60,851 nt of DNA from Roseobacter cerasinus (lineage in GTDB: Bacteria > Pseudomonadota > Alphaproteobacteria > Rhodobacterales > Rhodobacteraceae). Position 1 is the first letter of the stretch; each line of letters starts with the position of its first letter. Position numbers and translations under genes: made by a program. The DNA is taken from assembly GCF_009811755.1 (NCBI RefSeq), contig NZ_BLIV01000013.1, positions 1 to 60,851 of the forward strand, given 5' to 3'. The notes under the pieces were generated by a model. It was not told the DNA's origin and did not search any database. It saw nothing but the letters and a program-made list of their open reading frames with translations. Positions 1 through 60,851 of this stretch are shown here, piece by piece.

Positions 1-127
1 CCGGCAGTCCATCACCTTCCGGGTCGACCGCGACTTCTCCAAGGTGCTCACCGGGCGCGCCTCCATCGGACGCACTCAAATCGACACCGACAGCCTGGTC
101 GAAAACACGCGTGTGACCGGAACCAAC
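1..127. repeat. Terminal overlap of a circular assembly (copy 1)
   Basis: Bases 1-127 are identical to bases 60725-60851. Both copies lie in the same reading frame of one outer-membrane protein gene, so joining them restores a continuous gene. An overlap of exactly 127 bases is typical of de Bruijn assemblers that use k=127. This is best read as an artefact of a closed circle, not as a biological repeat. Confidence 0.95.
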
Positions 128-664
128 GGCAGGCTCGGCCTGACCCTGGCACGCCCAAATGGCAATCTGGAGCTGGATCTCTCCACGGTCACCAATGCAA
201 ACGGGGATCGCCAGAACCTCGACCTTCGGCGCAGCCTGCGCTTACCACAGGGGACCCTCTCCGCGGGTCTGGGCCTGACCCGGCCAGAGGAGAGCGGCGG
301 CACCGATACAACGGCCGACATCAACTATACCCAATCCCTGCCCAGCGGCAGCCTGGGGCTGTCGCTCAACCGCTCGGTCCGCTTTATCGAGGAGGACAAC
401 GAGGACCAGTCCTTCCTCAGTGCCTCGATAAGGCACACTTACGACATCAATCAGGTCTCCTCGGTCAGCTTTCGGGGCGCGCTGAGCCAGACCGACGGTA
501 CGGACCGCACCACACTCAGCGTCAGTTACAACTATGCCCTGACCGCGGATTGGGACCTCTCGTCAGGGTACAGCTTCTCCACACAGGAAGAAGATGGCAG
601 CGCGCGGGCGGACACACACCGCATTTTTGTGGGCTTCAGCCGCCGGTTTGACCTGCCCTTCTGA
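1..664 (+). CDS. Outer-membrane beta-barrel protein, C-terminal part (continues from 60003)
   Basis: This is the C-terminal part of a gene that begins at the GTG at 60003 and crosses the ends of the circle; the whole protein is 461 residues. The sequence consists of alternating polar/hydrophobic beta strands and ends in a terminal strand with final Phe (…DLPF), the classic outer-membrane insertion signal. It lies directly before the exosortase gene and after a Wza-like export gene. Exosortase/exopolysaccharide loci commonly carry a barrel protein of this kind (PEP-CTERM-associated outer-membrane family), so a role in polymer passage across the outer membrane is likely. The exact family is assigned from context and fold, not from a diagnostic motif. 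Confidence 0.8.
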   Translation, partial: RQSITFRVDRDFSKVLTGRASIGRTQIDTDSLVENTRVTGTNGRLGLTLARPNGNLELDLSTVTNANGDRQNLDLRRSLRLPQGTLSAGLGLTRPEESGGTDTTADINYTQSLPSGSLGLSLNRSVRFIEEDNEDQSFLSASIRHTYDINQVSSVSFRGALSQTDGTDRTTLSVSYNYALTADWDLSSGYSFSTQEEDGSARADTHRIFVGFSRRFDLPF

Positions 665-668
665 CCTG

Positions 669-689
669 CCTGCCGACGTCTGCGGCAGG
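669..689 (+). terminator. GC-rich hairpin between barrel gene and exosortase
   Basis: CCTGCCG and CGGCAGG form a 7-bp stem around a 7-nt loop, starting five bases after the barrel stop codon. A longer alternative pairing (662-670 with 684-692) is also possible. No T-run follows, so it is a weak intrinsic-terminator candidate and may only attenuate read-through into the exosortase gene. Confidence 0.35.
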
Positions 690-838
690 TCATGTCATAA
701 CGAAATATTGATAGGATCCGGGTTTATCCCCAGGGACCAGACCACTTAAATTCTGGTTTTTGGGCGGTATTCGGGATAAGGTTGCGCAGCCTGTCAGCTT
801 TCATCCCCGGTCACCATCTGCTTTTGCCAAGGTTTTTA

Positions 839-2440
839 ATGATGACAAAGTTTTCGAGTTCGACCCTGACCGCCACAGATCTGCGCGTGAACCCCACAGG
901 TCTTTTGTGGTTTGGCCTTCTGGTGATCGCGGCCCTGCCTGTCTTCTGGATGGGTCTGGCCTCTCTTCTGGTGGCCTGGAGCACGCCAGAATACAGTCAC
1001 GGCCCTCTCATACCGCTGATTTCATTGTATCTTTTCCTGCGTGAGCTGCGCAATGCGCCAGTGGACAGGTTGGATGCGCCGGTCAATCGCCGCCCCGGTC
1101 TGCTGGTGGTTGTGGCCAGCCTGGTGCTGGGCGTTTTCGGCAATCTGGTCCAGATCCCCGATATCATCACCTATGCCTTCATCATCTGGGTCGGCGGGGT
1201 CGTTCTGACCTGCTTTGGCTGGGAGCGCGGCAAACATCACCAGCTGCCGGTGCTGCACCTGATCTTCATGCTGCCGCTGCCGCAGTTTCTCTATTGGAAG
1301 CTCACGATTTTCCTGCAGGGCGTCAGCTCGGAGCTGGGCGTGTGGTTTGTCTCTCTCGCCGGCATCCCGGTCTATCTGGAAGGCAACATCATCGATCTGG
1401 GCGTCTACAAGCTGCATGTGGCCGAGGCCTGCTCGGGCCTGCGCTATCTCTTCCCGATCCTCAGCTTCTCTTACCTCACGGCGATCCTCTATCGCGGGCC
1501 GATGTGGCATAAGGCCGTGCTGCTGCTGGCCGCAGCGCCGATCACGGTGCTGATGAACTCTTTCCGCATCGGCGTGGTGGGTGTGCTGGTCAACAGCTAC
1601 GGCATCGAGCACGCCCAGGGTTTCATGCATTTCTTCGAAGGCTGGATCATCTTCCTGGCCTGCATCGGCATCCTCTTCCTGATGGCCATTGCCCTGCAGC
1701 GGCTGACGCCGAACCCGCTGCCGCTGGCTGATGCCATCGACCTGGACTTCCAGGGTTTCGGCGGCCAGTTCAAGAAATTCTTCGCACTCTCCAGCTCGCG
1801 CACCCTGGCAGCGACGGCCCTGCTGACCACCGTGATTGGTCTCGCCTTCGTGCTGGCCCCCTCGCCCCAGCGGCAGCATGTGGACCGGGACAGCTTCCAG
1901 CTGTTCCCGCGCGATCTGGCCGGGTGGTCCGGATCACAGCGGGCGCTGGATCCGGAGGTGGAGCGTGTGCTGGGCGCCAGCGACTATGTGAACGCCACCT
2001 ATCTGCACGCCGAAGAGGCCTCTTACGTGAACTTCTTCGTCGCCTATTACGACAAGCAGACCGAAGGCTCGGGCATTCACAGCCCCGAGGTCTGCCTGCC
2101 GGTGGGCGGCTGGGAGGTGTTCAGCCTGGACGCCCATGAGGTGACCATTGCCGACACGATCTATGGCACCTTCAACGTGAACCGCGCAGTGATCCAGAAG
2201 GGGCTGTCCAAGCAGCTGGTCTATTATTGGTTCGAACAGCGCGGGCGCCGCATGACCAATGATTTCGCCGCGAAAGCGACCGTGGTCTATGACAGCCTGC
2301 TGATCGGGCGGACCGATGGCGCCATGGTGCGCTATGTCACCCCCATCGCCGAGAATGAAAGCGAGGCGGACGCGGACGCCCGCCTGCAGCGGTTCATGGG
2401 TGTCAGCCTGGCACGGCTGCCGAGCTTCGTCCCTGAATAG
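839..2440 (+). CDS. xrtD: VPLPA-CTERM-type exosortase with fused EpsI domain (XrtD-like)
   Basis: Inner-membrane transpeptidase-like protease expected to cleave C-terminal sorting signals of exported proteins. The 533-residue product has about eight hydrophobic segments in its first 320 residues and the full exosortase triad: Cys198 in AEACSG, Arg243 in NSFRIG and His264 in the HFFEGW segment. The last 200 residues form an EpsI-type domain ([14 protein letters not shown]), a fusion typical of the exosortase D class that acts on VPLPA-CTERM proteins. The start is set at the ATG at 839, with AAGG seven bases upstream; an in-frame TTG at 782 lacks support. A matching substrate ending in a VPLPA motif is encoded at 51082-51768. 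Assignment to class D rests on the domain fusion plus that partner. Confidence 0.9.
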
Positions 2441-2446
2441 AGCCTC

Positions 2447-3568
2447 TTAAGGTGCCAGAACTGTGACCCCGCGGGCCGCCAGCCGGTCGCGGGAGCGCAG
2501 GAAGATCGCCTCCAGCTCTGCTGCTGTCTTGGCGCTCTGCCAAACGATCAGCTCCGCACAGTCGAAGCTGCCGACAAAGGCGGCGGCGTTGAAGTGCACA
2601 TCCCCCAGGGCGACATTCAGGTTACGCACGGTGCCCCGGCCCGTATTGCCCGCATTGACGATATTGGTGCCGGGCGTGCCGCGGAAATAGATGTGCTGCC
2701 CCGCGGCGCTGAGTGAGAGACCCAGGAAGTAGAAACTGTCGAGCGGCGAGTCATTGTCCAGCTCAACAACCTCGGAGCCTCCCTTGTTGCGCACATGCAG
2801 ATCGTTGGTGTCCCAGGTGAACGGAGACCAGCCCGCCTGCGCCGCCCCTGCCCCGCTGTCCATCACACCACCCAGAATGGCCCGTGTGGTGCCCAGAGGG
2901 CGCCGTACGACCGCACAGAAGGTGATATCGGCACTGTCGGCCACATGGCTCAGCAAACCGTTCGCCTGGCCCTGAATGCTCAGATAGCCGTTTGACCGCA
3001 CAGGCGCCGCCCCACTGGCGACCAGGGACTGCCCGGTGATCATGTCACTGTCCGTGGCATTGTCAGTGCCAAAGAACCAATGCCCCTGCGCATCCGCTTC
3101 CGCCGCTGCCGGAAGGCTTGTGGGGGCCACCGGCGTGCCAGACGCCGATGCTGAAAACGCCCCCGTGCCTTCTGCATTCACCGCAGCAACCCGATAGGCA
3201 TAGGCCGTCCCATTGGTCAGACCCGTATGTACAAAGCCTGTGCTGGCTGAGGTGCCGTCCGCCACAGTCCCAAAACCGGCACCGCTGTCCACCTCGATGG
3301 CATAATCCGTGATCGGGCTGCCTCCATTTCCGGGGGCAGACCAGGTCAGGGTGTTGCGCCCATCCCCTGGCGTGACGGACAGGGTGGTGACCTGCGCCGG
3401 CACAGAGGCGCTGACTGTGGCGATGGTGATCATACTGGGCGCCTCTTCGGAGAGGGCCTGCACAGTATATGTACCGTCCGGCAGCAGCCCGCTGACATTG
3501 AAGGGCAGATCGCCCTCCAGTGTTGTCACCACACCGGTCGATGTATTGCGAAAAGAAAACGTGGGCAT
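2447..3568 (-). CDS. Fibronectin type III plus lectin-like (ConA/LamG-type) fibre protein
   Basis: 373 residues in three parts. Residues 1-45 form a short module (FRNTSTG…PFNVSGLL…DGTY) that recurs at the N-terminus of the next gene upstream. Residues about 57-150 are a fibronectin type III domain (NTLTWSAPGNGG, GLTNGTAYAYRV). Residues about 160-370 are beta-rich and resemble a concanavalin/LamG-like carbohydrate-binding fold; this last point is inferred from pattern only. There is no signal peptide or membrane segment. A strong Shine-Dalgarno (AGGGAGG) precedes the ATG. It is the last gene of a four-gene operon that starts with a spike-base protein, which suggests a distal fibre or receptor-binding role. 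Confidence 0.65.
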   Translation of the reverse strand: MPTFSFRNTSTGVVTTLEGDLPFNVSGLLPDGTYTVQALSEEAPSMITIATVSASVPAQVTTLSVTPGDGRNTLTWSAPGNGGSPITDYAIEVDSGAGFGTVADGTSASTGFVHTGLTNGTAYAYRVAAVNAEGTGAFSASASGTPVAPTSLPAAAEADAQGHWFFGTDNATDSDMITGQSLVASGAAPVRSNGYLSIQGQANGLLSHVADSADITFCAVVRRPLGTTRAILGGVMDSGAGAAQAGWSPFTWDTNDLHVRNKGGSEVVELDNDSPLDSFYFLGLSLSAAGQHIYFRGTPGTNIVNAGNTGRGTVRNLNVALGDVHFNAAAFVGSFDCAELIVWQSAKTAAELEAIFLRSRDRLAARGVTVLAP

Positions 3569-3579
3569 ATCTGCCTCCC

Positions 3580-4572
3580 TTACGTAATCGTCGTACCGGC
3601 CACGGTCGGGGTTGGTACGGCGGAATAGGACAAAATTGTCTGTTGCGAGATCATCCAGCCACTCGGCACATTCTGTGCCGCGACGGCCAGAGCTGCAGCA
3701 TAGCGCGTGCCTAGCACCCGCATGGAGGCGGCATTGAAGTGGATCCCATCGAAGGCTGCCAAGCCGGTGCTGCTGACATAGGAGGAATAGGCCACGCGAT
3801 TTGGCGTATCCTCAAGCCCGGCCTGTACAGTCTGGCGGTTGCCATTGCCCGCGACCCAGGACGGCACCATGCCGCCCAGAAGAAAGGGCGTGGTGTCGTC
3901 AGCACCGGTGATCGCGCTGCGCAACGCGGCAACCATCGTATCAAGCCGACCTGCATGCGCCGCCGAAGCTGACACGCTGCCAGAGTCGGTTTCCCCTTGG
4001 TGCCACAGGATACCCCGGAAGATGAAATCAGGATGTGCAGCCAGAACCGCGTTGGTGCGGGCCACGGCCTCCTGAAAGAGATCGTCTCCGGGATTCCAGC
4101 GGTTGTCGCTGAACCCCGTCCCCCCCCAGGATGCGGGCACCAGAACCAGATCGACACCAGGGTTTTGCGCCAGATAATCGATGCTGAACTGCAGCGCCCA
4201 CCCCATGCCCCCCGCGACGCGCTGCGTCCCGTGGTCGAGCGGCCGGGCCGCCGGGATCAGGGTCTGATCCGCATTGTCCGTGATATAGGGCGCCTCTGCC
4301 CGGGCGGGACTGCGGCTCCATTGGCGCACATTGGATGGCCAGTCCGCGCCTCCGTCGAAGGCTGCGCGGCTGGTTGCATTGGATTGCCCGGCGATCAAAA
4401 AGACATGCGTTGTCCGGTTTGAAGACACGGACAGCGTCTCACTTGCCCAGGGGCTGGTGGTCGCGACCTGCCACGATCCTTCCCCAAGGACCGTTGACGC
4501 ATCAAAGGGCACCGGGCCTGACGCGGTGACCAGCTCCCCCGTCGCCGTGTTGCGGAAAAGAAAATCGACCAT
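3580..4572 (-). CDS. SGNH/SASA-family carbohydrate acetylesterase with spike-type N-terminus
   Basis: 330 residues. After a 45-residue N-terminal module shared with the downstream gene (FRNTATG…PFDAS…GEGSW) comes a sialate-O-acetylesterase-like domain (SASA family): nucleophile Ser in IAGQSNA, the LWHQGETD block, and the Asp/His pair in DGIHFN. Such enzymes remove acetyl groups from sugars. There is no signal peptide, which argues against ordinary secretion and fits a particle-borne depolymerase or esterase, as on phage tail spikes. The ATG lies four bases after the preceding stop, so the two genes are translated together. The esterase fold is well supported; the substrate (possibly acetylated capsule or EPS) is inference. 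Confidence 0.75.
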   Translation of the reverse strand: MVDFLFRNTATGELVTASGPVPFDASTVLGEGSWQVATTSPWASETLSVSSNRTTHVFLIAGQSNATSRAAFDGGADWPSNVRQWSRSPARAEAPYITDNADQTLIPAARPLDHGTQRVAGGMGWALQFSIDYLAQNPGVDLVLVPASWGGTGFSDNRWNPGDDLFQEAVARTNAVLAAHPDFIFRGILWHQGETDSGSVSASAAHAGRLDTMVAALRSAITGADDTTPFLLGGMVPSWVAGNGNRQTVQAGLEDTPNRVAYSSYVSSTGLAAFDGIHFNAASMRVLGTRYAAALAVAAQNVPSGWMISQQTILSYSAVPTPTVAGTTIT

Positions 4573-4576
4573 GCGT

Positions 4577-4999
4577 TCAAACCTCGACTATGGATGCGGT
4601 CACGGTTGGCTGCGGCGGGATACCCGGGGTCCCGAGGATCATCGCCCCGTCCAGAAACCAGCCACCAAAGACCAGAGAAATGGTGTTGCTATAGGCAAAG
4701 CGCGGCGCATATCCGGCCCGGAAACACCGCACCAGAACCCGGATATCTGCCCCGGAATCGGCAAAGGTTTTCTGATAAATAGAGCCTGTTTCCCCTGGAA
4801 TAGGGACTGAATTGCGCAACCACTGGCGCGTGACAATGGCATCCGCCGGCTCCACCACCTGCACGGGCTGCAGCGTCAGCACGCCGCTCAGCGTGTCATC
4901 CCCCACAATCACCGGAGCCGCAGCCAGCACGATCGGAGGCAGAGAGGGGGCCGCAACCCCGCCCGGGGCATTGACCCCGATGGAAAGCCCAAGCTGCAT
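4577..4999 (-). CDS. Ig-like domain protein of spike operon
   Basis: 140 residues. The middle (about 35-110) has the pattern of a bacterial/phage Ig-like domain: GDDTLSGVLTL, then RQWLRNSVPIPGETGSIY, then DSGADIRVLVRC. The N-terminus is Gly/Pro/Ala-rich and the C-terminus is a beta-rich tail. It has no signal peptide. Its ATG overlaps the stop of the spike-base gene (TGATG), so translation is coupled. It would fit a connector or shaft between base and fibre, but function is inferred only from operon position and fold. Confidence 0.6.
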   Translation of the reverse strand: MQLGLSIGVNAPGGVAAPSLPPIVLAAAPVIVGDDTLSGVLTLQPVQVVEPADAIVTRQWLRNSVPIPGETGSIYQKTFADSGADIRVLVRCFRAGYAPRFAYSNTISLVFGGWFLDGAMILGTPGIPPQPTVTASIVEV

Positions 5000-5259
5000 C
5001 AGCTCAGACCAACAATGCCTGTTGCATCCGTTCCCGTGGCCCAGACCCGGCGCGCGCGCAGCGGAAAGGCGATGCCTGCGGCCACATAGACCTGCGCTTC
5101 GTCCCCGTTCACCGTGGTGACCCGGACAACACCCGCCGAGGAGACATTGATGGCCCGCGTGGCCCGCGGCAAATCGGCACTGTCACTGGGCACAATGGCT
5201 GTCAGCGAGGCGGGCGGGCTGTCCAGGCCGGGTTGGTAGGATTCGAAAAAATCGGTCAT
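4999..5259 (-). CDS. Spike base protein, Rcc01079 (GTA head-spike) family
   Basis: 86 residues and all beta in pattern. It shows the features I know from the RCAP_Rcc01079 family: a PSDSADLPRATRAINV block, a central Val-rich strand pair and the C-terminal PLRARRVWATGTDAT block ending near IVGLS. In Rhodobacter capsulatus the family forms the base of head spikes on gene transfer agent particles, which help bind the capsule. The start ATG at 5259 has AGGAG seven bases upstream; the reading frame is open further upstream but without a ribosome site. It heads an operon with an Ig-like protein, an acetylesterase and a lectin-like protein. No capsid, portal or terminase gene is present on this replicon. 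Confidence 0.7.
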   Translation of the reverse strand: MTDFFESYQPGLDSPPASLTAIVPSDSADLPRATRAINVSSAGVVRVTTVNGDEAQVYVAAGIAFPLRARRVWATGTDATGIVGLS

Positions 5260-5422
5260 GACGGTCTCCTGTGCGATCGGACAAATCTGGGATCTACGTA
5301 GCCGCAGGTCTTTGCCGGAAAGAAAGCCTGCGACGGCGGACCATAGGCAGATTGTCTTAACGCGCAGCGATGGGTGCGTACGCTCCCTTGCGCCTGCCCT
5401 GCCCTGCTGCCAGAACAGAATA
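5260..5422. promoter_or_regulatory. Divergent intergenic region, spike operon / rhomboid gene
   Basis: This 163-bp stretch separates two diverging transcripts and must hold the promoter of the spike operon. I see no confident -35/-10 pair and no clear operator dyad. Apart from the AGGAG site just before the spike-base start, nothing can be assigned. Confidence 0.3.
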
Positions 5423-6073
5423 ATGAGGCTGATGCAGACCCCAAAAGCCAGATGGCAGGCGCTCCTATTCGGCCTCATCGCAGCCAATCTGCTGCCTGAA
5501 ACTCTTCTGCAGCTCGCCGATGCTGGCTGGTTCGGTGTCGGCTACTGGCGCCTGACCGCCTACAGCTATGGCGGGCTCTGGAGAGGGTTGCTGGCCGGCT
5601 GGCAGCCAAACTTCACAGGACAGCCTGCGCTGATGTTCCTGACCTATGGGTTTCTGCACAGCGGCGCGATGCATTTGCTGGGCAACCTCGCAGCCATGCT
5701 CTGGCTGGCACCCATCACAGCCCGAGAGGTTGGCGCGCGCGGGCTGGCGCTGATCTATGCCATCTCCGTTCTGGGCGGGGGCCTGATGTTTGTGCTTTTG
5801 TCGGACAGCGTGCGCCCCATGGTGGGCGCCTCTGGGGGCGTCTACGGGCTCGCCGCAGCCTGGATCTATTGGGAATACCGGGACCGCGTCTCTGACGGTC
5901 TGCCGCTTGGCATCATCTGGATCAAGCTTGTGGTTCTGGGGCTGACCAATGTGCTGGCCTGGTGGTGGCTCGCAGGCGAGATCGCCTGGCAGACCCATGT
6001 GGGGGGCTCCATCGCCGCCTGGGGCTGCGCCTGGGCCCTCAGCAAACCGTCACAACCCGACCCTAACGCGTGA
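5423..6073 (+). CDS. Rhomboid-family intramembrane serine protease
   Basis: 216 residues with about six membrane segments. The catalytic Ser137 sits in a GASGG motif and the catalytic His192 in QTHVGG followed by a small-residue helix, giving the complete Ser-His dyad; the HSGAMHLLGN loop is also typical. It should cleave transmembrane helices within the inner membrane. Start ATG at 5423 gives a natural N-terminus, with a second ATG at 5432; neither has a strong ribosome site. Its last 11 bases overlap the end of the convergent glycosyltransferase gene. It is not an evident rhombosortase, since no GlyGly-CTERM protein is encoded here. Its substrate is unknown. Confidence 0.85.
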   Translation: MRLMQTPKARWQALLFGLIAANLLPETLLQLADAGWFGVGYWRLTAYSYGGLWRGLLAGWQPNFTGQPALMFLTYGFLHSGAMHLLGNLAAMLWLAPITAREVGARGLALIYAISVLGGGLMFVLLSDSVRPMVGASGGVYGLAAAWIYWEYRDRVSDGLPLGIIWIKLVVLGLTNVLAWWWLAGEIAWQTHVGGSIAAWGCAWALSKPSQPDPNA

Positions 6074-7286
6074 AGATACGCTCATAAGCGGCCAGCAGCT
6101 GCGGCACTGAATGCTCCCAGGAGAGCGTCTCCAGCACACGCGCACGGCCCAGCTTGCCCATCTGCTGCCCCTGCTCCGGGTTCTCGATGAGCTCTGCCAG
6201 TTTCGCTGCGAAATCCTGCGGGTCATTGGCCGTGGCATAAAGCGAGGCCTCCCCGGCGGACGCGCGGCCTTCCTTCAGATCAAACTGCACGCTTGGCTTC
6301 TCAAGGGTCATATACTCCATGACCTTGTTCATGGTGGAGATGTCGTTCATCTCGTTCTTCGGATCAGGGGCCACCCCGATATCCGCCGTGTTCAGCACCC
6401 GCAGCAGATCTTCGTCATAAAGTGGCCCTGTGAAGGTGAAATACGGCTCTAATCCGCGGCCTTTCACATCTTCGATCACATTCGGCACCTCCGGCCCAAA
6501 GCCCACGATGGCGAAATGCACGTCCGTGTGTCCCAACTCATGGATCAGATGTTCTGCGGCCTGCACCAGCAGATCCATCCCCTCCTGCTGGCCAATCACC
6601 CCCACATAACCGATCAGCGTGGCGGCCCCCTTCTTGACCTCCGGATCCCCCGGGCCGGGCTTGAACTTTTCGATCTTCGGCGCGGAGCGGACCACAAACA
6701 CATCCTCCGGCGCCATGCGCCCGCGCCGGATCGCGATCTCGCGAAAGCTCTCATTGGTCGCCATGGAGACATGGGCGGCGGCAAAGGTCATCCGCTCCCA
6801 CAGCTTCATGACCTTGTAGAGCAGCCCCTTGTTGCCAAATTTCGCCTCGAAGAGCTCCGGGCAGACATCGTGATGGTCAAAGAGATAGCGCGCACCCGAA
6901 AGCCGATAGCGCAGGCCAAGAAGGAAGATCAGATCCGGCGGGTTGCAACCGTGGATCACGTCAAAGCCGCGCTCGCGCCGCACAACGCGCGCCAGGCGGA
7001 ACATATGCCACAGCGCCCCACCCCATTCGCGCGCGTAAGACAGCGCGCCGGAATGCGCCTCGGGCGGCTCGGGGTAGCGGTAGATATGCACCCCTTCGAT
7101 CTCTTCATAGAGCTTGTCCCAGCCGCGCCCGGTGGGGCAGATGACACTGACCTGATAGCCGTGGCTCACAAGCGTGGTCGCCTCCAGCCAGACCCGGCGA
7201 TCCAGAGGCACCGGCAGGTTTTCAACGACAATCAAAACCCGGCGGGTGCTCTGCTCTGTCATGGGGGTGCTCTGCTCTGTTCTCAC
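6063..7286 (-). CDS. GT4-family glycosyltransferase
   Basis: 407-residue GT-B transferase. The N-terminal domain has the donor-side start VLIVVENLPVPLDRRVW and the C-terminal domain has YVGVIGQQEGMDLL, VGFGPE and a KVMEYMTLEKPSV segment where family 4 enzymes bind the nucleotide sugar. It probably adds one sugar to the lipid-linked repeat unit at the cytoplasmic membrane face. The start is uncertain: GTG at 7286 has AGAGG close by, while ATG at 7262 follows an 8-codon tandem duplication (TEQST twice). It stands apart from the other transferases, between the rhomboid gene and parB. Confidence 0.85.
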   Translation of the reverse strand: MRTEQSTPMTEQSTRRVLIVVENLPVPLDRRVWLEATTLVSHGYQVSVICPTGRGWDKLYEEIEGVHIYRYPEPPEAHSGALSYAREWGGALWHMFRLARVVRRERGFDVIHGCNPPDLIFLLGLRYRLSGARYLFDHHDVCPELFEAKFGNKGLLYKVMKLWERMTFAAAHVSMATNESFREIAIRRGRMAPEDVFVVRSAPKIEKFKPGPGDPEVKKGAATLIGYVGVIGQQEGMDLLVQAAEHLIHELGHTDVHFAIVGFGPEVPNVIEDVKGRGLEPYFTFTGPLYDEDLLRVLNTADIGVAPDPKNEMNDISTMNKVMEYMTLEKPSVQFDLKEGRASAGEASLYATANDPQDFAAKLAELIENPEQGQQMGKLGRARVLETLSWEHSVPQLLAAYERIFTR

Positions 7287-7418
7287 TTGCCTCTACCTAG
7301 CCAAGCGGCCCCTTTGATGCCAGCGCCAATTCAACTCGTAGCTGTCAAAGGGTTACGTGCGAAAATTTTCCGAATCTGCATCCTGGAAAACGCTTAGTTT
7401 CAATGCGTTATGGAAATT

Positions 7419-7436
7419 TGTTTCGCGCGCGAAACA
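7419..7436. promoter_or_regulatory. parS-like palindrome
   Basis: TGTTTCGCGCGCGAAACA is a perfect 18-bp palindrome two bases past the parB stop codon. Its arms, TGTTTC and GAAACA, are those of the common parS site TGTTTCACGTGAAACA, with GCGCGC in place of ACGT at the centre. Position next to parB and perfect symmetry make it a good candidate centromere for this plasmid's ParB. Confidence 0.65.
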
Positions 7437-7438
7437 TT

Positions 7439-8392
7439 TCACTGGTCCTTGAGCCAGGCCTGCAGGCGCTTTTGCAGCTCAGGCGTCACCGCCTTGCCGC
7501 TCAAGGTAAGGGTCAATCCAGACCGGCCCGCCTTGGTTTTGAGAAAGACACCCGTCGCGATTTCTTCCGCTGCGGGCGCTGGTTTGGCAGCGCTTTGCGT
7601 GCGGTCCGCCAAGGTCTCTGTGAGCAACGACAGCTCCGCCTCGGGTGTCTCCGGCACAGCCTTGCGCAGCCGATCTTTTAGCCGCACAGCAAACTCCGCA
7701 TCCTTGTCCAGCCGGGCAGCCAGCGCCAGCCCCAGACGTTCGGCGATGGATGTGGGGAAGGTGAGCAGATCACCCAGCCGATCATGCAGGGTGACAAAGC
7801 TGTTGATCTTCGACCGCTTCGCCCGGCTGGCTGTGCTGAAGAGCGCCTGCACCGCCTTAGCGGTTGTGGGGTAAAGCCCCAGCTCCGCCGCTTTCGCTGC
7901 GATGCGCGCGCGCTCGAAGTAGGACAGCCCCACCCGGATCTCATTTTCCTCGACCATGGCGAGATAGGCTTCGGCTGCGGTGTCCGGTTTGCGGATGATC
8001 GCTAGAACGGTCCCAGCCTCCAGCTGCCGCAGCGCCTGGACCCGCCGCCAGCCGGAGATCAGCCCATAGCGCCCCGGCGCCAATTCCAGCACCTCGATGG
8101 GCGTCTGTTGGCCGCGCTCCTCAAGGCTCTGCATCAGGCTCTGCATCTCATCATCATCGATGGTGAGCCGGTCACGGATCAGGTGGTCGGCCTCGATGGC
8201 CTCCAGCGGCAATTCCAGCAGCAGGCGTCCCTGATCCTTGGCCGCCTGAAACGCATCTGCCACCTCTTCCAGGGCGGCCTGGGTGGCCGCTTCACCGGCC
8301 ACATGGGCAATGGGTGCGCGCAAGGGAGTCTGCGGCGCACGGGGCAGGGGTGTTTCGCTGCGCGCAGGCGTCAGCCGTTTACGCTTGGCCAT
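7439..8392 (-). CDS. parB: Plasmid partition protein ParB
   Basis: 317 residues. A basic N-terminus is followed by a ParB nuclease-like/CTP-binding region (LELPLEAIEADHLIRDR…SLEERGQQTPIEV, then GLISGWRRVQALRQL and MVEENEIRVGLSYFERA) and a helix-turn-helix region that would bind parS. The C-terminus, after a linker, would dimerise. The start at 8392 has AGGAGG upstream and overlaps the parA stop by 14 bases, so both are one operon. The likely binding site is the palindrome at 7419-7436. It forms segrosomes that ParA moves, which keeps a low-copy plasmid stable. Confidence 0.92.
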   Translation of the reverse strand: MAKRKRLTPARSETPLPRAPQTPLRAPIAHVAGEAATQAALEEVADAFQAAKDQGRLLLELPLEAIEADHLIRDRLTIDDDEMQSLMQSLEERGQQTPIEVLELAPGRYGLISGWRRVQALRQLEAGTVLAIIRKPDTAAEAYLAMVEENEIRVGLSYFERARIAAKAAELGLYPTTAKAVQALFSTASRAKRSKINSFVTLHDRLGDLLTFPTSIAERLGLALAARLDKDAEFAVRLKDRLRKAVPETPEAELSLLTETLADRTQSAAKPAPAAEEIATGVFLKTKAGRSGLTLTLSGKAVTPELQKRLQAWLKDQ

Positions 8393-9785
8393 AAGATGCC
8401 TCCTTCTCCTCCGCTGCGGCCAGCTCATCCCGCCGCCAGCAACCCAGGAGCAGCCGTTTGAAGGCCGCATAGGTCTCGTCAAAGGTCTCGCGGCCCCGCA
8501 CGTAGGTGTCGCGGTTGAAGTCGCGGTAATCCGCCTCGTAGATGCCCGAGACCTGCTCGCCCGCCTGCCCGATGAGTGCGGTGAAATCCTGCCGATGCGG
8601 CGAGAGCACTGGCCCCAGATAGGCCTGCATCAACGCCGCCAGCTCCCCTTGCTGGGAGGCGTCATAGCGAGTGACCACGGCGCGCACCGCATCCCATTCA
8701 AAGGCCAGTTCTTCGCGGCCCAAGGCGCGGGACGCCACGTTCTCGCCCTCCTCGATGGAGGCGAAGGTGGAATGCAGCATGTCGAAAAATCGCCCCGTGC
8801 TGTCGAACTCCAGAAAGGAGGCGCCCAGAGGCACCAGCAGGATATCAGCGGCGGCCAGCCCGTTGATCGTGAGATAGCCCAGGGCAGGGGGCGTATCGAG
8901 GAAGACCAGATCATACTCATCGAGCACCCCATCTTCAGCCAGCGTATCGGCCAGTGCATCCCAGAGCTTCCACTGCCGTAGCCCAGTGCGCCAGACGGGG
9001 ATCTGGAACTCCGCCCAATAGAGGTTCAACTGTGCGCCAATCAAATCGATGTTGGGCCAGTGCGTGCCCTGAATAAGATCCTGCGCTTTCAGCCCCATGG
9101 CCTCGCTGAGCGTGTCGTCGAAGGGCAGGGGGGGCTCACCCCGATCAATGCGGCGCTGGTTTTCATCGCGCAACCGTGCCCCGTAGTGGCGGGCCATGAG
9201 CGGAAACACCGTCTGCCATTCATCCGCCACCTGCCCGCCGAGGATCGAAGTCATGGACCCCTGGCTGTCCAGATCGATCACCAGCACCTTGTAGCCGTCG
9301 AGGGCGGCTGACATGGCCAGATGCGCTGCGGTGGAGGTCTTGCCCACGCCGCCTTTGAAGTTGGTCACGGCGACGATCTTGGCGGGCAGACCTTTGGGCC
9401 GGTAGGGCAGGTACTCCTTGGCCTTGGAGCCTTCGGCGCCAAAGAACGCGCGCAGGCGTAGCACCTCATCCAGTGTGAACCATTTGGCGCCGCCCTCACT
9501 TTCCGAGCGACCCTGCGGCAGATCGGGGTTGTTCTTCAGCACCCGGCGAAAGTGCTGCGGCGCCACGGGGATCAGATATTTTGTGATCTCCCAGGTGGAG
9601 AACAGACGCAGGCTTTTCCGTCCCGATCCATCCAAACCCCTGCTGGCCAGATCCTCCCGCCCCGCCGCACAGGCGGAAGCGATCTGGGCAAAACCAGCGG
9701 TGCCCATGGGTGCGTCCAAGGCCGCCAAGGCTGCATCCGGGGCAATGTTGAAGTAGGGTGGAAGATCATGGGATGATCTGGACAT
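8379..9785 (-). CDS. parA: Plasmid partition ATPase ParA
   Basis: 468-residue ParA of the large type, with about 150 N-terminal residues that include a helix-turn-helix-like region (for autoregulation) before the ATPase. The deviant Walker A is FKGGVGKTSTAAHLA, followed by VLVIDLDSQGS, and the Walker B-like FLDTPPALG. It powers plasmid segregation with ParB. Start at 9785 (MSRSSHD) suits the family; an in-frame upstream start at 9881 cannot be excluded because neither has a strong ribosome site. It diverges from repA across the origin region, the arrangement known from RepA-type plasmids of Rhodobacterales. Confidence 0.92.
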   Translation of the reverse strand: MSRSSHDLPPYFNIAPDAALAALDAPMGTAGFAQIASACAAGREDLASRGLDGSGRKSLRLFSTWEITKYLIPVAPQHFRRVLKNNPDLPQGRSESEGGAKWFTLDEVLRLRAFFGAEGSKAKEYLPYRPKGLPAKIVAVTNFKGGVGKTSTAAHLAMSAALDGYKVLVIDLDSQGSMTSILGGQVADEWQTVFPLMARHYGARLRDENQRRIDRGEPPLPFDDTLSEAMGLKAQDLIQGTHWPNIDLIGAQLNLYWAEFQIPVWRTGLRQWKLWDALADTLAEDGVLDEYDLVFLDTPPALGYLTINGLAAADILLVPLGASFLEFDSTGRFFDMLHSTFASIEEGENVASRALGREELAFEWDAVRAVVTRYDASQQGELAALMQAYLGPVLSPHRQDFTALIGQAGEQVSGIYEADYRDFNRDTYVRGRETFDETYAAFKRLLLGCWRRDELAAAEEKEASYGQA

Positions 9786-10028
9786 GGGCTGCTCAATGTT
9801 CGCTGTTTTCCTCAATATATCCGAAAACACGATACATGGAATAGAAAACAATACCCCTTCTATATTTCTAAGTAAAATCAATGGTCAAAATCGACAGGCA
9901 GGCCGGTCTTATATCCCTTCCAGCAAAAAAATTCTTGTTAAATATCTGTTATACTATAGTTATGGAGTATCTCTGTTTTTCCATCTCATTGAAATTGTGG
10001 GTTTTATCTTCTCTTTTTTGCTAAAGGC

Positions 10029-10094
10029 GACTCTGATCCCACGAAAGAGTGACTCTGGTCCCACGTTCACCCGACTCCGATCCCACGTTGGTGC
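10029..10094 (+). repeat. Three 22-bp iterons
   Basis: GACTCTGATCCCACG (10029), GACTCTGGTCCCACG (10051) and GACTCCGATCCCACG (10073) occur with an exact 22-bp period, two helical turns, so an initiator would meet each on the same face. The 15-bp cores differ at one or two bases; the 7-bp spacers are not conserved. These are the expected binding sites for the RepA encoded 110 bp downstream. Confidence 0.85.
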
Positions 10095-10107
10095 GATAGA
10101 CCGGACC

Positions 10108-10116
10108 TGTGGATAT
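10108..10116 (-). promoter_or_regulatory. DnaA-box-like site
   Basis: TGTGGATAT matches the complement of the DnaA box TTATCCACA in eight of nine positions. It lies 20 bp after the last iteron, the usual neighbourhood for host DnaA help at an iteron origin. Confidence 0.5.
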
Positions 10117-10150
10117 CTCTAAGGTGGCCGTCAATAAAACCACGATACGA

Positions 10151-10171
10151 TTCGCCGTCTAAACAGGCGAA
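10151..10171. promoter_or_regulatory. Small inverted repeat upstream of repA
   Basis: TTCGCC and GGCGAA flank a 9-nt centre and end about 35 bp before the repA start. It could be an operator for repA control or an mRNA leader hairpin; sequence alone does not decide. Confidence 0.4.
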
Positions 10172-10206
10172 CATGAGAGCAGATCAGAACGCGGGGCAGG
10201 CAGGTC

Positions 10207-11253
10207 ATGGCGTCACGGCAACCGGGTGCGCGCGGCACCCAAGGCCAAGGGCTTTTACCCGATCGTTATCCGACGGCGGATTTCTTTGTCTGCGACATCT
10301 TCGATGCCATCCCCAAATCTGATCTGGGCACGATGGAGCACCCGGTGTTTTCGCTTTCGACCCGGCCTGACCGGCGCATTCTGGAGTATGCGCACAACGG
10401 GGTGGAGATCTCGGTGGTGCCGTCCGTGAAGGGTCTGGCCACGATCCACGATAAGGACATCCTGATCTTCTGTATCAGCCAGCTGATGGCGGCGCTGAAC
10501 GCAGGTCGCGAGGTCAGCCGCACGGTGCGGCTCAAGGCGCATGATCTGCTGGTGGCCACCAACCGGGATACGTCGGGTGACGGCTACAAGCGGTTGCGCG
10601 ACGCCTTTGAGCGGCTTGCGGGCACGCGCATCACCACCAACCTCACCACTGGCCCAAAAGACGACCCCGTCGAGGTGACCCGCGGCTTTGGCCTGATTGA
10701 GAGCTGGGAGATCATCCGCCACACCCGCCGGGGGCGCATGGCCTCCGTCTCGGTGACCCTGTCAGAGTGGCTCTATCGGGCGGTCTTGGGCAAATCGGTG
10801 CTCACGCTCAACCGCGATTACTTCCGTCTGCGCAAACCGCTGGAGCGGCGGATCTATGAGCTCGCGCGCAAACACTGCGGGCGGCAGAGCAGCTGGCGGG
10901 TGTCGGTGGAAACCCTGCATAAGAAATCCGGTTCCGCCAGCCCGCGCCGGGTGTTCCGCGCGATGCTGCGCCAGATCATTCAGGCGGATATCCTGCCCGA
11001 CTATCACCTGACCGAAGAGCCGGGTGATCTGATCCGGGTCACACAGCGCGATGCCGTGCTTGACCCTGGCACCGCACCGGTGCTCTCGGCCGAGGCCTTC
11101 GACAAGGTGCGCATGCTCGCCCCGGGGTGGGACGTCTATGCGCTGGAGGCGGAGTGGCAGCGCTTCTGGGTCGGGTCGGGCAAGCCGCGCCTGCGCAGCC
11201 CGGACAAGGCGTTCATCGGGTGGGTCACGGCGCGACAGCAGTCCCGCCAGTAG
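10207..11253 (+). CDS. repA: Replication initiator RepA (RPA family)
   Basis: 348 residues matching the replication initiator protein A (RPA) family of alphaproteobacterial plasmids: DYFRLRKPLERRIYELARKHCG is the most typical block, with PVFSLSTRPDRRI near the N-terminus and two winged-helix-like halves. It should bind the iterons just upstream and open the AT-rich region. Together with parAB and the gene content this fits the RepA-I compatibility class of roseobacter plasmids. Start ATG at 10207 has a GGCAGG ribosome site; the class number is inferred from the whole gene set and not from a sequence comparison. Confidence 0.93.
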   Translation: MASRQPGARGTQGQGLLPDRYPTADFFVCDIFDAIPKSDLGTMEHPVFSLSTRPDRRILEYAHNGVEISVVPSVKGLATIHDKDILIFCISQLMAALNAGREVSRTVRLKAHDLLVATNRDTSGDGYKRLRDAFERLAGTRITTNLTTGPKDDPVEVTRGFGLIESWEIIRHTRRGRMASVSVTLSEWLYRAVLGKSVLTLNRDYFRLRKPLERRIYELARKHCGRQSSWRVSVETLHKKSGSASPRRVFRAMLRQIIQADILPDYHLTEEPGDLIRVTQRDAVLDPGTAPVLSAEAFDKVRMLAPGWDVYALEAEWQRFWVGSGKPRLRSPDKAFIGWVTARQQSRQ

Positions 11254-11263
11254 GGCAGGGGGC

Positions 11264-12277
11264 TCAGACCTCGTAGTAGCCTTTGTACCAGTCAACAAAG
11301 GCTGCAACCCCGGCACGGAAATCGGTTTGTGGCTGGTATCCTGTCAGCCGCTTCAGCAAATCGGCATTGGCCCAGGTCGCGGGCACGTCGCCCATCTGCA
11401 TGGGCATCATGTTGCGGATCGCCTTGCGGCCGAGGCTGTCCTCCAGCGCAGCGATGAAATCGAGCAGACGCACCTTGTCGGAATTGCCGATGTTGACCAC
11501 GCGGTAGGGGGCAGCAGGGCTCAGGCTGTCGCCTTCGGGAATGCTCTCACCCGGAGCAGGGCGCTGGGGCACGGCCTCCATCAACAGCCGAATGCCGCGC
11601 ACCAGATCGGTCACATAGGTGAAATCGCGCTCCATATCACCGTTGTTGTAGATGTCGATGGGGCGGCCGTCGAGAATGGCCTGAGTGAATTTGAAATACG
11701 CCATATCGGGCCGCCCCCAGGGCCCGTAGACGGTGAAGAACCGGAACATGGTGGTGGGCAGATCCCACAGATGCGCATAGGAATGCCCCATGGCCTCATT
11801 GGCCTTCTTGGTCGCCGCATAGATGGTCAGCGGGGTGTCGGCCTTGTCCGTTTCGGCAAAGGGCATCTGTTCATTGGCGCCGTAAACCGAAGAGGTCGAG
11901 GCCATCAGCAGGTGCTTGACCTCAAGCTGGCGCGCGGCCTCCATCACATTGAAGGTGCCCACCACATTGCCGTCGATATAGGCGCGGGGGTTCTCCAGGC
12001 TGTAGCGCACGCCGGCCTGGCCCGCCAGATGCACAATCACATCCGGCGCGAAGGCTTCCGCCGCTGACCAGAGCGTGTCGTTCTGCTCCAGCATCGCTTC
12101 GGTCCTGCTGAAATTCGGGTTTTGCAGCAGCGTTTGATGGCGCCGGGCCTTGAGGCGCACGTCGTAATAGTCGGTGATCCCGTCAAACCCGTGCACGATG
12201 AACCCTTCGTCGAGCAGCAGCTGCGCGAGATGGTAGCCGATGAACCCGGCGGTGCCGGTGATGAGAACGCGTTGCAT
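11264..12277 (-). CDS. lpsL: UDP-glucuronate 4-epimerase
   Basis: 337-residue extended short-chain dehydrogenase. The NAD site is TGTAGFIGYHL and the catalytic Tyr/Lys pair is in YAATKKA, preceded by STSSVYG. The block RPDMAYFKFTQAILDGRPI followed by YNNGDMERDFTYV is characteristic of UDP-glucuronate 4-epimerases (LpsL/Cap1J type). It makes UDP-galacturonate from the UDP-glucuronate produced by Ugd at 23553, so the polymer may contain galacturonic acid. AGGAG stands four bases before the start. It converges on repA with a 10-bp gap. Confidence 0.9.
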   Translation of the reverse strand: MQRVLITGTAGFIGYHLAQLLLDEGFIVHGFDGITDYYDVRLKARRHQTLLQNPNFSRTEAMLEQNDTLWSAAEAFAPDVIVHLAGQAGVRYSLENPRAYIDGNVVGTFNVMEAARQLEVKHLLMASTSSVYGANEQMPFAETDKADTPLTIYAATKKANEAMGHSYAHLWDLPTTMFRFFTVYGPWGRPDMAYFKFTQAILDGRPIDIYNNGDMERDFTYVTDLVRGIRLLMEAVPQRPAPGESIPEGDSLSPAAPYRVVNIGNSDKVRLLDFIAALEDSLGRKAIRNMMPMQMGDVPATWANADLLKRLTGYQPQTDFRAGVAAFVDWYKGYYEV

Positions 12278-12572
12278 GACACTCCTGTCGGGTGGATCCG
12301 GTGCTGCATGTCCTAAGACCGCACCCGGACGCGAAGATCAAGAGAGCAGGGGGTGCATCCCGCACTCGTGCTGCAGTTTTTGGGGGCTTTGGGCTCTGTA
12401 AGACGCGCGCGCGGTGGCGTCACTATGAGGGTTTTTGACAGCGCAGCCGAAGTTTCTGTGGGCTTGGTGCACTTTATCTGGAAACTCTCCCCCTGCCATG
12501 ATCGAGTGAGCGCGGGGATTCAACACCCGCGTCACCCTCTTTTTGATGGATAGGAGACCCAAGAGATTGCCC

Positions 12573-13574
12573 ATGCCCGGAAAACACAGCACTGTCCTGG
12601 TTGTTGGCGGCGCGGGATACATTGGGTCGCACACCACCCTGGCGCTGAAAGACGCAGGCTTTGCCACGGTCATATACGATAATTTCTCCACCGGGCACCG
12701 GGACGCCTGTTTTGCGGATCATCTGGTCGAGGGCGATCTGGCGGATGTCGCCAAGCTGACAGAGACGCTGGAGCGGTTCGAGATCAGCAGCGTGATCCAT
12801 TTCGCGGCCATGATCGAGGCGGGCCAGTCGATGGTGACACCGCTGCCGTTCTTTGAGAACAACGTCTCGGGCACGGTTTCCCTGCTCAAGGCGATGCTGG
12901 CTGCAGGGGTGTCGCGGATCGTCTTTTCCTCGACAGCGGCTGTTTACGGCAATCAAGATGGTCGCCTCACGCTCTCGGAGACGCTGCCGCGCGCGCCGAT
13001 CACCCCTTATGGTCATAGCAAGGCGATGGTCGAGAGGATCCTGGAGACCTGTGTGCAGGCCTATGGGCTGCAGGCCATCGCGCTGCGGTATTTCAATGCT
13101 TCGGGGGCTGATGCAGCGGGGCGCACCGGTGAGCGGCACGATCTCGAAACCCACCTCATTCCGCTGATCATCGAGGCGGCACGCGGGATCCGCCCCAACG
13201 TCAAAATCTACGGCACCGATTACGATACGTCGGATGGCACCTGCATCCGCGATTACATTCATGTCTCGGATCTGGCCACCGGCCATGTGGCTGCGGTGCG
13301 CTATCTTCTGGATAACAGCAATACGGGCTTCCAGGCGATGAACCTTGGTACGGGCACGGGCTATAGCGTGCGCCAGGTGATCAATACGGTCAGAGAGGTC
13401 TCGGGCCGGGCGGTCGATGTTGTCGAGGCAGATCGCAGGCCCGGTGATCCGGCCCGGCTGGTGGCGGATGTCGCAGCGGCCAGAACCGATCTGCATTGGT
13501 CTGCTGCCCAGAGCAGTCTGGACGAGATTGTGCGGACCGCCTGGGCTTACGCTGAGGCCAACCTGCCGCACTGA
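12573..13574 (+). CDS. galE: UDP-glucose 4-epimerase
   Basis: 333 residues with the full GalE signature: VVGGAGYIGSHT for NAD, FSSTAAVYG, the catalytic Tyr/Lys in YGHSKAM, then LRYFNASGAD and YDTSDGTCIRDYIHV. It interconverts UDP-glucose and UDP-galactose in the cytoplasm. The ATG at 12573 has AAGAGA six bases upstream; two in-frame upstream codons are less likely starts. It diverges from lpsL across a 295-bp region in which I recognise no regulatory site. Confidence 0.95.
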   Translation: MPGKHSTVLVVGGAGYIGSHTTLALKDAGFATVIYDNFSTGHRDACFADHLVEGDLADVAKLTETLERFEISSVIHFAAMIEAGQSMVTPLPFFENNVSGTVSLLKAMLAAGVSRIVFSSTAAVYGNQDGRLTLSETLPRAPITPYGHSKAMVERILETCVQAYGLQAIALRYFNASGADAAGRTGERHDLETHLIPLIIEAARGIRPNVKIYGTDYDTSDGTCIRDYIHVSDLATGHVAAVRYLLDNSNTGFQAMNLGTGTGYSVRQVINTVREVSGRAVDVVEADRRPGDPARLVADVAAARTDLHWSAAQSSLDEIVRTAWAYAEANLPH

Positions 13575-13615
13575 GGTGTGGCGCTAATTTTTACATAACA
13601 AGGATTATAAGTCTG

Positions 13616-14992
13616 TCAGATATGTCGCTCTAACGCGGCGCGCAGCCCGGTCAATGCGGATGCCAGCAGCTGGTCAGCCGATATGGGATCACGGCTTTCC
13701 ACATAGAGGCGCAGCTCTGGCGCGTTGCCGGAGGGCCGGAGGTGGAGGACCTCGCCCTCTGCCAGCGTCATGCGCAGCCCGTCGGTGAGATCAAGCGCGG
13801 TTTCCTGCTTTCCGAGAAGCGCCAGGAAACCAGCGCGCGCGGCAGGATCGGCCTGCCAGGCCCCCAGCAGCGGCCCGCTCTTGCTCTGTTCCACCTCCTG
13901 CAACCTGTCCGCGACAGTGACGACCGCTGGCTCCTGTGCCACGCGGGCGGCGACGCCGCCTTCGCGGCTGGCGTAAAGCACCGTGAGCAGCGGCAAGGTG
14001 CAATCGCGGGTCACCAGCGGGGCGAGCCCCCCCGCCGGCCCTTGCGCCGTGAAGCCCAGCAGAAAGCCGCCATTGGCCTCATAGCCCACGACCGCTCCAC
14101 CCCCTGCCATCGCGGCAATCACGTAAGGCGAGCCAATGCGGGTTTGCCGCACGTCCTTGAAGGCTTTCTGCGTCACACCGCTGTTGGAGGAAATCGGCGT
14201 GACGATGACTTCAGCGCCCAAAGCTTCGGCAGTGATCTGGCCCAGAATGTCGCCGGGGATCACGCGGCCTGTCTCATCCGCCAAAAGCGGGCGGTCGGAA
14301 TCGCCATCGGTTGAGACTAAGGCATCCAGTCTGTGCTCTGCCACCCAAGCCTCGATTTGCGTGCGCACCTCCGGAGCCACCGCCTCGGTGTCGACGGGAA
14401 TGAAGCTCTCGGAGCGACCAAGCTCAATCACCTCCGCCCCCAGCCCGGCCAGAATTGCGGCCAGCGCATCGCGGCCCACGGCACTATGGGCATAAAGACC
14501 GATGCGTTGCCCTTGCAGTGCCTGCGCTCCAAAAGCCTCGACATACCGCGCGATATAGCGGGCGTTGGCTTCTGCATCCTGCTCCAGCGGGCCGCGCGGG
14601 CCATCCGCCCCCTGCCCCAGATGTGTCAGGATCGCGACCTCATCTGCCTTGGTGATCTCACCGGCGCGGGTGTAGAACTTCAGCCCGTTGCGATCTGCCG
14701 GGATATGGCTGCCGGTGACCATCACGGCCCCGCCGCCTGCGGCCTCAGCCGCCAGCGCCAATGCGGGTGTCGGCAACGCACCACAATCGATCACACGGGT
14801 ACCCATGGCCCGGGCGGCGCGGATCACATCCTCAGCGATGCGGGGAGACGAGGGGCGCAGATCGCGGCCCACGCAGATCACCCCGCCGGTGCCGCAAGCT
14901 GTCAGAAACCCCTGAATATGCGCCGTGATCTGCGCAGGCGTCAGATCACTGATCCGCCCGCGCAGACCGCTTGTGCCAAAGCTGAGCGGCAC
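13616..14992 (-). CDS. manB: Phosphomannomutase / phosphoglucomutase
   Basis: 458-residue hexose-phosphate mutase of the alpha-D-phosphohexomutase superfamily. All four signature sites are visible: phospho-Ser in TGSHIP, metal site DGDSDRP, sugar site GYEANGG, and phosphate site RPSGNAPELR. It supplies mannose-1-phosphate for ManC and possibly glucose-1-phosphate for RmlA. GTG start with a single base after the rfbA stop, so it is the last gene of the rmlCBDA operon and coupled to it. Confidence 0.92.
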   Translation of the reverse strand: MPLSFGTSGLRGRISDLTPAQITAHIQGFLTACGTGGVICVGRDLRPSSPRIAEDVIRAARAMGTRVIDCGALPTPALALAAEAAGGGAVMVTGSHIPADRNGLKFYTRAGEITKADEVAILTHLGQGADGPRGPLEQDAEANARYIARYVEAFGAQALQGQRIGLYAHSAVGRDALAAILAGLGAEVIELGRSESFIPVDTEAVAPEVRTQIEAWVAEHRLDALVSTDGDSDRPLLADETGRVIPGDILGQITAEALGAEVIVTPISSNSGVTQKAFKDVRQTRIGSPYVIAAMAGGGAVVGYEANGGFLLGFTAQGPAGGLAPLVTRDCTLPLLTVLYASREGGVAARVAQEPAVVTVADRLQEVEQSKSGPLLGAWQADPAARAGFLALLGKQETALDLTDGLRMTLAEGEVLHLRPSGNAPELRLYVESRDPISADQLLASALTGLRAALERHI

Positions 14993-14993
14993 G

Positions 14994-15860
14994 TCAAAGC
15001 GCGCTCAGATAGGTCCCATAGTCGTTCTTGGCGTATTTCTTGGCCTCAGTCGCCAGATCCTCGCGCGTGATCCAGCCCAGCTGGAAGGCGATCTCTTCGG
15101 GGCTGCCGATCTGCAGGCCCTGCCGCCGCTCAATGGTGCGCACGAAGTTGCCCGCATCCAGCAGGCTGCCATGGGTGCCGGTGTCGAGCCAGGCATAACC
15201 GCGCCCCATGCGTTGCACCGTAAGTGTGCCTTCCGCCAGATACATCTCCAAAAGCGTGGTGATCTCCACCTCGCCCCGCGCCGAGGGTTTCACAGCCCGC
15301 GCCTTGGCAGGGGCCGTGCCATCGACGAAATAGAGACCGGTGACAGCGAAATTCGAGGGCGGCACCTCGGGCTTTTCGATGATGCGGCGCGCCACGCCGT
15401 TCTCGTCAAAGTCCACCACACCGTAGCGTTCCGGATCCGCCACCTGATAGCCAAAGACCGTCGCACCGCTGTCTTGCGCATCCGCCGCCGCCATCAGTTC
15501 GGGCAGCCCGTGGCCAAAGAAGATATTGTCCCCCAACACCAGCGCCGAGGGGCTGCCCGCCAGAAAATCTTCGGCCAGGATGAAAGCCTGCGCCAGCCCG
15601 TCAGGCGAGGGCTGTTCGATATAGGTGAGCTGCAGCCCCCATTGCGACCCGTCCCCCAGCATGCGCTGGAACTGATCCTGATCCTGGGGCGTGGTGATCA
15701 CCGCAATCTCGCGGATGCCCGCCAGCATCAGGGCCGAGAGCGGATAATAGATCATCGGTTTGTCGTAGATCGGCAGGAGCTGTTTCGAGACCCCAAGCGT
15801 GATCGGGTAAAGCCGCGTGCCCGAGCCGCCCGCCAGGATGATGCCTTTGCGCTGTGTCAT
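14994..15860 (-). CDS. rfbA: Glucose-1-phosphate thymidylyltransferase RmlA
   Basis: 288 residues. The nucleotidyltransferase signature [16 protein letters not shown] opens the protein, followed by KPMIYYPLS and LGDNIFFG, all diagnostic of RmlA. It makes dTDP-glucose, the first step to dTDP-L-rhamnose. Its ATG overlaps the rfbD stop (ATGA). Length and motifs are normal for the family. Confidence 0.97.
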
Positions 15861-16723
15861 GTGGATCGCTCTCCAAGATCGTTCAGGATATCGCTGAGGC
15901 CTGCGCGCCAATCCGGGCGCGGCACGCCCAGGACCGTTGTCAGGGTTGTGCAGTCCATGCGGCTGTTCAGGGGCCGCACCGCCGGGGTGGGATAGTCCGA
16001 GGAGGGGATATCCGTCACGGCGCAGTCAATGCCCGCCTGGGCAAAGATCTCGCGGGCGAAATCCGCCCAGCTCACATCCGGGCCACCGCTGCAATGATAA
16101 ATGCCGGTCTTGCCCTCCGGATCCTCAAGCAGACCCTTTGCCGCCCCGATGCAGGCATCCGCCAGACCCGCCGCCGGGGTCGGCCCGCCGATCTGGTCGG
16201 CGACGATGGTGAGGGCATCGCGCTCCTTACCCAAACGCAGCATGGTTTTCACAAAGTTATGCCCATGCGAGGACACCACCCAGGAGGTGCGCAGGATCGC
16301 ATAAGCGCCTCCGGCCTGAATAACCCCCTCTTCGCCCGCAAGCTTGGTGCGCCCATAAGCGCCCAGCGGGCCGGTGGGGTGATCCGGTGTAAAGGGCTGA
16401 TCGCCGCTGCCGTCAAAGACATAATCGGTCGAGACCTGCACAAACGGCAGCCCGCGTGCGGCCGCTGCCTTGGCCATCAGCGCGGGCGTGGTGCCATTGA
16501 TCTGCAGCGCCAGGTCTTCCTGCTCTTCGGCCTTGTCCACGGCGGTATAGGCCACCGCATTGATCACCGCATCCGCATCGGTGGCCTCGATAAAGCCCAC
16601 GCAGCTGGCGGGGTTGGTGAAATCCGCCTCCTCCAGCCCGCGCACTTCCAGGGCCACATCACCTGCGCGGCGGATCAGCTCCTGGCCCAGCTGGCCGATT
16701 TCGCCAAAGACCAGAAGCTTCAT
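15857..16723 (-). CDS. rfbD: dTDP-4-dehydrorhamnose reductase RmlD
   Basis: 288 residues starting [16 protein letters not shown], with the NADPH site and [13 protein letters not shown] and the catalytic YGRTKLAGE. It catalyses the last step of dTDP-L-rhamnose synthesis. The ATG overlaps the rfbB stop and the stop overlaps the rfbA start, each by four bases. A longer reading frame upstream is only overlap with rfbB. Confidence 0.96.
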
Positions 16724-17796
16724 GCTTTCACACCCAACCGGGTGCCCACGCCCTTGCGGTCCTGCAGGGCGCGCCACCAGTCCTCATTGTCGAGATACCA
16801 CTGCACGGTCTTCTCCAGCCCCTCTTCCACGGTGACGGAAGGCCGCCAGCCCAGCTCTTCACGCATGCGCGTGGGGTCGATGGCATAGCGCGCGTCATGT
16901 CCAGGCCGGTCGGTCACAAAGGTGATCTGATCGGCATAAGAGGGTGCGTTGTGGCCCACCCCTTCGCCATTTGAGGAGGGTGTCTTGGGCCGCAGCCTGT
17001 CCAGGATGCCGCAAAGCGTCTGGACCAGTTCCAGATTCGTGCGCTCGTTCTCACCACCGATGTTGTAGCTGCGCCCCAGCTTGCCCTTTTCCAGCACCGT
17101 GAGCAGCGCATCGGCGTGGTCTTCCACGTAGAGCCAGTCGCGAATGTTGGAGCCATCGCCATAGATCGGCAGCTCCTTGCCTGCCAGAGCATTAAGGATC
17201 ACCACGGGGATCAGCTTTTCCGGGAAGTGGTAAGGCCCGTAGTTGTTGGAGCAATTGGTCAGAACCACGGGCAAACCATAGGTCTCGGCCCAGGCCCGCA
17301 CCAGATGGTCGGAGGCCGCTTTGGAGGCCGAATAGGGCGAACGCGGATCATAGGGTGTGTCTTCGGTGAACTGCCCCTCCGCGCCCAAGGAGCCGAAGAC
17401 CTCATCGGTAGAGATATGGTGGAAGCGGAAGCTTTCCGGCTTGCCCGCCTGTGTCCAGTAAGATCGCGCGGCCTCCAGCATCTGATAGGTGCCGGTGATA
17501 TTGGTCTCGATAAAATCACCCGGCCCGTCGATGGAGCGGTCCACATGGGATTCCGCCGCCAGATGCATCACCGCATCCGGCTTATGGGTGGCAAAGATCC
17601 GATCAAGGGCGGCACGGTCGCGGATGTCGGCCTGCTCGAACGCATAGTTCGGGCTTTCTGCCGCCTCGGCCACATTCTCCAGACAGGCCGCATAGGTCAG
17701 CGCGTCGAGGTTCACCACCTCATATCCGCGCGCCACAGCCAGCCGCACAACGGCAGACCCGATAAAGCCCGCGCCTCCGGTGACAAGCAATTTCAT
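16720..17796 (-). CDS. rfbB: dTDP-glucose 4,6-dehydratase RmlB
   Basis: 358 residues: NAD site [34 protein letters not shown], catalytic Tyr/Lys in [11 protein letters not shown] and the [18 protein letters not shown] block are all textbook RmlB. Second enzyme of the rhamnose pathway. Begins five bases after rfbC ends. Confidence 0.97.
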
Positions 17797-17801
17797 CGAA
17801 A

Positions 17802-18365
17802 CTATCCTTTATACTCAAATGGGCTGTCGAACGCGTCCAGCCCCGGGGCTGCGGCATCTTTCTCGGACAAGACAGGCTCTAAATTACCTAAATCCCAGTT
17901 AATCCCGATGGTCGGGCAGTCGAAGCGCACAGCACCGTCACACTCCGGCGCGTAATAGTCGGAGCATTTGTAGACCACCTCGGTCTCGGACTGCCGCGTG
18001 GCAAAGCCGTGCAGGAAGCCTGCGGGCACCAAAAGCTGCTTGCCGTTCTCAAAGCTCAGCTCGACGCCCACCCATTGGCCATAGGTGGGGGAGCCGCGGC
18101 GGATATCGACCGCCACGTCAAAAAGCGCCCCGCGCCCGCAGCGCACCAGCTTGTCCTGCGCGTGGGGCGGCGATTGGAAATGCAGCCCACGCACGGTGCC
18201 CGCCTGCATAGAAAGGGAGTGATTGTCCTGGACCCAGCCGTAATCGAGACCGGCCTCTGCCATCTGACGCTTGCTCCAGCTTTCGCTGAAGAATCCACGC
18301 TCATCGCCAAACCGTTTGGGTGTCAAAATGACAACACCGTCGAGCTTCGTTTTCTCTATCTGCAC
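17802..18365 (-). CDS. rfbC: dTDP-4-dehydrorhamnose 3,5-epimerase RmlC
   Basis: 187-residue cupin. It has [37 protein letters not shown] with the catalytic His, and [22 protein letters not shown]. Third enzyme of the pathway and first gene of the rmlCBDA-manB operon. The promoter must lie in 18366-18527, but no clear one is visible. Confidence 0.97.
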
Positions 18366-18527
18366 AGCGGGTACCTTTACTCAACCTGAGGTCACGGGTC
18401 AGATAGCAAGCTGCCTTGCGGCTGTCATCCACAAAGCTTGCAGAGGCCTATGACCTGTGCCCATCTTGCCTGAAACCACAGCATCAGGCACAAATCGGCA
18501 TCGGCGGATTTGCGCAGACCTGTATCT

Positions 18528-19940
18528 TCAGGGGCGGTTATAGATGTCGTCGTGGCGTTGAATGTCATCCTCGCCCAGATAAGCGCCGGTCTGCACTTCG
18601 ATCAGATACATCGGCACATGCCCAGGGTTGGCCAGCCGGTGCTGCGTGCCCAGGGGGATGTAGACGGACTGGTTTTCCGTCACCAGTTGCACCTCCTCCC
18701 CGATGGTCACCTCGGCGGTCCCTGCCACGACAATCCAGTGCTCGGAGCGGTGCAGATGGCTTTGCAGGGACAGCCGGCCATGGGGTTTGACCATGATGCG
18801 TTTGACCTGAAAGCGTGCACCGAGGCAGAGCGTCTCATACCACCCCCAGGGTCGGTAGAAGCGGGGATAGTTGGTGGCCTGTTCGGCGGAGGCAGCCTTC
18901 AGCAGGGCTACGGCCTCCTTGACCTGCTGGGCGGCCCCCATATCCGCCACCAGCACCGCGTCGCGCATGGCCACAGCGACAATATTCTTCAGCCCCACAC
19001 CAACCAGATGCAGGTTGTCGTCTTCACTGCGCAGGAAACTGTCCTGGCAGTCCAGCGCAGTGGTGTTTCCCTGCTGCACCAGCCCTCCCTCATCCGGACC
19101 GGAGGCCGCCCAGAGCGCATCCCAGCTGCCCAGATCGGACCAGCCACAGCCCAAAGGCACGGCCATGACGCCCTCCGCCTGCTCCATCACCGCATAATCG
19201 ATGGAGGCTGCGCGCACCGGGGCAAAGGCGTCCTCTCCCAGCCGCAGAAAGCCCAGGTCTTCGCTGCGCGTCGCCACGGCTGCCCGGCAAGGCGCCATCA
19301 TGTCCGGGGCATGGGCCTCGAAGGCGGCAAGGATGTCGCAGACGCGCCAGAGAAACAGCCCGGCGTTCCACAGGTGCCGTCCTCCGGCCACGAACTGTGC
19401 TGCCGTCTCTGCATCGGGTTTTTCGGTGAAGCTGGTTAGCGCCACGGCCTGCCCGTCTGTCGGCGCGGCTGTCAGTTCCAGATAACCGTAGGCCGTTTCG
19501 GGTCGGTCGGGGGTCACCCCGAAAGTGACGAGATGACCTTGTGCGGCTGCCTCGGCTCCGACCCGGATGGCCGCCTGAAAGATGTCCCGCCCGCTGATGA
19601 TATGGTCCGACGGGGCCACCAGCATCAGCGCATCAGGCGTCTCTTCCAGCAGCAGGGCGGCACAAAGGATCGCAGGCGCCGTGTTGCGCAGCGCAGGCTC
19701 GATCACCACCTGCGCGTCCGCCAGCCCGATATCGGCACATTGTTCCATCACGATGAAGCGGAAATCCGCGTTGGTCATGACCAGGGGGGCTGCGAACTCC
19801 GGCCCTGTGAGCCGCTTCAGCGTGCTCTGGAACAGGGTGTCTTCGCCGATCAGGCGGCCAAACTGCTTTGGAAAGGCCCGGCGCGAGGAGGGCCAGAGGC
19901 GGGTTCCAGAGCCACCGCACAGGATAACCGGATAGATCAT
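18528..19940 (-). CDS. manC: Mannose-1-phosphate guanylyltransferase / mannose-6-phosphate isomerase
   Basis: 470-residue two-domain ManC/CpsB. The N-terminal nucleotidyltransferase has LCGGSGTRLWPSSRRAFPKQF and VAPSDHII; the C-terminal cupin has VKPHGRLSLQSHLHRSEHWIVV and a VYIPLGTQHRLANPG block. It makes GDP-mannose and can convert fructose-6-phosphate to mannose-6-phosphate. With manB this gives a complete route to GDP-mannose; no GDP-fucose genes follow, so mannose itself is the likely residue. It lies 162 bp downstream of the point where the rml operon starts, on the same strand. Confidence 0.95.
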   Translation of the reverse strand: MIYPVILCGGSGTRLWPSSRRAFPKQFGRLIGEDTLFQSTLKRLTGPEFAAPLVMTNADFRFIVMEQCADIGLADAQVVIEPALRNTAPAILCAALLLEETPDALMLVAPSDHIISGRDIFQAAIRVGAEAAAQGHLVTFGVTPDRPETAYGYLELTAAPTDGQAVALTSFTEKPDAETAAQFVAGGRHLWNAGLFLWRVCDILAAFEAHAPDMMAPCRAAVATRSEDLGFLRLGEDAFAPVRAASIDYAVMEQAEGVMAVPLGCGWSDLGSWDALWAASGPDEGGLVQQGNTTALDCQDSFLRSEDDNLHLVGVGLKNIVAVAMRDAVLVADMGAAQQVKEAVALLKAASAEQATNYPRFYRPWGWYETLCLGARFQVKRIMVKPHGRLSLQSHLHRSEHWIVVAGTAEVTIGEEVQLVTENQSVYIPLGTQHRLANPGHVPMYLIEVQTGAYLGEDDIQRHDDIYNRP

Positions 19941-20104
19941 GAGGCCTGTTACTCCGATTGACGTGGTTTTGAAACACCCCTGCGGTGGTCGAGATGGGTG
20001 GGGAGACGGCCTCTGCGGGATTTGGCGGATCCTGCCCCTAAAGTGGTATGCGAAAAACCAGAATCATCTAACGCTCTAGACAAAAGCGTCGGGGGGAGGC
20101 AGGC

Positions 20105-21874
20105 ATGCCCCCTATGATTGAGCGCTTTCAGGCGAATATGAACACCGCGATGCTCCGCCGGCTTCTGGCGGAGAACCTGCGCAGCCAGTCCCTCAACTAT
20201 GGCACTGCTATTCTGGCGATGATTGTGATTGCGATCATGACCGCGCTCACCGCCTGGATCATGCGAGATATCATCGACAGTATGGTCGAGGTGGGCAATC
20301 GCGGTGCCGTGTTTTCGGTGGCGGCGGCCGTGGCGGCGATCTTCACCGTGAAGGGCATCGCCTCCTACATTCAGGTCATCTCGCTCAGCCGCGCGGGCAA
20401 CCGCATCGTCGCGGATCAGCAGCGCAAGCTCTATGACCAGCTCTTGAGGCATGGTGTGGCGTTTTTCAACACGCTGGAAAGCTCGAACATCCTGATGCGG
20501 GTCACCACCTCGGCGCAGGCCGCACGCGTGGTGATCGACACGCTGATCATGGGGTTTGTGCGAGACCTTCTGACCCTCATTGGCCTGATCATCGTGATGG
20601 TCTACCAGCAGCCCACCCTGTCGTTTTTCTCACTGGTCTTTGGCCCGCTTGCTGTGCTCGGCGTGCGCCAGATCCTCAAACGGGTGCAAAGCATCGTCGA
20701 GGCGAACATGGCCTCCACTGCCGAGATCATCAAAGTGGTGCAGGAAACCTCCACCGGCATTCGCGTGGTCAAGGCTTTTGCGCTGGAAAAGCTGATGGCG
20801 GCCCGCATGAACGCGGCCGTGAGCACGGTGGAGAACCGCTCCAACGCCATGGCGCGGCTGCAGGGCGCGACCAGCCCGCTGATGGAGACGCTCTCGGGCT
20901 TTGCCATCGCCTCCGTGGTGGCGCTCAGCACGATCAGCATTTTTGGCGATGATGCCACCTCCCCGGGGGAGCTTATGTCCTTCGTCACGGCCCTTCTGAT
21001 GGCCTATGACCCGGCCAAGCGGTTGGCGCGCATGCGGGTGGTGATCGAGGAGGGGCTGGTGGGCGTCGGCCTGATGTATCAGATCCTCGACACGCCCATT
21101 GCCGTCAGTGAAGAGCCGGATGCCAAACCCCTGCCGGATGGGCCGGGCGCGGTGCGTTTTGCGGATGTCACCTTTGGATATGAAGACAAGACCCCGCTCT
21201 TACGTGGGCTGGATGTGACATTTGAGGCCGGCAAGACCACGGCGCTGGTGGGTCCCTCCGGCGGGGGCAAGTCCACCATCATCAATCTGATCCTGCGGCT
21301 TTATGATCCCGGCGAAGGCCGGGTCGAAATCGACGGTTTCGATGTGCGGCAGGCCACCTTCGCCTCGCTGCGCGACAAGATCGCCTTTGTGGGTCAGGAG
21401 ACCTTCCTTTTTGACGGCAGTCTGAAGGAAAACATCGCCATGGGGCGGGAGAATGCCAGCGACGCCGAGATCATCGCTGCCGCCAAGGCCGCCAACGCCC
21501 ATGACTTCATCTCAGCAATGCCGCAGGGGTACGACACGGATGTGGGCGAGAATGGCGCGAACCTTTCGGGCGGGCAGCGCCAGCGCATTGCCATTGCCCG
21601 CGCGATCCTGCGCGACAGCCCGATCCTGATCATGGACGAGGCCACCAGCGCGCTGGATGCCGAAGCTGAGCATCTGGTCAACGCGGCGCTGCAGGAACTC
21701 TCCAAAGGGCGCACCGCCATTGTGATTGCGCACAGGCTTTCCACCATCCTGAGCGCGGATAAAATCGTGGTCTTGCAAGACGGTCAGGTGGTGGAGGAAG
21801 GCACGCACAGCGCCTTGTTATCCCAGGCAGGCCTTTTCAAGCGGCTCTATGACCGGCAGTTCAGCGGAAGCTAA
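20105..21874 (+). CDS. ABC transporter, fused permease-ATPase (MsbA-like)
   Basis: 589 residues: six-helix exporter domain (about 1-330) and ATPase with Walker A GPSGGGKST, Q-loop VGQETFLFDG, signature LSGGQRQR, Walker B ILIMDEATSALD and H-loop IAHRLSTI. It works as a homodimer exporting a lipid-linked or amphipathic substrate. The ribosome site GGGAGG is strong. It diverges from manC and is distinct from the PglK-like protein at 32780, so two ABC exporters share this replicon; the substrate is not known. Confidence 0.9.
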   Translation: MPPMIERFQANMNTAMLRRLLAENLRSQSLNYGTAILAMIVIAIMTALTAWIMRDIIDSMVEVGNRGAVFSVAAAVAAIFTVKGIASYIQVISLSRAGNRIVADQQRKLYDQLLRHGVAFFNTLESSNILMRVTTSAQAARVVIDTLIMGFVRDLLTLIGLIIVMVYQQPTLSFFSLVFGPLAVLGVRQILKRVQSIVEANMASTAEIIKVVQETSTGIRVVKAFALEKLMAARMNAAVSTVENRSNAMARLQGATSPLMETLSGFAIASVVALSTISIFGDDATSPGELMSFVTALLMAYDPAKRLARMRVVIEEGLVGVGLMYQILDTPIAVSEEPDAKPLPDGPGAVRFADVTFGYEDKTPLLRGLDVTFEAGKTTALVGPSGGGKSTIINLILRLYDPGEGRVEIDGFDVRQATFASLRDKIAFVGQETFLFDGSLKENIAMGRENASDAEIIAAAKAANAHDFISAMPQGYDTDVGENGANLSGGQRQRIAIARAILRDSPILIMDEATSALDAEAEHLVNAALQELSKGRTAIVIAHRLSTILSADKIVVLQDGQVVEEGTHSALLSQAGLFKRLYDRQFSGS

Positions 21875-22035
21875 TCCATCCTCTCAGCCCGCTGGATCGT
21901 CCTTGCCAAGGCACTCTACAACAGTGTCGATGCAACGCTGCAGGAGGCGGTTACTCTGACAGACTGTGGCATTCACCCTCTTGGTGAAGGGTATGACCTT
22001 GGCATGAAACCACTCTGGCGCTCCGAGCCAGCCAG

Positions 22036-23064
22036 CTAGAGCCCGGCTTGCACCGATTTATCCAGCGCTCTGCGCAACACGAAAGACTTCATCCGGGCGC
22101 GTATCCGGCGCAGCAGGTTGCGATCCACCTCTTTGTCATCGGCGATGCGCGTTGCCTCCGGACAGTAGTCAATAAAGAGGCCCAGAACGACAGGCGACAT
22201 CCTCGACACCTGGTGCGCGCCGAAGCTTTTGTAGAAGAACCACTTCTCTGAACTGAACCTGAGGCTGTCATGGCTGTTCGCAACCTTGGCACCCAGAAGC
22301 TCCATGTGGAATGCGAAATATTTGTCTTCGGACGAGGGCCAGTCTGCGGGCGGGAACTGCGTGAGGCACTCCACGCTGCTACGCCAGTCTCTCAGGCTGA
22401 AACCACCGTTGCCGCCCCGGAAGTTGATCTCCGGATTGGCTTCATATTTCCAGGCCGACCCGATGTAGTCGAACCCCATGAAATCCGACAAGGTGAAATC
22501 GGAACCGGGGCACAGGATGCTGTCGGTCTGGAACACGAGGATCTTCTTGCGCCCCTTGAGGCGCTGCCAGAAGTCCGGCGCCATGAACATGCCGTTGTAG
22601 GCGTCAACGGAAAACTCCGTGTCGTCAATCTCTGTCAGGACCACCTGTCCTGCCTCCACCAGCTCGGCGATACGGGTCCCCAGGATGAACTCCCGGTTTG
22701 AGATCCCATGGATCACCTGCACAGGAATGGCGAGCCGTTCGCAGGCATCGCAGACTGTATATTCAAGGTTCGGATGCGCACGGGTCTCAAGAATGACACC
22801 CCAGACGGCGGTGTCCTCATCCGGTGTGACCGGTGCCATTTTCGACAGGACCCGATCCGCCAACTCCCAGTCAATGCCCGGCAGATGAGACGCGCGTTGC
22901 GCGCGGTAGCTTTTATAGAACGCGGCAAGCTCGTCGGCGCTTGGGAACGGCGCGCCCTGTTGCATCGAAACGGAGGTGTCACGCAAGTTCTGCGCCGCAG
23001 ATGTCTCCATCAGATAACGAAATTCCGGGAATCGCACCCGTGCCAAGCGTGTCCAGTGCGACAT
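22036..23064 (-). CDS. DUF5672-family protein, probable glycosyltransferase
   Basis: 342 residues. The central part has the DUF5672 hallmarks: VFQTDSILCPGS, FMGFDYIGSAWK, then GNGGFSLRDWRSSVECL and a late EDKYFAFH. In this family the DxD-like and GNGGFSLR regions resemble GT-A transferases. It probably adds or modifies a sugar of the exopolysaccharide. ATG at 23064 has GAGGGA close upstream; the adjacent ATG at 23067 is the alternative. It faces the ABC exporter end to end with no terminator I can recognise between them. Confidence 0.7.
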   Translation of the reverse strand: MSHWTRLARVRFPEFRYLMETSAAQNLRDTSVSMQQGAPFPSADELAAFYKSYRAQRASHLPGIDWELADRVLSKMAPVTPDEDTAVWGVILETRAHPNLEYTVCDACERLAIPVQVIHGISNREFILGTRIAELVEAGQVVLTEIDDTEFSVDAYNGMFMAPDFWQRLKGRKKILVFQTDSILCPGSDFTLSDFMGFDYIGSAWKYEANPEINFRGGNGGFSLRDWRSSVECLTQFPPADWPSSEDKYFAFHMELLGAKVANSHDSLRFSSEKWFFYKSFGAHQVSRMSPVVLGLFIDYCPEATRIADDKEVDRNLLRRIRARMKSFVLRRALDKSVQAGL

Positions 23065-23552
23065 CATTCCCTCAAAACCTTCTTACTCACAGCAGCAGCG
23101 CCGACCAGACCATGCTCAGATATCCGCTATCCCAACCACATCGACATGGCTGTTTTTGTGTCATTTCCCAAGCAAAACCGGGGCAATGAAAGGAAATGCA
23201 TCATTCTGGTGTCCGCGCGAAATGATCAATCTTACGACCTGCTCCGTGACATGCGGCCACCTTCGATGACAGCGCGGCCTCACATCCGCCAAGCAGCATT
23301 ACATGCGGTCGCATATGCCAAGGTATGGGGGTACATGTCAAAGGGCAAAGGCGCACGGCGTTAAGCGCGCATTTTTGCGCTCGCACAGGCTTTTGTGCTC
23401 AAAACCTTCGGGGGCCTCATGTGGCACGCACAATCGGACTGCCGACCCCCTGCACAGCCTTAGAGCTGTCGTAACCGAGACACCCGGCAGGTATTGACAC
23501 AAAACCGAGGCACGCGCATCTAGGCACCTGATCAGCTTCGAGGAATTCTGTT
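23065..23552. other. Non-coding region before ugd
   Basis: About 490 bp between the DUF5672 gene and ugd. No credible gene lies here. A perfect -35 hexamer occurs near its right end (separate entry). The rest shows no dyad, RNA gene or repeat that I can recognise. Confidence 0.4.
23494..23522 (+). promoter_or_regulatory. Possible ugd promoter
   Basis: TTGACA at 23494-23499 is a perfect -35 box about 54 bp before the ugd start. The hexamer 17 bp further on (CATCTA) is a poor -10, so this is only a weak candidate. Confidence 0.3.
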
Positions 23553-24878
23553 ATGCGTATTACGATGATCGGGACCGGCTATGTAGGCTTGGTGTCGGGG
23601 GTGTGTTTTTCGGATTTCGGTCATGACGTGATCTGCGTCGACAAGGATCCCTCCAAGATCGCACTGCTGGAAAACGGCGAAGTGCCGATCTACGAGCCAG
23701 GCCTTGATACGCTGATGGCCAAGAACGTGGCCGCGGGTCGCCTCACCTTCACGCAAGACCTCAAGGCCGCCGTTGATGGCGCGGATGCGGTCTTTATCGC
23801 CGTGGGCACGCCGACGCGGCGCGGGGATGGCCACGCGGATCTCACCTATGTCTATGCCGCTGCTGAAGAGATCGCCCATGCGATTACCGGCTATACAGTT
23901 GTGGTGACCAAATCCACCGTGCCGCTTGGCACCAACCGCAAGGTGCAGGAGGTGATCGAAAAAGCCCGTCCGGGGCTTGATTTTGATGTGGCCTCAAACC
24001 CTGAATTCCTGCGCGAGGGGGCGGCGATCGACGATTTCATGCGCCCCGACCGGGTGGTTGTCGGCGCCGAGACCGAGCGCGCCGCCGAGGTCATGGCGGA
24101 GATTTACCGCCCGCTGTTCCTGCGCGACTTCCCGATCATCACCACCGATCTGGAAAGTGCCGAGATGATCAAATACGCGGCCAACGCCTTTCTGGCCACC
24201 AAGATCACCTTCATCAATGAGATTGCCGCCCTGTGCGAGCGCACCGGCGCGGATGTGAAACAGGTCTCCAAGGGGATCGGGCTCGACAACCGCATCGGCA
24301 ATAAGTTCCTGCACGCAGGGCCCGGCTATGGCGGCTCGTGCTTCCCGAAAGACACCAAGGCGCTGGCGCGCATCGGTCAGGAACATGCCACGCCCATGCA
24401 GATCACCGAGACTGTCATCAAGGTCAATGAGGAGATCAAACGCCGGATGATCGACAAGATCACCGATCTCTGCGGCGGCTCGGTCAATGGGCTCAAGGTG
24501 GCGGTGCTGGGGGTGACCTTCAAACCCAATACCGATGATATGCGTGACGCGCCGGCCCTGACCATCGTGCCGGCTCTGGTGGGCAGCGGCGCGCAGGTGC
24601 ATGTCTGTGATCCGCAAGGTCGCCATGAGGGGGAAGGGCTCTTGCCTGGGGTGCACTGGATCGAGGACCCCTATGATGCGGCTGAGGCGGCCGATGCGGT
24701 GATCCTGCTGACCGAATGGAACGAGTTCCGCGGGCTCGACCTTGCGCGGCTCGCGCAGGCCATGCAGACCCCGCGCATGATCGATCTGCGCAATGTCTAT
24801 AGCCCTGAGGATGCCACCCGTGCCGGCTTTGCCGCTTATACCTCCATCGGTCGGCGGGATCTGGCGCCAGCGGGTTGA
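23553..24878 (+). CDS. ugd: UDP-glucose 6-dehydrogenase
   Basis: 441 residues. NAD-binding MIGTGYVGLVSG opens the protein; ASNPEFLREG and the catalytic Cys in GYGGSCFPKD identify the UDP-glucose/GDP-mannose dehydrogenase family and its UDP-glucose branch, and VLGVTFKPNTDDMRDAP is in the C-terminal domain. It oxidises UDP-glucose to UDP-glucuronate, feeding LpsL at 11264. GAGGAA lies eight bases before the ATG. Confidence 0.95.
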   Translation: MRITMIGTGYVGLVSGVCFSDFGHDVICVDKDPSKIALLENGEVPIYEPGLDTLMAKNVAAGRLTFTQDLKAAVDGADAVFIAVGTPTRRGDGHADLTYVYAAAEEIAHAITGYTVVVTKSTVPLGTNRKVQEVIEKARPGLDFDVASNPEFLREGAAIDDFMRPDRVVVGAETERAAEVMAEIYRPLFLRDFPIITTDLESAEMIKYAANAFLATKITFINEIAALCERTGADVKQVSKGIGLDNRIGNKFLHAGPGYGGSCFPKDTKALARIGQEHATPMQITETVIKVNEEIKRRMIDKITDLCGGSVNGLKVAVLGVTFKPNTDDMRDAPALTIVPALVGSGAQVHVCDPQGRHEGEGLLPGVHWIEDPYDAAEAADAVILLTEWNEFRGLDLARLAQAMQTPRMIDLRNVYSPEDATRAGFAAYTSIGRRDLAPAG

Positions 24879-24977
24879 GCGGCGGGCGCAGGTTCGCTGT
24901 TTCCGGGGCGTCGGCTTGAAAGGATGCAGGCTTTCTGCTCGGATCGCGCCCATGATTGGCGTATGCAAGACTGATCG

Positions 24978-25595
24978 ATGACGGTGCTCTCCCCCGATGC
25001 GGTTCTGAGCTGCGCGATGGACCTCTGGAACCCCGAGATCGGCGATCCCAGCCTCATGGGCTGGGTGACCGTAGGCGCCTATGTGCTGGCCGGGCTCCTG
25101 GCGGGCCGGGTGGCGCGCACCGGGGCCTTTCCCACCCTCTTGGCACGGCGCGAGCGGCTGTTCTGGGGCAGCCTATGTCTGTTGATGTTGCTGCTGGCGG
25201 TCAACAAACAGCTTGATCTGCAATCTTTCATGACCGCCGTGGGGCGCTGCGTGGCCAAGCTCGAAGGATGGTATGAGGCGCGCCGTGCGGTACAGCAGGG
25301 GTTTATCATCGGCTTTGCGGTGCTGACGGGAGGCCTGGGGCTCTGGCTGGTGATCCGTCTGCGCGCCACCTTGCGTCGCACGGGGCTGGCGCTTTTGGGG
25401 ACAATCCTGGTCTTCGGCTTTGTGCTGATCCGGGCGGTGGGCTTTCACCATATGGAGGCGATCTTCCCTCCCCATATCCTGTCGGTGTGGATGAATTGGG
25501 CCCTGGAGCTGTCGGGGCTGGTGCTGATCATCCTGGGCGCGGTGTTGCACCGGCGCAAAGGGCAGCGACGGCGCCGCAAGCAGGTGCAGCTCTGA
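24978..25595 (+). CDS. Membrane protein of unknown function
   Basis: 205 residues with four or five hydrophobic segments (about 30-45, 60-75, 108-126, 135-153 and 172-190), charged loops, and a strongly basic C-terminus (RRKGQRRRRKQ) that should stay in the cytoplasm. I do not recognise the family. It follows ugd by 99 bp on the same strand and converges on the acyltransferase gene, so a part in polymer synthesis or surface modification is possible but unproved. The ribosome site is weak. Confidence 0.6.
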   Translation: MTVLSPDAVLSCAMDLWNPEIGDPSLMGWVTVGAYVLAGLLAGRVARTGAFPTLLARRERLFWGSLCLLMLLLAVNKQLDLQSFMTAVGRCVAKLEGWYEARRAVQQGFIIGFAVLTGGLGLWLVIRLRATLRRTGLALLGTILVFGFVLIRAVGFHHMEAIFPPHILSVWMNWALELSGLVLIILGAVLHRRKGQRRRRKQVQL

Positions 25596-25616
25596 GGCCG
25601 CAGTTTGCATCTCTTC

Positions 25617-27497
25617 TTATTGCGTCCAGCCGAGCCGCTGTAGTTCCGGGATCAGCTCGGCCCCAAAGCTCCGGGCTGCCCCATTGGTGAAATGCTCCTT
25701 GTCGATATAGAGCAGTTTGCCATCCGTCACCGGGCTGCAGGGAACACGCCCGGCGCAGATCAACCCCGCACTGTCCAGAATGTGGACGTTTGTCGGCGGG
25801 CGTGTTTCCGACATGCTGGCCGAGAACAGCAGCGCTTTGTGCATGTCCGGGGTCGTCTGCGCCAGACGGTCCTCGCCGAACCAGAGGAAGCGTTGCTTGA
25901 GCTGCGGGTATTCAGGGCGGGGGGTGAAGAGCAGCAGCTTGTCCGCGCGCGCGCTCCAATCCGCGACAACCCGGTCAAGATAGGCCCCCTGGATTTCGGT
26001 CGGTGCATAGGAATTCGCAAGCAGGAGCCAGTCGCCTGCGCGCAGATGGACCTTGAGCCTCTCCTTGAGCGCCTTGCAATAGGGCGGCTCTTCGGTGTCG
26101 TCGAGCGCGAGGGCACAGCTTGCTCCGGTGAGTTGCAGATGGTCGATGTTCTGCTGCGTGAGGGCACTCGCGATATCGGCGGCCAGGCTATCACCGTAGA
26201 CCACCAGCCTTGGGCGTGTCAGATCATCACCGGGGGGGATGCAATTCCACTGATCCAGAAAATCCGGCAGCTCCCCGAATGCGCCGCGCTTGTTGAAATG
26301 GCAGGTCCCCGCCCATACGGCGTCTTGCCGGTCGCGCCACTCGGCCTCAAGGGTGGCCTGGCGGGCGCCATAGGCGTCAGGCAGGCGCTGCGGAAACCCG
26401 CCCGCCCCATAGCCCACAAAACCAAAGATCAGCAGCGCGACACCGGCCACTCCGCTGGCCGCAAAGACCCGGGCGCGTGTGGCCAGACGTGCGTCCGGGC
26501 CCCGAAAGGGCTGTTCGATGTATTTCCAGCTCAGCCAGCCGAGCCCGAGGCTGACAAGCGACAGCCCCAGCATCATCACTGGCGTGGGCAGCACCCAAAG
26601 CTGCAGCCGTGCAAAGACAAAGAGCGGCTGATGCCACAGATAGGCCGAATAGCTGATCAGCCCGATACCGACCATCCAGCGGTGCGACAGAGCCGCCGCC
26701 ACCCGTGTGCCCTCTGCCGCGCAGAGAATGACAAGACAGGTGCCCACAACCGGCAACAGCATATAGAGGGACGGCACAGGCGTTGCGGTGTCATACAGCA
26801 GCACCGCCAGCAGGATCATCCCCACGCCCAGGGCCGCGGCCGGATCATGGCGCCGGGGGGATGTGTCGCGCAGCGCAAACGCACACAGGCTGCCGGCGAG
26901 CAGCTCCCAGGCCCGGAACGGCAGCAGGTAGAAATTCGCATCCGGAATGGTACGCCAGCCCCATTCGCTTGCCCCCAGGCTCACAGCCGCGATCAGGGCC
27001 ACGACCAGCCCCAGGCGCGCGGGGCCAAGCCGCCAGAGCGCCATAAGCAAAAGGGGAAAGAACAGATAGAACTGTTCCTCCACCGCGAGGCTCCAGGTGT
27101 GCAAAAGCGGCTTGAGCTCGGAGGCCCCCTCGAAATAGCCGCTCTCGCGCAGAAACAGGATATTCGATGAAAAGGTGGCCACCGCGATCAGGCTCTGGGC
27201 AAAGTCGATCAGCTGTGACGGCACCATCAGGGCCCAGGCAAAGGGGATCGAGACCAGGGCGACGACGGTCAGTGCCGGCAGGATCCGCCGGGCCCGGCGT
27301 TCGTAGAACTGCCACAGGCTGAACCGGTTTCGCGCCATGTCCTTGAGCATCAGAGCGGTGATCAGATACCCCGAGAGCACAAAGAAAACGTCCACGCCGA
27401 CAAAGCCGCCATGAAAGGGCGCAAGCTCTGCGTGATAGAAAATGACCGATAAAACGGCGACGGCGCGTAACCCGTCAATTTCGGGGCGGTATCTCAT
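25617..27497 (-). CDS. Membrane O-acyltransferase with C-terminal SGNH domain (OafA-like)
   Basis: 626 residues. The N-terminal 360 residues are an acyltransferase-3 domain with about ten membrane helices and the RPEIDGLRAVAVLSVIFYH start carrying the conserved His; VGVDVFFVLSGYLIT is also diagnostic. The C-terminal 230 residues form a periplasmic SGNH domain with GDS in VVYGDSLAADI and a late Asp/His pair in IDKEHF. Such proteins add acetyl or other acyl groups to surface polysaccharides outside the membrane. The spike-operon esterase at 3580 could act on such groups. Confidence 0.9.
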   Translation of the reverse strand: MRYRPEIDGLRAVAVLSVIFYHAELAPFHGGFVGVDVFFVLSGYLITALMLKDMARNRFSLWQFYERRARRILPALTVVALVSIPFAWALMVPSQLIDFAQSLIAVATFSSNILFLRESGYFEGASELKPLLHTWSLAVEEQFYLFFPLLLMALWRLGPARLGLVVALIAAVSLGASEWGWRTIPDANFYLLPFRAWELLAGSLCAFALRDTSPRRHDPAAALGVGMILLAVLLYDTATPVPSLYMLLPVVGTCLVILCAAEGTRVAAALSHRWMVGIGLISYSAYLWHQPLFVFARLQLWVLPTPVMMLGLSLVSLGLGWLSWKYIEQPFRGPDARLATRARVFAASGVAGVALLIFGFVGYGAGGFPQRLPDAYGARQATLEAEWRDRQDAVWAGTCHFNKRGAFGELPDFLDQWNCIPPGDDLTRPRLVVYGDSLAADIASALTQQNIDHLQLTGASCALALDDTEEPPYCKALKERLKVHLRAGDWLLLANSYAPTEIQGAYLDRVVADWSARADKLLLFTPRPEYPQLKQRFLWFGEDRLAQTTPDMHKALLFSASMSETRPPTNVHILDSAGLICAGRVPCSPVTDGKLLYIDKEHFTNGAARSFGAELIPELQRLGWTQ

Positions 27498-28071
27498 TCA
27501 ATTGCACGCTATGCAGAAGTAAACATGGGGCAACAACCCGCATAAGGAGAATCAGTACCGCTTTTTCCGGTAAGTTAGCCCTTCCTTAAAGATTTCATCT
27601 CATCTGGTTAAAGGAATCCTACCGGAAGACGCGGAAACCAGCCTTAGTGCTGGCGAAACGAGCAGCCATCCGCCCATTTCCGGTGGAATGTCCAAAAAGC
27701 GTTAGGCTTTCCCGCTAGGGGGAATTATCAGCCGCGCCGGACCAGTGCTCATGCCGTTTGCCAGTTTTTTGTTTCTTTTGAACACTTCCGCAAAAAACAG
27801 GAAAGACCCCCTCCCCCTTATGCGTCATCGATCATTGCTCCTGCTGCATGTGGGGTCATCCACATGTTTAGCGGCTCCTCCCCTTTTGCCCGCCAAACCA
27901 CAACCAAGGCACGGTGCCATCATACTGCCCGGATTGCGGCGCGAACTTCTTCGCGAGGTCCGTTTTGCGTCTCAATTCTCCCTCAATCCGCTCGTATCTC
28001 TTTGCGCTGGGATCAGAACGGTCTCCGTCATCGCGACGCAACTTCGTCACTTCTTGAACCCCTGGATCAAA
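27498..28071. other. Non-coding region upstream of secreted protein and protease
   Basis: 574 bp between diverging genes. TTCCGGTA (27565-27572) and TACCGGAA (27620-27627) form an inverted repeat 47 bp apart, and a third TTCCGGT lies near 27690, so a regulator could bind here. The frame before 28072 stays open but has no protein-like content. No RNA gene is recognised. Confidence 0.4.
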
Positions 28072-28503
28072 ATGCCAAAGCGCTTCACAGACCTTGCCCT
28101 TGGATCAGCTCTCACGCTGCTTCTCTCTGCGCATACACCTGCCCTGGCAGGTGGTGCGGCGCAGAGCCAGAAGGCGCCTGTCTATGTGATGTGCGGCAGC
28201 GATCAGGATCCCGCGCTTTGCAAGGCTCTTGCAGAGGCATTGACCCAAACGTCCGCAGGGCGTGAGGTCAAAATATGGGTCAAGGATACGCCTGTCACAG
28301 GCTCTTATCACATGACGATCCGCTTTGTGCAGAATGTGCAAACCGATGACAGCCTTTCTGGGCATCTGCTCTGGCAGACCGCCGGGGGCGCCCCCGAGAC
28401 CGGGCCGACCCTCGAGGTTTCCGTCATGGACGCCGTCCTGACCGAGCAGATTCTGAAAGGTTTCGCCCAACACCTTCTGCAATCCAGCGACATCCCGATG
28501 TGA
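28072..28503 (+). CDS. Small secreted protein of unknown function
   Basis: 143 residues with a clear signal peptide (KRF, hydrophobic core LALGSALTLLLSAHT, cleavage after ALA). The mature part is about 115 residues with two Cys (MCGSDQDPALCKAL) that could form a disulfide. I do not recognise the family. It ends 45 bp before the M10 protease gene on the same strand, so the two are probably co-transcribed; a periplasmic inhibitor or helper of the protease is one possibility, by analogy with the small inhibitors that accompany serralysins, but the sequence does not match those inhibitors clearly. ATG at 28072 is chosen because it gives the signal peptide. Confidence 0.6.
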   Translation: MPKRFTDLALGSALTLLLSAHTPALAGGAAQSQKAPVYVMCGSDQDPALCKALAEALTQTSAGREVKIWVKDTPVTGSYHMTIRFVQNVQTDDSLSGHLLWQTAGGAPETGPTLEVSVMDAVLTEQILKGFAQHLLQSSDIPM

Positions 28504-28548
28504 CCGCAAGGCCGCGCGGATGTGCTTTGACATGCGAGAGACCCAAAG

Positions 28549-31149
28549 ATGTGTACCGTTTGCCAGACTCTGAACCCAGAGATCGAAACCTATGATGATC
28601 ACGGCGTGGAAAGCCTCCAGGACGAGTCCGTCAGTTATTCAGGCACAAGTTCGAACAGCGGTTCAGCCGGTGATCTGCCCTATTACACCTATGATCAGAT
28701 TGCGGAATATCTGACCGAGGGCTACTGGGCGGACAGTGATCGCAACCCGCGCTCCTTCGATGTGCAAACCGGCGATACGCTGACAGTGGATCTGTCCGAT
28801 CTCGGCACCAATGCGGCCAACACAGCCCGTATCGCGCTGGATTCCTGGGCCGCTGTCAGCGGGCTGAAGTTCGAAGAGATCTCCGGCACTGCGCATGCGG
28901 GTGATGGGCCAACGGCCGTTGTGCAAGAAGTCGGCGATGCCGCAGGCAATGCCAGCACCACCGCCGCGATGCAGGTGGGTGAGCAGTTCAAAGGGACAAT
29001 CAGCAGCGCGCGGGAGAAGGACTGGATCGCAGTTGAACTGGAGGCCGGGCAGAGCTACACGATCGGCATGTCCGGCGATGGGTCCGAAGGGGCAATCAAC
29101 AATACCTATCTGCGCCTGATCGACCCCTCAGGCAACAGCGTGGCCCAGAACGACGACCGGGCCGCAGGCGACCGCGCCTCCGAAATCGAGTTCACCGCCC
29201 AGCAGGGCGGCACCTATTATATTGAGGCGGCAGGTTACGGCACCCGGACCGGCAACTATGAGGTCAACGTCAGCGGCGGCCGCAGCAACACGACAGCTGA
29301 TATCACCTTCGGCGAGGACAATGCCGGCGCTTATGCCGCGTCCTTCACCCAAGGGACCACGATTCAATCCGCGATTGTCAACGTCAGTGCGAGCTGGGTC
29401 AACTACGGCAGCTACTATCTGCAGACCTATATTCATGAGATCGGCCACGCCCTGGGCCTTGGCCATTCGGGCAATTACAACGGCAGCGCCAGCTTTGGGC
29501 GGGATGCACTCTACGCCAACGACAGCTGGCAGACCACGGTGATGTCCTATTTCGATCAGAACGACAATCCCAACACCGATGCCAGCAAACTGGGTCTCGT
29601 GACCCCGCAGCTCGCTGATATCGTCGCGATCCAGAGCCTTTACGGCACGCCAACGAGCGTTCGGACTGGCGACACGGTCTATGGCGATGGTCACACAACT
29701 GGCCAGGTCGGGATGGACCTGCCCTCGTCACGCGCCGTGGCGATCCAGGACAATGGTGGCATCGATCTGATTGATCTGGGCTCGCGCAGCGCCGATCAGC
29801 GGCTTGATCTGCGGCCCGAGACCTATTCCGATCTGAACGGCAAAAAGGGCAATGTGTCCATTGCCCGGGATACCATCATCGAGAACGCCATCACCGGTTC
29901 GGGTGACGACCATATCACCGGCAACGCAGCGGATAATGTGATCCACAGCGGCAGCGGCGATGATGTCATCTTCGGAAAGGGTGGCAACGACGTGATCAAC
30001 GGCGGTGGTGGCAGTGACTACATCGACGGTGGCGACGGCATCGATACGGCAGAATTCAGCAACACCTCGGACAATTTGACCATTGTTTATGATGCGGAGG
30101 CCGCAAACGGCGGGCCGATCAAGATCTACGGTACGTCAGGCAAGGAAAACACGCTGGTCAGCATTGAAAAGATCAAGATGAATGACGCCACGATTGATGT
30201 GGCCCAGATGCTCACCCAGCTTGAGGCGAAATATGGTGCGATCCCGGCGTCCGGCAGCGCGTCTTATACCGTCGAAATGTCTCAGGTCGTGGCCTGGGTG
30301 GAAAATGGGACACCCCCGCAGCCCATTGATCCAGAACCGGTCGAACCCGCCGAGGGCCATATGGAAATCGGCAGCGTTGCGGTCAGACAGGACGACGGCA
30401 CGCAGTGGCACAGCGTCAGCTTTGATGCAGCGATCACAGATCCGGTTGTGGTCATGGGGCCAGCCTCCTCGGACGGCGAACAACCGCTGACCGTGCGTAT
30501 CCGCAATGTGACCGAGACCGGCTTTGAGTATCAGGTCGATGAGTGGAACTATCTCGACGGGACCCATACAGAGGTCGATATCAGCTGGATGGCAGGCACC
30601 GCCGGCGATCACACGCTGGAGGATGGCACGCGCATCTCCTTTGGCAAATCTGATGCCAAGACAACAGACGGCGGCGCGGTCGCACTCAATGGCTTTCAGG
30701 ACACGCCAACTGTTTTTGCACAGCTCACCGGCGATGCCGAACGTGATGCCTTGACGCATCGGCTCTACGATGTGGGCAGCGATGGGTTCGACTTTGAGCT
30801 CAATCGTGAGGAAGGGGATCATCACAAGGGCGCTGATATTGCCGATGAAGTGCTGCACTGGATTGTCATGGACATCGCCGAGGGCAGCACCATCTTCGAA
30901 GAAGGCGTTCTGATGACAGATCATACCTACACCAGCACCGGCACCACGCTGGATGCGGGCGAGGCCTTCTTTGCCGATATGCAGACGCGCAATGGCGTCG
31001 ATACAGCCAGCCAGCGCTACGATGTGGCCGAAAACGGCATTGTGTCGCTGCGTGTCGAAGAGGAGACCTCCAACGACAGCGAGATAACCCATGCCGTAGA
31101 GGAATTTGCCTGGTTCACCGCAACCGAAGGCACGTTCGACTTCATTTAA
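28549..31149 (+). CDS. M10 serralysin-like metalloprotease with PPC, RTX and lectin-like domains
   Basis: 866 residues. N-terminus MCTVCQTLNPE is typical of roseobacter M10 proteins without a Sec signal. A PPC (pre-peptidase C-terminal) beta domain at about 136-235 is inserted before the zinc site HEIGHALGLGH at 296-306; a VMSYF Met-turn follows. RTX calcium-binding nonapeptides lie at about 449-500 (GSGDD, GGNDVINGGGG). The last 260 residues hold one clear H-type-lectin-like domain (SVSFDAAITDPVVVMG … VDISWMAG) and a diverged second copy. It should be secreted by a type I system, but none is encoded on this replicon. It could trim surface proteins or free cells from a biofilm; that role is inference. 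Confidence 0.88.
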   Translation: MCTVCQTLNPEIETYDDHGVESLQDESVSYSGTSSNSGSAGDLPYYTYDQIAEYLTEGYWADSDRNPRSFDVQTGDTLTVDLSDLGTNAANTARIALDSWAAVSGLKFEEISGTAHAGDGPTAVVQEVGDAAGNASTTAAMQVGEQFKGTISSAREKDWIAVELEAGQSYTIGMSGDGSEGAINNTYLRLIDPSGNSVAQNDDRAAGDRASEIEFTAQQGGTYYIEAAGYGTRTGNYEVNVSGGRSNTTADITFGEDNAGAYAASFTQGTTIQSAIVNVSASWVNYGSYYLQTYIHEIGHALGLGHSGNYNGSASFGRDALYANDSWQTTVMSYFDQNDNPNTDASKLGLVTPQLADIVAIQSLYGTPTSVRTGDTVYGDGHTTGQVGMDLPSSRAVAIQDNGGIDLIDLGSRSADQRLDLRPETYSDLNGKKGNVSIARDTIIENAITGSGDDHITGNAADNVIHSGSGDDVIFGKGGNDVINGGGGSDYIDGGDGIDTAEFSNTSDNLTIVYDAEAANGGPIKIYGTSGKENTLVSIEKIKMNDATIDVAQMLTQLEAKYGAIPASGSASYTVEMSQVVAWVENGTPPQPIDPEPVEPAEGHMEIGSVAVRQDDGTQWHSVSFDAAITDPVVVMGPASSDGEQPLTVRIRNVTETGFEYQVDEWNYLDGTHTEVDISWMAGTAGDHTLEDGTRISFGKSDAKTTDGGAVALNGFQDTPTVFAQLTGDAERDALTHRLYDVGSDGFDFELNREEGDHHKGADIADEVLHWIVMDIAEGSTIFEEGVLMTDHTYTSTGTTLDAGEAFFADMQTRNGVDTASQRYDVAENGIVSLRVEEETSNDSEITHAVEEFAWFTATEGTFDFI

Positions 31150-31230
31150 AGCGCGGGTTTCAAGGTGCGGTGCATGAATCCCGTGCCAGACTGAACCGAT
31201 CAAAAGGCAGCCCTTTGAGGGCAGCTCATA

Positions 31231-31271
31231 GGATCACCGCGGACGCCAGGCCCTGGCGTCCGCGGTGATCC
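31231..31271. terminator. 41-bp near-perfect palindrome after the protease gene
   Basis: GGATCACCGCGGACGCCAGG is followed by one base and then its exact reverse complement. The RNA stem would be about 18 bp and very GC-rich. It lies 82 bp past the protease stop and about 90 bp before the polymerase gene. No T-run follows on either strand, so it is not a canonical intrinsic terminator, but it should block read-through or protect the transcript end. Confidence 0.6.
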
Positions 31272-31358
31272 AGTCAGGCCGTCACACAATCTTAGGACAC
31301 TGGTCTTATCTGCCTAATACGCCTAAGGACATGAAGATCCGGAATCGATAATTGGACT

Positions 31359-32783
31359 ATGCCGACTATGGCGTATGCGCAGACGACAAACGGCGAGACG
31401 GACGCAGCCAGCGCAGGGCGCAAGGCCGACCGGACGGTCCTTTTTGTTCTGTTCTTCATCTGCATTCTGCTGCCGCTCAGCATCTCGCTGGGATCATTGC
31501 GGCTCACCCCTTTGCGCCTCTTCCTGATCGCCTCCTTTATCCCCTTCGTCCTGCAGGTCGTGTCGGGCAAAGTGGGGCGGTTTCACACCGCTGACATCCT
31601 GGTTTTCTGTTTCGGCGGCTGGATCATGCTGTCGATGATCGCCGTGCATGGGATGGAACGGGTTGCCTACGCCGGGATCACGGTTGTGGAACTCATCGGC
31701 GGCTATGTTGCTGGCCGGGTGATGATCCAGAGTGCGACGCAGTACAAACGGTTCTTCAATATCTATTTTATCGTCCTGATCTTATTGGCCCCCTTGGTGC
31801 TTTTTGAGCTTTACACAGCACGCGCGCCGATCCTGGACGGGCTGGGCGGGCTCGCCAGCTTTGGCAAGAACCGCACCGAATTCCGCTTTGGGCTCTCGCG
31901 CGTGCAGGTGTCCTTTTCGCATTCGATCCTGTGGGGGCTGTTCTGCTCCATCGCGATCGGCAATCTGTTCTACATCTACGGAAAGTCCTTTGTACGCGGC
32001 TCCACCTATGCGGGGTTTGCGCTCAGCATGACCTATAGCTCGCTCTCGTCAGGACCGTTCCTGGCCGGGATGCTGCAGTTCCTGATGATCCTTTGGGACA
32101 AGATCACCAAGGGAAAGTGGAAGCTTTTGGTCATCCTCTTTGCGATCTTTTACGTGACGATCGACCTGCTGTCGAACCGCACGCCGATCCAGATCATCAT
32201 CGAAGAGCTTACATTCTCCAGTCACACCGGCTGGTACCGCATCCATATCTGGCGTCACGGCACCGACAATGTGTGGGACAACCCGATCTTTGGTCTGGGG
32301 CTCAACGATTGGAAGCGCGCATCCTGGATGACGGGGTCTTCGGTCGATAATTTCTGGCTTCTGACCACCATGCGCCACGGGCTGCCGGCCATCGGCTTTC
32401 TTTTTGGGGCAATCGGACTCTCGGTTTTATACACCCTGCGGGCCAAGCTCACGGACCCGGATATCGCGCGTATGCGGGTGGGGTATCTGGTGACGATGGC
32501 AGGCCTCTTCTTCACGCTGGCCACCGTTCATGTCTGGGAACAGCTCGCCGTACTGGTGATGTTCTATATCGGCATGGGATCATGGTTCATGACCGCGGGC
32601 GGAGATCAGCCCCCCCCGTCCGAGACAACGCCCGAGACAGAGGCCCCCCCTTCCTCGCGCTACAGCCGCCGCGCCCCCAAACCGTCACGTCGCGCACAAG
32701 GCAAGCACCAGCCTGCCAAACCGGGCCGACCAGCCCGGTCAGCAAGACGTACCAACCCGCAACGTAGACCTATATCAGAATGA
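31359..32783 (+). CDS. Polysaccharide polymerase, Wzy/O-antigen ligase-like membrane protein
   Basis: 474 residues with about ten hydrophobic helices and a long periplasmic loop (about 275-330) that includes SHTGWYRIHIWRHG and NPIFGLGLNDW, as seen in O-antigen polymerase/ligase proteins. The final 55 residues are Pro/Arg-rich and cytoplasmic. It most likely joins repeat units in the periplasm. Starts at ATG 31359 or 31368. Its stop overlaps the next gene's start by four bases, coupling it to a flippase-like ABC protein. A ligase function cannot be excluded. Confidence 0.75.
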   Translation: MPTMAYAQTTNGETDAASAGRKADRTVLFVLFFICILLPLSISLGSLRLTPLRLFLIASFIPFVLQVVSGKVGRFHTADILVFCFGGWIMLSMIAVHGMERVAYAGITVVELIGGYVAGRVMIQSATQYKRFFNIYFIVLILLAPLVLFELYTARAPILDGLGGLASFGKNRTEFRFGLSRVQVSFSHSILWGLFCSIAIGNLFYIYGKSFVRGSTYAGFALSMTYSSLSSGPFLAGMLQFLMILWDKITKGKWKLLVILFAIFYVTIDLLSNRTPIQIIIEELTFSSHTGWYRIHIWRHGTDNVWDNPIFGLGLNDWKRASWMTGSSVDNFWLLTTMRHGLPAIGFLFGAIGLSVLYTLRAKLTDPDIARMRVGYLVTMAGLFFTLATVHVWEQLAVLVMFYIGMGSWFMTAGGDQPPPSETTPETEAPPSSRYSRRAPKPSRRAQGKHQPAKPGRPARSARRTNPQRRPISE

Positions 32784-34585
32784 TCAAAACCTACCGCCAG
32801 ATATTCGTGCTCTTGCAACCGCGGGAGCAACGCCGCTTTATACTGATTGCGTTCATGTCGCTGTTCAACGGAATATTCGAGGCCGTGGGCGTTGTTGCCA
32901 TCCTGCCGTTCCTGACCATCGTGGCGCAGCCCGAGATGATCCAGACAACACCGGCCCTGGTCAGGGTCTACGACACACTCGGCTTCACGTCAGACCGCAG
33001 CTTTGTGGTCTTCGCCGGCGTGGCCGTTTTTGGGCTGATCTTATTGTCCTCGGCGTTCAAGGCTTTGAATGTCTATGTGGTTGCCCGTTTCTCGGGCATG
33101 TACTCCTATACGCTGTCGTCGCTGATGCTGAAGGGGTATCTGTTTCAGCCCTACACCTGGTTTTTGAGCCGCAACAGCGCCAACTTGAGCAAGACAGTTC
33201 TGTCTGAGGTGGGCATCGTTGTGAACCAGCACATCATGCCCGCCATGCTGCTTATGACCACCGTCGCATCGATTATGAGCGTGTCGCTTGTCCTTTTTGT
33301 GCTTGAGCCTTATGTGGCCATCGGCGCCATCGTGGTGATCGGTGGCAGCTATCTGGTGATCTACCTGCTGGTGCAGGCCCGGCTGACAACCATTGGCAAG
33401 GATCGGGTGATCGCCAACAAGGCGCGGTTCAAAACCGTGCAGGAAGCCACGGGCGGGATCAAGGACGTCAAGATCACAGGGCTGGAGACCGCGATGCTGC
33501 GGCGGTTCCGCATCCCGGCACGGCGCATGGCGCAGATCCAGGCGCAAAGCCAGATGATCTCGCAACTGCCGCGCAACGGGCTTGAGGCCGTTGCCTTTGG
33601 TGGGCTGATCCTGCTCATCCTCTCTCTGGTCCAGCGCAGCCAGGGCGGCATTGAAGAGGTGCTGCCGGTCCTGGGTCTTGTCGCTTTGGCGGGGGCGCGG
33701 CTCTTTCCGGCGGTGCAGGCCCTGTTCCAAACGGTCGCCAGATTGCGCACCAGTGCGCCGGCCATCGAGGCGCTGCTTAAGGATCTGCAGGAGATTGAGA
33801 CCACCCCGAACCGCACCCCGATCCCAACCGGTCCGCCACCGGCCCCCATCGGATTGCGCGACCAGCTGGTTCTGGACGATATACATTTCGCCTATCCGGC
33901 ATCTGACAAGAGCGCGCTGACAGGCGTGTCGATGGAGATTGCGGCCAACAGCGTGGTGGGCCTTGTCGGCGGCACCGGGGCGGGCAAGACCACCGTGGTC
34001 GATGCGATCCTCGGTCTGCTGCGGCTCGATGCTGGCGCGCTGGTGATCGACGGGGCCCCGATCACCGATGACAACCGGCTCGCCTGGCAGCGCTCAATCG
34101 GCTACGTGCCGCAACAGATCTATCTTACGGACGAATCCGTTGCGGCCAATATCGCCTTCGGGTTGCCACGGTCGGAAATCGATATGGATGCGGTCAAACG
34201 CGCCGCACAGGTCGCCGCCCTGCATGATTTCATCGTCGAAGAGCTGCCCCAGGGCTATGACACAATTGTCGGGGAGCGCGGTGTGCGGCTGTCAGGCGGG
34301 CAGCGCCAGCGGATCGGGATTGCGCGCGCGCTCTATCACGACCCCGACGTGCTGATCCTGGATGAGGCGACCTCCGCGCTTGATAACATCACCGAAGAGG
34401 CGGTGATGGATGCGGTGCACAATCTCGGTGGCAAGAAAACCATCATCATGATCGCGCACAGGCTGACCACGGTGGAAAGTTGCGACTGCATCTACCTGAT
34501 GGAACACGGTCAGGTTGCCGCCTCAGGAACCTATGCCGAACTGGTCGAGCAGAACGCGACGTTCCGGCGAATGGCCCGGGCGTGA
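32780..34585 (+). CDS. PglK-like ABC flippase for lipid-linked oligosaccharide
   Basis: 601 residues. The membrane domain has the PglK/WlaB-type start (FEAVGVVAILPFLTIVAQPE, then a LGF segment), not the MsbA type. The ATPase has Walker A GGTGAGKTT, Q-loop VPQQIYLTD, signature LSGGQRQR, Walker B LILDEATSALD and IAHRLTTVE. PglK flips undecaprenyl-linked oligosaccharides across the inner membrane. Overlap with the Wzy-like gene before it and the transferase after it indicates one assembly operon. No Wzx-type flippase is visible on the replicon, so this protein probably takes that place. Confidence 0.82.
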   Translation: MIKTYRQIFVLLQPREQRRFILIAFMSLFNGIFEAVGVVAILPFLTIVAQPEMIQTTPALVRVYDTLGFTSDRSFVVFAGVAVFGLILLSSAFKALNVYVVARFSGMYSYTLSSLMLKGYLFQPYTWFLSRNSANLSKTVLSEVGIVVNQHIMPAMLLMTTVASIMSVSLVLFVLEPYVAIGAIVVIGGSYLVIYLLVQARLTTIGKDRVIANKARFKTVQEATGGIKDVKITGLETAMLRRFRIPARRMAQIQAQSQMISQLPRNGLEAVAFGGLILLILSLVQRSQGGIEEVLPVLGLVALAGARLFPAVQALFQTVARLRTSAPAIEALLKDLQEIETTPNRTPIPTGPPPAPIGLRDQLVLDDIHFAYPASDKSALTGVSMEIAANSVVGLVGGTGAGKTTVVDAILGLLRLDAGALVIDGAPITDDNRLAWQRSIGYVPQQIYLTDESVAANIAFGLPRSEIDMDAVKRAAQVAALHDFIVEELPQGYDTIVGERGVRLSGGQRQRIGIARALYHDPDVLILDEATSALDNITEEAVMDAVHNLGGKKTIIMIAHRLTTVESCDCIYLMEHGQVAASGTYAELVEQNATFRRMARA

Positions 34586-35352
34586 TGACGGATCGGATCG
34601 CCATATATACATGCGTCGTCGGCAAGTACGATGTGGTGTTGCCGCCGCTTGAGAGAACACCGGGGGCAGACTACCTGCTCTTTACGGACCAGCCGGGCTT
34701 GCGCGTTCGTGGCTGGCGCACCCTGCCTCTTGCCTCTGAGACGGCCGCGCTGTCCCCCAGCCTCAAGAACCGGTTTCACAAGCTTTTCCCGCATAAGGCG
34801 CTGGACCCGAGCTACGATATGTCCATCTACCATGACGGCAACATCCGCACACGAAAGGATATCACGCCGCTTTTGTCGGAGATGGGCGCGCATGACATCG
34901 GGCTGTTCCCGCATGAAAAGCGCAGCCGGGTGGCCGAGGAAATAGAGGCCTGTTTGGAATTCAACAAGGTGTCGGACCCGCAGAAGATCTACGCCGAATA
35001 CGACACCTATACCGCCGATGGCTTCACGGACGCACCGGGCTGCCTGAGCGAAAATGCCGTGCTGTTCCGGCGGCATAAGACAGCCCAGGTTATCGAAGCA
35101 ATGGAGCTGTGGTGGGACCTTGTGGCGCAGCACAGTGGCCGGGATCAGATTTCCTTGCCTTACGTCCTTTACAAGACAGGCATCACCGCACACCGCTTCG
35201 GGTTCAACTACCGGATCGAAAACCCTTGGTTTCATTATTACCGTCATTGGACAAAACCGGGCCGCAAAGCCTGGCTGAGAGTCTATACCGAAGGCCGCAT
35301 CATCGAAGGGCTCCCCTATAGGATCCTTCACAAGATTGCCCGCAGACTGTAA
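34585..35352 (+). CDS. DUF616/TOD1-type glycosyltransferase-like protein
   Basis: 255 residues matching the DUF616 (TOD1/MUCI70) glycosyltransferase-like family: IYTCVVGKYD near the start, YLLFTDQPG, KLFPHKALDPSYDMSIYHDGNI and FPHEKR. The family is thought to be GT-A-like and to act on polysaccharides. The ATG overlaps the stop of the flippase gene (TGATG). It ends three bases from a convergent GT2 gene. Probably one of the repeat-unit transferases. Confidence 0.75.
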   Translation: MTDRIAIYTCVVGKYDVVLPPLERTPGADYLLFTDQPGLRVRGWRTLPLASETAALSPSLKNRFHKLFPHKALDPSYDMSIYHDGNIRTRKDITPLLSEMGAHDIGLFPHEKRSRVAEEIEACLEFNKVSDPQKIYAEYDTYTADGFTDAPGCLSENAVLFRRHKTAQVIEAMELWWDLVAQHSGRDQISLPYVLYKTGITAHRFGFNYRIENPWFHYYRHWTKPGRKAWLRVYTEGRIIEGLPYRILHKIARRL

Positions 35353-35355
35353 GCC

Positions 35356-36288
35356 TTAGCGCCCGTCCGGACGCCGGTAGGGCTCCGATCTGAGATTGAA
35401 GAGGCCGCGCAAATAGCCCCAGGCGCTGGCCGCACTCAGCACCGCCTTCATCGCCTGGGCCCGCCCACGGCGGCGCTTCGGAATAAAGAGCACCAGCGCC
35501 TGCGCCAGACGTCCAAACGTCAGATAGAGGCAATGACCAATCCGCGGAACCACATAAGGAAGCACCGGACGTTCGTGCAGCCGTTCAATCATCACCCCGG
35601 CACTGCCACGGCGGATGTTGCGGGCGATATGCCAGCCAAGCGTGCTGCGATTGTCGGGGTATTCCTCGAAAACCTGGGCTTCGGCGATCCAGATCACCTG
35701 CCCTCCCTGACGGGTGACGCGCAGGAAAATCTCCGTATCCGACCCGCCGGTGTAGCGCATCTTCTCCTCGAACCGCAGCCCCAGACCATCTGCGGAGAAC
35801 ACATGGGAGGCCACGGCGGTGTTGTTGGTGGCCGCCGCCTGCAGCGACGTGCCCGTAGCCACCCCGTCATGACCGCTGCGCGGCAACCAGTCTGGTGCCG
35901 TTTCGGGATAGTCCCGCAGCACCGGCCCGGTCAGCACATCGGCCTGCGGATAGGCTGACCGCCCGGCGAGCATCTGCTCCAGCCAGTCTTGGGCAACCCA
36001 TTCGTCATCGTCGATGAAGATGAGCCACGCACAGCCCCGCGCCAGCGCCATCTCCACCGCGCGGTTGCGCGCAAAGGGAATGCCGGGCTCTTCCTCCTGG
36101 GCGTAGATCACATCAAGCTGGTCCGCAAAGCCCTCGACTGTCGCGCGCGCCTGCGCATCCGGGCTGTTCTCCACCACCACCACGAAGACGGGCTCTTCCA
36201 CCCGTGCAATGGCCGCTGGCAGGGACGCCAGGCACCGCGCCAGCATTTGCGGCCGTCCGCGCGTACATAGGGTGATGGCGACCGTCAT
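35356..36288 (-). CDS. GT2-family glycosyltransferase
   Basis: 310-residue GT-A transferase starting MTVAITLCTRGRP. It has EEPGIPFARNRAVE, the DxD-type metal site in LIFIDDDEW, and an acceptor-side helix. No membrane segment is strong, so it acts at the cytoplasmic face. The chosen ATG (36288) avoids a doubtful TTG two codons upstream. It may form a unit with the next three minus-strand genes, although a 47-bp gap separates it from the first. Confidence 0.85.
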   Translation of the reverse strand: MTVAITLCTRGRPQMLARCLASLPAAIARVEEPVFVVVVENSPDAQARATVEGFADQLDVIYAQEEEPGIPFARNRAVEMALARGCAWLIFIDDDEWVAQDWLEQMLAGRSAYPQADVLTGPVLRDYPETAPDWLPRSGHDGVATGTSLQAAATNNTAVASHVFSADGLGLRFEEKMRYTGGSDTEIFLRVTRQGGQVIWIAEAQVFEEYPDNRSTLGWHIARNIRRGSAGVMIERLHERPVLPYVVPRIGHCLYLTFGRLAQALVLFIPKRRRGRAQAMKAVLSAASAWGYLRGLFNLRSEPYRRPDGR

Positions 36289-36335
36289 GTGCAAAGCCCT
36301 CCGGCCCGTATCAGTTTCTCAACACCCATCCGACC

Positions 36336-37262
36336 TCAAAACAGCGTTTTGAAGCGCTTCGGCACCGCATGCAGACGCGGCGCGGGATATCTCGGATATG
36401 GGTAGAACCCGTTTTCGAGCGGGCGACTGCCCCGTTTGGCAAGAACGCGCAGATAGCTCCAGAGGACCATGATCATTCCGAAGGGCCGGATTGGCGTGGC
36501 GCGCAGCGCATTGAGCAGGTCCTGTGCGGCTGCATCACTCTGACGCCACCGCCGGCTTGGATTGGCGTCAAGAGATTTCGGGGCCTTCGTCGTCTTTCGC
36601 CGCCGCGCAGCGCGTTCCAGAAAGCACGTCTCGTCGTAAAACCGCAGATGGATCGCATAGACATGCGGCAGGAACCGCACGCCGCGCTTGTCGTGGAAAT
36701 GCCCGCCACGGCCCCAGCGGATCGGGGCCGTTATGATGCAGGGCTTCCCGTGGAAGGTATTGGTGCGGAAAAACCCGCGTTGCTGCAGGATCGGGCGCGA
36801 CAGGTCGATCGGGTCCGGTTCAAGATCGCCACGGTGGATGATTTCAATCCCGCAGGCATGGCTGACCGGGGCTTTTGCCGCGGCGAGGCGGGTGGCGATA
36901 TCCTTGCCCAAAAGCGGGTCGGTCACCAGGATCTCGTCGACATCCGTATAGACCGCAACCCGAAACCGGTCGAGCAGGCCGGAGACGAACTCCGACAGCA
37001 TCTTCCAGCGGTCCTCTTCCATCTCCGGATAGGGTTCGCTCCGGGGAATGACCACTATATTGGTCCCTTCGGCCATCGCGGCGAGCTGTGCATTTTCACC
37101 GTGGATCAACACGAAAAGCTGGTCGCCCGGCACCTGTTGGCGCCAATACTCCAGCCATATCCTGAGGTAGTCGGGCTCGTCATAGACCATCGTGACAATG
37201 GCCAGCGGTGCCCGGTCATCAGATCCACCAACGGAGGGCGTGTTCTTTGTCGCGTCCATCAT
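36336..37262 (-). CDS. Glycosyltransferase-2-like protein (GT2 type 4 / GT92-like)
   Basis: 308 residues. LAIVTMVYDEPDYLRIWLEY and VAVYTDVDEILVTDP are typical of the Glyco_tranf_2_4 group, with the TDVDE metal site; an RGGHFHDKRG block lies in the second half. Its ATG overlaps the stop of the preceding rhamnosyltransferase-like gene by four bases. Sugar specificity cannot be told. Confidence 0.8.
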   Translation of the reverse strand: MMDATKNTPSVGGSDDRAPLAIVTMVYDEPDYLRIWLEYWRQQVPGDQLFVLIHGENAQLAAMAEGTNIVVIPRSEPYPEMEEDRWKMLSEFVSGLLDRFRVAVYTDVDEILVTDPLLGKDIATRLAAAKAPVSHACGIEIIHRGDLEPDPIDLSRPILQQRGFFRTNTFHGKPCIITAPIRWGRGGHFHDKRGVRFLPHVYAIHLRFYDETCFLERAARRRKTTKAPKSLDANPSRRWRQSDAAAQDLLNALRATPIRPFGMIMVLWSYLRVLAKRGSRPLENGFYPYPRYPAPRLHAVPKRFKTLF

Positions 37263-38194
37263 GCCATCCAGAATTCACGCGCATGGGTCAGCACCGCGCG
37301 GTAGTGGCGCCCGCGTGGGGCTGCCTGGCTGCGTACCATGCCCAGAAGGCTCCAGGCCCCGGCGCGGGTCACGGTATAGATCCACAGCACCAGCGCCGTG
37401 AGCTTTGCGGCGGCGGGACCACGGTGTTTGGCATTCAGATGCACCAGCGCCGAGAACAGCATGATGTCACGCTTGTGGTTGAGCTTCTTGACCGACCCGC
37501 CGCCGTAATGGGTGATCTCGCCCACAGGGGCCAGCATCAGCTCCCAGCCGGCGGCCCGCATGCGCTGGCACCAGTCGGTCTCTTCGCCGAAGAAGAAGAA
37601 GTCTTCATCCAGCAGGCCCACCTCATCCACCACCGTGCGGCGCAGCATCAGATAGCAGCCCGAAATCACCTCCACTGCGCGCGTGCTGTCCCGCTGCCAG
37701 TAGCGCATGTGATAGCGGCCAAAAAATCGTGGCCAGGGCAGTTTCGACAGACCGAATGTGTCGAGCGCGAGGTTGAGCGGTGAGGGAAACATCGAGCAGG
37801 TCCGCTGCAGCGAGCCATCGGCGTTGAGCACACGGCAGCCCATGGCACCCACCTCTGCCTGCGCGTCGAGATAGGCCACGCTTTGCGCCAGCACATCGCC
37901 ATGCACCAGCGTATCGGAATTCAGCAGCAAAAGAAGATCGCCCCGCGCGACCTCCATCGCCTGGTTGTTGGCTGCGGCAAAGCCGCGGTTCTCCGTATTC
38001 TCGATCAGCCGCACCTGCGGAAAGTCGCGGGCCACCATCTCGGCGGACCCATCCTCCGAGGCATTGTCGACCAGGATCACCTCTGCCGCCAGATCCCCAA
38101 GCCCCGCCATAACCGAGGCCAGACAGTCGCGCGTCATCTCGCGCGTGTTCCAATTGACGATCAGGATCGACAGGCGAGGGGCAGGCGCGCTCAT
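37259..38194 (-). CDS. GT2 glycosyltransferase, rhamnosyltransferase-like (WbbL type)
   Basis: 311 residues. SILIVNWNTREMTRDCL, ENRGFAAANNQAM, LLLLNSDTLV (metal site), MGCRVLNADGSLQRTC and FFFGEETDWCQRMRAAGW are characteristic of the WbbL/dTDP-rhamnosyl transferase branch of GT2. With a full rml operon on the plasmid, rhamnose is the likely donor. Start at 38194, seven bases after the stop of the dehydrogenase gene. Confidence 0.85.
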   Translation of the reverse strand: MSAPAPRLSILIVNWNTREMTRDCLASVMAGLGDLAAEVILVDNASEDGSAEMVARDFPQVRLIENTENRGFAAANNQAMEVARGDLLLLLNSDTLVHGDVLAQSVAYLDAQAEVGAMGCRVLNADGSLQRTCSMFPSPLNLALDTFGLSKLPWPRFFGRYHMRYWQRDSTRAVEVISGCYLMLRRTVVDEVGLLDEDFFFFGEETDWCQRMRAAGWELMLAPVGEITHYGGGSVKKLNHKRDIMLFSALVHLNAKHRGPAAAKLTALVLWIYTVTRAGAWSLLGMVRSQAAPRGRHYRAVLTHAREFWMA

Positions 38195-38201
38195 AGCAGG
38201 C

Positions 38202-39527
38202 TCAATAGGCAAAGATGCGACGGCCGGTTTCGGGATGGGCGGTGCCGCCATAGACGTTGCGGGTGTCGATCACCAGACCGCTCTGCCCAAGCAGCGCCTC
38301 GTAATCCACCGCATCGTGATCGGTCACAACCACGGCGGCATCCCAATGGGCCTCCCCCGGCGCGACAGAGGCCATGCCTTGCAGGGTGGCGTGCTTGCGG
38401 GTGGGTGGGATCTCGGGGATCAGCGGGTCGTGATAGGCCACATCCGCGCCCATCTCCTTGAGGATCTCCAGGATCTCCAGACTGGGGCTTTCGCGCTGGT
38501 CGTTGATATTCTTCTTGTAGGCGAGCCCCACCACCAGCACTTTCGCGCCGCGAATGGCCTTGCCAGAAATCTCCGACAGGCGCGCCACCAGCCCGTCGAC
38601 CACATAGCGGGGCATCCGGCCATTGACCTCACCGGAAAGCTCGATGAAGCGGGTGTTCAGCCCATACTCCCGCGCCTTCCAGGTCAGATAGAAGGGGTCA
38701 ATGGGGATGCAGTGCCCGCCCAGGCCGGGCCCCGGTGTGTAACGGGTAAAGCCAAAAGGCTTGGTCGCCGCGGCATTCACGACTTCAAAGATGTCGATGT
38801 CCATCGCATTGGCGATCTGCTTCATCTCGTTCATCAGCCCGATGTTCACCGAGCGCTGAATGTTTTCCAGCAGCTTGGTGAGCTCCGCCGCCCGGGTGGA
38901 GCTGACAGGCACCACCTGATCGACGATGGCGCTGTAAAGCTGCTCACCCAGATCACGGCAGCGCGGTGTCTCGCCACCCAGAACCTTGGGGATTTGCCGA
39001 ATTGTATAGACCTCATTGCCCGGATCCTCGCGTTCGGGCGAGAACACCAGAGCCACATCCGTGCCGATCTCCAGGTTTTGCGCCTCGATGATCGGGCGCA
39101 TCACTTCCGTGGTTGTGCCGGGCCAGGTTGTGCTTTCCAGGCTGATCAACATGCCGGGGTGCAGATAGGGGGCCAGCGCCTCCATACTCTTAACAACATA
39201 AGACAGGTCAGGCTGACGGTAGCGATCCAGCGGGGTTGGCAGGCACAGGATCAGGGCCTCCACCTCGGCCGCCCGGGCAAAATCAGAGGTCAGGAGCGTA
39301 TCGGCCTGCGCCAGATCCGCCACGGCGGCATCGGCGATGTGATTGAAAGGGCTCTGCCCTGCGGCGAGGCCCGCAACGTGATCTTCATTGATGTCGAACC
39401 CCGCCGTCGGGAACCCGGCCTCCGACAGCCGCAGGATCAGGGGCAGGCCGACATAGCCCAGACCCACCACGCCAATGCGTGCGGTGCGAGAGCTGATTTT
39501 ATCTGCGAGGGTATCAAGAGCTGTCAT
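38202..39527 (-). CDS. UDP-N-acetyl-D-glucosamine/mannosamine dehydrogenase (WbpA/WecC-like)
   Basis: 441 residues of the nucleotide-sugar dehydrogenase family, in the HexNAc branch: GVVGLGYVGLPL at the start, LCLPTPLD, FSPEREDPGN and the catalytic Cys in GPGLGGHCIPIDP. It would oxidise UDP-GlcNAc or UDP-ManNAc to the uronic acid. No WecB-type 2-epimerase is present, which favours UDP-GlcNAc (WbpA-like) as substrate unless the chromosome supplies the epimerase. Heads the three-gene minus-strand cluster with two transferases. Confidence 0.88.
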   Translation of the reverse strand: MTALDTLADKISSRTARIGVVGLGYVGLPLILRLSEAGFPTAGFDINEDHVAGLAAGQSPFNHIADAAVADLAQADTLLTSDFARAAEVEALILCLPTPLDRYRQPDLSYVVKSMEALAPYLHPGMLISLESTTWPGTTTEVMRPIIEAQNLEIGTDVALVFSPEREDPGNEVYTIRQIPKVLGGETPRCRDLGEQLYSAIVDQVVPVSSTRAAELTKLLENIQRSVNIGLMNEMKQIANAMDIDIFEVVNAAATKPFGFTRYTPGPGLGGHCIPIDPFYLTWKAREYGLNTRFIELSGEVNGRMPRYVVDGLVARLSEISGKAIRGAKVLVVGLAYKKNINDQRESPSLEILEILKEMGADVAYHDPLIPEIPPTRKHATLQGMASVAPGEAHWDAAVVVTDHDAVDYEALLGQSGLVIDTRNVYGGTAHPETGRRIFAY

Positions 39528-39621
39528 CTGGGGGTACTTCTCTGCGGGCCGATTTTGCGTCACGGCACAGTTATCTATAAATGGAAACCAAGGCAAAGCC
39601 TTGTCGCTTGGGGGGTTGTAT

Positions 39622-40572
39622 TTAACTCACGTTGGGCCGGTTCCAGCTTTCTGCGTTGCGGCTGCGGTTGCCCCGCAGACACAGGCCCAGCATCTCGCGA
39701 CTGCGATAGAGCCTGATCCGCGTCAGGGCCAGCACAGCCAACCCCCGGGTCCGGGTGCCGGTGATCCGGTCGCTTGCCAGGATTCGCGGCAGCTCCACCA
39801 GAGGAGAGACCGCCATGGCCCCCGCCTTTGCCAGCCAGCGCATCCGCGCCCCTGCCCCGGCAGGCAGATCCGCAAAGTCATGCGCGATATGGCGCGCCCA
39901 CTTGAGCCGCAATTCGGCAAAGCTGATGCGTGCGGGGTGAAAGGCGCGCATCTCGGGGGCGAAGGTGATCTTGTAGCCTTTTGCCGTCGCGCGGCGACCC
40001 CAATCGCGGTCTTCGGCCACCTCCAGACCGGCGAAGGGGCCCACGTCCTCCAATACGGCACGGCGCACCGCAAGATTGCCCGTCCCGGTAAACCCCTGTT
40101 CGACGATATAGCGGTCCATCCGGTAGGCATAGATGCTCTCATAGGCCTCCAAGCTGGTCGGGCGAGCAGGGTCGCGCACGTCGATGCGCACATCCCCGCC
40201 GAGGATCTGGGCCACCGGGTCTTCAAATCGGGCCAGGATTGCGGCCAGCCAGCCGGCATCCGCCCGGCAATCTGCGTCGATGAAGGCCAGGATATCGCCG
40301 CTGGCCGCCGCCACACCGCAGTTGCGCGCGGGGCCCGGCCCGGGTGTCCTCTCCTGCAACAAGCTCACCTGAGGATAGGCATCGCAGACTTCTTGGGGCA
40401 ACGTCTCGGACCCGTTGTCGACGACAAAGACCTCCGACGGGGCAAGCGCGCCGTCAAACAGGGAAGCCAGGCAGCGCGCCAGCGCCTCTGGCTGGTTCAG
40501 ATGAGGGATCACAACCGAGATCATGAGGCCAGACGGGCCAGCCTGCACCGTATCGCTGTGCTGCGTTGTCAA
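39622..40572 (-). CDS. GT2-family glycosyltransferase
   Basis: About 316 residues; SVVIPHLNQPEALARCL, LLQERTPGPGPARNCG, DILAFIDADCRAD (metal site) and GTGNLAVRRAVLED are standard GT2 features, with VAEDRDWGRRA in the acceptor part. Start is uncertain. A TTG at 40572 has a strong GGAGG eight bases upstream, whereas the ATG at 40524 (MISVV) has none, so the TTG is preferred. Confidence 0.85.
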   Translation of the reverse strand: MTTQHSDTVQAGPSGLMISVVIPHLNQPEALARCLASLFDGALAPSEVFVVDNGSETLPQEVCDAYPQVSLLQERTPGPGPARNCGVAAASGDILAFIDADCRADAGWLAAILARFEDPVAQILGGDVRIDVRDPARPTSLEAYESIYAYRMDRYIVEQGFTGTGNLAVRRAVLEDVGPFAGLEVAEDRDWGRRATAKGYKITFAPEMRAFHPARISFAELRLKWARHIAHDFADLPAGAGARMRWLAKAGAMAVSPLVELPRILASDRITGTRTRGLAVLALTRIRLYRSREMLGLCLRGNRSRNAESWNRPNVS

Positions 40573-40873
40573 ACCAAAACCCTCCAGATCAATCCCGTGA
40601 TCCGCACCACACCGTGTATTCCGGCGCAACCATACCCGTTCTGGCAGTGCAGGAAAACCGTCATCCGCACAGGAGGGTTAAATCTTTGGCGTTTGCTTAT
40701 TTAATAAAAAGAGTGCCTTAAGATATCCCTCCGATCCGCTAAAATCGGGTGTTCAGAGGGCCGATGCGCTGCGATACAAAGGCAAAAAACACGGTACCTT
40801 CATCCACATCTTACGGGATAAGACACTCTGGGGCAGGCGGCTTCCTGTCATCTTCTTACACAAGGGCGGTTTT
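40573..40873. other. Divergent non-coding region
   Basis: 301 bp between a GT2 gene and a sulfotransferase gene. It contains an AT-rich patch near 40680-40730 that may hold promoters, but no definite element is seen. An open frame through it is not convincing as a gene. Confidence 0.3.
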
Positions 40874-41665
40874 ATGCCGAGTAACACAGTCGATTTCTTC
40901 ATTGCCGGGGTCCAGAAGGGCGGCACAACAGCGCTGCACAAAAAATTGCAGGGCCACCCGGAGATCTTCCTGTCTCAGAAGAAGGAAATTCACTTCTTCG
41001 ACAATGACGCACTGGATTGGCAGGCCCCCCCCTACGAAAAGCTGCACAGTCATTTCGATTTCACGCAGGACCGGGTCTTTGGCGAGGCCACACCCGTTTA
41101 TACCTACTGGCCGGACGCCCTGCGCAGGCTGAAGGCCTACAACCCGCAGGCCAAAATCATCATCATCCTGCGCCATCCGACATTCCGGGCGCGGTCTGCC
41201 TGGAAAATGGAAGTGACCCGGGGGGCCGAAAAATGGGGGTTCGGGCTTGCCGTCTCAAAGCTGGGGCGAGCGCGGGTGCGCTGGTCCCGGGGCGGGGTGC
41301 ACCGGGTCTATTCCTATGTCGAACGGGGCTATTACGCCCGCCAGATCGCAGAGCTCCTGGAATATTTTCCCCGCGAGCAGGTGTTTTTCTGCACCTCCGA
41401 TCAACTGTGGCACACCGAACAGGACACCCTGGCGCAAATCTGCACGTTCCTGGGCGTGGCCCCCCCTGCCGCAGGCGCCGAGGCTGGGGCCGAGAAATAT
41501 GTGGTTCCCGTCGACTCGTCGCAGGTTGTGGTCAAAACCACAGCTGTAGAGGCGCGGCTGAACCAGCTCTTCCGGGACGAGATCATCGCCACGGCCAAGA
41601 TCACCGGCCTTGATCTGTCGCACTGGCTTGAGGACGGCTACAGCGAACCGATGCAACAGGCCTGA
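40874..41665 (+). CDS. PAPS-dependent sulfotransferase
   Basis: 263 residues of the sulfotransferase fold. 5'-phosphosulfate loop GVQKGGTTAL lies at about 11-20 and the 3'-phosphate site in ILRHPTFRARSAW at about 98-110. It would transfer sulfate from PAPS to a sugar hydroxyl, here most likely in the exopolysaccharide or its precursor, at the cytoplasmic side. It is followed on the same strand by a GT2 and a methyltransferase gene. A second, different sulfotransferase is at 47364. Confidence 0.88.
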   Translation: MPSNTVDFFIAGVQKGGTTALHKKLQGHPEIFLSQKKEIHFFDNDALDWQAPPYEKLHSHFDFTQDRVFGEATPVYTYWPDALRRLKAYNPQAKIIIILRHPTFRARSAWKMEVTRGAEKWGFGLAVSKLGRARVRWSRGGVHRVYSYVERGYYARQIAELLEYFPREQVFFCTSDQLWHTEQDTLAQICTFLGVAPPAAGAEAGAEKYVVPVDSSQVVVKTTAVEARLNQLFRDEIIATAKITGLDLSHWLEDGYSEPMQQA

Positions 41666-41952
41666 CACCCGCGCCGCTTTGACCCAAAATAAGGACAGCC
41701 TTGCGTGCAGGTATCCCGAAGCGTTAGGTGCTGCCCCATAAGACGCCACTTCCATACACCTTTGATGCAACCACTAAGAGACCATCCCGGTATGTTTGAG
41801 ACGCGAACGCCAGAGGCTCTGCCGCAGACTTGCGGTGTGATGGGCGCTGCAAGATCACACAGCGCACTTGAGGGGCGCGCAGTGCAAGCAACAGGGGCCT
41901 GTGCCAAGCACGGAAAGACCTTTGAAACCTTCCGGACTGTAAGAACACCGTC

Positions 41953-42897
41953 ATGTCCTCACCCCTGATCAGCGTTGTCGTTCCTGTCTACAATCGCGCC
42001 CATCTGATCGCACGATCAGTGGGCAGTTTGATCCATCAGAGCTATGACAACCTTGAGATCATCCTGGCCGACGATTGTTCAACCGATGATCTGCAAGCTG
42101 CGGTGCGCGCGCTTGATGACCCGCGGGTGCGGATCGTGCGGCTGGAGCGCAACGGCGGTGCCAGTGCGGCCCGCAACGCAGGCGTCGCCGCAGCCCGGGG
42201 CGACTTCATCGCCTTTCACGACAGCGATGACATTGCCGTGGGTCACAAGCTGGAGGCGCAGATGCGCGCACTGCAGGATCTGGGGCCGGAGTATGTGGGC
42301 GTCTATACGGCAGTCCTGTCCTTTTCGGATCTGGAGCCGGAGGCCTATGGCGGAATGCAGGTGCGGATCGTCCCGCCCCCCGGCACCCGACCGCTCAGCG
42401 GTGACATGCATGCGCGCACCGTCGAGGGCAATATCATGAACCTGCCCACCATGCTTTTGCGCAAGACGGCCGTGATCGCGGCTGGCGGGTTCGACGTGCG
42501 GATGGGCAACAACAACGACTGGGATTTCACGCTGCGGGTCACCCGGCAGGGGCTCTTTCATTTCATCCCCGAGCCGCTTTACCTCGTGCCGGAACAGCCC
42601 ACAATCGACCCATCGGGCAAGATCTCCCGCTCGGCCCGGAAATCAGCTAAGAGCTTTGCCTTCATCACCGGCAAGCTGCGCCGGCAGAACCCGCACACCC
42701 CGGCACTGGCCCGGCATTACGCCACCACGGCGCGGTTCCTCTTGCGACTGGGCCGGGTCCGTTTTGCACGGCGCTATCTGGCCCATGCGCTCCGGCTGCA
42801 ACCTGCGGCACTGCGCGTCTGGGTGCTTTATGCGCTCTGTCTTTCCCCGAAACTTTATAAGCAACTGCGTCGGATCAAGGATGGGACCCCATCATGA
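41953..42897 (+). CDS. GT2-family glycosyltransferase
   Basis: 314 residues. ISVVVPVYNRAHLIARSV, LADDCSTDDL, GGASAARNAGVAAARGDFIAF and HDSDDIA (metal site) form a classic GT2 N-terminal domain. The C-terminus is basic and helical, suggesting membrane contact. It is separated from the sulfotransferase by 287 bp in which I see no gene, and from the following methyltransferase by 24 bp. Confidence 0.88.
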   Translation: MSSPLISVVVPVYNRAHLIARSVGSLIHQSYDNLEIILADDCSTDDLQAAVRALDDPRVRIVRLERNGGASAARNAGVAAARGDFIAFHDSDDIAVGHKLEAQMRALQDLGPEYVGVYTAVLSFSDLEPEAYGGMQVRIVPPPGTRPLSGDMHARTVEGNIMNLPTMLLRKTAVIAAGGFDVRMGNNNDWDFTLRVTRQGLFHFIPEPLYLVPEQPTIDPSGKISRSARKSAKSFAFITGKLRRQNPHTPALARHYATTARFLLRLGRVRFARRYLAHALRLQPAALRVWVLYALCLSPKLYKQLRRIKDGTPS

Positions 42898-42921
42898 CAC
42901 ATAGATTTACAGGATAACCGT

Positions 42922-43557
42922 ATGAGTGATTTGACCGTCAACCGTTTCCGGCAAGCGCGCGGGCGCCTTTTGCGCGCACAGATTGAGCGGATGGCCGACC
43001 ATCTGGGCCGGGATTTGCGCATTCTCGATGTGGGCGGGCGCGCGGATTACTGGAAAAACGTCGGCCTGGAGCGGATCGCTCACATTGATCTGCTGAATTA
43101 TGACGAAGGTGAGTTTGACCGCACCGCACCGGAGGGCAGCTTCACCAACATCCTCGGCGATGCCTGCGATCTGAAGGATTACGCCGATAAATCAGTAGAT
43201 TTCGTGCACTCCAATTCAGTGATCGAACATGTGGGCGACTGGGGTGCGATGACGCGGATGGCCAAGGAAGTGGTCCGCGTGGGTCAGGCGGGCTGGGTGC
43301 AAACGCCGGCCTGGGAATTCCCGATCGAGCCGCATTTCCGCGCGCCCTTCCTGCATTGGTTTGGCGCCCCTCTGCGGCGGCGCATGCTCAGCCTCTCCAA
43401 GCTCTATCGTCAGTGCGACATTGCCGAGCGGCGCATACATATCGACCGCATCAATCTTCTGTCGAAATCAGAGGTCGCGACCCTCTTTCCCGACTGCGAG
43501 ATCCACGTGGAACGGCTTGTTCTGGCCAAAAGCTATTGCGTGCACTGGAAGCCCTGA
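42922..43557 (+). CDS. SAM-dependent class I methyltransferase
   Basis: 211 residues with SAM motif I in RILDVGGRADYW, an acidic residue at the end of strand 2 (HIDLLNYDE), and FVHSNSVIEHVGDW for motif IV. Position in the operon suggests O-methylation of a sugar in the polymer, perhaps at the chain end, but the substrate could be another small molecule. Convergent with the next gene, eight bases apart. Confidence 0.8.
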   Translation: MSDLTVNRFRQARGRLLRAQIERMADHLGRDLRILDVGGRADYWKNVGLERIAHIDLLNYDEGEFDRTAPEGSFTNILGDACDLKDYADKSVDFVHSNSVIEHVGDWGAMTRMAKEVVRVGQAGWVQTPAWEFPIEPHFRAPFLHWFGAPLRRRMLSLSKLYRQCDIAERRIHIDRINLLSKSEVATLFPDCEIHVERLVLAKSYCVHWKP

Positions 43558-43564
43558 GGCGGGC

Positions 43565-44839
43565 TTACTGCAGAAACGGCTGCAACGCCTGCGCCAGATC
43601 ATCCAGGAACGGATAGGCCGTCTCGCCTAGATAATCGGGCATATGCGACCTGGCTTTGACCCCGCCTGACGGGTCGGCCTCAAAGGCGCGGCAAGCCTCT
43701 GCCAGCGCCTGGGCCAGCGCGTCTGGCCGACTGTCGGCGAGCGAGACGATATTGTCATGGGCGGTGCCGAGATCTTTGTGCGCAAAGCGATTGGTGAGGG
43801 TCCGCAGCCCGAAATGTGCCATTTCAAAAGGCGGATAGCTGGGATGCGGTGACGCCATCAGCGAAATCCCCACCGCAGTCTCACAGAGCATCCGGGCGTA
43901 GTCTTCCAGGGAGAGCTTGCCAACGGACTGCAGCTGCCGCCCCCCCGCCAGCGGGACAGGGCGATGCGGGGTGCCCGCCGACAGCACGCTCCAGCCCGCC
44001 TGCTCCGGATGCGCTTCAGCCCAGATCTGCAAGGCTTTGCGCAGAATGGGGAAGCAATTGCGATCCTCTGCCGGGCGACCATAGACGAGGATCTGTTTCT
44101 TGCGCGTCGTGCTTGATGCGTCTTTCAGAAATGGCCGCAAGGCAGCGGAGAGCTGCGGCTCAAAGACATCGGTGCGGGCAAAGCTGTGGCCCTGCACCTC
44201 CAGCCAGCGGGCAAGCTGGCTGCTGTTGACGAGAGCAAAGATCGGCCAGTCGCTGTCATAGACCTCGCGGGCCAGCAGATGATCGGACGAGAAGGTGTAG
44301 AAGTTGGGCTCATATTCCTGAATGGGATAGAGCATGGGGCGCGGCGCCACATCGAAGTGCTCCGCCTGGGCGCGCAAGAGCCCGCGCAGATTGCCCGCGC
44401 AGGTCCAGTTGAAGGCCATGAAAACCTCGTTCTTGCGCACCGCAACCTCAGAGCCCTTGAAGCAGCGTGGCCGGATGTCGACATCCGAAATATCAAGGCC
44501 CGTGGGTTTGGCCGCGCGCGTAAAGGCATTGTCCGCCTCCACATCTTCGGGGTTGGTCAGGATCAGCCGCAGATCAAGCGGGCCGGTCTGGCGCAGGGCC
44601 TGTGCAAGACGGCAAAAGAGATCAAGACCGGTGTTGACCCCGCCAAAGGCATTGCGCCGCAGGATGCCCGGCAGCACCAGGGTCAGCCGCGGCACCTCGG
44701 AGGGGTCGGCGGCAAAGCGGTAATCGCCCAGTTCAACCTCAAAGAGGCTTGGCCCCATGAAGGATTTCTTGGCGCGGCGCACCGCAGATCGCAGACCGGG
44801 TGGTGCGGCACGGCGCGCCATGTCACGCAATCGGCTCAT
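43565..44839 (-). CDS. WsaF-like rhamnosyltransferase
   Basis: 424 residues of the WsaF type of GT-B transferases known from rhamnan S-layer glycans: NAFGGVNTGLDLFCRLA in the N-terminal domain, YPIQEYEPNFYTF, and the C-terminal SPHPSYPPFEMAHFG that contacts the nucleotide sugar. These enzymes use dTDP-rhamnose, so this is a second link to the rml operon. ATG at 44839; an upstream extension to 44899 has no support. Confidence 0.82.
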   Translation of the reverse strand: MSRLRDMARRAAPPGLRSAVRRAKKSFMGPSLFEVELGDYRFAADPSEVPRLTLVLPGILRRNAFGGVNTGLDLFCRLAQALRQTGPLDLRLILTNPEDVEADNAFTRAAKPTGLDISDVDIRPRCFKGSEVAVRKNEVFMAFNWTCAGNLRGLLRAQAEHFDVAPRPMLYPIQEYEPNFYTFSSDHLLAREVYDSDWPIFALVNSSQLARWLEVQGHSFARTDVFEPQLSAALRPFLKDASSTTRKKQILVYGRPAEDRNCFPILRKALQIWAEAHPEQAGWSVLSAGTPHRPVPLAGGRQLQSVGKLSLEDYARMLCETAVGISLMASPHPSYPPFEMAHFGLRTLTNRFAHKDLGTAHDNIVSLADSRPDALAQALAEACRAFEADPSGGVKARSHMPDYLGETAYPFLDDLAQALQPFLQ

Positions 44840-44962
44840 GCAGATATCCCCCTCAAAACCTCTGTCCCGGTGTGCACCCGATCCGTCATAACCGCCCAAA
44901 TCTTACAGTCTCGTGTCTGACGGCTTCCTACATGCCGTCCTGTTGCGAGGCCAGCGGGGAAT

Positions 44963-47209
44963 TCAGTTTTGGGTCAGGATGATCCGATCTGCGGCAAAGG
45001 CGCTGCGGCCTTGCAGATCACGGAGTCTGAGCCGGATCTCGGTTTCCTTCGGACCGGTCACAAGCTCTGTGCGGATGTACTGCGGCGCCTGTTCAGAGGC
45101 CGGGCCGATCTCCCAGGCCGCCCCGTCGCGCAGGGGGCGGTCATTCACCTCAAGGCTGAGCGTGGTTCCGGGGGCGGCCTCCGTGAACCGCATCTCGAAA
45201 CGGTAGCGGGTTCCGGGTGTGAGATTGCGCGCCACAAGATCCAGCGCGCCACCGCCGCGCGGGTCCCGGATGAACTCCTGCGCCTTGGCGCCGCGCGACT
45301 GCAACCGCTGCCCCGCAAAGCGCAGAAACTGCGGATCGTCAAACAGGCTCTCGATCTGCGTCACCACCCTGTTGTCGACCGCCTGCTCTGTAAAAGCGGC
45401 CACCGGGCTGTCGTCATACCCGCTCAGGGGCTGCGACCCGGGATCATAGCTTACCGTGAGCCTGTCCTCGGCCTGGACCGGCTCCGACAGGGACAGGCGC
45501 ACCCCGATGCCGGACCGGGCGACGCTGTCTATCGCGCGGGGTGTGCCGTTGACCCTCACGGTCCAATGGGCTGGATCATTCGGCGCCGCACCGCTTCGAC
45601 CCTCGCGAATGGGCCGGTCAAAGCGCAGATAAAGCGCGTCTCCCCGCGTGGCACTATAAGCCGTGGCCACCTGCGGCGCGCCCTCCGGATCGAAAGGCAC
45701 CCAGGCCGCCCGCATCAGCGCATGCGCGCCGCGCGAAAATCCGTTCACACTCCCGGGCTTATTGCGACGCTCGTTCAACCAGTAGCGGTCAATGTATCGC
45801 GCGACATCCTCTCCTGCCAGATAGCGAGCATCCCCGGTCAGAGCACGCACCAGGTAAAGCGAGGGCACCACAGAGGCCGCCACCCAGCGGTAGCTCGCCC
45901 CCCAGTTTGAGGCATCGCGGGACCCCTGTTTTGTATGTTGCTCCCCCCATTCGGCCATGCCGATATGATGATGGCCATAGGGATCGTGCCTGCGGCCTTG
46001 CCGGTCGGGGTTGGGGATGCGCTTGTAGACGTCCCGTTCTTCCACGGTGAAGACCTGACGCGCAAAGCCGGTCCGCCGGGCCTTGACGACAGCGGCAATC
46101 TCCTCGCTTTGCAGCATCGCGGCGGCGAAGGCCAGGGGCGCATCCATCCAGGCCTGACCACCACCCAGCCCCTCGAACCGGCCGCCCTCCTCGATGCGCC
46201 CATAGATGTCGAGCCCGAGGGCCACCAGCCGATAGGCGACCTGCTCTTTCTGATAAAGCGGGCGGAAGAGCCCGAGGAAGAGAAACGCTTCCTCCAGTTC
46301 CCGCGCGATATCGCGCCCGTAATTGGGCGCATAGACATTGCGCGCCGCGAGGTTATTCGTCGTATGAATATAGCGCACCCGCTCCACCGCTGCGAGCGCC
46401 TCCGTATAGCTGGGCATATGTTTCTGCTGTGGCGGAGCCCAGTTGGGCAGGCGTCGGACATCAATGTCATCGACGTGAAAGTCAGAGGTTTTGCGCGCCA
46501 CGGATTGCGACGGGCGCAGGCTGCCGTCGCGGGGCGGATCGCGCACCACAGTGAAAATCCCATAGCGCTGCACCACATCGCGGGGCCGCTCGAATGCGGC
46601 CGCAAGCCGGCTTTGGGCCACCACCAATGTGCCCTCGGTCACGGTCAGCGGCGCGGCACCGGGCAGCCCGGGGTCGAGATTAAGCGCCGCCTGGTAGCGG
46701 TCGGTTTCGCGGGACGTGTCATAACTGTCAAAGCCCTGTGCCCCTGCGCCTATACGGTTCTTGGCCGGGTCGCCGCCGACATAGTCGCGGTGTCCGGGGT
46801 TCAGCATCATCCCGTGCACAACACGATCCGTGACCAGCGCTCCATCCTTGTCCCGAAACCGCTGATCGGCGCGTCCGGCGGGCAGCTTTCCAATGATGGT
46901 GACAGGGCCCTTGATCCAGGGTGTTCCGTCAGCATAGGTGCCGACCTCGGTCTCCTCCTGCCAGAACAGCTGCATGCCATTGGACGACACCGCGCTGGTG
47001 GCCATCTCACTGGTATGGGACGCTGCGGTTGCGGCATGGATCCACCGGTCCGGCAGGCCATCACCGCGAAACGGGGCCGCAGCCGCCTGCGGGGCGCTCC
47101 GCTCTGCCGCGACCTGCCAGATCGGAGCCGTTTCCGCATGGGGCAGGCCTGCGCCCCCGCAGAGCGTGGCCAGCAGACTGAAGACCATCACAATATCATG
47201 TCGCCGCAT
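44963..47209 (-). CDS. Large secreted protein, possible polysaccharide-active enzyme
   Basis: 748 residues with a signal peptide (RRHDIVMVFSLLATL, cleavage near HAE). The region to about 510 is helix-rich with aromatic and His-rich blocks (DPYGHHHIGMAEWG, GGGQAWMDAPL, ASNWGASYRW), a look shared with alpha/alpha-toroid lyases, though I cannot name a family. Residues about 520-610 resemble a SwmB-type Ig-like repeat (TVRVNG … RLTVSYDPGSQPLSGYDDS). The last 130 residues look like a jelly-roll carbohydrate-binding domain. GGAGG lies seven bases before the ATG. Trimming or binding of the exported polymer is the best guess from place and fold. Confidence 0.65.
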   Translation of the reverse strand: MRRHDIVMVFSLLATLCGGAGLPHAETAPIWQVAAERSAPQAAAAPFRGDGLPDRWIHAATAASHTSEMATSAVSSNGMQLFWQEETEVGTYADGTPWIKGPVTIIGKLPAGRADQRFRDKDGALVTDRVVHGMMLNPGHRDYVGGDPAKNRIGAGAQGFDSYDTSRETDRYQAALNLDPGLPGAAPLTVTEGTLVVAQSRLAAAFERPRDVVQRYGIFTVVRDPPRDGSLRPSQSVARKTSDFHVDDIDVRRLPNWAPPQQKHMPSYTEALAAVERVRYIHTTNNLAARNVYAPNYGRDIARELEEAFLFLGLFRPLYQKEQVAYRLVALGLDIYGRIEEGGRFEGLGGGQAWMDAPLAFAAAMLQSEEIAAVVKARRTGFARQVFTVEERDVYKRIPNPDRQGRRHDPYGHHHIGMAEWGEQHTKQGSRDASNWGASYRWVAASVVPSLYLVRALTGDARYLAGEDVARYIDRYWLNERRNKPGSVNGFSRGAHALMRAAWVPFDPEGAPQVATAYSATRGDALYLRFDRPIREGRSGAAPNDPAHWTVRVNGTPRAIDSVARSGIGVRLSLSEPVQAEDRLTVSYDPGSQPLSGYDDSPVAAFTEQAVDNRVVTQIESLFDDPQFLRFAGQRLQSRGAKAQEFIRDPRGGGALDLVARNLTPGTRYRFEMRFTEAAPGTTLSLEVNDRPLRDGAAWEIGPASEQAPQYIRTELVTGPKETEIRLRLRDLQGRSAFAADRIILTQN

Positions 47210-47363
47210 GGCAAGCCTCCTGAGCAGACCGCCGCACGGGGATACCAGGGGCCGTCTGTTCATGGAAATCACAAAGGGCGGAGGCGATCCACCCCGAAGG
47301 CGAGCCCCGATCCGAAGCCAGAGTTCTATCGGCAGCGGACCGCGTAGCCTGCGGCGGATGCGC

Positions 47364-48113
47364 TCACAGACGCCCGCGCCTGTATTGAAACACCACCAGC
47401 GGCGCAGCCACGAGCGCAAAGAGCAGCCGGGCCCAGGCCCAGTGGTCCGTAGGGGGCGGCTTCCCGGCACCCTCTGCGGGATCATAGCCAAACCGCTCGA
47501 AGTCGTTTCGGTGCAGCCAGTGGATAAACCGCAGATCCTGACGCGACGGCACCGCATCGCGCCTGTCTGTCGAGGGCAGGGATTGCGGCATCTCACCCGG
47601 GGGGGATCCGTCGATTTGCGCCAGATAAGCGGCGACAGGGTCAAGCCCGTCCTCCAGCCGGAAGAGGTCGACACCGCTCTTTGGCATCAGGTCAGTCTGG
47701 GGGCGGATATGATTGTCATAAAGATGTGGCATAAGCTTCGACGCAATCCCCACAACCCGCAGCCATGTCGCAAAGGACATCCAGCCCAGGCGCCGTTCCA
47801 ACCATTTGAAATTCCGGTAGCTTTTCTGATAGCGAAACTCGCTCACAAGACGCGCAACCGGGTGCCGGATAACAGCAAAGATCTGGTCGGGGTCCTTTTC
47901 GAGCAAGGCCTCCGCCTCGGACCAGATCATATGCTGCGGCGAGCTCAGCGGGCGGTGGCGCCCCTCGCTCTTCTTCCAGGCTCTCAGCCATGCGCGATCC
48001 AGCAGCGTGACCTCATAGGACTGTTTGTCCAGGTAGTCCTCGACGCTTGACCCGCCTGCCTTGGGGCAATGCACGAAATAGACGGATGTCTCGCCGATCT
48101 TGATCAGGGGCAT
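47364..48113 (-). CDS. Sulfotransferase, family 2 type
   Basis: 249 residues. The 5'-phosphosulfate loop is HCPKAGGSSVEDY at about 14-26 and the 3'-phosphate loop VIRHPVARLVSEFRY at about 80-95, matching the carbohydrate sulfotransferase family 2 pattern. A hydrophobic segment near the C-terminus (WARLLFALVAAPLVVF) could anchor it to the membrane. It differs in type from the sulfotransferase at 40874, so the polymer may be sulfated at two positions. Confidence 0.85.
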   Translation of the reverse strand: MPLIKIGETSVYFVHCPKAGGSSVEDYLDKQSYEVTLLDRAWLRAWKKSEGRHRPLSSPQHMIWSEAEALLEKDPDQIFAVIRHPVARLVSEFRYQKSYRNFKWLERRLGWMSFATWLRVVGIASKLMPHLYDNHIRPQTDLMPKSGVDLFRLEDGLDPVAAYLAQIDGSPPGEMPQSLPSTDRRDAVPSRQDLRFIHWLHRNDFERFGYDPAEGAGKPPPTDHWAWARLLFALVAAPLVVFQYRRGRL

Positions 48114-48173
48114 GGCCTGTCCTCGCGGTTTCGAAGCGATGTGGCCGGGTTTTCAAGGATATGCCCTGCAGGG

Positions 48174-48944
48174 TCAATCGTCATGGCCGCGCCCCGTATG
48201 AAGAAAACGCACACTCTCGTCCAGACAGACCGCGGTGAGCCGGTCGGAGTAATAGGCCCCTGTGTCCACGCAGATGCGGGCAGGGGTGACGACAGGCTCG
48301 GGGCCGTTGTAATGGCCATGCACCACCCGCAGGCCCTTGAGCCCCCTGCCCCGCAAAAACGCCGTATTGCCCCAGAGCAGATCGCGGTCGCGCTGATCCG
48401 CAAGCGCCCGACGCGGATCGACGGCCGCATGCACAAACAGCACCTCCCCTGACTGCCAGAACCGCTCCGTCTCCTGCAGAAACGCCAGATGTGCGCCAAG
48501 TGCGGTCTGAAACGCCGGCGCAAGCCGTTCCGGGTCGCCGTCCGGATCCAACCCATAGCTCTTCAGGGTTCTAGCCCCGCCAAAATCAAGCCACCGGCGG
48601 CCCGCGACGGGGTCTTGCAAAAAATCAAGCAGGGCGGCTTCGTGGTTGCCCTTGAGGAAGATTGCGTCCTCCGCCCCGGCCTGTTGCAGCACCAGAAGCC
48701 GGTCCAGCACCGCGCGGGACTGCTCCCCCCGATCCACGTAGTCACCCAGAAAGACATATTTGACCGCACGCGCATCGGCCTGCCTGCGGCTGTCCTCAGT
48801 GATAAGGTCCAGTAATTCACCCAGCAGATCGGCCCGCCCGTGAATATCACCAATGGCATAGATGCGGTGATCCGGCTGCACCTGCGGCTGGGGGGGCGCG
48901 GTGCGCGATCCGGGTAAAAGATGCGTGAAGATTTTGCCGATCAT
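48174..48944 (-). CDS. PPP-type serine/threonine protein phosphatase
   Basis: 256 residues with the complete PPP metallophosphatase signature: YAIGDIHGRADLL, FLGDYVDRGEQS, FLKGNHEAALL, and later His residues in VHAAVD and VVHGHYN. Bacterial members can remove phosphate from Ser/Thr and in some cases Tyr. It sits among the exopolysaccharide genes, where it could counter a protein kinase such as the tyrosine-kinase-like protein at 51954; that link is inference. It is 60 bp downstream in coordinates of the sulfotransferase start and shares its strand. Confidence 0.88.
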   Translation of the reverse strand: MIGKIFTHLLPGSRTAPPQPQVQPDHRIYAIGDIHGRADLLGELLDLITEDSRRQADARAVKYVFLGDYVDRGEQSRAVLDRLLVLQQAGAEDAIFLKGNHEAALLDFLQDPVAGRRWLDFGGARTLKSYGLDPDGDPERLAPAFQTALGAHLAFLQETERFWQSGEVLFVHAAVDPRRALADQRDRDLLWGNTAFLRGRGLKGLRVVHGHYNGPEPVVTPARICVDTGAYYSDRLTAVCLDESVRFLHTGRGHDD

Positions 48945-49130
48945 CCAGATGCACCCTTTCTTCTTCGCCCGACACGCCACAGATGTGACACGGGACCATA
49001 GGCGCCCCGCAGGAGGGTGGATACCGCTATCGGAGAATTCTGCAAGGCTCAGCCGGCGCGCTGCGGAGTGGACGACGCGGCGGCGGTGACCTACGCTTAT
49101 CTCCCGAGAGCGACACCGGGGAGAGGTGCG

Positions 49131-50822
49131 ATGATGAAACAGCTTTTCGCCTTGGCAATTTGTATATTCTGCTGGTCCGGATTGCCTTTGGGCGCCGAAG
49201 GCACGCGCGCCTCGCAAACGCAACCGGCCGTCAATGAAGGCCAATCGCCCCTGCCTCTCTCCCGTGCCGCGCCAGAGCCAGCCGTGCCCGACGCGCACAG
49301 GCTGCCGATCAGGTCAAAAAATCTTGCCTGGAACCCGCAGATACGACGGTTTGTCGTCCCGATCAATTTGCCGACAGGCGTACCAACGCCCCCCTTGCCT
49401 TTTGCTGATGACGCCCGGCCCGACCAGCGGGCGGCCCAGGCCAATCTCGCCCGGCTCATCAACGCGGGCCAGGCCGCAGGCTTTGCCGGCCTGATCTACG
49501 ACAACCGCGATGCGGGGCACTCGGATCTGGGCCATGCCCGCTATCCAGGGCTCGTCGTTACCCGCTATGGCCCGGCGCTGCAGGATCGGCGTCTGCACTA
49601 CGGGCTGGCGGAGGATCTTCTCTTTGACGGGATTGTTATCGGAAATTCCTCCACCGCGTTCAAAAGCGGGCGCGCGCCGCGCAGCCTGCCGCGCGCTGCC
49701 ATGACCAGCGGGGTGGGTCCCACTTTTGCCTATCAGAACTACCGGCTGAACCACTTTTACGTCTATCCTGAGCACCGCGACCATGATGCGGTGGATCTCT
49801 TTCCGGCAAACTGGCCCTACATGATCATCAGCCAGGGGTCGTCTTATCGCGACCGGCCCTTCGTAGCGGCTGCGGTTTGGGCCTTGGCGGCCATGCGCCC
49901 CGACACCCGCGCGATGCTGCAGCGCGAAGACTTGGTGGCGCCGACGCTGCAAATGATCCTGCGGCGCAGCCAGGCCCATGTGCGCAACCGCGCCACCTAT
50001 CTCACCGGCGCGGCCCACCCCACCGTTTTCCAGCAAAGCGCGCTGCGGCTCGACCGGGTGGTGGCGCTGGCGCAAAGCCTCACGCCAGACACCGTGCCGC
50101 CCGTTCCCATGCTGCAGGTGCTCTCGGAAACATTCGCCCCGCGCGCCGGGCTGATCGGGCGCAGCGAGCGGCTTTTTGACACCCCGGGGGCCATAGCCCG
50201 GATCTGGCGCGGCCCGGAGTGGGAGAAGGAGATGATCCTCGCCACCGACACGCGCGGGCCTGCGCGGGCGGCAGATGCCAAGCTGCACTGGGTGCTGTTG
50301 CGGGGGGACCCGTCGCGCGTGCGGATCGAACCACTTGATGAGAGCGGTACCCGCGCCCGGCTGACGATCAACTGGCACGATCGCCGCCCCATAGCCCCCC
50401 GCGCAGAGCGGCTGAGCGACCGGGTGGATATCGCGGTGATCCTGACCCAGGGCGGGGTCGAAAGCGCGCCGGCCATCCTCTCCATCAGCTTCCCGACCCA
50501 TCAACAGCGAGACTACGCAGCCCCCGACCGCCCCGGCGCGCCACCCCGCCTTGTATCCGTCGATTACGATGCGATCGCCGCCGGGCGCACATATGACCCG
50601 GGCCTGCACTGGAGCGCCCCCTGGCGAGACACGCCGATCTACGAAGAGGACCGGCTGACCGGCTGGACCCGGACCTTCAGCGATGACCGCCCGAATCAGC
50701 GCTTTCTGGCTGACGGGCGTTTTGCAAATGGGCGCGAAGCTGCCTACACGCTAAAGGGGAAAGAAAAGGGCTCGCCCTTTCTCGAAGTTGCGGAAATAAC
50801 CTTAATCGATGAACAAAACTGA
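49131..50822 (+). CDS. Large secreted protein of unknown function
   Basis: 563 residues with a signal peptide (MKQLFALAICIFCWSGLPLGAEG). The region about 90-300 contains well-formed blocks (AGLIYDNRDAGHSDL, IVIGNSSTAF, FYVYPEHRDHDAVDLFPANWPYMIISQGSS) that I associate with a conserved hypothetical family of secreted proteins; no enzyme class is known to me. The C-terminal part looks beta-rich (INWHDRRPI). ATG at 49131 or 49134, with AGAGG just upstream. It diverges from the phosphatase gene and precedes the VPLPA-CTERM gene. It lacks a sorting signal itself. Confidence 0.65.
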   Translation: MMKQLFALAICIFCWSGLPLGAEGTRASQTQPAVNEGQSPLPLSRAAPEPAVPDAHRLPIRSKNLAWNPQIRRFVVPINLPTGVPTPPLPFADDARPDQRAAQANLARLINAGQAAGFAGLIYDNRDAGHSDLGHARYPGLVVTRYGPALQDRRLHYGLAEDLLFDGIVIGNSSTAFKSGRAPRSLPRAAMTSGVGPTFAYQNYRLNHFYVYPEHRDHDAVDLFPANWPYMIISQGSSYRDRPFVAAAVWALAAMRPDTRAMLQREDLVAPTLQMILRRSQAHVRNRATYLTGAAHPTVFQQSALRLDRVVALAQSLTPDTVPPVPMLQVLSETFAPRAGLIGRSERLFDTPGAIARIWRGPEWEKEMILATDTRGPARAADAKLHWVLLRGDPSRVRIEPLDESGTRARLTINWHDRRPIAPRAERLSDRVDIAVILTQGGVESAPAILSISFPTHQQRDYAAPDRPGAPPRLVSVDYDAIAAGRTYDPGLHWSAPWRDTPIYEEDRLTGWTRTFSDDRPNQRFLADGRFANGREAAYTLKGKEKGSPFLEVAEITLIDEQN

Positions 50823-51081
50823 TTCGCAGCTGCGATGATCACGATCTGTATCGGAGCCGATTTCCCCAAAAAATCAGGGCAAGATCGTTGAAAATTCGAC
50901 AAATCTGCCTCTGACGGGCGATTGATGAAGTTATTTTAGCGCAAGATTTCGCTTTTACTCTTCTGTGCACAGGCCAGAGGTGATAAAACTTCTCCGAGGG
51001 TTGTCTCTTTATTGTATTCGAATTTTAACGTTCGAGGCTGTAAAGGGGCGGAGAATAGTAGTGTAACTTTGGAGTTATAAG

Positions 51082-51768
51082 ATGTCGGTTTCGTTTAAAT
51101 CCTTTTGTCTTGCGGCAGGTGTAACCGCTGCAAGCACCATGGGCGCCTCTGCTGCGCTCCTCGATTTTACTGCAGGTCCTGATGCAACAGGCCAATTCAG
51201 TGATGGCGATGGTGGCTTCATCACTTGGGAAGTGACTGCAACTGGTGGCACGTTGAACACAAACACGCCCATCGACGCAGAACTGCCCCTTCCAGCGCCG
51301 GGCGGCGTGCTGGCACTTGAAAACGACGGTGTCGGCGTCGATGACGACGAAGCAACGGCCCAGGATGATCAGACTCTGATCGTCACGTTCAGCGAGGCTA
51401 TTCTGCTGACAGGTCTGCACTTCCTTGATCTGTTCATCGGCCCACAAGGCGGAACAGAGTCGGTTTCCGTCTTCGCAAATGGCGGTATCAACCTGACAGC
51501 TGGCGATCCCGTCGAAGCCAGCGACGATATTGGTGTAGCACCCGACAATGGGTATGCATTCCGCAGCTTCTCGGACATCGAGATCACGTCTTTGACGTTC
51601 ATCCCTGGCGATGCAACCGATGACACAACTGGCGACTTCGCACTTGCTGCCATCGAATATGAACTGGTTGACGATCAAATGGATCCAGTTCCGCTTCCTG
51701 CTGGTGGTTTCTTGCTGCTGGGTGCCCTGGGTGCTCTGAGCGTCGCACGTCGTCGCAAGAAAGCCTGA
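51082..51768 (+). CDS. VPLPA-CTERM sorted surface protein
   Basis: 228 residues. A signal peptide (SFCLAAGVTAASTMGASA) leads an acidic, beta-rich body low in Lys/Arg. The C-terminus is a full sorting signal: VPLPAGG at 203-209, a hydrophobic helix (FLLLGALGALSV), then ARRRKKA. This is the recognised target of class D exosortases, and one is encoded at 839-2440 on the same circle. The body has no known domain. The ATG has GGAG eight bases upstream and a 259-bp AT-rich leader; a strong terminator follows, so it is a single-gene transcript, consistent with high expression. Confidence 0.92.
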   Translation: MSVSFKSFCLAAGVTAASTMGASAALLDFTAGPDATGQFSDGDGGFITWEVTATGGTLNTNTPIDAELPLPAPGGVLALENDGVGVDDDEATAQDDQTLIVTFSEAILLTGLHFLDLFIGPQGGTESVSVFANGGINLTAGDPVEASDDIGVAPDNGYAFRSFSDIEITSLTFIPGDATDDTTGDFALAAIEYELVDDQMDPVPLPAGGFLLLGALGALSVARRRKKA

Positions 51769-51794
51769 TCCAAAGCGATCATATGCTAGTTTTG

Positions 51795-51824
51795 AAAAGG
51801 CCTGCCTTGTGCAGGCCTTTTTTT
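51795..51824 (+). terminator. Rho-independent terminator of the VPLPA-CTERM gene
   Basis: AAGGCCTGC and GCAGGCCTT form a perfect 9-bp stem around CTTGT, followed by a run of T. It begins 27 bases after the stop codon. The stem's A-run before it makes it work in both directions, so it may also serve the minus-strand kinase gene. Confidence 0.9.
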
Positions 51825-51953
51825 GTGGGCAAGGCCTCTTCCCAGAGTTCAAACAGGAGAAATACATAAAAAAGCACTGCCGCGACGACGACAGTGCCCT
51901 CAGCGTGGTGTTGCAGTCCGTAACAGAACGGCAAGACAACCCGAAGTCAGGCC

Positions 51954-52784
51954 TTACGAATAATAATCGTAGCCGTATTCCTTGCCCATATAGCGACATT
52001 TGTTCAGCACCACCCCCAGAACATTGGTCCGTTCCGAGATATCACGCTCACAATTGTCCACCTCACTGATCGAGGTGCTCTCGGCAGCCGCCACAAGCAG
52101 CGCACAATCGACAGTGTCGGCAAAGCCGACCATATCGTCACTCACGAGTGTGGGAGGCATGTCGAAAATCATGATCGTCGGTTGATACACCCGTTCAACC
52201 TCATCAAGTGCAGTGCGCATCGTATCGCTCTGCAACAGCTCCGACGGATGCCGGGCGGATCCGTGATTGGCGCCCACGAGAATATTTTCCGAAATGCGCA
52301 CCAGATGCTCCTCGATCGGAGCACGCCCTTCAAGCGCATTGGCAAACTGGCTGGTGCCGCGTGGCATGCCCAGAGTGGCAGCCACATTGGGACGCCGCAG
52401 ATCCATTTCGATCACGGCAACCCGCTGTTCGGGCTGGCGCGCAATGCTGAAAGCAAGCGACAGGCTCAGCGTGGTCTTGCCACAGGCGGCATTGGGCGAG
52501 GTGACAGCCAGCCGGTTCCAGCCGTTGTCACGCATCATCTGCAACACTTTGGTGCGCAACATATCGATGGGCGTCGACAATTGATTGCGCTCATATGCCG
52601 GAATGCGATTTGCCGCCAGAAGCTGCGGATCAGGCTCAAAGACCTTGATGGCCTTCCAGGCTTCCACAAGATTGGCGCTGCCCTTGATCGGAGTGGCAGG
52701 TCTGGCATTGGCCTTGTCGGCCGGTTTCGCGACGGTCCCGCGTTTCGCGCGCGCGCGCTCAAGAGCAACCTGGATACGTTCCAT
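51954..52784 (-). CDS. BY-kinase-like tyrosine kinase domain (CpsD/CapB type)
   Basis: 276 residues, the cytoplasmic half of a split bacterial tyrosine kinase. The P-loop is in AVTSPNAACGKTTLSLSLA, Walker A' in VIEMDLRRPNV and Walker B in IMIFDMPPTL. The C-terminus carries a five-Tyr cluster (YMGKEYGYDYYS) expected to be autophosphorylated. Its activator would be the GumC-like protein encoded just downstream in coordinates. Together they control chain length and export. The first P-loop positions (PNAAC) differ from the usual P-G-x-G-K, so activity deserves a check. Confidence 0.85.
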   Translation of the reverse strand: MERIQVALERARAKRGTVAKPADKANARPATPIKGSANLVEAWKAIKVFEPDPQLLAANRIPAYERNQLSTPIDMLRTKVLQMMRDNGWNRLAVTSPNAACGKTTLSLSLAFSIARQPEQRVAVIEMDLRRPNVAATLGMPRGTSQFANALEGRAPIEEHLVRISENILVGANHGSARHPSELLQSDTMRTALDEVERVYQPTIMIFDMPPTLVSDDMVGFADTVDCALLVAAAESTSISEVDNCERDISERTNVLGVVLNKCRYMGKEYGYDYYS

Positions 52785-52857
52785 ATCTTCTACATCTCAC
52801 CTTTCACATCGCCCAATCAAGCCGCGCACAAACGCGACCTGGCACATCAAAGACACA

Positions 52858-54411
52858 TCACCCGCCGCTCAGAAGGCGCGTCACATTTGACAACCCGGTC
52901 TGGTCCAGCACCTGTTCAATCAGCAAATCGAGCGGCAGATAATATGTATGCAGCGCCCAGATCGTCGCCGGGGCCGCGATCACTGCGATAAAGACACCAC
53001 AAAAGATAATGCCATCGTGAATCCGCCGCTGCCGGTTGGTCCGAATGTAAGGCAAGGTCGCAATGGGCGTGATATTGAGCTTGTTCTGGATATCGACAGG
53101 GCGGCGGACAGATGAATTGAGCAGCTCCATCAGCACGATCAGGCCGAGCCCCAGCACAAAGCCCATACCCACGCTGCCGCCAGCAATCAGGGGCCGGTTG
53201 GGGCTGGTCGGTGCATTCGGAACCACAGCCTGCTCAACCAGCTGGAGCCGCTGGCCCTTGGCCAGAACTTCAATCCGCTCACCCATCTCGGCAGTGGCCA
53301 ACCGTTCAGACGCCGATTGATACTGTCTTTGGACATTGCGAAACGCGCGCTCCAGCTCGCTGAGCCGGATCGAGTTTTCGGGTGTGGCATCAATGGTATC
53401 CTGCAACCGGGCAATCTCGGTTGCGATTTCTTCTTTCTGACGGGTGAATTCCGTAAGCTGCTGGTCGATATCGCCAAGCTGGAGTTCGAACAGCGCCCGC
53501 CCGGCATCTTCTTCACCCTCAACCGCTGACTGCGACGCCACAACGCCCTCCAGGGCAGAAATGCGGGTCTGCAGAACGCGAATGCGCGGGTTTTGCGGCG
53601 AATAGACCAGCAAGGCGTTGTCCAGCTCTTTCTGCAAGTTTTGCAGCTGCCGCTGTTCAGGCGAAAGATTTGCAGAATCCGTATCGACACGGCCTGTCCG
53701 TTCGAACAAATCTACGAGGTTGGCACGCCGCTCAACCAGCGCCGTTTCCTCCCGCTCGATCTGCACCAGTCGCTGTTGCAGCGATGTCTGCTGCCCGCGG
53801 CGGAACTCCATACTGTCGGGCAGCGCATTCTGGTGCTGCAGGCGGAATTCCAGGATGTTGCTACTTTGCGCATCGATCTCGGCGCTCAGCCGGGCGACCT
53901 CCTGCTCGAAGAACTCCAGCGTCTGGGTGGCACTACCTGTGCGCAGCTCCACGTTCTGAGCCAGGAGCCGCGTCACCAACTCATTTGCGACAGCAGCCGT
54001 GGTTGTGGCATCCCGCCCGCGGAAGCCGACCGTAACAGTCGCCGCACCGCGCCCGCGCGGTTGTGCGATTGTGATCCGCTGGCGCATGTCGCTGATGATG
54101 AAATTCGGGTCAAGTTCGCTGCGGTTGGGGTAGATCTGCATCTTGTCCGCCATTTCGAGAACCGCAGCGCGGCTGGTCAGCTCCTGCTGGATGATCTGAA
54201 CCTGCTCGCCGACACCGGTCTGCACCGTGGAAGAGGCCAGATCTTGCGGGATCTGCGCCCGCTCGACCCGCAAGATGGCGGCGGCCTCGTATTCCGCAGG
54301 CAGCATGGTGGCAACCGTGACCCCCACAGTGGAGACGAGCCCCGCAACCACCAGGAAATAGTGAAACCGGCGGAAGAAGATCGACAGGTAGAATTTCGGG
54401 CTGAACGTCAT
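52858..54411 (-). CDS. GumC/Wzz-type chain-length determinant
   Basis: 517 residues with two membrane helices, near 15-37 and 465-490, and a long periplasmic coiled-coil region between (about 160-400, rich in Glu/Gln/Leu). The Wzz domain is at the N-terminus. A Pro-rich segment (VPNAPTSPNRP) precedes the second helix, as in polysaccharide co-polymerases. It controls polymer length and activates the partner kinase at 51954, which lies 73 bp further on. It begins three bases after the ATPase gene ends. Confidence 0.88.
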   Translation of the reverse strand: MTFSPKFYLSIFFRRFHYFLVVAGLVSTVGVTVATMLPAEYEAAAILRVERAQIPQDLASSTVQTGVGEQVQIIQQELTSRAAVLEMADKMQIYPNRSELDPNFIISDMRQRITIAQPRGRGAATVTVGFRGRDATTTAAVANELVTRLLAQNVELRTGSATQTLEFFEQEVARLSAEIDAQSSNILEFRLQHQNALPDSMEFRRGQQTSLQQRLVQIEREETALVERRANLVDLFERTGRVDTDSANLSPEQRQLQNLQKELDNALLVYSPQNPRIRVLQTRISALEGVVASQSAVEGEEDAGRALFELQLGDIDQQLTEFTRQKEEIATEIARLQDTIDATPENSIRLSELERAFRNVQRQYQSASERLATAEMGERIEVLAKGQRLQLVEQAVVPNAPTSPNRPLIAGGSVGMGFVLGLGLIVLMELLNSSVRRPVDIQNKLNITPIATLPYIRTNRQRRIHDGIIFCGVFIAVIAAPATIWALHTYYLPLDLLIEQVLDQTGLSNVTRLLSGG

Positions 54412-54414
54412 AAC

Positions 54415-55266
54415 TCAGGTCTTTTCCAAAAAGAGAACATTCGACATAAACAAACCATCCCGCAGGACGTTCCGGACCATATCAGCGGTCACGACCTCCT
54501 GCTCTTCGGATGAGGCATATACCAGAGAAAAGTCTGCGAGTTGGTTCACAAGACGCGGAATTCCCCGGGCAGACCGCGCGATAAGCCCGATCGCCTCATC
54601 GGTGAACATATCCCTGCCGGCCCCCGCGACCTTCATACGGTGTTTGATGTAGTCCGTCACCGTATCCACGGTCATGGCCGATAGATGCACATTGGCTGCG
54701 ATTCTCTGGCAGAATTGCTCCAAACCGGGCTGGCGCACAATATCGCGCAGTTCTGGCTGACCGACAAGCACAAGCTGCAAGAGCTCATCCTTGTTGGTGT
54801 TGATGTTGGTGTACATGCGCAGCTCTTCCAGCGCCTCACGGTCGAGGTTCTGCGCCTCGTCGAAGATCAGGACAACCCGGCGACCCTGACTATACTCCTC
54901 AATCAGATACATCTGAAACTGGTTGAAGAGATCGACGTAGTCCGACCCCGGCACCACCGGCTGGGACAGCGCCATCATCACCCAGCGCAACAGCTCGCCC
55001 CGCCCGCCCTGCGCATTGGAGATCAGGCCGATGGTGATATCGCCCTCGATCTGTTTGAGCAGATATTGCAGCAGCGTCGTCTTGCCTGCCCCCACATCCC
55101 CTGTCACCAGCGTGATGGGCGCATGGGTAAAAAGACCATATTCCAACATGTTGAAGGCCCGCTTATGGGCATCGGACCAATACAGAAAATCCGGATCCGG
55201 GACGAGCGAAAACGGGCGCTCGGTCAGGCCGAAAAACTCTGTATACATATCAAAGGAGCTGGACAT
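54415..55266 (-). CDS. Exosortase/EPS-locus secretion ATPase (ExeA-like AAA)
   Basis: 283 residues: YTEFFGLTERPFSLVPDPDFLYWSD is the start typical of the PEP-CTERM-locus ATPase family (ExeA/GspA-like). Walker A is TGDVGAGKTTLLQ, Walker B VVLIFDEAQNLD, sensor region LVLVGQPELRD, and an arginine-finger-like GIPRLVNQLAD. It has no peptidoglycan-binding domain. In exosortase loci it always accompanies GumC and the kinase; its mechanical role is unknown. ATG at 55266 is used, with 55272 equally possible. Confidence 0.88.
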   Translation of the reverse strand: MSSSFDMYTEFFGLTERPFSLVPDPDFLYWSDAHKRAFNMLEYGLFTHAPITLVTGDVGAGKTTLLQYLLKQIEGDITIGLISNAQGGRGELLRWVMMALSQPVVPGSDYVDLFNQFQMYLIEEYSQGRRVVLIFDEAQNLDREALEELRMYTNINTNKDELLQLVLVGQPELRDIVRQPGLEQFCQRIAANVHLSAMTVDTVTDYIKHRMKVAGAGRDMFTDEAIGLIARSARGIPRLVNQLADFSLVYASSEEQEVVTADMVRNVLRDGLFMSNVLFLEKT

Positions 55267-55875
55267 GGTCATCTCGTCTGCTGGCAACTTTTACTACACA
55301 TCAAAACCAAACCCCTAGAGGTATGTCCCGACCTCTTCCACGTTCTGGAGCTAGGCTGCGGCTGCCATAACTGATTTTGCATTGCTGTTCATCCAGTTTT
55401 TTCGGTCACCTGTGCCAAACCCCGCCGATGCCCGCCCCGCCAAGTGGGGGGCCGACACCAGGCTCTCGAGCCTTACCCGGCAATTCACAACACCTTGTCT
55501 CTGCGGTGCTGGCGAGTACCTCAAAACCGAATCAAAAATGAGGCAAGGTTGAATCACAGGAATGATTTTGCGATGCTCAGACGGGTGCGGCACACGGCCA
55601 GGTTGATTAATCCATGGGCATTTGCTTCAAACATGGGCAAAACTGATCACAGAAACGGATGACCTTCATATTTATCAGTATCTTACAGTATTTCCTAAAA
55701 TTTACCCTAAACTACGATAAAATTGCCAAAGCCTCGTTTCGCTTGTATGTAGGATTGGCGGAAAAATTTTGCGGAGACACCAGATCCTTTAGATTTGTTT
55801 CAAATTTGTTATTTAAAGACCTCGAACAAACGTATCCAGTAAGTGGCTTTGGCCGACAAAGTGAAGGTTGCAAGT
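55267..55875. other. Large divergent intergenic region in the EPS locus
   Basis: 609 bp between the kinase/GumC/ATPase operon and the sugar-transferase operon. Its right half (55640-55870) is AT-rich and should hold the promoters. A direct repeat CATGGGCA occurs at 55613 and 55632 (19-bp period). I see no gene, RNA or riboswitch I could defend. Its size and position make it the likely control point of the whole export locus. Confidence 0.45.
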
Positions 55876-56568
55876 ATGTCCATTCATTACACGACGATCG
55901 CGGAACATGACGATGACACAGATTTCATCCAGGCCCGTTATCGCCGATCGGACGCTCGGGACGCCTACAGAGGCGGGATCAAACGGTGTATCGACGTCGG
56001 GCTGACGCTGATGGCATCCCCTCTGGTTGTGTCTATCGTCTTTGTTCTGGCTCTGTGCATCTTCCTGCGGGATGGCCGCAACCCCTTCTATTCGCAAAGC
56101 CGCGTTGGCCTGGGCGGGCGTATTTTCACCATGTGGAAACTGCGCAGCATGGTCACCAATGCCGATGCTCTGCTGGAGCAGTACCTGAACGAGAACCCCG
56201 AAGCCCGGGCCGAATGGACCAGCAAGCAAAAGCTGCGCAATGATCCGCGCATCACCACTCTTGGGGCGGTTCTGCGCAAAGCATCGCTCGATGAGCTGCC
56301 ACAACTGTGGAATGTGCTGAAGGGCGACATGAGCCTGGTGGGCCCGCGTCCGATGATGCCCAAGCAACAGGCGCTTTACACCGGCACGGCCTATTTCCGC
56401 ATGCGCCCGGGTGTGACAGGCTTGTGGCAAATCTCTGACCGCAACGACACCGCTTTTGCACGCCGCGTGCAATTCGACAACGTATATGAGCGGATGTTGT
56501 CCTTCCGGACAGATGCCAAGATCATTCTGGCGACGATCCGGGTCGTGCTCAAAGGCACAGGCTGCTGA
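55876..56568 (+). CDS. Initiating sugar transferase (ExoY-like polyprenyl-phosphate transferase)
   Basis: 230 residues, the catalytic unit of bacterial sugar transferases: GIKRCIDVGLTLMASPL membrane helix, DGRNPFYSQSRVGLGGRIFTMWKLRSM, then LRKASLDELPQLWNVLKGDMSLVGPRP and RPGVTGLWQISDR, all diagnostic. It transfers the first sugar phosphate to undecaprenyl phosphate and so starts each repeat unit. It lacks the large N-terminal WcaJ membrane domain, hence ExoY-like. ATG at 55876 has GAAGG eight bases upstream. Confidence 0.93.
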   Translation: MSIHYTTIAEHDDDTDFIQARYRRSDARDAYRGGIKRCIDVGLTLMASPLVVSIVFVLALCIFLRDGRNPFYSQSRVGLGGRIFTMWKLRSMVTNADALLEQYLNENPEARAEWTSKQKLRNDPRITTLGAVLRKASLDELPQLWNVLKGDMSLVGPRPMMPKQQALYTGTAYFRMRPGVTGLWQISDRNDTAFARRVQFDNVYERMLSFRTDAKIILATIRVVLKGTGC

Positions 56569-56696
56569 TCCAGGCCTTCTGTGATCTTGATTACGTCTTT
56601 GTTATTACAGATCTGATAGCTTCACATTTAGGCCGTTGACCATTACGTTTTAGTCGGCTGCCTGCTGGATTTTACCGACATCTGTGGAGTGTTCAG

Positions 56697-59147
56697 ATGA
56701 GACTTATGCGTAAGCTTCTGTTTCCGCTCGTTATCTTGATGGCGCTCAGCGCCTGTGAGACCTCTGAAGAACGTGCAGAGAAGCATTTCGCTGCAGCACA
56801 GGAACTCCTGGCTGAGAATGATGTGGATCGCGCGCTCGTCGAGCTGCGCAACGTCTTCAAACTCAACGGTCAGCACCGCGAGGCCCGCAAGCTCTTCGCC
56901 CAGATCCAGCTGGATCGTGGTCGCGAGGATATCGCCTATCGGCAATACCTTCGTCTGGTTGAACAATACCCCGATGACATCGACGGGCTCCGCGTGATCA
57001 GTGAAATCTCGCTGCGCCGCTTCGATTGGGAGAATGCCGAGCGCTATATCCCGCGCGGGCTCGCATTGGTTCCGGAGGACCGGCTCTTTCAGGCGATGAA
57101 TGCGGTTGTCGCCTATCGGGCCGCCCGCAATGACGAAGACGCCGACGCGATGGAGGCCCTTGTCACCCAGGCCGAAGAGATCGTCGCCGAAGATGGCAGC
57201 CAGCTTTTCGCCCGACAGATCCTCATCGACGACCGGTTGTCCAAACGCGATCTGACAGGCGCGCTGGAGCAGGTTGAGACCTCGCTCGCACAAGAGCCTG
57301 ACAATCTGCGTCTGCACGAGATGAAACTGCGCATTCTCAATGAGTTGCAGGACACCCCGGCCGTCGGCGCGCATCTTGAAGAGATGATCCGCCGCTTTCC
57401 CGAGAACGAACAGATCCGCAGCTTGATGATCAGCTGGTACCTGCAGGAGGGGGAGCTTGATCAGGCCGAGGCCTTCCTGCGGCAGCTTGCGGAGCAAGCG
57501 GACGACGCAGACCGGCGGGACGCGCAGGTTGCGGTCATCCAGTTCCTGCGTCGCACCGCCGGGGCGGAGGCGGCCCTCGCCGAGATCGATGCACGCATCG
57601 CCGCAAGCGACAACCCGCTCTATTTCCGCAGTCTGCGGGCGGCACAGCTTTTCGACAGCGGCGTCCGGGATGAGGCGATTGCCGAATTGCGCGACGCCCT
57701 CGACGGGGCGGAAGCATCAGAGGATGCACGCACCGCCAAAGTCGCACTGGCGCAGATGCTGGAAAACGAAGGGGACAACATCGGCGCCCGCGCGCTGGTC
57801 GAGGAGGTGCTGGAGCAGGATGGGCTGCAAGTCACCGCACTGCAGATGAAGGCCGCCTGGCAAATCGAGGCCGATGCCATCGCCGAGGCGATCCAGCTCT
57901 TGCGCACGGCGCTTGATGCCGACCCGCAGAATGCGCAGACACTGACCATGATGGCCCGCGCGCATCTGCGCGATGGCGACCGCAGCCTTGCGGGCGAACG
58001 GCTGTCACTGGCGGTCGAAGTATCGAACAACGCACCTGACACATCGGTGCGCTATGCCAATTTCCTGTTGCAGGATGGCCGCTTTCCTCCGGCGGAATCG
58101 GTGCTGCTGGATGCGTTGCGGCGCGCGCCCAACAATGTGCAGGTCCTCCAGACCCTGGGGCTTGCATATCTGTCGGAAGCCGACTGGGGCCGCACACGCG
58201 GGGTCATTCGCCAGCTTGAGCGACTTGAGACTGCCGCGGGAGCCGGCGTGGCCCGTGCCCTGCAAACCCAGCTCTTGCTGCGCCAGAACAGAACCGACGA
58301 AAGCATCACCTTCCTGCAAGGCTTGATCGACCAGGGCGATGCCTCGCTTGAGGCCGTCGCATTGATCGTGCAGACCCACCTCCGCGAGGGCAACATCGCG
58401 GAAGCGCAGTCCTTCCTGGATGAGACCATCCGCGAAAACCCCGATGCCCTCCTGCTGCGGTACGTACAGGCCGCACTTTATGCGGCAAGCGGGAATGTTG
58501 AAGACGCCACCACGGCCTACCGCGCGCTGATCGCACAAGAGCCACAGAACGATGCGCCCGTCCTGGCGCTCTATGTGATCCTGCGCGATACCGGCGACCA
58601 GCCCGGAGCCACGGCTGTGATTGATGCCGCTCTGGACCGAATGGAGGCGCCCTCGCCGCGCCTGATGTCCGTCAAGGCGTCGCAGCTTGAGGCAGAGGGC
58701 GATATCGATGGGGCCATTGCGATATACGAAGACCTTTATGCCCAGAGCACCGACAATGTGGTTCTGGCCAACAACCTGGCCAGCCTGATCACCACGCATC
58801 GCGATGACGCCGAAAGCCTGGAGCGGGCAGAGGTCATCGCGCGGCGCCTGCGCGGCAGTGATATTCCCGCGTTTCAGGACACCTATGGGTGGATCCAGTA
58901 CCGCCGTGGCAATTTCGAAGACGCGGTGGAGTATCTGGAGCCAGCCGCCGCCGGGCTGCCCGAGGATCCGATGGTGCAAGCCCATCTGGGGCTCGCTTAT
59001 GCCGCCACGGAACAGGTGGAGCTGGCGCGCACAACGCTCACCCGCGCGCTGGAGCTCGCGGGCGACAGCCCCCTGCCCCGCTATGCCGAGGTGCGTGAGG
59101 TTCTGCAGAACCTGCCTGACCCCATTGAAGACGCCGACCAGAACTGA
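56697..59147 (+). CDS. TPR-repeat lipoprotein, PrsT-like (exosortase/EPS system)
   Basis: 816 residues. A lipoprotein signal (RKLLFPLVILMALSAC, lipobox LSAC, Cys20) is followed by about 20 tetratricopeptide-like repeats through to the C-terminus; the pattern A-x-x-x-Y/A…G…A recurs every 34 residues or so. It fits the PEP-CTERM-system TPR lipoprotein family, which accompanies exosortases in EPS loci, and probably serves as a periplasmic scaffold for the export machine. GGAG lies eight bases before the ATG. It is acidic, in keeping with a protein facing the periplasm. Confidence 0.88.
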   Translation: MRLMRKLLFPLVILMALSACETSEERAEKHFAAAQELLAENDVDRALVELRNVFKLNGQHREARKLFAQIQLDRGREDIAYRQYLRLVEQYPDDIDGLRVISEISLRRFDWENAERYIPRGLALVPEDRLFQAMNAVVAYRAARNDEDADAMEALVTQAEEIVAEDGSQLFARQILIDDRLSKRDLTGALEQVETSLAQEPDNLRLHEMKLRILNELQDTPAVGAHLEEMIRRFPENEQIRSLMISWYLQEGELDQAEAFLRQLAEQADDADRRDAQVAVIQFLRRTAGAEAALAEIDARIAASDNPLYFRSLRAAQLFDSGVRDEAIAELRDALDGAEASEDARTAKVALAQMLENEGDNIGARALVEEVLEQDGLQVTALQMKAAWQIEADAIAEAIQLLRTALDADPQNAQTLTMMARAHLRDGDRSLAGERLSLAVEVSNNAPDTSVRYANFLLQDGRFPPAESVLLDALRRAPNNVQVLQTLGLAYLSEADWGRTRGVIRQLERLETAAGAGVARALQTQLLLRQNRTDESITFLQGLIDQGDASLEAVALIVQTHLREGNIAEAQSFLDETIRENPDALLLRYVQAALYAASGNVEDATTAYRALIAQEPQNDAPVLALYVILRDTGDQPGATAVIDAALDRMEAPSPRLMSVKASQLEAEGDIDGAIAIYEDLYAQSTDNVVLANNLASLITTHRDDAESLERAEVIARRLRGSDIPAFQDTYGWIQYRRGNFEDAVEYLEPAAAGLPEDPMVQAHLGLAYAATEQVELARTTLTRALELAGDSPLPRYAEVREVLQNLPDPIEDADQN

Positions 59148-59148
59148 G

Positions 59149-59171
59149 ACGGGGCTGCAAAACAGCCCCGT
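59149..59171 (+). terminator. GC-rich hairpin after TPR lipoprotein gene
   Basis: ACGGGGCTG and CAGCCCCGT form a perfect 9-bp stem with a CAAAA loop, one base past the stop codon. No T-run follows. It may stop part of the transcription before the Wza-like gene, or protect the upstream message. Confidence 0.5.
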
Positions 59172-59371
59172 ACCCAGTCAGAAACCGGCATAGCCGCATC
59201 ACCGGTCTCCCCCCCAAGGGGCCTCAGCCTGTTGTTGCAAATGAGCGACGGCACCGCTGCCATTGCCCCGGGTGGCGAAAAGCCGCTTTGACCCAGAGAA
59301 AAACCTCGATAAGCAAGGAAAAAACCGCATAAAGACGGTCACCCCTCCGTCAAGCCTCCGAGGTCCTGATC

Positions 59372-59944
59372 ATGAGCCGTATCATCGTCTTTCTCGTCAC
59401 ACTTTTGCTGTCGGCGACCACACTCACCGCTCAGGAGCAATACAGGCTCCAGCCTGGCGACGCACTGCGTATCGAAGTGCTAGAGGATGGCTCGCTCAAC
59501 CGGCAGGAGTTCATTCTGCCGGACGGGCGCATCAACGTGCCGCTGGCAGGGTCCATTCTGGCAGGCGGGCGCACCGTCAGCCAGGTGCAGGCCAGCATCA
59601 TATCGGCACTGGCGCCGAATTTCGCGGCCCCCCCCACTGTCTTTGTGTCTGTCGTCGGCCTTGGCGGTCAGGAAAACCTTGAATTGATCAGCGTCTATGT
59701 GGCGGGTGAGGCAAACGCCCCGGGCAAGCGGCGGATCGAAGAGGGCACCACGCTTCTGCAGTTTCTGGGAGAGGTCGGCGGTTTCAGCCGGTTTGCCGCG
59801 ACCAAGCGGCTGCAGCTGCGCCGTGGACAGCAGATCTTCATCATCAACTACCGCGACATCGAACGCGGAGCGCAAATTCGCAACAATCTCATCATGCAGG
59901 AAGGCGACACGCTGATCGTCCCGCAGAGACGGCTTTTTGAATAA
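59372..59944 (+). CDS. Short Wza-like polysaccharide export protein
   Basis: 190 residues with a signal peptide (SRIIVFLVTLLLSATTLTA) and no lipobox Cys. Residues about 25-105 form a poly-export domain (YRLQPGDALRIEVLED, LPDGRINVPLAG) and the rest one SLBB-type domain (VYVAGEANAPGKRRI). It is about half the length of Wza and lacks the C-terminal helix that makes Wza's outer-membrane pore. The beta-barrel protein encoded 58 bp downstream could provide that pore. Confidence 0.88.
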   Translation: MSRIIVFLVTLLLSATTLTAQEQYRLQPGDALRIEVLEDGSLNRQEFILPDGRINVPLAGSILAGGRTVSQVQASIISALAPNFAAPPTVFVSVVGLGGQENLELISVYVAGEANAPGKRRIEEGTTLLQFLGEVGGFSRFAATKRLQLRRGQQIFIINYRDIERGAQIRNNLIMQEGDTLIVPQRRLFE

Positions 59945-60002
59945 GCTAAAGCGCGTCGGTCCATCGCAGGAGAAACTGAGACCGGGCAGCAAAGGCAGGG
60001 GT

Positions 60003-60851
60003 GTGGGCAATTTAATCAATAGAAAAACCGGTCTGGCCGGTGTTTTGGTGGCCTCAATGGTCACCATGTCTCTCGCCCAGGAGAGTGAGCTGCCAACCAG
60101 ACGGTTCGGCCTGACGCTCAACCAGCAATTCAGCGCCACAGACAATCAGGAACGTGATGCCGAGAGCGCGGGTGTGACCTATGAATCGTCAACCCGGCTT
60201 GGCTTCACTGCGGTGACCCGCAACCCGCTCAACCGGCTCGATTTCTCGACATCAGCCGCTCTGCGCTTCAGCGATGACCCCGAAGGCGACAATCTGTCGG
60301 GGGTCGACCGCCCCCGGCTGGATCTCAACTATGTCCGCTCTGGCGCAGTGAATACCTTTTCGATTTCGGCTGACTACCGTGAGGACGATATCGAATTTCT
60401 GCGTCCTCTGGATGATTTCGTCGATGAGGATGGCGTGCTCGACATCCCGGATGATATCGATGATCTGAACGACACCGGCACCCGGGCCCGGTATAATACC
60501 GATGTGTCGTTCAGCCTGTTGCAGAACGCCCCCCTGTCACTAAGCTTCGATTTCGGGATCAGCGGGCGCCGCTACAGCGGTGTGACCAACCCTGACCTGT
60601 TCGACACCGAAACCATCCGCTACGGGGTCACCACGGGGTTCCGCTTCGCGCCCGGCTTCACCGGGCGGCTTAATGTATCGCAATCCCAATTCACCGCAGA
60701 AGATACCGAGCAAACAGAACGCGACCGGCAGTCCATCACCTTCCGGGTCGACCGCGACTTCTCCAAGGTGCTCACCGGGCGCGCCTCCATCGGACGCACT
60801 CAAATCGACACCGACAGCCTGGTCGAAAACACGCGTGTGACCGGAACCAAC
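60003..60851 (+). CDS. Outer-membrane beta-barrel protein, N-terminal part (continues at 1)
   Basis: N-terminal part of the gene whose end lies at 1-664. It starts at GTG 60003, seven bases after an AAGG ribosome site, and gives a signal peptide (INRKTGLAGVLVASMVTMSLA, cleavage near AQE). The frame is open further upstream but the GTG alone gives a proper signal sequence; a later ATG at 60057 would shorten it. The mature part is a run of amphipathic beta strands with acidic loops, in keeping with a porin-like barrel in the export line. It reads through to the window end in the same frame as bases 2-664. Confidence 0.82.
   Translation, partial: MGNLINRKTGLAGVLVASMVTMSLAQESELPTRRFGLTLNQQFSATDNQERDAESAGVTYESSTRLGFTAVTRNPLNRLDFSTSAALRFSDDPEGDNLSGVDRPRLDLNYVRSGAVNTFSISADYREDDIEFLRPLDDFVDEDGVLDIPDDIDDLNDTGTRARYNTDVSFSLLQNAPLSLSFDFGISGRRYSGVTNPDLFDTETIRYGVTTGFRFAPGFTGRLNVSQSQFTAEDTEQTERDRQSITFRVDRDFSKVLTGRASIGRTQIDTDSLVENTRVTGTN
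60725..60851. repeat. Terminal overlap of a circular assembly (copy 2)
   Basis: Identical to bases 1-127. One of the two copies should be removed to give the circular molecule of about 60,724 bp. Confidence 0.95.

What the first reader, a model, noticed from the sequence alone, without database searches (positions are those of the whole stretch)
2447..5259. A GTA/phage-like spike operon on a biofilm plasmid
Four coupled minus-strand genes encode an 86-residue Rcc01079-type spike base, an Ig-like protein, an SASA acetylesterase and a fibronectin/lectin-like protein. None has a signal peptide and no other phage gene is present. In R. capsulatus such spikes let gene-transfer-agent particles bind the capsule. 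A plasmid that builds a new polysaccharide coat and also carries a matching spike with an esterase could retarget the host's GTA to cells wearing the same coat. This would couple plasmid-encoded surface identity with DNA exchange among kin. That model is inference.
Basis: partly seen in the sequence, partly recalled or inferred. Interest (0 to 1): 0.85.

Follow-up and report, generated by a model that had tools for sequence, protein, structure and literature searches.

The report
Plasmid-borne head spike for gene-transfer particles
A marine bacterium's plasmid that builds a sugar coat also carries genes for the sugar-binding spikes of the phage-like particles its host uses to pass DNA around, so the plasmid may set both the coat and the key that recognises it.

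Summary
Window 2447-5259 (minus strand) is a tight four-gene operon: an Rcc01079-family spike base (106 bits, cut-off 28), a 140-aa fibre, a SASA acetylesterase and an Fn3/lectin-like protein. The window is a closed circular plasmid (127-bp terminal overlap) with a PF10134 replicase, ParA/ParB and many polysaccharide genes. The host genome has an RcGTA-type head-tail cluster. The only HK97 capsid and HK97-type portal found are the GTA's, and the only spike base found is this plasmid copy. The pattern recurs: 27 public plasmids carry the base, 18 of the 25 annotated ones beside polysaccharide genes; in the host's family 63 of 100 spike loci lie within 9 kb of polysaccharide genes, against 2 of 40 controls. 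A Thioclava plasmid fuses the esterase and lectin parts behind a similar anchor. In R. capsulatus head-spike genes also adjoin capsule genes, so the kind is known; the plasmid-borne, enzyme-bearing version, acting in trans on a chromosomal GTA, is a new variant. Presence in particles and match to the plasmid's own coat are inferred.

The parts
4999..5259 (-). p1, head-spike base protein, 86 aa, Rcc01079 family
   Evidence: NF048002 106.1 bits; phrog_12296 9.7e-22; PDB 6tb9 Rcc01079 1.6e-9; 95% identical in Roseobacter sp. MH60115
4577..4999 (-). p2, short spike fibre/anchor protein, 140 aa, perhaps Ig-like; start codon overlaps the p1 stop codon
   Evidence: four relatives at 63-84% identity; weak similarity to T4 Hoc; distant homologue directly behind a spike base in L071 (30% identity)
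4973..4999 (-). Star-peptide-like anchor MQLGLSIGV (residues 1-9 of p2): hydrophobic at 1,3,5,7,9
   Evidence: sequence; compare RcGTA fibre residues IALGLGLGL that bind the base pentamer (PMC7296036, passage); alternation kept in relatives, e.g. MQVGVSLGI
3580..4572 (-). p3, SASA-family carbohydrate acetylesterase, 330 aa
   Evidence: PF03629 5.9e-31; GQSN, WHQGETD and DGIHF motifs present
2447..3568 (-). p4, Fn3 plus lectin-like C-terminal domain, 373 aa; shares its N-terminal ~40 residues with p3
   Evidence: PF00041 3.8e-12; phrog_4390 over 155-370; two close relatives have a precomputed PF13385 Laminin_G_3 domain (family name as given); p3/p4 N-termini alignment
854..2440 (+). XrtD exosortase, convergent with the spike operon
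   Evidence: TIGR04152 686 bits
5423..6073 (+). rhomboid-family membrane protease, divergent from the spike operon
   Evidence: PF01694 1.5e-22
7439..9881 (-). ParB and ParA partition genes
   Evidence: PF02195, PF13614
10207..11253 (+). plasmid replication initiator protein A
   Evidence: PF10134 6.2e-99
13616..19940 (-). nucleotide-sugar supply: phosphomutase, rmlA, rmlD, rmlB, rmlC, GMP/PMI
   Evidence: TIGR01207 RmlA, TIGR01479 GMP_PMI; rml-type Pfam domains; rml stretch 71% identical in DNA to Rhodovulum plasmid L034
23553..49298 (.). most of the other polysaccharide genes: UDP-sugar dehydrogenases, acyltransferase, Wzy_C protein, glycosyltransferases, sulfotransferase; also a serralysin-like protease
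51954..59944. polysaccharide export region: CpsD-like ATPase, chain-length-type protein (named by gene order only, no Pfam hit), AAA ATPase, sugar transferase, PrsT-like TPR protein (below its cut-off), Wza-like export protein
   Evidence: same gene set annotated beside the spike in Rhodovulum plasmids
60725..60851 (.). 127-bp repeat of window 1-127: assembly overlap of a circular contig, true size 60,724 bp
   Evidence: ends joined in relative L216

Best explanation
The operon encodes a complete receptor-binding head spike for the host's chromosomally encoded gene transfer agent (RcGTA type). Five copies of p1 would sit on capsid pentamers; the N-terminal star peptide of p2 would plug the five-fold ring of p1 and hang the fibre outside; p3 (acetylesterase) and p4 (Fn3/lectin) would ride on the same spike, to deacetylate and bind acetylated polysaccharide. 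Because the same plasmid builds a polysaccharide (rml, acyltransferase and sulfotransferase genes), the likely ligand is that coat: the plasmid carries both lock (coat) and key (spike), so a cell that gains a new coat still exchanges DNA with cells wearing it. Shown: family membership, operon, anchor peptide, host GTA cluster, no other spike base found in the host, linkage of spikes to polysaccharide loci. Inferred: assembly on the particle, attachment of p3 and p4, ligand, effect on transfer.
For: p1 is a spike base. p2 starts with five alternating hydrophobics, as does the RcGTA fibre peptide seen bound to the base pentamer; a strict regular expression for such an alternation fits 31 of 63 ORFs adjacent to spike bases against 70 of 1889 control ORF junctions, 14 of 25 on plasmids and 33 of 48 in genome-contig loci (sets overlap in part, and the expression was written after seeing the first set). 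The host has an RcGTA-type cluster: terminase, portal, protease, capsid, connectors, GTA-gp10, tail protein, RcGTA tape measure, Dit, hub, NlpC, megatron; one HK97 capsid and one PF04860 portal, both in it; one spike base, this one. 63 of 100 spike stretches have polysaccharide genes against 2 of 40 control stretches, and 0 of 100 have one of nine GTA genes; 10 of 15 on contigs over 1 Mb. 18 of 25 annotated spike plasmids show polysaccharide genes. Thioclava p5 fuses the p3 and p4 domains in one protein directly behind its spike base. Esterases directly behind the base recur on 6 of 25 annotated plasmids, three of them near-identical. 97 of 102 spike-positive genomes have GTA_TIM against 162 of 193 spike-negative (p 0.005; lists compared by hand, test). 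Base is 95% identical to MH60115 while p2-p4 are 73-80%, as expected if the base meets a conserved capsid (90%). In R. capsulatus capsule genes adjoin and are co-regulated with head-spike genes (PMC10218006, passage).
Against: No similarity of p2 to the Rcc01080 fibre was shown beyond the anchor peptide (Rcc01080 sequence not at hand). 36 of 99 spike loci have no adjacent downstream ORF in my test and 32 of 63 fail the strict motif; polysaccharide linkage is no stronger in motif-bearing loci (16 of 31, 19 of 32 without, 27 of 36 with no adjacent ORF). 5 of 102 spike-positive genomes lack GTA_TIM, and 2 of 20 distinct spike-bearing genomes lack the GTA capsid, a third has a stop codon in it. 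Spike bases also occur in phages (34 records) and on a phage-plasmid. In the 63 genome-contig loci, which reach beyond the family, 29 have polysaccharide hits and 5 have phage/GTA structural genes. Base identity does not track host capsid identity (rho 0.04, n = 17), so tuning of base to capsid is not shown. 7 of 25 annotated plasmids show no clear polysaccharide gene in the stretch read. Fibre/neighbour co-inheritance (42 of 136 pairs, permutation mean 6.3) is dominated by one cluster (25 of 42), not corrected for descent, and absent for the PS-like subset alone.
Confidence: 0.62

Rival explanations
1. The operon decorates a phage (past or superinfecting), not the GTA: a module left by or borrowed from a phage or phage-plasmid.
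For: Spike bases are found in 34 phage records, and the Tritonibacter p5 plasmid carries one beside phage tail genes; outside Rhodobacteraceae some loci have capsid or other phage/GTA genes nearby (L212, L218, L222, L234, L239).
Against: No other PF05065 capsid or PF04860 portal, and no PF05136 portal, was found in the host genome (other capsid families not searched); no phage structural gene seen on the plasmid; 0 of 100 spike stretches in the family have one of nine GTA-type genes within 9 kb (other phage types not searched) while 63 have polysaccharide genes; all four genes are present in MH60115 over nearly full length.
Confidence: 0.17
2. The proteins are not virion parts: they act in or outside the cell on the plasmid's polysaccharide (for example an intracellular or non-classically secreted deacetylase and adhesin), using a borrowed phage fold.
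For: Esterase plus lectin beside polysaccharide genes would fit coat editing; 36 of 99 spike loci lack an adjacent fibre ORF, yet 27 of these 36 have polysaccharide neighbours.
Against: No signal peptides by eye; in a 21-row alignment the base keeps an invariant N-terminal D and a near-invariant F, the N-terminus being the capsid-binding end in RcGTA (PMC7296036, passage); the anchor peptide is kept in four relatives of p2.
Confidence: 0.13
3. A real GTA spike, but its ligand is a different polysaccharide (chromosomal capsule or a competitor's coat); location on this plasmid is only hitch-hiking in a variable region.
For: Spikes also lie in polysaccharide loci on contigs over 1 Mb (10 of 15); p2 and p4 have no ligand data; three Thioclava plasmids carry the esterase spike away from clear polysaccharide genes.
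Against: Strong recurrent linkage to polysaccharide genes and shared neighbours for homologous fibres (with the limits given there); adjacency and co-regulation of capsule and spike genes in R. capsulatus.
Confidence: 0.25

Closest known systems
RcGTA head spike of Rhodobacter capsulatus (Rcc01079 base, Rcc01080 fibre; GhsA/GhsB)
   Same: Same base family; fibre with an alternating hydrophobic N-terminal peptide; genes lie outside the GTA structural cluster and next to polysaccharide genes (PMC10218006, PMC7296036, PMC8601537, passages).
   Different: Here on a plasmid; in place of one 325-aa fibre there are three proteins (140-aa anchor, acetylesterase, Fn3/lectin); no similarity of p2 to Rcc01080 shown beyond the anchor.
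TspA tailspike of RcGTA (preprint PMC13420450, abstract and passages)
   Same: A GTA-borne enzyme that acts on biofilm polysaccharide and raises transfer.
   Different: TspA is a baseplate-associated tailspike encoded in a conserved genome module; this is an esterase in a head-spike operon on a plasmid.
Biofilm plasmids of roseobacters with a rhamnose operon (Michael et al. 2016, seen only in reference lists)
   Same: Plasmid with rml genes, replicase, ParA/ParB and polysaccharide export genes.
   Different: Head-spike genes on such plasmids are not mentioned in the listings and passages I saw; the 2016 paper itself is not held.
Phage fibres/tail proteins with SASA-type esterase domains
   Same: Esterase domain on a virion protein (phrog_25867 'tail protein' matches p3).
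   Different: No phage genome around it; the only HK97 capsid found in the host is that of the GTA.

Membership tests
RCAP_Rcc01079 spike base (NF048002) | profile score over curated cut-off (28 bits) | tested here: met
   106.1 bits, positions 1-84 of 85
RCAP_Rcc01079 spike base (NF048002) | jellyroll fold, pentamer on capsid five-fold | not tested
   homology to solved Rcc01079; no structure prediction was run for p1, and pentamers cannot be predicted here
RcGTA-type head spike | fibre partner with alternating hydrophobic N-terminal peptide, gene next to the base gene | tested here: met
   MQLGLSIGV at p2 start, 1-nt overlap with p1; motif enriched after spike bases
RcGTA-type head spike | fibre homologous to Rcc01080 | tested here: inconclusive
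   Rcc01080 sequence was not at hand; no family hit for p2 and no GTA chain in the PDB sequence search
RcGTA-type head spike | host makes an RcGTA-type particle with a matching capsid | tested here: inconclusive
   head-tail cluster present and capsid matches Rcc01687, E 5.5e-178; production of particles not testable
RcGTA-type head spike | spike found on purified particles and needed for capsule binding | not testable with these tools
   needs experiment
Biofilm plasmid (rhamnose operon type) | circular plasmid with RepA-type replicase and rml genes | tested here: met
   127-bp overlap, PF10134, rml genes
Biofilm plasmid (rhamnose operon type) | loss of plasmid abolishes biofilm (feature recalled) | not testable with these tools
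   needs curing
SASA acetylesterase (PF03629) | profile score over cut-off and catalytic motifs | tested here: met
   108.3 bits, cut-off 24.8; GQSN, WHQGETD, DGIHF present (role of the motifs recalled)

The most novel reading that the evidence does not exclude
Roseobacter-group polysaccharide plasmids carry matched lock-and-key cassettes: the genes for a surface coat plus a head spike, at times with an esterase, that re-keys the host's chromosomal GTA to that coat. Gaining the plasmid would move a cell into a new DNA-exchange group defined by the plasmid rather than by ancestry.
Probability: 0.45. Interest if true: 0.87.

Novelty: new variant of a known kind. Interest (0 to 1): 0.74.

Why it matters
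Why GTAs persist, and who receives their DNA, are open questions; kin-restricted delivery is one proposed answer (PMC10883770, passages). Here a likely receptor-binding part of the particle lies on plasmids with genes for the likely receptor, in twelve genera among the 18 plasmids counted, while in the host examined the capsid gene lies in a GTA cluster on another, 705-kb contig. This gives a concrete, removable two-part system to test whether DNA-exchange groups are set by mobile coat/spike cassettes.

Tried and rejected
AlphaFold models of p2 (mean pLDDT 57) and p4 (47) were too poor for more than 'Ig/FN3-like'. Correlation of base identity with host capsid identity: none (rho 0.16 with, 0.04 without MH60115; 18 and 17 distinct genomes). 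It neither supports tuning of base to capsid nor vertical descent; two relatives with 90-91% identical capsids carry bases of 55-59%, which points to swapping, but the genomes were picked for base similarity. A capsid-contact acid (Glu12 in RcGTA): window has Asp13, but a crude pattern count over 91 bases found the site in 85 and an acid in only 20, so I do not lean on it. An N-terminal D-x-F/Y was seen in only 59 of 91 bases with a crude choice of start codons, although D is invariant and F near-invariant in the 21-row alignment. PS-like neighbours alone do not follow fibre homology; all non-backbone neighbours do. Co-occurrence with GTA is weak evidence because GTA_TIM is in 259 of 295 genomes, and some weak GTA_TIM hits may be other phages. 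The 40 control stretches lie on GTA-bearing contigs 100-175 kb from GTA_TIM hits in 40 genomes, with and without spikes, and are not matched for plasmid or island setting; hence the separate count on contigs over 1 Mb. The motif control counts all ORFs of 80 aa or more in those stretches, spurious ones included. The plasmid count by annotation is my reading of product names; H7 and H27 show no annotation in the stretch, and H18 (acyltransferase, sulfotransferase) was counted as 'no'.

Considered and rejected: chance ORFs (family scores exclude it for p1, p3 and p4; p2 has relatives with conserved sequence); a prophage remnant on the plasmid (no other phage structural gene seen).
Full report
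1. Observation. p1 matches the Rcc01079 spike-base family in three libraries: NCBIfam 106 bits against a cut-off of 28, PHROG 12296 'tail fiber protein', and the solved RcGTA spike base (39% identity in the alignment). p3 is a SASA esterase and p4 an Fn3 protein with a PHROG-4390 C-terminal part. p3 and p4 share an N-terminal stretch of about 40 residues, M-x-x-F-x-F-R-N-T-x-T-G.

2. Setting. The window ends overlap by 127 identical bases and are adjacent in a relative, Roseobacter sp. MH60115 contig 10, where 12.3 kb around the operon is colinear at 80% DNA identity. The contig is therefore a circular plasmid of 60,724 bp with a PF10134 replicase and ParA/ParB. Most genes named in the rest are for polysaccharide synthesis and export, with an XrtD exosortase next to the operon. 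The host is probably a Roseobacter: its same-genus genome G266 shares contig length, hit position and capsid hit with L185, labelled 'uncultured Roseobacter sp.'. This is inference from labels.

3. Host. G000 (4.47 Mb, 99.99% complete) has one GTA_TIM hit, on a 705-kb contig, in a head-tail cluster. Of ten ORFs first scanned nine hit NCBIfam models: portal, prohead protease, capsid, major tail protein, RcGTA tape measure (348 bits), distal tail, hub, NlpC peptidase and megatron (1907 bits). The tenth is a terminase large subunit by Pfam and PHROGs, and four small ORFs are head-tail connector, head completion, tail completion and GTA-gp10 proteins; a 114-aa ORF had no hit, and a serine acetyltransferase gene flanks the cluster, a neighbour reported for RcGTA-type clusters (PMC8224337, passage). 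I did not identify a small terminase. The capsid matches Rcc01687 over nearly its whole length, E 5.5e-178. It is the only PF05065 capsid found in the genome, the only PF04860 portal found is in the same cluster, and no PF05136 portal was found. The only spike base found is on the plasmid. So if the spike docks on an HK97-type capsid made by this cell, the GTA is the sole candidate found; other capsid families were not searched.

4. Mechanism. [quoted passage not shown] p2 starts M-Q-L-G-L-S-I-G-V, hydrophobic at 1, 3, 5, 7 and 9, and in four relatives these vary within hydrophobics (one has Leu for Gln at 2) while G4, S6 and G8 stay. A strict regular expression for such an alternation, written after I had seen the N-termini, was found in the first 13 residues of 31 of 63 ORFs directly after spike bases and at 70 of 1889 ORF junctions in control stretches (Fisher p 3e-25). 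With the same expression it is 14 of 25 on plasmids and 33 of 48 in genome-contig loci; these sets overlap in part (190 loci, 179 distinct bases). 36 of the 99 loci in which the base was found had no adjacent ORF. I infer that p2 is the anchor fibre.

5. p3 and p4 as spike parts. In Thioclava plasmid p5 (60 kb, polysaccharide genes around) a single 540-aa protein directly behind the spike base starts MIGIGSGF (a near-variant that fails the strict expression) and contains both the SASA part of p3 (E 9e-51) and the C-terminal part of p4 (E 3e-23). Sialate O-acetylesterase or SGNH hydrolase directly behind the base is annotated on 6 of 25 annotated plasmids: Limimaricola, four Thioclava (three of them near-identical) and Cereibacter. 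SASA is in 4 of 38 first downstream proteins scanned, a chosen list of motif-bearing or near-variant loci that counts four plasmid loci too. p3 keeps GQSN, WHQGETD and DGIHF, the SGNH-type motifs as I recall them. Where p3 and p4 attach is not known; their shared N-terminal module is a candidate.

6. Generality. NF048002 is in 102 of 295 genomes of the family (101 over cut-off), 11 of them with two or three matches. I took 18-kb stretches (shorter at contig ends) around one place in 100 of these 102 genomes (all but the own genome and G223, which is below cut-off) and 40 control stretches. Using 26 window polysaccharide proteins as queries at 1e-8, 63 of 100 spike stretches and 2 of 40 controls have at least one hit (p 6e-11); three or more: 32 of 100 and 1 of 40. 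None of the 100 has a hit to one of nine GTA proteins. On contigs over 1 Mb it is 10 of 15. The linkage does not depend on the motif: 16 of 31 motif-bearing, 19 of 32 without, 27 of 36 with no adjacent ORF. Of 63 genome-contig loci found with closer bases, some outside the family, 29 have a polysaccharide hit and 5 a phage/GTA structural hit. Of 72,556 plasmid records 27 carry the base. By annotation in the stretch read (8-20 kb each side, cut at record ends) 18 of 25 annotated ones show polysaccharide genes; not so H8, H13, H14, H15, H16, H18 and H23, the last a phage-plasmid; H7 and H27 show no annotation there.

7. Modularity. Between the window and MH60115 the base is 95% identical, p2 80%, p3 73%, p4 79%, the GTA capsid 90%. 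Four other genomes with capsids 83-91% identical carry bases of only 55-59%. 123 of 179 distinct loci have a fibre of 120 aa or more; they fall in 55 fibre clusters, 41 of them singletons. Fibre-homologous pairs with base identity under 70% share a non-backbone neighbour in 42 of 136 cases (permutation mean 6.3, 0 of 2000 reach it), but 25 of the 42 come from one cluster (Marinovum, Sulfitobacter, Roseivivax and others), shared descent is not removed, and the PS-like subset alone shows nothing. In that cluster the fibre is more alike than the base in all 38 pairs with base identity under 70% (fibres 54-67%, bases 40-63%). I read this as fibre and locus moving together while the base is exchanged or diverges, weakly shown.

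8. Literature. Head-spike genes rcc01079/80 sit outside the GTA cluster (PMC8601537, passage); [quoted passage not shown] GTA-borne TspA degrades biofilm (preprint PMC13420450, abstract and passages). GTA genes co-evolve with biofilm genes, with kin-restricted delivery proposed (PMC10883770, passages). Six searches (at most 20 papers listed each) showed no paper on plasmid-borne GTA head spikes in their listings; Hynes 2016 and Michael 2016 are not held and Westbye 2016 was not looked up.

9. Verdict. The spike identity is secure (about 0.95). Use on the host GTA about 0.7; the plasmid's own coat as ligand about 0.5 to 0.6 given that. New variant of a known kind. The general rule that spike bases in the host's family mostly live in polysaccharide loci, plasmids included, was not found in print by the searches above.

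Noticed in passing
window 60725-60851 and 1-127: Exact 127-bp terminal repeat; the record is a closed circle of 60,724 bp with an assembly overlap.
   Followed up: yes
L252 (Tritonibacter mobilis plasmid p5, NZ_CP110388.1): A 41-kb plasmid with phage tail and lysozyme genes carries an unannotated spike base and an alternating-peptide fibre.
   Followed up: partly
L234 (Sphingomonas baiyangensis) and L222 (Cohaesibacter MAG): Spike base within 10 kb of GTA-like structural genes (L234: TerL, portal, capsid, tail protein, Dit, hub, megatron), unlike the ectopic arrangement in the host's family.
   Followed up: no
L238 (Brevibacillus reuszeri), L241 (Paenibacillus periandrae): Spike-base-like hits in Bacillota, L238 followed by an ORF starting MIIGVGVGMGA.
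   Followed up: no
G040, G110, G143, G191, G207: Four to seven GTA_TIM matches in one genome; several GTA-like elements or related prophages.
   Followed up: no
L037, L250, L254, L259, L260, L261, L263: On these plasmids the spike base follows parB directly; their fibres are more alike than their bases.
   Followed up: partly
window 28549-31149: Serralysin-like M10/RTX metalloprotease on the polysaccharide plasmid; an M10 peptidase also lies near the spike on the Palleronia plasmid (L244).
   Followed up: no
L032:16585-17418: A cysE-type serine acetyltransferase gene directly follows the host's GTA cluster.
   Followed up: no
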